DNA of 22,384 bases from a virus. A model generated the notes under the pieces. The model made no database searches, was not told where the DNA came from, and saw only the letters and a program-made list of their open reading frames with translations. Location of the stretch: positions 1 to 22,384 of the IMG/VR virus record IMGVR_UViG_3300030060_002598, one strand, 5' to 3'. The position numbers and the translations under genes were made by a program. Below, one piece after another: positions 1 through 22,384 of this stretch (position 1 is its first letter; every line of letters starts with the position of its first letter).

Positions 1-3000
1 CCTAATCTTGAGCCATTAGCAACTATAAAGTAATCTTTAGATTGACCTGTATCACTGATGGCAATAGCAGGATTTCCACTATCTTCTAAAAATAAAGTAG
101 CTTCTCCATTTGCATAAGAAATAGGGTTTGTTGTGTTAATACCAACAATCCCACCACCTTTAAGCATCATCAGTGTTTCTTGTGTTTGTGTCGCTCCTGC
201 CGACACAGTAGGTGAATGATAAAAAATAATATCATCACCCATTTGAATAAGTTTGCCAGCAGCGTTAGTAACAGCCTTATAACTTGAACCATCAAAGTAT
301 GAATTTTTAGAAAAACCATTGTGGCTTATAGCATAATCTTGTGTTCCTACTGTTAAGTATGCAGTATTGGCAGATGGAATTGAAGAAGTACCAACGCCTA
401 TATTCCCAGACGCATCAATAGCCATACTAAGTGTGTCCATACCATCTGAACCACCTCTTCTAAACTGTAATCCTCTACCTGATGATGAACCAGATTGATG
501 CACACCAATATGAAATTCACCAGAGCCATCACTAGCTGGGGTTACAAGCTCAAGCCCTTCATAAGATGAAGATTTAGAAAGAATAGCTAATGGTGCGTTT
601 GCAGTAGTGCCAACACCAAGACCTGTTGAGGTTAATCTCATATATTCAGTAGAACCATCAGCATTATCAAATGTTTGAACGCCACCTCTAAAGGTAAGAT
701 TGGTATTAGCATCAATTAAAAATGTACCAGAATTATTTGATAAACTTCCTGTAGTTCCAATATTGACAGTACCAGCAAATGTAGCATTAGCACCAGAGAA
801 AGTTACTGCTGTCGTTGGGGTTGATCCTGATTGTATGACAAGCTCACCAGAACTATTTAACAAACCACCATAGTTTGTACCACCTTGTTTTAAATAAACA
901 GCACCACCACTACCAGAAGATTGCTTGGTATTCAGTAAAATATTATCACCAGCATCTATAGATAAATTACCAGCTGATAAACTTATGGCTGTACCATCAA
1001 TGTGAAAATCATCAACATCAATGCCACCATCAGCTGTCACTAATCCACTTACTGTCAAAGAAGATAATGTACCTACAGATGTTATATTGGTTTGTGCTGC
1101 TGTTTGCAGCGTACCTGTGACCTGATTAAAAATGGCATTACCTGTTGTGCCAGAAAACACCTCACTGCTATTTGTTGCTGCTGTAAAAACAGTAAACGCA
1201 CTAGCACTATCATCATAGCCAAAAAAGCCAACTCTAGCAGAACCATCATTATATTTAAATTCTAAACCTCTATCTTTGTTGTCATCAGTGCTATTAGATC
1301 CAATCGTTAAAATAGGATCGACAACTGTAGTTACTGTACTATTAACTGTTGTTGTTGTGCCATTTACAGTTAGATCACCTGTAACATTTAGATTGTCATT
1401 AATCGTTACTTCTGAAGTAGAATGACCAATACTCACAGGCACACCACTTGTAGCTGTACCTATAGTAATTCCATTAGATGTATTACTATTATCAATGTTT
1501 AATGTACTTGTACTATCCAGGGAGATATTAGAGCCATCTACAACTAACGTACCATCTATATCTGTATCATCTAGATTAGTTGTACCAGCAATGTCAGCAT
1601 CACCAGATATATCTAATGATCCAGCATCTAATTCACCTGTCAGCGTAACATTACGAAAGCCTGTTATATCTTTATTGGTATCAACAATTGCTGCTTTACT
1701 AGCAGATACTATACCAGCTGTAATATCGTCAATTGCTTCCAGATCATTTTCATTAATAGCAGCATTACCAATTGTAAAACCTGTAGCTGTAACTGTAGAT
1801 GCAAAATGCGCTGTACCTGTATCGGTCATGTATAATCTTGGATTACCATCACCATCAGAAAGGACAATGTAATTACTTGATGTCCTTATGTCTAAGCCAC
1901 CCTCGTTACCATCAAAACCACCAACAATAGTATTTTTACTACCAGATGTTATGTGATAACCAGCTATTACACCAAGAAAAGTATTGTATGTTCCACTATC
2001 TAAACTATATCCAGCACGATTACCTAAAGCTGTATTGTTTGCAGCAAAACTTACAGCTGATGCTTCACTACTTGTAAGCTGTAAAGAGTATAATGTTTCG
2101 TGTCCAACAGCCGTATTAAAATTTGATAATTGTTCATTATATAATGCGCCATTTCCAATAGCCACATTATAAGATCCACCTAACAAACTTTTTCCAGCAA
2201 CACCACCAATTAATGTATCTCCAGAACCTGTCGTCACAGCTTCACCAGCCCTTGCACCTACAGCTACATTAAAAACATTATTATCAGAACTTGTATTGAG
2301 TTGCGCTGCTAATGCCTTATGACCAACAGCAACTGTCATATTTGTATTGGTTTCTGTCTTTAATGCTTCATTTCCAACAGCAACATTGTAATCACCTGTT
2401 GTAATAGCCGTACCAGCATCATGCCCTAAAAGCACATTGTACTGTCCACCACTTTGAATACTATCACCAGCATCTTGACCAGCAATTAAATTATCTGTTC
2501 CTGATGTAGTCGTATTAATAGCACTTGCTGTTATTGTTCCTGTAATTATGCTAGATGCAAAATTTGTGATTGCTGTATATTTAGCACTATTGGCATTAGT
2601 CGTTAATGGCTGCGCACCACTACTTGTATGCGCTGTATTAACAATAAAATGATCAGATGTACTTGTGTCTTTTACAATATCTCTTTCTTGATATGCTGTA
2701 TCAGCAGCCCAATCACCTCTAAGTGTGCCTATTTCCTGGGTTGCAATCGGTGTACCTGTGCTGTCAAACGATAATACTTTATTGGCTCTAGCTGTGGTAT
2801 CTTCTTCTATTTCTGGATAGGTAGACCCTATTTGCGAACCAGAACTATCAAGAAGATTAGAACGACTAAATTTTAAAGATCTGTCTACAGCTTCTTGTAC
2901 ACCTTGTATCTGCATTACCACTTTATCAAATTGTTCTTCAATAAGTGTTGCAGAAAATGGATCATTATCAACAAGGTCCAGTTCCTGTGTTTGCGGTTGT

Positions 3001-3299
3001 TGTCTGCGTAGAATTACCTTTTCACCGTTTGCCGGTCTAAAATCAGTTGTGGAATAATGAGCATCAGAGCTAGTTCCTGTATTAAATTTAAACAATATAT
3101 TACCACCACTAGTGTTACCTACAGAAGAGGTTGGTATAATATAATGACTGTCTAATGTTTTTTCTGTTTCCACACCGGCTGCACTACGTACAATAACTTT
3201 TAAGTCACTGGCTGCAAAAATCTTAAAGGTAAAACTAAAACTATGTGTCGATCCATCCGCTGATAAAATAACAACATTTGTACTAGATGATACTGTCAT
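1..3299 (-). CDS. Tail fibre protein, T7 gp17-like N-terminus with YadA-type repeats (3' end outside the window)
   Basis: This is an open frame of about 1,099 codons that runs off the left edge, so its C-terminus is missing. It starts at an ATG that overlaps the stop of the preceding gene (ATGA). Residues 1 to about 150 resemble the T7 tail-fibre N-terminal domain, which docks the fibre on the tail: a beta-rich start, then a DPFSATLIEEQFDK segment and a helical stretch. Residues about 269-462 carry repeated NVAVGNEAL, NTAVGHETL and NTALGNRAG motifs, as in YadA-like trimeric adhesin heads. After that comes a long Ser/Thr/Gly/Asn-rich beta-helix-like region with LNVTGDLTVNGTTTTVNST, a segment common in marine phage fibres, and later VGVGT/IGVGTS motifs. 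It probably forms a trimeric host-binding fibre. A chaperone domain such as peptidase S74 may lie beyond the edge, but none is visible here. Confidence 0.88.
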   Translation of the reverse strand, partial: MTVSSSTNVVILSADGSTHSFSFTFKIFAASDLKVIVRSAAGVETEKTLDSHYIIPTSSVGNTSGGNILFKFNTGTSSDAHYSTTDFRPANGEKVILRRQQPQTQELDLVDNDPFSATLIEEQFDKVVMQIQGVQEAVDRSLKFSRSNLLDSSGSQIGSTYPEIEEDTTARANKVLSFDSTGTPIATQEIGTLRGDWAADTAYQERDIVKDTSTSDHFIVNTAHTSSGAQPLTTNANSAKYTAITNFASSIITGTITASAINTTTSGTDNLIAGQDAGDSIQSGGQYNVLLGHDAGTAITTGDYNVAVGNEALKTETNTNMTVAVGHKALAAQLNTSSDNNVFNVAVGARAGEAVTTGSGDTLIGGVAGKSLLGGSYNVAIGNGALYNEQLSNFNTAVGHETLYSLQLTSSEASAVSFAANNTALGNRAGYSLDSGTYNTFLGVIAGYHITSGSKNTIVGGFDGNEGGLDIRTSSNYIVLSDGDGNPRLYMTDTGTAHFASTVTATGFTIGNAAINENDLEAIDDITAGIVSASKAAIVDTNKDITGFRNVTLTGELDAGSLDISGDADIAGTTNLDDTDIDGTLVVDGSNISLDSTSTLNIDNSNTSNGITIGTATSGVPVSIGHSTSEVTINDNLNVTGDLTVNGTTTTVNSTVTTVVDPILTIGSNSTDDNKDRGLEFKYNDGSARVGFFGYDDSASAFTVFTAATNSSEVFSGTTGNAIFNQVTGTLQTAAQTNITSVGTLSSLTVSGLVTADGGIDVDDFHIDGTAISLSAGNLSIDAGDNILLNTKQSSGSGGAVYLKQGGTNYGGLLNSSGELVIQSGSTPTTAVTFSGANATFAGTVNIGTTGSLSNNSGTFLIDANTNLTFRGGVQTFDNADGSTEYMRLTSTGLGVGTTANAPLAILSKSSSYEGLELVTPASDGSGEFHIGVHQSGSSSGRGLQFRRGGSDGMDTLSMAIDASGNIGVGTSSIPSANTAYLTVGTQDYAISHNGFSKNSYFDGSSYKAVTNAAGKLIQMGDDIIFYHSPTVSAGATQTQETLMMLKGGGIVGINTTNPISYANGEATLFLEDSGNPAIAISDTGQSKDYFIVANGSRL

Positions 3300-4861
3300 C
3301 TGCGCTCCTTTTGACTTTCTTTATCTAAAAATGCATTTTTTAAATTTTGATTTTGTGGTAAATCTAAAAACTTTTTTTGTGCCTTATCAAAAAACATATT
3401 ATTTAAATTTTCAATAATTTGTATTTTCTTTTTTACAGTTGTTTTTGGATTATGATATTCAGATGAATTAAAAAGTCTGCCTTTTGAAGTATTATTTATT
3501 AATGCTTGAAGAGCTTCATAAAAATATAAATCATTAACTTGTACTGGTTCATCATTTATGTCTTTACTCTTTGCTAATCTTGCAAAGTCTGATTGTTGAC
3601 CAGGTGACAAAATTATACCATTTAACCTTTTTTTATTTGTTAATGGATAATCATTATTTCCTGACATTCTATATAGATAACCAAGTTCTACTTCTACATC
3701 ATCCAAAGCTTTAGATTTTTTTATAGTTAAGCCTGTTGTAAAATTCCATAAAGCTTCTTTAAAATTATTTGAAAATGAAATACTATCTGCACCATAAGCA
3801 TTTCCTAATGGGTCATATTTTTTAACAAGAAGTTCATCTTTTTTAAATGCTGTTCTTTTACCTATAAGACTATTTGCCCATGATGACCAATTAATGTATT
3901 TTGACATATCATCTTGCTTTGGTGAACCTAACATACTGTAATTGGGTTCACCATTTTCTAATGTATAATTTTGCAAATCGTCAATAGTAATTAACAATTT
4001 ATCTTTTCTAGGTATTTTAACTGTAGGATCTCGTCCACGTTCAATAGCACCTTGTAATGAACTAAAAGCAAAAGGAAAATTTTCAACTATAGATATGCCA
4101 AATACATTGTTCATACTTTCAGCAAATCTTGTACTACCAATACCATCTTCTACATTAGCTGACGCTACTTCATATGCAGTAAATATTTCATTTAAACTTT
4201 TAAGTGTGGGTATTTCACGAAAAACATCAAATGTAGATAATGCAGAACCTATTACTAAATCTACTAATGTTTGCGTATCATCTTTGTTTGTTAATTGTGA
4301 ATTTAACATAAGTTCAGCTGTATTAGCATAAATAGACAATACTGATGCTAGTGGACCAAAACCAGCAATCGAAACATAATTTAATTTTCCATTTGGATTT
4401 CCAAATTGATCAAACAAGGGTTTGTCATCAGGAAAATTTTTACCTTTAAATACAAAACTAAACGGCTGTTTCCCTGCTCTATCAAAATCATTTCTTGCTT
4501 GTTCATTTCTTGGTTTTGCACCAATAAAACGTCCATTTGAAACTAACTCAAACATCATATATCCAACTGACATACCAAATGCCATTTTCCCCATAGCCAT
4601 TTGATGTTCTGCTGGACCTAATTCACCGAACAATGCTTTTTTTGTTTTAGGTCTTAATAAATTAATTAATGGTATAAATTCTGTAGTATTAAGAATATCA
4701 TTTGTTGGAGCTGTAGAAAAAGGTATTATAAATCTTCCTAATGCAGTATTTTGCACATCTCCAATTAATCTACCAAATTTTCCTAAATCTGAAGTTAAGG
4801 TAATTTTTGCTGCTTCTGTATCTAACTTATCATCAATTGCTTTTGGATCTAAATAAACCAT
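3296..4861 (-). CDS. Ejection/internal virion protein, C-terminal part (probably continues the ORF at 4921-6723)
   Basis: The ORF is 521 aa from the first ATG, which is preceded by GAAGAAGGTCTT and so could have a real ribosome binding site. The open frame continues 22 codons further upstream with no other start codon. The sequence GRFIIPFSTAPTNDI near residue 42 and the following MAMGKMAFGMSVGYMMFEL match the C-terminal part of very large virion proteins in other phages. There they directly follow the GDEFFKTLAARGE segment that ends the upstream ORF here. I therefore read this as the second half of a split protein. Its likely role is as a DNA-ejection or internal virion component, with a hydrophobic stretch around residues 93-108 that could contact membrane. 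The tail fibre start overlaps its stop codon. If it really is a separate gene, translation would depend on re-initiation. Confidence 0.75.
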   Translation of the reverse strand: MVYLDPKAIDDKLDTEAAKITLTSDLGKFGRLIGDVQNTALGRFIIPFSTAPTNDILNTTEFIPLINLLRPKTKKALFGELGPAEHQMAMGKMAFGMSVGYMMFELVSNGRFIGAKPRNEQARNDFDRAGKQPFSFVFKGKNFPDDKPLFDQFGNPNGKLNYVSIAGFGPLASVLSIYANTAELMLNSQLTNKDDTQTLVDLVIGSALSTFDVFREIPTLKSLNEIFTAYEVASANVEDGIGSTRFAESMNNVFGISIVENFPFAFSSLQGAIERGRDPTVKIPRKDKLLITIDDLQNYTLENGEPNYSMLGSPKQDDMSKYINWSSWANSLIGKRTAFKKDELLVKKYDPLGNAYGADSISFSNNFKEALWNFTTGLTIKKSKALDDVEVELGYLYRMSGNNDYPLTNKKRLNGIILSPGQQSDFARLAKSKDINDEPVQVNDLYFYEALQALINNTSKGRLFNSSEYHNPKTTVKKKIQIIENLNNMFFDKAQKKFLDLPQNQNLKNAFLDKESQKERR

Positions 4862-4930
4862 AAGACCTTCTTCAAAAGCTTCTTGATAATCTTGTTTATT
4901 TAATTTACCACCTGTTTCTATTATTTTCTA
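4859..4930 (-). other. Probable frameshift joining two virion-protein ORFs
   Basis: In transcript sense the upstream frame ends CAT AGA AAA TAA TAG. The downstream frame is already open from the AAA at 4927-4925. A one-base backward slip on AAAA (4927-4924), or one missing A in the assembly, joins the two frames. The joined product adds 21 residues (IIETGGKLNKQDYQEAFEEGL) and gives about 1,142 aa. Those residues look like ordinary coding sequence and bridge two halves that are fused in related large virion proteins. There is no canonical X-XXY-YYZ slippery heptamer. Confidence 0.6.
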
Positions 4931-6723
4931 TGTGCTTGCACACCAAGTTCACCTCTTGCAGCAAGCGTTTTAAAAAATTCATCACCAGCTAATAAAAATC
5001 TAAATGGTAACGTAAAAACTTTACTTACATAATCAACTGCTTTACCAGCAACACTTGATTTACCTGTAGATGCTTGCATAGATGGCGTAAGGTCTAATCT
5101 AGATCCTTTTGCTGGCATATTAGTTAACGCAGCTAATCGTGCAGCCTGTGTAGCATCTCTTATAGAACTCATCCACGATGCAACCCTATAAATAAAATCC
5201 ATTGTATTTACATTATCAACAGAATTTGCAAATTGTTCATCTAAATTTACATTTAATGTTCCTAAAATTTTTGCTAATGCTTTTGTTCTTTTACTTCCTG
5301 ATGGAAAACTAAACCTTACTAAATCACCATATATACCAGCAGCGAGTTCAGCTGGTAATAATGCTGTCATATAAGCAACATTACCAATTATATTTTTAGC
5401 TTGTGTTGCTGGGGAACTTAGTATGCTTGCCATAAAAGCTTGATGCACCTGATCTTTAGCACGAACCCACCAAGAATTTTCTGCAAAACTATTTATTCCT
5501 TTTAAAACACCACTTGCACCAGTGTTTTTATTTGTGTTTATTTCAATAGATTTTAATAAATCTGTTGCTAGTTTATCTACTACGCCTGATGTTAAATCTT
5601 CACGCATAGTCTGATCAAGCATACTTGCCGCAGCTCTTTCACTAATCTGCTCATCAATTGATGTTCCTACACGAATGTTAAAAGATTGTAAGGCTCTTGC
5701 TGCTTCTGTCTGCGCACCTTTCATTTGTGCTTGTATCGCTGAATGTATAGACAATTGCCTTCTAAACATAAGTTTATCTAAATCTGTTGCCTGACGATTA
5801 TCTATTAATTTAGCTAAATTTTCTAATTTTTTTGCACTATGTATAAGTAATTGTCTACCAGCTACTAAAACATAAGAACCAAATGTTTCTCCTTTTGCTC
5901 TGTTTATAATTTTTTTTGTTAGTCCAACTTCATCTTGTAATAAGTCAATTGATTTTTCTATAGTTTCTTTATTAGTTATAGTTCCACCAGTAAAACCACT
6001 CATGTCATTTTCTAACATTTTTGACATGGCTTGTATTGTATTTGTTAAATCTTCACTTGTTTCTATTCTATTAAAATTAATATCACCTACTTTCTTTACA
6101 TTGTTTTTTAAATATTCTTGTAGTTGCGCTGCCTTTGTTGGTGAAGCAGCACCAAAATCTGTTTTAAAATCTAATTTTTCAGCTGTAACACCTTTTTTTG
6201 CTGAGTTAATAATTTCTTCTGTTTTTGCGTCAAAATTATTTGCTTCATCAAGAATACTTAATGCATCTTGTTTAATTAATTCTTCTTGATTTTGAATGCT
6301 TTGAAAACCTCTGCTACGAAATCGTTCAAGACCTTCATTAGACAAAATGCCTTGATCAACCATTCTTTGAGCAACTTCGTTTTGTGTTTCTTTATAATTA
6401 AAATTACCTCTATCCGGAATAATGTTTGTTTCTTGTCCTGTTGGTACTCTAGATGGTTGTTGTGATACAATTCCTGGTGCAATAACTTTATCAGGATCAT
6501 CATACTCATCTGCGCCTTTAAAAGGTTTAAACACTTTTGATGGCTCACTTACTGGAGGTTGAACAAACATATCTGTTAATAATTTTATTCCTTTTAAAGA
6601 ACCCATTGCAAGTTGAGTAGGATCTTTAGCAAACTCGTCAGGTGAACCAGCTACGTCCATGCTTTGTGTAATTGTGTTTCTTTCCGCTATTTTTTGCGGA
6701 TCTAATGTAGGATCTATTGCCAT
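4921..6723 (-). CDS. Ejection/internal virion protein, N-terminal part (frame breaks at its end)
   Basis: This ORF is 600 aa from ATG 6723 (MAIDPTLDP). A TTG at 6750 would add nine residues, but it lies inside a terminator-like hairpin, so I prefer the ATG. The N-terminal 130 residues look disordered and proline-rich. From about residue 200 it has long helices (INFNRIETSEDL, FGSYVLVAGRQLL, HSAIQAQMKGAQTEAARAL) typical of large phage virion proteins. Then comes a hydrophobic region (FMASILSSPATQAKNIIGN, followed by VAYMTALLPAELAAGIYG) and finally FRFLLAGDEFFKTLAARGEL. In that family the chain continues for several hundred residues, and here the continuation is found in the -1 frame immediately downstream. 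The role is inferred from family resemblance and position: packed in the virion and ejected with DNA. Codons are notably A/T-rich. Confidence 0.78.
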   Translation of the reverse strand: MAIDPTLDPQKIAERNTITQSMDVAGSPDEFAKDPTQLAMGSLKGIKLLTDMFVQPPVSEPSKVFKPFKGADEYDDPDKVIAPGIVSQQPSRVPTGQETNIIPDRGNFNYKETQNEVAQRMVDQGILSNEGLERFRSRGFQSIQNQEELIKQDALSILDEANNFDAKTEEIINSAKKGVTAEKLDFKTDFGAASPTKAAQLQEYLKNNVKKVGDINFNRIETSEDLTNTIQAMSKMLENDMSGFTGGTITNKETIEKSIDLLQDEVGLTKKIINRAKGETFGSYVLVAGRQLLIHSAKKLENLAKLIDNRQATDLDKLMFRRQLSIHSAIQAQMKGAQTEAARALQSFNIRVGTSIDEQISERAAASMLDQTMREDLTSGVVDKLATDLLKSIEINTNKNTGASGVLKGINSFAENSWWVRAKDQVHQAFMASILSSPATQAKNIIGNVAYMTALLPAELAAGIYGDLVRFSFPSGSKRTKALAKILGTLNVNLDEQFANSVDNVNTMDFIYRVASWMSSIRDATQAARLAALTNMPAKGSRLDLTPSMQASTGKSSVAGKAVDYVSKVFTLPFRFLLAGDEFFKTLAARGELGVQAHRK

Positions 6724-6734
6724 ATTTTTACCAT

Positions 6735-6758
6735 AAAAAAAGGCCCCCAAAGTGACCT
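6735..6758 (-). terminator. Weak intrinsic terminator-like hairpin
   Basis: In minus-strand RNA, AGGUC (6758-6754) can pair with GGCCU (6745-6741), including one G-U pair, around an 8-nt loop. A run of seven U follows (6741-6735). It lies in the only gap between the 775-aa and 600-aa ORFs. The stem is short, so the effect may be partial. Confidence 0.4.
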
Positions 6759-6781
6759 ATTAGTTTTTTATTTAAATTAAT

Positions 6782-6859
6782 TTATGCTTTATCAACAGCT
6801 TCATCTAATGGTGTATTTACCTTTTCTAGCTTTCTAAGGGCTGCGTAAAACTTCTCCAT
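6782..6859 (-). CDS. Possible 25-aa ORF or out-of-frame tail of the 775-aa protein
   Basis: The frame reads MEKFYAALRKLEKVNTPLDEAVDKA and stops at TAA. It overlaps the last eight codons of the 775-aa gene in another frame and continues 17 codons past that gene's stop. No Shine-Dalgarno sequence precedes its ATG. It could be a tiny gene, a C-terminal extension reached by a frameshift near GTTTTA, or chance. In AT-rich DNA a short open frame is weak evidence. Confidence 0.2.
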   Translation of the reverse strand: MEKFYAALRKLEKVNTPLDEAVDKA

Positions 6860-9161
6860 TTGCGTTTGTGTTTTCGAATTGTCTTGCTGCTTGGTCAAGT
6901 AATCCTCTGTTGACTTCTGTGTTTTCATACCACGGCCTTTCTGTATTTTCTGTAACTTTAAATCCTTTAGGTATAATACCATTTTTAGCATTTTTTATAA
7001 ATTTTTCAAATTCTTTTTGTCTTGTTGGTGTCATAAAAACACTTGATCCATCACTTAGTGGATATTGTACAACAGGTCCATTTTCTGTTTGCGTATATCT
7101 TGCTCCAGATGAAAAAGTATTAAATTTACCTTCAACTACACTTTTGCCAATTGGTGAACCTTCAGTAATTGCACTTAGAGTGCTATGGCTTACAACTTGT
7201 TCTCCTTCAATAACCCAATTTTCCCAATGCCATCTGCCTAATGTTCCATCTTCTGGCCTACCTAAAAGTTCGTAAGTTTTTTGTATATTAGGTCTTAGAC
7301 CATCTTCAAGCATTTCTGTTAACAAAATTCCCCTTGGACCTCTAAATATGCCTTGTAATCCTTCACTAATTGTTGTTCCTTCTTTTTTAAAACCGTCATA
7401 TATATTTTTACCACCAAATCTACCATCGTCCCATAAATGCCGGCCTTGTATTCTGTCCATAACTAACACATCATCTCTACCAGCAACAAGCAATGTAAAT
7501 GATACTACCTTATTATCAATTCCAGCACCTTCAGTTAAAGCCATAAATTCACGCCTTATGTCTTTTGCTGAAACATTAGGGTCAGCTATCATATTATGTA
7601 AAGATTGTAATACAGTTAAATCACTTCCTTGTGGTTTTTTTGATAACTCAAACAATAATTTACCAGCAGCATTTACATTCATAGTCACTTGTTTACCTGG
7701 TGATCCTTCAGGTAAAGAATTTTTGATAGTGTTTTCCCACTGAATTTTGTCAGCTTCTGAAAACGTACCATTTACCACTTTTTCTATAAGTGGTCTAGCG
7801 TCTTGCATAATATCTATAAATGCTGCTTCTTGTTGTACTGGACCAGCTCCTCTTGACAATATACCCCAAACAAACAAATCAGCTGTCATAATTGGTGATG
7901 ATTGTCCACTTGAATAAATATCTCTTATATCTTTAACATAACTAAAACCTTCATCTACACCTTCTTTCATTTCTGGTGTAAGATTTTTAAGTTTTTCTGC
8001 CATTTTTTCTGGACTATTAGCGTATTCTATTGCTTTCAGCGGTGGAATAGGCAAATACTGACCACCAAATGCTTCCTTTTCCATCATTAACCAATTTTCT
8101 GTGCTTTGTAACGCTTGTGGATGAGTATTTGAAGTTTGATCTATTGCAGTAAAGACTTCCTTTTTATTGTTTGGTGTAAAAGCTTGGACAACAGGATTAA
8201 TAGGTTTTTCGCCATCACTTTCAACTAACAATTGATGTGGAACTTTGTGCGCTCTTGCATCTACAGGTGCTGGTTTTAAAGATTGAAAAAGTTTAATAAT
8301 TTTTGTTAAAGGTGCAGCTTCACCTTCTTCTTGTGTGGCTGCCGCACCAACGCCACCAGCAATAGTAGCCTTCCCTAATGTTGATGCAAATATTTTTGAT
8401 GCAGCAATAAATGCAGTTGTTAAAGCTGCACCAACGCCAACTGTATCTGTTAACGCCCCTTTCACACCAGCTTTAAACCTTTCATAGGAAGATACATCAT
8501 TTGGATCTTCTATTTGTGATTGCATAAATTTTACAAATTCGTTTTCAACACCTAAAGAAACAGCAACATCCGCAAGGTTACCGGTTTCTGGCGTAACTGC
8601 ATAATCAGCACCACTGCCTTTTATAAATCCTTTGGCCACACTAGAACCTTTTGCAGGGGTAAGGGATGCTGCAACTAACCATTGCGTTATATCTGAAACT
8701 ATTTGTCCAACACCTGTTTCTGGCTCAATTGTTTTTAAAGCATTGTCAAAATCGCTCTTTTTTAAACCAAATATAGGCATAACCATTTCTACTACATCTA
8801 TATTATCAAAAGAAATACCATATGTGTCTTTATATTTTTTTTGTAAAAATGCATTTGGAGCTGGATTTATTACAGATCCAATTAATGTAGATACATCTTT
8901 TGTGGCATCTAAAGCACTAGTAACACCTTTTGTTATTCCTGTTGTTGCAACTTTACCTATTTCTTGACCAATACCACTTTCGTTTAATTGTTTAGAAGCT
9001 TCAGAAAGTGCCTGACCACTTGGTGACATACCAGGATTGTAATTATTCAAAGTTTTGAAAATATTTGTCATTAAATCTGTTTCAACAACACGATTATCAC
9101 CATCATTATCATCTAATCTTTCTAAACTATCATACACATAATTTTCTAATCTTTGATCCAT
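6834..9161 (-). CDS. Large internal/ejection virion protein with possible HhH-glycosylase-like segment
   Basis: The ORF is 775 aa and starts 8 nt after the preceding stop, with AAGG six bases before the ATG. Residues about 158-255 (QWLVAASLTPAKGSSVAKGF, then YERFKAGVKGALTDTVGVGA) match the pattern seen in large marine-phage virion proteins, including a hydrophobic stretch near 238-262 that could cross a membrane. Residues about 300-580 form a different domain: DLFVWGILSRGAGPVQQEAA, then NKVVSFTLLVAGRDDVLVMD followed by RIQGRHLW. This arrangement resembles the phage DUF7178 or helix-hairpin-helix glycosylase-like pattern (KVxxFxxxLxGxxDxVxxDR). That similarity is from memory and weak. I see no lytic transglycosylase motif like that of T7 gp16. 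By position it is an internal virion or ejection protein. Confidence 0.78.
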   Translation of the reverse strand: MDQRLENYVYDSLERLDDNDGDNRVVETDLMTNIFKTLNNYNPGMSPSGQALSEASKQLNESGIGQEIGKVATTGITKGVTSALDATKDVSTLIGSVINPAPNAFLQKKYKDTYGISFDNIDVVEMVMPIFGLKKSDFDNALKTIEPETGVGQIVSDITQWLVAASLTPAKGSSVAKGFIKGSGADYAVTPETGNLADVAVSLGVENEFVKFMQSQIEDPNDVSSYERFKAGVKGALTDTVGVGAALTTAFIAASKIFASTLGKATIAGGVGAAATQEEGEAAPLTKIIKLFQSLKPAPVDARAHKVPHQLLVESDGEKPINPVVQAFTPNNKKEVFTAIDQTSNTHPQALQSTENWLMMEKEAFGGQYLPIPPLKAIEYANSPEKMAEKLKNLTPEMKEGVDEGFSYVKDIRDIYSSGQSSPIMTADLFVWGILSRGAGPVQQEAAFIDIMQDARPLIEKVVNGTFSEADKIQWENTIKNSLPEGSPGKQVTMNVNAAGKLLFELSKKPQGSDLTVLQSLHNMIADPNVSAKDIRREFMALTEGAGIDNKVVSFTLLVAGRDDVLVMDRIQGRHLWDDGRFGGKNIYDGFKKEGTTISEGLQGIFRGPRGILLTEMLEDGLRPNIQKTYELLGRPEDGTLGRWHWENWVIEGEQVVSHSTLSAITEGSPIGKSVVEGKFNTFSSGARYTQTENGPVVQYPLSDGSSVFMTPTRQKEFEKFIKNAKNGIIPKGFKVTENTERPWYENTEVNRGLLDQAARQFENTNANGEVLRSP

Positions 9162-9169
9162 ATCAAACC

Positions 9170-11155
9170 TTAATAATTTATGCCAAAATTTCTTAACGCT
9201 CTTTCAAAATAATCAATTTCTTTGTATATTTCTTTTTGTGAAGCTATATCTCTAGGGGCTTCTTCAGTTAAAATTCTTAACCTTTCAAGACCAATATCAC
9301 GTGATTGCTCTAAAATACGTGCTAATTGAGGTGTAGTACCTGTAGCAACAAATGTTTCGCTTTCACCTAAAGAAGTGTTGTATAAAGGCAATCCTAGATC
9401 ATCTCTTCTATTTCTATCATTGTAAATCTTTATTTGTTCAATGGCATCTTCTACAATAACTCTTTGAAATTCAGTTTGATTATTTTTTTTAATTTTAGAA
9501 AGCTCTTCACGTATCATTTCTTGTGTCAAAAGAATTTTCTTTTCTCGAGAAGCATCAACAAATCTTAACAATTCACTTGATATAATATTGACGTGTCTTG
9601 CCGCAGCTATCACTAAACTATCATTTCCATAATTTTCCAATTCTGCTAGATTTGCTCCTGACCTTTCTTTTTCTTCTTTAATTCTTTCATTAACAAAACT
9701 AATAATAGTTTGATTTTCTTTATAAATACGTATTTTATCTTTATATTCAGAAATAATATTTCGATAATTATCAGTATTTGGCAACAAAGAATAGCCATCT
9801 ATTTTTGGATATTCTTCTATTGTTTTACGTAACATTGTATGTGTAAGCTGATTGTCTAATAACAAATCGTCAAGTTTATTTTTAAGCCTATCTATAGCAA
9901 ATTCATCTCCAAATTGTATACTTCGGTCAGTTTCTGTCCTTGAAATAGAACTTAACGCATCTCGTTCTTCTTGACTAAATCTAGATTGTAATCCAATTGG
10001 ATTTACATTAACCATAGAATTAAAAATATTTTTTAAATCAAAACCAGTTATTGATCTTTGTGATTGTGTTTGAGAAATAATTTCTTGTTCTACATTATTT
10101 TTTAAAACTTTTATGTCACTTGGTATATTTTGAGTAATATCATTAAATAATTCTAATGCCTGATCTTGATTGTACACAGCGGAATTTTGTATAATAACTA
10201 TATCATTTATAAATTCTGATCTTTTTTCTATTAATTCATCTTCTTGATTTTTTTGAAAATCGTCAAAATCTTTTCTAGCTGAAGTAGCACTTGATAAATT
10301 CTTTATTAATAATTCTGAACTATAAACATCATCAAGATTAAATAATGCTTCTAATATTCCACTACCGATGTTTTGTTCAAAATTTTCTGGTAATTTTGAT
10401 AATTTAGAACTAACAGAATTACCAGATGTATTATTAAAATTAATTAAATCAAAAACAAAACCTACTCCTTTTTCTGGATTATCATTAATAAAATCATTTA
10501 TCATAATTGTGCCAGCTTTTTGAATAAAAGAATTTCTAGCAATTAAACCTTTGTTTGTTAAAGTTAATTGCCCATTTTTATCTTTTGCTGTAAAACCTGG
10601 GGTTGTTCTTATAAATTCATTAATAATAAAATTATATTCATTTTGATTTGTCTTACTATTTAACTTTGATAATGATACATCTTCTTTTTGCTTTAAGGCT
10701 AATGCTGCCCTTGCTGCAATCGCTGCATCTACTTTTTTTCTTAATCTAGTTCTTGCACTGTTTTCAGCAATATTAAATTTACTCTCAAATTTAAGTCTAG
10801 AATTAAGATTTGTACCTATATTGTTTTGTAATGTTGTTTTTATTTCATTAACTTGCTGGTTCCATCTTGGTTGATCACCATCAAGTACAGAATAAATATT
10901 AGCATCATTTGCCATAACATTTTCTAATGACGCTAATTGCGTTGCCGCAGCTAATAAATTTTCTTCAAGTTTTAATTCTTCAGCAACTCTATATCGACCT
11001 AATGATATTTCTGCAACCTCACCCAAAAAAGCGTTTAGCGGTGCTGCTTTATCTATTTCTGACTGTGCAACACTAAAACTTTTTCTTGCACGTATAGACG
11101 CACCAGGCGCACGATTAGAGGGATTAAACTTAGCTGTGTAGGTCGGTATTCTCAT
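9170..11155 (-). CDS. Internal virion protein, helical (T7 gp15 position)
   Basis: This is a 661-aa protein whose ATG shares one base with the preceding stop (TAATG). The sequence is dominated by Lys/Glu/Asn/Ile-rich helical segments with coiled-coil character, for example around residues 60-160 and 330-560. I see no enzymatic motif, signal peptide or clear membrane segment. The N-terminus (TAKFNPSNRAPGASIRARKS) is basic and probably extended. Its place between a gp14-like protein and a larger ejection protein matches the gp14-gp15-gp16 order of T7-type internal cores. That is an inference from order, not from sequence identity. Codons are strongly A/T-rich compared with the capsid and terminase genes. 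Confidence 0.7.
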   Translation of the reverse strand: MRIPTYTAKFNPSNRAPGASIRARKSFSVAQSEIDKAAPLNAFLGEVAEISLGRYRVAEELKLEENLLAAATQLASLENVMANDANIYSVLDGDQPRWNQQVNEIKTTLQNNIGTNLNSRLKFESKFNIAENSARTRLRKKVDAAIAARAALALKQKEDVSLSKLNSKTNQNEYNFIINEFIRTTPGFTAKDKNGQLTLTNKGLIARNSFIQKAGTIMINDFINDNPEKGVGFVFDLINFNNTSGNSVSSKLSKLPENFEQNIGSGILEALFNLDDVYSSELLIKNLSSATSARKDFDDFQKNQEDELIEKRSEFINDIVIIQNSAVYNQDQALELFNDITQNIPSDIKVLKNNVEQEIISQTQSQRSITGFDLKNIFNSMVNVNPIGLQSRFSQEERDALSSISRTETDRSIQFGDEFAIDRLKNKLDDLLLDNQLTHTMLRKTIEEYPKIDGYSLLPNTDNYRNIISEYKDKIRIYKENQTIISFVNERIKEEKERSGANLAELENYGNDSLVIAAARHVNIISSELLRFVDASREKKILLTQEMIREELSKIKKNNQTEFQRVIVEDAIEQIKIYNDRNRRDDLGLPLYNTSLGESETFVATGTTPQLARILEQSRDIGLERLRILTEEAPRDIASQKEIYKEIDYFERALRNFGINY

Positions 11156-11700
11156 TAGCTCTGCCCTACCCTTCCTATATTTCTACCACCATAAAATTCT
11201 GTACCTAATCTTGCTGCCTGTCCTAAAGAACTAATAAGTGATTTTGTACCTTGCGCCTGTAAACTAGCCGCTTGTGCGCCACCTTCCATACGAGATAATT
11301 CTGCTTGCAAACGTGCATCTTCCTGTTTGTCATTGATCTCCATATTAATAAGTTCGTTTTCAAAATCCATCTGTTCTAAAGTAAAATCAAATTCATTGGC
11401 ACTTTCTAAACCAACAAATATAGGCGTACCCATAGATAAATCTACACCGGAATAAGCAAACCCAGCACGTTGCTCACCACGTAAAGTATCAAAATCTTTC
11501 CTCGCTCTTTTTTTGGCAAGCACTAAATTATCATTAATAATCGTGCGTTGCTTTTCTAAAAGATCTATATCACGTTCAATTAACTTAGCGTTAAACTCTC
11601 CAACTTCTCTAGCTGCTTGTGCGGCACTGTCTGCTGCACGTTTTTGTTGTAAGCCACCAATTAAAGTAGCCCCTAATGTTAATACTTGAAATATGCTCAT
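11155..11700 (-). CDS. Internal virion protein, T7 gp14-like
   Basis: The protein is 181 aa and its start abuts the tail tubular B stop codon (TAG-ATG). A short hydrophobic N-terminus (VLTLGATLIGGLQ) is followed by long Ala/Glu/Arg-rich helices. A central turn reads RAGFAYSGVDLSMGTPIFVG, a feature typical of gp14-like virion proteins in podoviruses. The C-terminus is Ala/Gly-rich. Proteins of this kind are ejected with the DNA and help to form the channel across the outer membrane. The assignment rests on length, the central motif and position just after tail tubular B. Confidence 0.7.
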   Translation of the reverse strand: MSIFQVLTLGATLIGGLQQKRAADSAAQAAREVGEFNAKLIERDIDLLEKQRTIINDNLVLAKKRARKDFDTLRGEQRAGFAYSGVDLSMGTPIFVGLESANEFDFTLEQMDFENELINMEINDKQEDARLQAELSRMEGGAQAASLQAQGTKSLISSLGQAARLGTEFYGGRNIGRVGQS

Positions 11701-14073
11701 CTAAATATCAAAAGTTGTTAATCTTGGATAAATTGCTAATACTGTCAAAGGTAAAGCTTGGGTTTGTCTAAGGTGTACTGTGTCATTTTCATAGTACGTA
11801 CCGGTAAATTCTACTGTTTTATCACCAGTAAATAACGGTACTGCTTCACTTGCCGCCATAGAACTATCACGAAATGGTATACTTTCCAATGTGTCATTAT
11901 TAGGTCCAACATCTAACCCTACTGTATTTAACAATCGTACAGTAACGCCATGCAATCTTTTAGGCTTGCCTTGTGATGTACCATCTGCACTACCAGCTTC
12001 TAATCTTAATGTTTGCATACTTGAATTATATCCTAGACCCATAACCGCCAATGTGCTTTCAAATGATAATGTTACATCACCAGATGATACTGTACGCACA
12101 GCATGAGCTGCTCCATTGGCCGTTATAGAAATAACCTGACCTTCCAAATGATATAACCCTGTCATAGCTGTTGTTCTTTGTGTTGAATAATCAGCTGGCG
12201 TAGGCCATCCAGATGGAAAAGTTAAGGCACTATCACAAAAGAAAGCTTCTTCTGTTGTATTGCCAAATTCAATTGATTTTAATCGCTCAATATATCTTTT
12301 TGTAGCACTATTAATTGTTCTTTTGACAATCATGTATAATTCATCTTCACCACTATCTGACGGTAAAGTTGCAATACTTTCTACAACAGCATTTGTTTGT
12401 GATGCACAACGTAAATTATTATCATCTGACGATGTTGCCGTTACCACCTGACCAATAGCAGATTTTATAGTAACTGTGGTTGTACTTGCTGTAGCCGTGA
12501 AATCATCATGGTTATTAATGGCTGTCGCTAGATTTGTAGCTGTTGTATTACTTGCACCACTTACAGGAATAAAATGTAATGTAGATGTCGCTGATGATGC
12601 GCCTAATGCATCCGCTGTAAATGTAACGCTTGTACCATCACCTTTTGTTAACGTAACCGTCTTACCAACAAATGATGATGTTATGCTTCCTACAGTTACT
12701 GTTGTTGTTCCTAATACACCACCTAATAAATGTTTATGCCACGCAACCACCTGCTCTTCTCGCCTGTATGTCATGCCCAACAAAACACCATCACTGCGCA
12801 AACACCAAACAATACTATCCGGCTCCTGTTGATACGCAAACTCACTAATACCACCCTCTGTAATATGTTCAGAGAGTATAGTCATATCCGGTGCTTGATA
12901 ACCAAATTCATCTACATCACCTACATATCTAAACTCACGTACTTTACGCTGATTACGCTGCAAAAATAAAGTCACATCAGCCACCTGTACTGGTGCTACT
13001 TTTGCAGAACCATAATTACTATACTTTCTTATGAGCGTTGTTGTTGGCGTGATTGGACCTTGACTTGATGTTGTTACAACAAATTCACCACCAGCCGTAC
13101 CAATAACTAAAACCCTTGTCGCTGACATCCACCGGATTTCATTGACCGTATTACTTGCAATTGTATAAACTAATGCATCGTCTGCATTAGAACCAGTGGT
13201 AAAATCTGTATAGCTGCCGTTTTTACTAAAAAATATTGTTTGTGGATTATTGTTTGTACCGGCAAATACTAACCGTTGTTCAAAGAAAGTAACCACAGAT
13301 GGATAATTATCTGAACTTACATTGAGATTTAAAATAGATGAATTACTTGATGATGTTAAAGTAGGGGTTGCAAAGGTCCAGTTATTATTTGCAGATCGTG
13401 TTAATGTTCTTATTGCATGACTAGGATGCACTAAAAACATCGTATCAGCACTTTGCGCAAAGTTTACATCTGCTAAATCTGATGAGCTATAAGGCGTTGC
13501 TACCTCAAATATTTTGTCAACTGTTTGCGTTTCTCCAGCGGAAAATGTACTCATACTAGTTGTATCAATTGCATTTCCAAACAAGTCTGTTAACGTAAAA
13601 GTATTCGTTGTTACATTTGCAATTTTAAAATTTCTATTTTGCAAATCAGCTAAATAAGTAGCACCTACACCACTCATGTTTAAAAATACTTCATCACCAT
13701 TACTTAACTGATGATTATTACTAGTGAAAACACCTGGATTAGCATTTGTCATAGCCGTAAGAGTTTTAGCAGATTCTGTTAAAATTTGCTGACCACTGCG
13801 ATACACACGCATGATCTGATCACCAAATTCAAGAATATACGTATCACTTGTTTTAAACTGAAAAGGTATCAACCTTGTTGTGTCATCACTATCTTTAACT
13901 TCACCTAAAAATTCTGTGCCTGGTCTACGTGTAACACCACCTTGCGGAAGAACAAGAAAATTCGTTAAATCAGACAATCCTTCTGAGTATTTCTGAAGTC
14001 CAACCCTGCCTTCAAGCTTCGGAGATAATTCACCGCCTGTAAATGAAGATAATGCTGGAGCTGATTTTGGCAT
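11701..14073 (-). CDS. Tail tubular protein B-like (nozzle), with inserted domains
   Basis: The protein is 790 aa and its ATG overlaps the tail tubular A stop (TAATG). The N-terminus ALSSFTGGELSPKLEGRVGL and then NFLVLPQGGVTRRPGTEFLG are hallmarks of a widespread phage tail protein family that forms the lower tail or nozzle. Residues about 190-450 and 563-790 belong to that core (FEQRLVFAGTNNNPQTIFFS, then VKRTINSATKRYIERLK). Two segments look added. Residues about 106-186 resemble the E1-FCCH-like fold seen in phage proteins (NPGVFTSNNHQLSNGDEVFL). Residues about 455-562 resemble a Thr/Ser-rich Ig-like or adhesin-like domain (GKTVTLTKGDGTSVTFTADA). Role: closes the tail and carries the fibres. 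Confidence 0.85.
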   Translation of the reverse strand: MPKSAPALSSFTGGELSPKLEGRVGLQKYSEGLSDLTNFLVLPQGGVTRRPGTEFLGEVKDSDDTTRLIPFQFKTSDTYILEFGDQIMRVYRSGQQILTESAKTLTAMTNANPGVFTSNNHQLSNGDEVFLNMSGVGATYLADLQNRNFKIANVTTNTFTLTDLFGNAIDTTSMSTFSAGETQTVDKIFEVATPYSSSDLADVNFAQSADTMFLVHPSHAIRTLTRSANNNWTFATPTLTSSSNSSILNLNVSSDNYPSVVTFFEQRLVFAGTNNNPQTIFFSKNGSYTDFTTGSNADDALVYTIASNTVNEIRWMSATRVLVIGTAGGEFVVTTSSQGPITPTTTLIRKYSNYGSAKVAPVQVADVTLFLQRNQRKVREFRYVGDVDEFGYQAPDMTILSEHITEGGISEFAYQQEPDSIVWCLRSDGVLLGMTYRREEQVVAWHKHLLGGVLGTTTVTVGSITSSFVGKTVTLTKGDGTSVTFTADALGASSATSTLHFIPVSGASNTTATNLATAINNHDDFTATASTTTVTIKSAIGQVVTATSSDDNNLRCASQTNAVVESIATLPSDSGEDELYMIVKRTINSATKRYIERLKSIEFGNTTEEAFFCDSALTFPSGWPTPADYSTQRTTAMTGLYHLEGQVISITANGAAHAVRTVSSGDVTLSFESTLAVMGLGYNSSMQTLRLEAGSADGTSQGKPKRLHGVTVRLLNTVGLDVGPNNDTLESIPFRDSSMAASEAVPLFTGDKTVEFTGTYYENDTVHLRQTQALPLTVLAIYPRLTTFDI

Positions 14074-14678
14074 TAAAATCTGCTTTCGATAAGATCAGAA
14101 GCTTCAATGCGTTGTGGCGCACCTTCAGTAGCGTCAACAAAACGTGCTTCTTTTAGTTTCTCCTGATATAAATTATACGTGCTATTCATCAAAGTATTAG
14201 AACCGGTAATCGCATAGCAAACTTCATGCGCTAAACGTGCTGCTAATGCTTCAATTAATCCACTATCATACTTTGTTGTATCGGTAATTTGACCAATATA
14301 TTTAATTTTTGCCGTACCTTCATCTGTAAGTAATAAACGACCTTCAATGACATAAACAGGCTTACCATCGTTTGTAAGCATATTATCCATAGGATACGTT
14401 AATGTACCATTACTAAATTCAAGCACTCTTAAACAGGATGGGTCTGTTGGTAAGATAAACTGGTTAGTATATCCAAAGTTTGGTGAAGAGCTGTCTTTTG
14501 ACAAGGTAGCTCTAGATATTAAACTATTCCAAGGATGCGCCCTAAATACAGCATCACGAACATTATCAAATCTTTGATTAATAACAGTTGCTGCCTTAAC
14601 ATTTTCAGTAAAAGAACTAATAGTACTTGCGCCTATAATATTTAAAGCAAAGTTAGCAATGTCTACTTTAGATGCCAT
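14073..14678 (-). CDS. Tail tubular protein A-like (adaptor below the portal)
   Basis: The protein is 201 aa, close to T7 gp11 (about 196 aa). The start follows a clear AGGAGA ribosome site six bases upstream, just after a strong terminator. The N-terminus KVDIANFALNIIGASTISSF, then VINQRFDNVRDAVFRAHPWN, is the classic opening of the gp11 or gatekeeper family. The late segment GLIEALAARLAHEVCYAITG is the usual helix in that family. It should form the ring that joins the portal to the nozzle protein encoded next. The order A then B is conserved across T7-like podoviruses. Confidence 0.88.
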   Translation of the reverse strand: MASKVDIANFALNIIGASTISSFTENVKAATVINQRFDNVRDAVFRAHPWNSLISRATLSKDSSSPNFGYTNQFILPTDPSCLRVLEFSNGTLTYPMDNMLTNDGKPVYVIEGRLLLTDEGTAKIKYIGQITDTTKYDSGLIEALAARLAHEVCYAITGSNTLMNSTYNLYQEKLKEARFVDATEGAPQRIEASDLIESRF

Positions 14679-14690
14679 TTATATCTCCTA

Positions 14691-14720
14691 AAAAAAAGAA
14701 GGGGGGAAAAATCCCCCCCC
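14691..14720 (-). terminator. Strong intrinsic terminator between head and tail genes
   Basis: In minus-strand RNA, eight G (14720-14713) are followed by AUUUUU and six C (14706-14701), forming a 7-bp stem with a 4-nt loop. The tract UUCUUUUUUU (14700-14691) follows directly. It starts six bases after the TAA of the probable cement gene. T7 places its T-phi terminator at the same point, between the capsid gene 10 and the tail gene 11, to make capsid transcripts more abundant than tail transcripts. Confidence 0.9.
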
Positions 14721-14726
14721 AACTTA

Positions 14727-15188
14727 TTAGTCAACCACGTATTTTATGGTTAACTCAATGGTTCCTGTGCCAGCAGCACCACCCATTGTTACGGTTACTG
14801 CAACACCATCACCGTTGGTATCTGTGACTGTGCCTGACCCTAGAGCCAATGTAGCCATTATATCTACCTTTTGTGCGGATGTTGATGCAGCAGCTGCTTT
14901 ATAAGCGGCAGCGGATGCACTTACAGCTGTACCGGAACTATTGGTATGCGCTGCATAACCAACCGATAAGGTCGTAGAGGAACCTAACGCATCATGCGCT
15001 AATGATCCTTCTAACAACCGTGCGTTGTGCGGAAGTATAAACATTTCAATAACATCACCAGATGCTAAAGAAGATGCTTCATATACGTCATGCGCAACAC
15101 GTATTCTACCACCCATTTTATTTACTGGGTTTTTTACGGTTGGAACTGCTCTTGTGTTGGTTCTACCAACAGAGTAAACTGTAGCCAT
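14727..15188 (-). CDS. Probable head cement/decoration protein
   Basis: This small protein is 153 aa, rich in Ala, Thr, Gly, Ser and Val, and looks all-beta. A near-ideal AAAGGAGAT ribosome site lies seven bases before the ATG and overlaps the capsid stop codon. An internal start (IRVAHDVYEASSLASGDVIE) and the C-terminal TIELTIKYVVD suggest a compact jellyroll or sandwich. Its place straight after the capsid gene and before the terminator matches the cement protein Bbp16 of phage BPP-1, whose module is also portal, Bbp19, scaffold, capsid, cement. The strong ribosome site and position suggest high-level synthesis. I assign function by context and fold type, not by clear identity. Confidence 0.68.
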   Translation of the reverse strand: MATVYSVGRTNTRAVPTVKNPVNKMGGRIRVAHDVYEASSLASGDVIEMFILPHNARLLEGSLAHDALGSSTTLSVGYAAHTNSSGTAVSASAAAYKAAAASTSAQKVDIMATLALGSGTVTDTNGDGVAVTVTMGGAAGTGTIELTIKYVVD

Positions 15189-15200
15189 GATCTATCTCCT

Positions 15201-16058
15201 TTACTCGTTACAAGCAATTTCAACTACTTTTTCTTCTTCCATTCTAGTAGAACCGAATGAAGAACAGTAGTAGACTTGCGTTGCATAGGATTTATCGGAG
15301 CGTTCATCGATCTTGGCGTTTGGCTCTTTACCAATGGCAAGTTTCATACCATCTTGCGCCCATGCATAACATAAACGGCTAGTGCCATCGTCTGTTAGAC
15401 GGTTGCTGGTAATAAACTTGAAGCCAACAAACGTATCAATATCACCCTGTACTAAAGCTTTGACCGTATTAAAGTCAGCACTTGTTACAGTAGTGCTATT
15501 GAGTAGATCTTCAATTTGCTCCGGCGATACAACAATGTATCTAGGAATAGATGGATCAACTGATTTTTCATCTAGTTTTTTCTTAGCCGTTACGAGCTTT
15601 GCAATGGTAAGACCAGCACTACCATGAGCAATTTTTTGCGCAGATGGTAATGTTGTAGATGTAGAACCTGTTGTACCAGTTAAGGCTGTTCCACCCATAG
15701 CAGCAATAATAACATCATCCATAGAACGACCTATAGCAGCGGCCGCAGCCCTTGCATAAGTGCTTTCTGGAGATATGAGCATACGTAATTTATCCTGATC
15801 ATCTATCAGGTCCGCATATTCATAATCCGTTAATGTTACCATCCTACGACTATGTGGCGTGTTCATAAGGGGGGTATCTGCGTGTCTGCTCGTCTTAGCA
15901 GCAGCGGCAGCTTGCCCAACCTGTTCAAAAAATGCTTTGTCACCAGTAATGCTTTCAACATCCACCGTATCACGCAATAGGGAACCCATTTGCTGTGATA
16001 GCATTTGAACATTGGAACTATACTGTTGTACAAAAGCAGTCGTGATTTGTGTAGACAT
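15201..16058 (-). CDS. Major capsid protein (HK97-fold, Phage_capsid_2-like)
   Basis: The protein is 285 aa with a strong AAAGGAG site eight bases before the ATG and the longest untranslated leader (130 nt) among the head genes. The N-terminus MSTQITTAFVQQYSSNVQML, the AFFEQVG motif, NTPHSRRMVTLTDYEYADL, LIDDQDKLRML and the Ala-rich helix ARAAAAAIGRSMDDVIIAAM are the usual signature of this podovirus capsid family. A C-terminal FGSTRMEEEKVVEIACNE closes the fold. It follows the scaffold and precedes the cement protein. The good ribosome site and the downstream terminator suggest it is the most abundant product of the region. Confidence 0.92.
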   Translation of the reverse strand: MSTQITTAFVQQYSSNVQMLSQQMGSLLRDTVDVESITGDKAFFEQVGQAAAAAKTSRHADTPLMNTPHSRRMVTLTDYEYADLIDDQDKLRMLISPESTYARAAAAAIGRSMDDVIIAAMGGTALTGTTGSTSTTLPSAQKIAHGSAGLTIAKLVTAKKKLDEKSVDPSIPRYIVVSPEQIEDLLNSTTVTSADFNTVKALVQGDIDTFVGFKFITSNRLTDDGTSRLCYAWAQDGMKLAIGKEPNAKIDERSDKSYATQVYYCSSFGSTRMEEEKVVEIACNE

Positions 16059-16188
16059 AAATCACACTCCTTTACTAAAGTTAAAATTAAAATTTATTTT
16101 TTTGCCAGATAATCCAAAATGGGTCTGTCTTGTTCATTTAGCAGAACCAACACTGTTGACTTACAACTTGCAGAAGGGCCGTTGCCGG
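16059..16188 (-). promoter_or_regulatory. Leader between scaffold and capsid genes
   Basis: This is the longest gap within the structural operon. It ends in AAAGGAG eight bases before the capsid ATG. It contains a 16-codon open frame (MNKTDPFWIIWQKNKF, 16130-16080) with no ribosome site, and a short inverted repeat CAACA-G-TGTTG. I see no convincing sigma70 promoter. A phage-specific promoter cannot be judged from one copy. Confidence 0.35.
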
Positions 16189-17004
16189 TTATCCTACGTG
16201 AATATGCTCTCGTAGCTGTAAAGCTTCTTGAACATAAAAATCGTGCTGTGGATGGGATTTATCCCAATACGGCGTGTCCTTGGCCGTAATCTCCATCAGT
16301 TTTCTGTTTGCTTCCTGTGGTGTCATTATTAAATCGTTTGTTTCACCTTCCAATGTATCTTCTCCCATTTGATCAGCTAAATTAACAAACAATCGAATAA
16401 TATCAGGATGATCACCTAAAAGCCTACCATCAGCCAATTCAATTGTATCCAGTGGATCTATCGAACCTAATAACTGTGTGGCAGCACTTTTAGCCATTTT
16501 CATCTTTTGGTCAAACGCTTTCCCAAATTCTTTTTCGAGTTGCGCTTTTGTTTCCGTAAGGGCGGTTTCAACTTGGGTTTCTCTTGCCTGACCTTCTTGA
16601 GTGGCGGCTTCGGCAAACGCTTTCGCCATACGTTCAGCTTGCTTTCCATTAAGACCGGTATCATAAGCAATTTGCTTAAAAGTAGCCAAATCAGGGTCTG
16701 CAAACCCTTCAACGCTTTCAAAATCATATTCAGTGGGCGCATTAGGACGGCCAAGCCTTTCATAAACATTATTCCACTCCTCATCTGTTGCTGATTTGCC
16801 AGGTAATGGCAATTTATCTACGCCAATCATTTTCTGTGCATGAACGTAGGATTTTGCCAATCCAGCTGTATCTGTGAAATTACGTAGGCTTGGTTCTCCA
16901 CGTAAATCTTCTGGTAATGTATCAATAAATGATGCTGGTGCAGCGTCTGTAACCGGTGCTGCTTCGGTTTGAGATCCAGTTTCTTGGATTACCTCTTCAC
17001 TCAT
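16189..17004 (-). CDS. Capsid assembly scaffolding protein
   Basis: The protein is 271 aa and overlaps the preceding gene by 8 nt. It is acidic, with an Ala/Thr/Glu-rich N-terminus, then DTLPEDLRGEPSLRNFTDTA and LAKSYVHAQKMIGVDKLPLP, and a proline-rich turn (GRPNAPTEYDF). These are typical of T7-type scaffolding proteins. A long charged helix or coiled coil (residues about 115-180) and a C-terminal segment ending TAKDTPYWDKSHPQHDFYVQ follow. Scaffolds of this kind guide procapsid assembly and leave before DNA fills the head. Its position directly before the capsid gene supports this strongly. Confidence 0.9.
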   Translation of the reverse strand: MSEEVIQETGSQTEAAPVTDAAPASFIDTLPEDLRGEPSLRNFTDTAGLAKSYVHAQKMIGVDKLPLPGKSATDEEWNNVYERLGRPNAPTEYDFESVEGFADPDLATFKQIAYDTGLNGKQAERMAKAFAEAATQEGQARETQVETALTETKAQLEKEFGKAFDQKMKMAKSAATQLLGSIDPLDTIELADGRLLGDHPDIIRLFVNLADQMGEDTLEGETNDLIMTPQEANRKLMEITAKDTPYWDKSHPQHDFYVQEALQLREHIHVG

Positions 17005-17248
17005 TAGATATTTCCTTCTGTTGTTCTAATTTTTCCTGTGGCTGCATCATGCGTATGATATTCAGCACAACAGACCGTTGCCCCTCAAAAAAGGCGGTGT
17101 CATAAGGATCACCTTTAGCATAAGTTGTTTGGTAAAAACCAAAGCATACCTTTAAATGCTCCAGTATAACCTTACCATCATCTGTATTAAATATTCGCCG
17201 ATAGTTATCTTTTAGATCACCAGTGCGTATTTGACTAATTTTCTTCAT
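16997..17248 (-). CDS. Bbp19-like head-module protein
   Basis: The protein is 83 aa, starts inside the portal stop (ATGA) and overlaps the scaffold start by 8 nt. It contains NYRRIFNTDDGKVILEHL, a KGDPYDTAFFEGQRSVVLNI segment and a helical tail. This YRR-F-DG-VL then DP-TAF-EG-RSVVL pattern is characteristic of the small Bbp19-type family found between portal and scaffold in BPP-1-like and many marine podoviruses. Its exact role is not well defined; it is thought to be structural or an assembly factor. Confidence 0.75.
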   Translation of the reverse strand: MKKISQIRTGDLKDNYRRIFNTDDGKVILEHLKVCFGFYQTTYAKGDPYDTAFFEGQRSVVLNIIRMMQPQEKLEQQKEISNE

Positions 17249-18867
17249 GCGGCTGGCGGTGCTTCTGCTTGTTCAGCTTCAGATAATACTTTTAATAATG
17301 GAGCTGCTTTTTGTGCTTGCTCTGCGTTCATCATTTCCTGTTGCTGCTGGGCAAGTTGTGCCTGTTGTTGTGCCTGTTGCTCACGTAAGGCCGCTACTTC
17401 TTCATTACTCTTGATAACTTTAGCCGGCATACCAGCAACATCAACAAGATACTTTACCAATCCATCATCATCAATGTAATCCATCACCGGTAGAGATTGA
17501 CCTAATTGCAGTAATACCTCTAGACCTCGCATCATAGATTGTAAGTCTGTAAGCTTTTGCGCTTTAGCCAATGGAGATACATATTCAATATCTATATCCT
17601 GACCCTGTAATTCTTCCGGTGGCACATCCAAACGACCCTTACGCAACATTAATTTAAAACTTCTTTGTATTAATGGCTGTAGTAATTCAGATTGCAAACG
17701 ACCCATAACCGGTCCTAACAACCTCATTTTTTCTTCGTTTCTTTGTAATACCTCTGTCGCTGTCATTTGTGGACCTGTCTGCAATTGCAGCTGATCAACA
17801 TAAAACGCTGCTCGTATGGCATTGCGCCTTTGCTCTTCCATTGCAATACCAATTGGGTTTGTTGCCCCAGCCTGTAAAGGCTCAAGCCTATCCCTGGTTC
17901 CAGTACGATAGAAATTCAATGCGCCAGGTGTGGTACGCACAGGGAGAAGAAAACCATCGTCTGGAACCATAAGGGGTGGATCTATCTGTTTTTGCGCAGC
18001 TCGTATGCTTACTTCAGACATTTTATTAACCATCTTAACATCTGGCAAACAACTCATAGCCGGTGACCGTCCATAGATCGACACGCTGTCTTTATTAAAT
18101 CTTGGAACCATAAAAGGTAATTCGTCAAAACCACCTTCGCCTAATAACGCTTTACTTTCTGCATGATAATAAATAGATCCTACAGGCTTACGAATAGGGG
18201 ATGACCCTAAATTATCTGCCCTTGGATATACAACATGAATAATATCATGGTCCTGATAAGGATCTTTATCTAGGTCTTTTTTAACTTTATCCGGTAGATT
18301 TTCCTCTCCAAAACGCTGGGCAAGCTGTCTAGCGTTTAACTGAAACTTTCTATACACCGTATCCACACGGTCATTCATATCCTCACTAATAAGAATTTCA
18401 GCTATATGCCTTGTGGAAAACCGTAATCCCTCATCATCAAAATCAACAAATAAACAACCAGTGCCAAAAACAACTAGATCATAATACAATTCATGTATTT
18501 CCTGTTGAAAGTTTGACCGTTGAAATTCTTTATTAATTAATTCTACACAACCTTCCAGCCATTCATTGGCCGCATCATTCTGCGCTAGCTGTAAATCCCT
18601 GTATCGCATGGAAAACCAAGGACTGGATGGACTTGTCAACATACCATGCAAACTAGATGCTAACAATTCTACCGCATGAATAGCCGTGCTATCAAAAATT
18701 AATTCTGTTCTTTTGTCACCTTGGGTACGCTTTTTTGTAATATCTGCTTTTCTAGGCAGCATATAATCCGCAAGTTCTTGCCAATGCTTTTCCCATTGAC
18801 TACGCTGCGAATGCAGTTTCTGATAACGTCTATCTAACGCAACAACCGTCTTATTTGCTATGGCCAT
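17245..18867 (-). CDS. Portal protein (T7 gp8-like head-to-tail connector)
   Basis: The protein is 540 aa, the usual length for this family (T7 gp8 is 536), with AAAGGA six bases before the ATG. Motifs in order include YQKLHSQRSQWEKHWQELAD with YMLPRKAD just after it, LASSLHGMLTSPSSPWFSMR, LYYDLVVFGTGCLFVDFDDE, QTGPQMTATEVLQRNEEKMR and LLGPVMGRLQSELLQPLI. All belong to the podovirus connector. The C-terminal 60 residues are Gln/Ala-rich, a barrel-like or flexible tail common in these portals. It forms the dodecameric ring through which DNA passes and binds the terminase and tail tubular A. Its first 17 nt overlap the preceding small gene. Confidence 0.95.
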   Translation of the reverse strand: MAIANKTVVALDRRYQKLHSQRSQWEKHWQELADYMLPRKADITKKRTQGDKRTELIFDSTAIHAVELLASSLHGMLTSPSSPWFSMRYRDLQLAQNDAANEWLEGCVELINKEFQRSNFQQEIHELYYDLVVFGTGCLFVDFDDEGLRFSTRHIAEILISEDMNDRVDTVYRKFQLNARQLAQRFGEENLPDKVKKDLDKDPYQDHDIIHVVYPRADNLGSSPIRKPVGSIYYHAESKALLGEGGFDELPFMVPRFNKDSVSIYGRSPAMSCLPDVKMVNKMSEVSIRAAQKQIDPPLMVPDDGFLLPVRTTPGALNFYRTGTRDRLEPLQAGATNPIGIAMEEQRRNAIRAAFYVDQLQLQTGPQMTATEVLQRNEEKMRLLGPVMGRLQSELLQPLIQRSFKLMLRKGRLDVPPEELQGQDIDIEYVSPLAKAQKLTDLQSMMRGLEVLLQLGQSLPVMDYIDDDGLVKYLVDVAGMPAKVIKSNEEVAALREQQAQQQAQLAQQQQEMMNAEQAQKAAPLLKVLSEAEQAEAPPAA

Positions 18868-19051
18868 GATAATCCTTTGTTGTTTTTGTAGAATTTAGAG
18901 CTTTTGTATATTGTGTATCTAATGAATGCTTCCAATCAACAATCGCATCCGCTTTTGTCAACCAATCCAATTCATCCCATTGATCATTAAATTTTATGTA
19001 TCCCTCACCATTGATCTGATCCCAGTGAAGCATAGCAAAATTAACTTTCAT
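18851..19051 (-). CDS. Small hypothetical protein
   Basis: The protein is 66 aa and its ATG overlaps the previous stop (TGATG); its 3' end overlaps the portal start. It is Trp-rich (five Trp, including FNDQWDELDWLTKADAIVDW) and has a basic C-terminus. The tight coupling on both sides supports it as a real gene. I recognise no function. Small genes of this kind often lie between large terminase and portal in marine podoviruses. Confidence 0.65.
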   Translation of the reverse strand: MKVNFAMLHWDQINGEGYIKFNDQWDELDWLTKADAIVDWKHSLDTQYTKALNSTKTTKDYHGHSK

Positions 19052-19242
19052 CAGGACATTCCTAACATCGATTGCTTTTTTTTCTTAACACCGGCCATAC
19101 TACGGCCCTGTGTACGACCGGCTTGCTTTTGCATCATTCTTTCCATTGGATCTACATTCATGGAAAAACGCATATTTTGTAATGGCTGTGCAGACATTGC
19201 ACCCATCATACCAGCCATATTCTTTTTTTTACCATAAGCCAT
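19051..19242 (-). CDS. Small Met-rich hypothetical protein
   Basis: The protein is 63 aa with ten Met, beginning MAYGKKKNMAGMMGAMSAQP and ending KKKKQSMLGMS. It shares one base with the end of the upstream gene and one with the start of the next. The Met/Gly/Lys composition looks flexible and basic. It is probably a small structural or DNA-associated factor, but I see no motif that fixes a function. Confidence 0.65.
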   Translation of the reverse strand: MAYGKKKNMAGMMGAMSAQPLQNMRFSMNVDPMERMMQKQAGRTQGRSMAGVKKKKQSMLGMS

Positions 19243-19820
19243 TACGCACCAGCCAATAACGATTGTGTATTACTAGGCTGATAAGATGCAAGCATACCCA
19301 GCCTTTGTTTTGATCTAAGCCCTCTCTTAGGCCGTAATCCAGTTGTATCATCTTTATCAATGCCTTGCGCAGATGTAGCAATTGTACCACTTTTCGGACC
19401 TTTTTCAGCATCTTGCAGTACACTTTGTACCGCTGGCGTAGTCGTTGTTACTTCTGTTGTTTCTGTATTTGTTGTGTCAGAATCTTCTTCTTCTTCTTCT
19501 GTTTCTGTCACGACTGGCGTTGCAGCTGCTTGCGCCCTGTTTTGTGCATCCCTATCATCACGTCTTTGCTCTGCTTCTGATTTTGTAAACATATCAGTAC
19601 GCATAACATTTCTGCCACCAATTGTTTCTACAGCAGCACTTCCTTGTTGAGCTAATTTATTAACCTGTTCTTGTGGGTTCATTGTAAGATTTTCAAAACT
19701 TGCACTATCTAAAAAATCTTTAGCTTGGACACTTGTTTTATCTTTTTTAGCTTGAGAAGAACCAATATCTTGCTTGGCATCTCCTTGTAAACTATCTAAA
19801 AAATCACTAAAAAATCCCAT
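19242..19820 (-). CDS. Hypothetical protein with acidic Thr-rich linker
   Basis: The protein is 192 aa and its start shares one base with the large terminase stop (TAATG). It begins with an amphipathic segment (MGFFSDFLDSLQGD), followed by a Gln/Ala-rich region. A low-complexity acidic linker of about 25 residues (104-128, many Glu and Thr) then leads to a basic C-terminus (GLRPKRGLRSKQRLGMLASY). The alternation of acidic and basic ends suggests an assembly or interaction factor. It sits between terminase and portal, where head-assembly proteins are common. I do not recognise a named family. Confidence 0.65.
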   Translation of the reverse strand: MGFFSDFLDSLQGDAKQDIGSSQAKKDKTSVQAKDFLDSASFENLTMNPQEQVNKLAQQGSAAVETIGGRNVMRTDMFTKSEAEQRRDDRDAQNRAQAAATPVVTETEEEEEDSDTTNTETTEVTTTTPAVQSVLQDAEKGPKSGTIATSAQGIDKDDTTGLRPKRGLRSKQRLGMLASYQPSNTQSLLAGA

Positions 19821-21100
19821 TACATCCTCGCTTCAAATGGATTATATGTCATTTCTGCCTGTCGCTGTGGCGGCCTAATATGATAATTACTGGTCCTATG
19901 ACCAACAGCAAAAGTTCTAAAGGCATCCGCTCCATGCGATGCCCAGTTATGTACCGGCGTGGACCTAAATACTTTCATACGGTCATTATACGCCCTGTGA
20001 TAATGACGTAACGCTTCTAATCCAACCTGACATAAATCACGATCAAACCAGCACTTGCCAATAATCATTTTGGCAGCGTGTATGCCATCTTCCAAGGGCA
20101 GTTTAGACACCACTCTGAAAGCAATGCCCAAGTCATAGGCCGTTTCCCTTCTGGACTTACCAGACCCCAGTTCTCTGACTTCAATATCGTGCGGTGCGTT
20201 GTGGGTTCCATATAAATATCCTCGTTCTTGCAGCACTTTAACATAATACGGTAATCCCTCGCCCCTGTTCTCAAAATAATCAATAACGTGTATAGCTCGA
20301 CCCACCGTTTGCGTAAACCATATACACGTACTATCATTTACGCCTAGATCCCACCACGTATCAACCTTGTACCCTTCATCATACGGTACATGGGTTATAC
20401 GATTAGCCGTACTAGCCTTTTCTATCTCCTTGGCATAAATCGCACCAGGCACATTAGCCACCCAGGAACATTCGTATTCCTGATTATACTGATCTTCAGA
20501 CATTGACCGCTTGGCACTCTCAAGCTCTTCATCATCCAAAATCTCTGTTTCAGATGCTTTATAAACCGCTGTCAACCAATCATTAGATGCTTTAGCAGCT
20601 TCGTATAACTCATAAAAACTATTCATGCCCTGCGGCGTACCCATAAACACAGCATACCCCTTTCGGTCCGATAATGCCGGCCTGATAATCTCAGGGAATA
20701 AACTACTTGGCATCATGGCATATTCATCATGCACACAACCATCCAGATAAATACCACGTAAGCTATCCGGCGTTTCCGCACCCAACAACTGTATTCTTGC
20801 GCCATTAGGTAAATCACACCGCAATTCTGTTTCGTTAAAGCGTACCATTGGTATCGCAGAAGAAAATTGTTTTAAATAATCCCACGCTACCGCTTTGGCC
20901 TGTCGATAGGTAGGGGCAATATAGGCAAACCTGGGGTTCGGCTTATCGGTCAATATAGCATCCCTCAATAAATGATTAATAGCCATAACCGTCTTACCAA
21001 ACCTACGGTGACAAACAATCACGCCCCATCTCTTATTCTGTAGCTTATGATGCAGCTCTTTTTGCAACGGCCTTGGATGATAGGGTATCTTTATCTGCAC
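19820..21100 (-). CDS. terL: Terminase large subunit (GTG start)
   Basis: The protein is 426 aa and starts with GTG directly after the TAA of the previous gene, in the same frame. The ATPase part has a Walker A CHRRFGKT (residues 30-37), a Walker B-like GIYLDGCVHDEY (about 116-127, catalytic Asp-Glu at 125-126) and a coupling motif MGTPQG (153-158). The nuclease part has WWDLGVND (Asp 251 and 256) and a C-terminal HGADAF (Asp 392), consistent with the RNase H-like metal site. It pumps DNA into the head through the portal and cuts the concatemer. It is shorter than T7 gp19 (586 aa). Translation is probably coupled to the small genes upstream, as no clear ribosome site precedes the GTG. Confidence 0.95.
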   Translation of the reverse strand: MQIKIPYHPRPLQKELHHKLQNKRWGVIVCHRRFGKTVMAINHLLRDAILTDKPNPRFAYIAPTYRQAKAVAWDYLKQFSSAIPMVRFNETELRCDLPNGARIQLLGAETPDSLRGIYLDGCVHDEYAMMPSSLFPEIIRPALSDRKGYAVFMGTPQGMNSFYELYEAAKASNDWLTAVYKASETEILDDEELESAKRSMSEDQYNQEYECSWVANVPGAIYAKEIEKASTANRITHVPYDEGYKVDTWWDLGVNDSTCIWFTQTVGRAIHVIDYFENRGEGLPYYVKVLQERGYLYGTHNAPHDIEVRELGSGKSRRETAYDLGIAFRVVSKLPLEDGIHAAKMIIGKCWFDRDLCQVGLEALRHYHRAYNDRMKVFRSTPVHNWASHGADAFRTFAVGHRTSNYHIRPPQRQAEMTYNPFEARM

Positions 21101-21259
21101 TTACCCACTCATCATAGACTTGCGCTTCTTCTTATTCTTCTCGCTATCCGGAAAACCAGCTTGCATATTCTTATAAGCCTTATCAGTAATCGTAGACTTC
21201 TTCTTACTTCTCGATATACCTAAACGCTTTCTACGGTTAATATTCTCATATAAACTCAT
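21101..21259 (-). CDS. Small basic protein before the large terminase
   Basis: The protein is 52 aa: MSLYENINRRKRLGISRSKK, then a KAYKNMQAGF segment, ending in a Lys-rich tail. It starts inside the stop of the preceding ORF (ATGA) and its TAA is followed at once by the terminase GTG. The YENINRRK start followed by KAYKNM is familiar from small proteins in uncultured marine phages, but no function is known to me. The high Lys/Arg content suggests nucleic-acid or capsid binding. Confidence 0.7.
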   Translation of the reverse strand: MSLYENINRRKRLGISRSKKKSTITDKAYKNMQAGFPDSEKNKKKRKSMMSG

Positions 21260-21390
21260 GCTGCACCCATCATTGATTTCTTCTTTTTCTTTTCCTGGTT
21301 TTTCTTAGCAGCCGTAATCACATCACCCCTCGTAATCTTATTGGGATCACCATACATAGCCGCTAACTTCTTCTTCTTAGGTGTCATCAT
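21256..21390 (-). CDS. Small Lys-rich protein
   Basis: The protein is 44 aa, beginning MMTPKKKKLAAMYGDPNKIT and ending KKKKKSMMGAA. It shares one base with the stop of the 14-codon ORF upstream and overlaps the next gene by 4 nt. The central GDPNKITRGDVITAA segment looks folded while both ends are basic. It resembles short KKKL-AMYGDP-KIT proteins that I associate with marine phages. Function unknown. Confidence 0.65.
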   Translation of the reverse strand: MMTPKKKKLAAMYGDPNKITRGDVITAAKKNQEKKKKKSMMGAA

Positions 21391-21434
21391 TAGTACCTCT
21401 TACCGCCGCCTTTGCCTTTTTTCTTTCCTGGCAT
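21390..21434 (-). CDS. Tiny 14-aa basic peptide (MPGKKKGKGGGKRY)
   Basis: The frame is only 15 codons long with its stop. It begins three bases after the DUF6321-type gene, its ATG follows AGGATAGGAT, and its TAA overlaps the next ATG by one base. The chained spacing and marked Lys/Gly content argue for a genuine peptide or a coupling relay, though such a short frame could be incidental. Confidence 0.5.
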   Translation of the reverse strand: MPGKKKGKGGGKRY

Positions 21435-21437
21435 ATC

Positions 21438-21725
21438 CTATCCTTTCGCTTTGTTTCGTTTCGATATATTGGCTGCTTTACTTCTAGCATCCGCTTTACT
21501 ACTCGCTCCCCATTTCCTCAGAGAAAGTAATAATCTTGTGGGCTTGCCATCCTTATACTCCGGACCTTTGGCATTACCCATCCTAGCTAAAAAAGACGCT
21601 CTACGTGGATTATCACCAGTACGAACCGGTGGTTTTAAATTACCCTTATAACTATCCCTACCCCTCTGATTTAAGCCACCAGTAGGCGATTTACCTTCTT
21701 TCCTAGTCCAAGCCGGTGAACTCAT
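21438..21725 (-). CDS. DUF6321-like basic protein
   Basis: The protein is 95 aa and strongly basic. It contains SSPAWTRKEGKSPTGGLNQR, LKPPVRTGDNPRRASFLARM and GPEYKDGKPTRLLLSLRKWG. I recognise this block as the DUF6321 family, common in marine phage genomes. Molecular function is not established; the charge suggests DNA or virion binding. Its ATG overlaps the stop of the preceding 51-aa gene (ATGA). It lies between the small and large terminase genes. Confidence 0.75.
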   Translation of the reverse strand: MSSPAWTRKEGKSPTGGLNQRGRDSYKGNLKPPVRTGDNPRRASFLARMGNAKGPEYKDGKPTRLLLSLRKWGASSKADARSKAANISKRNKAKG

Positions 21726-21877
21726 TTGCCTACCTTATCCATAGCTTTCTTATGAGCTTGGGAGAATGTCAATGGGTTCTTCTTTGTCATAGCCTTTTTC
21801 ATTTCATCCATATGCTTTTTACTATGGTGGTCACTATGCTTTGATAGTAAAGATTTCTGTCTTTTGGTTAAGGACAT
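21722..21877 (-). CDS. Small basic His/Lys-rich protein
   Basis: The protein is 51 aa: MSLTKRQKSLLSKHSDHHSK and then a KKHMDEMKKAMTKK segment, ending HKKAMDKVGK. An in-frame TAA lies seven codons upstream, so the ATG is fixed. AAGGA sits about 12 bases before it, a loose ribosome site. It is the first gene after the structured non-coding gap and overlaps the next gene by 4 nt. A similar TKRQK-LKKHS-HHTKKHM pattern occurs in short marine-phage proteins. Function unknown. Confidence 0.68.
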   Translation of the reverse strand: MSLTKRQKSLLSKHSDHHSKKHMDEMKKAMTKKNPLTFSQAHKKAMDKVGK

Positions 21878-21910
21878 GAGTGTGTGGGTTCCTTAGATGA
21901 TAGATATAAC

Positions 21911-21958
21911 GATATAGAAGGTGGCGCAGATTTTTGGAGGGTGGGGGCCACCTATATC
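21911..21958. repeat. Inverted repeat with 12-bp arms
   Basis: GATATA-GAA-GGTGGC (21911-21925) pairs with GCCACCTATATC (21947-21958), leaving a 3-nt bulge and a loop of about 21 nt. A competing smaller hairpin, GGTGG-GGG-CCACC, lies at 21940-21952. Transcribed on the minus strand this would form a stable structure just before the small basic genes. Confidence 0.7.
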
Positions 21959-21959
21959 T

Positions 21960-22052
21960 GTAAAAAGTTACATAATACGTATTATGCGAATAGGATATTG
22001 TTATAAATCAATGACTTATAAGAACACAAGATATTATGTAACTATTTTTTAC
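21960..22052. repeat. Imperfect inverted repeat spanning the promoter region
   Basis: GTAAAAAGTTACATAATA (21960-21977) reappears inverted at 22032-22052 with two extra bases inside the A-run. The conserved core AGTTACATAATA is exact (12 bp). The spacer is about 54 bp. The motif CATAAT is therefore present three times in the gap. Confidence 0.75.
21971..21986. repeat. Perfect 16-bp palindrome CATAATACGTATTATG
   Basis: The sequence equals its own reverse complement over exactly 16 bases; the flanks (A left, C right) do not extend it. It could bind a dimeric regulator or be a site for replication or packaging proteins. Confidence 0.85.
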
Positions 22053-22060
22053 AATATCAA
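22033..22060 (-). promoter_or_regulatory. Candidate sigma70-type promoter
   Basis: On the minus strand, TTGATA (22060-22055, 5 of 6 to TTGACA) is followed after 16 bases by CATAAT (22038-22033, 5 of 6 to TATAAT). The -10 box lies in the inverted-repeat arm. A second option, TTGTGT (22029-22024) with TATAAC (22005-22000) at 18-bp spacing, overlaps it. AT-rich DNA gives such matches by chance, so this is tentative. Confidence 0.35.
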
Positions 22061-22063
22061 TTT

Positions 22064-22101
22064 AAAAAAATTCTAGCTTGGGGGTACGTGCGAGCAGTAC
22101 C
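22064..22101 (-). terminator. Terminator-like hairpin after the small terminase
   Basis: In minus-strand RNA, GGUAC (22101-22097) pairs with GUACC (22087-22083) around a 9-nt loop. A run of seven U lies about 12 bases further on (22070-22064). The distance from stem to U-run is longer than usual, so termination may be weak or the structure may have another role. Confidence 0.35.
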
Positions 22102-22122
22102 AAAGTGTATTTAAGATAATGG

Positions 22123-22384
22123 TCACCCACCATCCCAAGTCAAAGTAATACTACCACTCGTTGCCTTCTGATCATTAGGATTATTTCTAATACCACCTAA
22201 TGGTTGTAATTGTCTTTTCAGTTTATCCAGGTTATCTAACTTGATCCTTCTCCATGTTGCTTCTGCCATTGCTTTCTTAGCATCATCAGGTAATGGAGCA
22301 TTAATCAGATCCCTTATCTGATCTTCTATATGCTCACCTTGTATAGCTCTTGCTTTAGCATAAGCTTCATAAGCTTCATCATTA
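22123..22384 (-). CDS. Terminase small subunit, C-terminal part (5' end outside the window)
   Basis: Eighty-six codons plus the stop are visible; the frame enters from the right edge. The visible protein has EAYAKARAIQGEHIEDQIRD, then a stretch containing KKAMAEATWRRIKLDNLDKL, and ends SITLTWDGG. The YAKAREIQ-E-I-D followed by a W-R-KL segment is the usual C-terminal half of a phage small terminase family that also has A-R-W-KL-PKKYG. Small terminases recognise viral DNA and load the large subunit. The usual helix-turn-helix would be in the missing N-terminus. It sits upstream of the terL cluster, as expected. Confidence 0.72.
   Translation of the reverse strand, partial: NDEAYEAYAKARAIQGEHIEDQIRDLINAPLPDDAKKAMAEATWRRIKLDNLDKLKRQLQPLGGIRNNPNDQKATSGSITLTWDGG

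Follow-up and report, generated by a model that had tools for sequence, protein, structure and literature searches.

A marine phage contig, IMG/VR record IMGVR_UViG_3300030060_002598, carries one large virion gene as two abutting open reading frames (ORFs), and the locus raises the question of whether the interruption is a recoding site, a stable division of one protein into two, an error, or the scar of a broken gene. The stretch analysed, hereafter the window, comprises positions 1 to 22,384 of the record (22,384 nucleotides). A preliminary description made from the letters had attributed the split to a single-base frameshift at AAAA-TAA, with a programmed slip, a disabling or splitting mutation and a sequencing or assembly error of one A as competing explanations. 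Here, we describe the junction, identify the protein and its intact homologues, and weigh these explanations against close relatives.

Reading frames at the junction

The upstream frame, ORF A, is located on the minus strand at 4919..6720 and encodes the N-terminal 599 residues of a gp16-like internal virion (ejection) protein, from ATG 6720 to a TAA stop at 4921-4919. An ORF finder list had given it 609 residues from an upstream TTG at 6750; this start was replaced by ATG 6720, where the sequence MAIDP... aligns with the MAIDP start of the closest homologue, L001 (IMG/VR contig 3300030104_003337). The 3' end of ORF A reads CAT AGA AAA TAA TAG, a second stop codon directly following the first (4921-4916), and the AAAA-TAA-TAG context occupies minus-strand positions 4925..4916. 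In the -1 frame, no stop codon occurs between 4927 and the stop at 3296, and the first ATG is at 4861. From this ATG, ORF B (3296..4861, minus strand) encodes the C-terminal 521 residues of the same protein, and its stop overlaps the start of the fiber gene (ATGA).

The -1-frame codons immediately upstream of ATG 4861 (4862..4910, minus strand), GKLNKQDYQEAFEEGL, are coding-like and homologous to GKLSDQDYDDAVDAGL of L001 although they are part of no ORF having its own start codon. ATG 4861 is preceded by GAAGAAGGTCTT, GAAGAAGG sits 4 nt before it, and the stop codon pair of ORF A lies about 57 nt before it. The two abutting frames (0 and -1), the opening of the -1 frame at the AAAA-TAA-TAG point, the GAAGAAGGTCTT ahead of ATG 4861 and a short product of about 600 residues followed by a 521-residue chain had all been described previously, and each of these stands, with the short product refined to 599 residues from ATG 6720.

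Protein identity, ejection cassette and phage affiliation

The relatives that proved decisive were supplied by a search through the neighbouring gp14-like gene, which yielded 67 loci, many of them spanning the gp16-like gene. Scans with protein patterns from one half or the other recovered L001 at most. Degenerate DNA patterns for DEFFKTLAARGELG and PTNDILNTT matched only the contig of L001, and the DEFFKTLAARGELG pattern found nothing in bacterial genomes. Neither kind of scan found a conspecific contig with an intact or an interrupted allele among the records searched, from which the window's own record and very near ones may be absent. The L001 homologue is a single ORF of 1127 residues that matches both halves of the window gene, ORF A with 62% identity over residues 1-579 and ORF B with 57% identity. 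About three dozen homologues were examined, and all but two are single ORFs through the junction point, the exceptions being one on a contig that is frameshifted throughout (L054) and one in phage MEP301. Where the contig holds the whole gene, near relatives are single ORFs of approximately 1074-1145 residues with L054 as the sole exception; the L023 homologue is continuous across the junction, and its contig ends inside the gene. The continuous large ORF of the gp16-like relatives is divided in the window. The proposal of one ancestral protein of about 1,130 residues cut in two is supported by these homologues, which are nearly all single ORFs, and none of the near relatives keeps the shift.

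The PHROG 6651 profile (phrog_6651, internal virion protein) matches the C-terminal half of the window protein (E 1.1e-6), the L001 protein across the junction (residues 555-788, E 7.6e-6) and 15 of 16 relatives, which places the protein in that family by sequence-profile match. Isolated phages, among them Roseobacter CRP phages, the pelagiphages HTVC028P, HTVC119P and HTVC200P, S-CBP42, S-TIP28, and Desulfovibrio phage ProddE, encode distant homologues that are labelled internal virion protein or internal virion protein D, and nearly all of these are single ORFs. Among solved structures, no match to the gp16-like protein was found at E<=1. The window protein resembles T7 gp16 (internal virion protein D, PHROG 6651) in its gene order before the tail fiber and in its profile match, but it is very divergent (22-27% identity to isolates) and broken.

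The upstream genes, all on the minus strand, comprise a gp14-like internal virion protein of 181 residues (11155..11700; Pfam T7_gp14, E 3.8e-5, just below the gathering cut-off), a gp15-like protein of 661 residues assigned by position and homology (9170..11155), and a 775-residue protein (6834..9161) whose first ~290 residues are conserved. The order gp14-like, gp15-like, 775-residue protein, gp16-like, and fiber fits a T7-type ejection module, and the placement of the gp16-like gene after the gp14/gp15-like genes and before the tail fiber is found in the window, L001, and the isolates. Judged from sequence, ORF A and ORF B each encode one half of a single T7 gp16-like internal virion protein, and the product of the split gene is very probably a virion ejection protein, as had been suggested.

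By sequence similarity, the phage is a relative of the HTVC010P/Skadi-type pelagiphages (Polarivirus skadi), to which its portal and tail tubular B proteins are approximately 58-62% and 48-54% identical, respectively. Most isolates of that group have no detectable match to the gp16-like protein; only HTVC028P does, at 25-27%. A hypervariable region with an internal virion protein has been described for HTVC010P and discussed for Skadi (PMC10504331). In the window, the ejection-protein cassette (3300-10703) appears swapped relative to L023, L090, and L094. The DNA of L023 is 97.6% identical to the window over 10703-19520 while its gp16-like protein is only about 46-53% identical. The stretches 11547-12769 and 768-3299 are about 87-91% identical in L090, which encodes unrelated large proteins between them. 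The cassette is also AT-richer (GC 0.26-0.35 vs 0.37-0.41). The first ~290 residues of the 775-residue protein are kept in L001/L062 and L023 while the C-terminal ~480 are not detectably related; this protein, for which no Pfam or PHROG match above cut-off was found, is a probable ejected protein with a polymorphic C-terminal domain. Another small variable spot is located at ~19520-19817, where the N-terminal half of a 192-residue protein (19242-19820) is unmatched in L023 between flanks that are 98% identical.

The missing segment and the origin of the break

In an alignment of 23 near-relative loci, some of them near-identical, a conserved block, R-[Y/F]-x3-L-R, directly follows the point at which ORF A ends: the first R is kept in 22 of 23, the aromatic residue and, after three variable positions, the L in all 23, and the final R in 22. 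This block is absent from the window junction (4911..4927, minus strand), where IIETGGKL, read in the -1 frame, comes directly after AHRK and where the move to the -1 frame is accompanied by TAA TAG. The L001 protein is longer by 8 residues at exactly this point. Measured between CATAGA and the GGT codon of GKL/GDL, the window DNA is a net 25 nt shorter than that of L001, the closest homologue, and 22 nt shorter than that of L023, the next closest. Both lengths equal 1 modulo 3, and one out-of-frame deletion is thus enough to account for the shifted frame, the two stop codons and the loss of the block. The single-base frameshift that had been proposed is therefore not supported, and an error of one A is disfavoured because one base leaves 22-25 missing nucleotides unexplained. 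The earlier statement that the 521-residue chain directly follows the GDEFF segment in related proteins is only roughly correct; several tens of residues lie between, and this interval contains the block that the window lacks. The junction is flanked by two copies of a short repeat, ATAGAAA, spaced 10 nt apart; with 39 pairs of this kind in the window, they say little about its origin. In an AlphaFold2 model of the intact L001 protein, which is poor overall (mean pLDDT 49), the missing block lies within the last third of one predicted helix (552-591), at a pLDDT of ~63-67.

The timing of the break can be approached through the substitutions downstream of it. The 16 codons from the junction to ATG 4861 differ from L001 by 4, 2, and 7 changes at codon positions 1, 2, and 3, respectively, and are as similar to L001 as is the rest of the protein. 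With L023 as the outgroup, lineage-specific changes number 42 in the window and 32 in L001 for the C-terminal half, and 62 and 48 for the N-terminal half, such that the C-terminal half shows no excess and the ratio is the same in both halves. Violations of family-invariant columns are likewise no commoner in the C-terminal half (4 vs 6). Because the codon-position pattern, the change ratios, and the invariant columns show that constraint held, the C-terminal half appears to have been under selection in a continuous frame until recently, an indication only, given the small numbers in the 16 codons.

Together, these comparisons argue that the gp16-like gene was most likely disrupted by one recent deletion, out of frame and of net 22-25 nt against its two closest intact homologues. 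Such a deletion would have removed most of the conserved helix segment, R-[Y/F]-x3-L-R. Translation would terminate at TAA TAG after 599 residues, and any synthesis of the C-terminal half would depend on weak re-initiation at an inherited internal methionine. We infer a single event, a recent date, and a defective outcome, namely a two-piece protein lacking the conserved segment and most likely non-functional for DNA ejection. The ejection proteins are required for podovirus infectivity, and T7 gp16 depends on its charged C-terminal residues (reviewed in PMC8954989); from these T7 requirements, a phage making only the 599-residue fragment would most likely be non-infectious. A disabling mutation or an assembly error, both envisaged from the start, thus survives, in the form of a deletion, and it is about equally likely that the contig represents a real defective or minor phage variant and that the deletion arose in assembly or in the library. 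A generally error-prone contig is unlikely since the head, tail, and packaging genes that were compared match L023 frame-consistently.

Alternative explanations and implications

A single-base indel, either real or introduced by sequencing or assembly, in a gene that already had a naturally shorter linker than its relatives is unlikely. The linker does vary in length across the wider family, and reading through in the -1 frame gives a family-typical overall length of 27-29 residues from GE[LF] to the invariant methionine. The distant homologues of the CRP phages, HTVC028P, and ProddE have shorter linkers that lack the R-[Y/F]-x3-L-R block, which shows that the linker is dispensable in parts of the wider family. 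This explanation, however, requires two changes along the same branch, and one of them must have deleted a block that all 23 near relatives possess, the two closest included. Furthermore, a homopolymer of just A4 is not a typical error site and offers little opportunity for indel errors in short reads, and the reading frames of the other genes compared on the contig are intact.

It is similarly doubtful that the phage lives with a two-piece gp16-like protein (599 and 521 residues, perhaps with some slipped fusion) and dispenses with the helix segment. A stable gene fission into two separately translated subunits, with ORF B starting at ATG 4861, is a little less likely still. The isolated Methylophilales phage MEP301 carries its homologue on two overlapping ORFs, gp24 and gp23, which suggests that splitting may be tolerated in the family and is the chief argument for this alternative, and GAAGAAGG lies 4 nt from the ATG. 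In MEP301, however, the split lies ~90 residues upstream and consists of overlapping ORFs, not of a junction with a missing segment; the two ORFs (L005, 4239-5633 and 5578-7338) overlap by 56 nt in different frames, which may reflect true fission, recoding or a sequence error. In the window, the split coincides with the missing block, the codons ahead of ATG 4861 are still coding-like, and two stop codons precede that ATG. The methionine of ATG 4861 is invariant in 23 of 23 relatives, where it lies inside intact proteins, and GAAGAAGG corresponds to codons for E-E-G in the same aligned segment. As these are inherited internal positions, neither ATG 4861 nor GAAGAAGG is evidence of an evolved start; low-level re-initiation there, which had also been proposed, is possible. 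The five-piece homologue of L054 (IMGVR_UViG_3300046167_000074) was considered as support for recurrent splitting and rejected, for its portal, tail tubular B, and fiber genes are frameshifted along with the gp16-like gene and the sequence is probably error-prone.

A programmed -1 frameshift, in which the ribosome would slip on A-AAA while TAA occupies the A site and so yield forms of 599 and about 1,142 residues, is highly improbable. In its favour, the P-site tRNA can re-pair perfectly on AAA, and the downstream frame is open and was selected until recently; as a slippery sequence, A AAA TAA permits re-pairing in the P site only and does not follow the X XXY YYZ heptamer pattern. Against it, near relatives on normal contigs carry the gene as one uninterrupted ORF and lack the shift site, the slipped fusion would lack the block kept in 23 of 23 near relatives and so differ from the homologous full-length protein, and the frame change coincides with a length loss of 1 modulo 3. 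No stimulatory structure occurs at the usual spacing, the nearest predicted stem beginning ~30 nt past the slip site (z -1.6), and no paper in the literature collection searched joined programmed frameshift, internal virion protein, and phage.

The favoured explanation, a recent out-of-frame deletion, carries a caution for metagenomic phage contigs, in that a clean -1 shift at A AAA TAA can mark a broken gene and not recoding; it was the alignment of close relatives that revealed that a conserved segment had been lost at the apparent recoding site. If the two-piece form were nevertheless true, then, together with MEP301, it would mean that this ejection protein can be split repeatedly, and a split that is both real and tolerated would identify a place at which a DNA-ejection protein can be cut in two.
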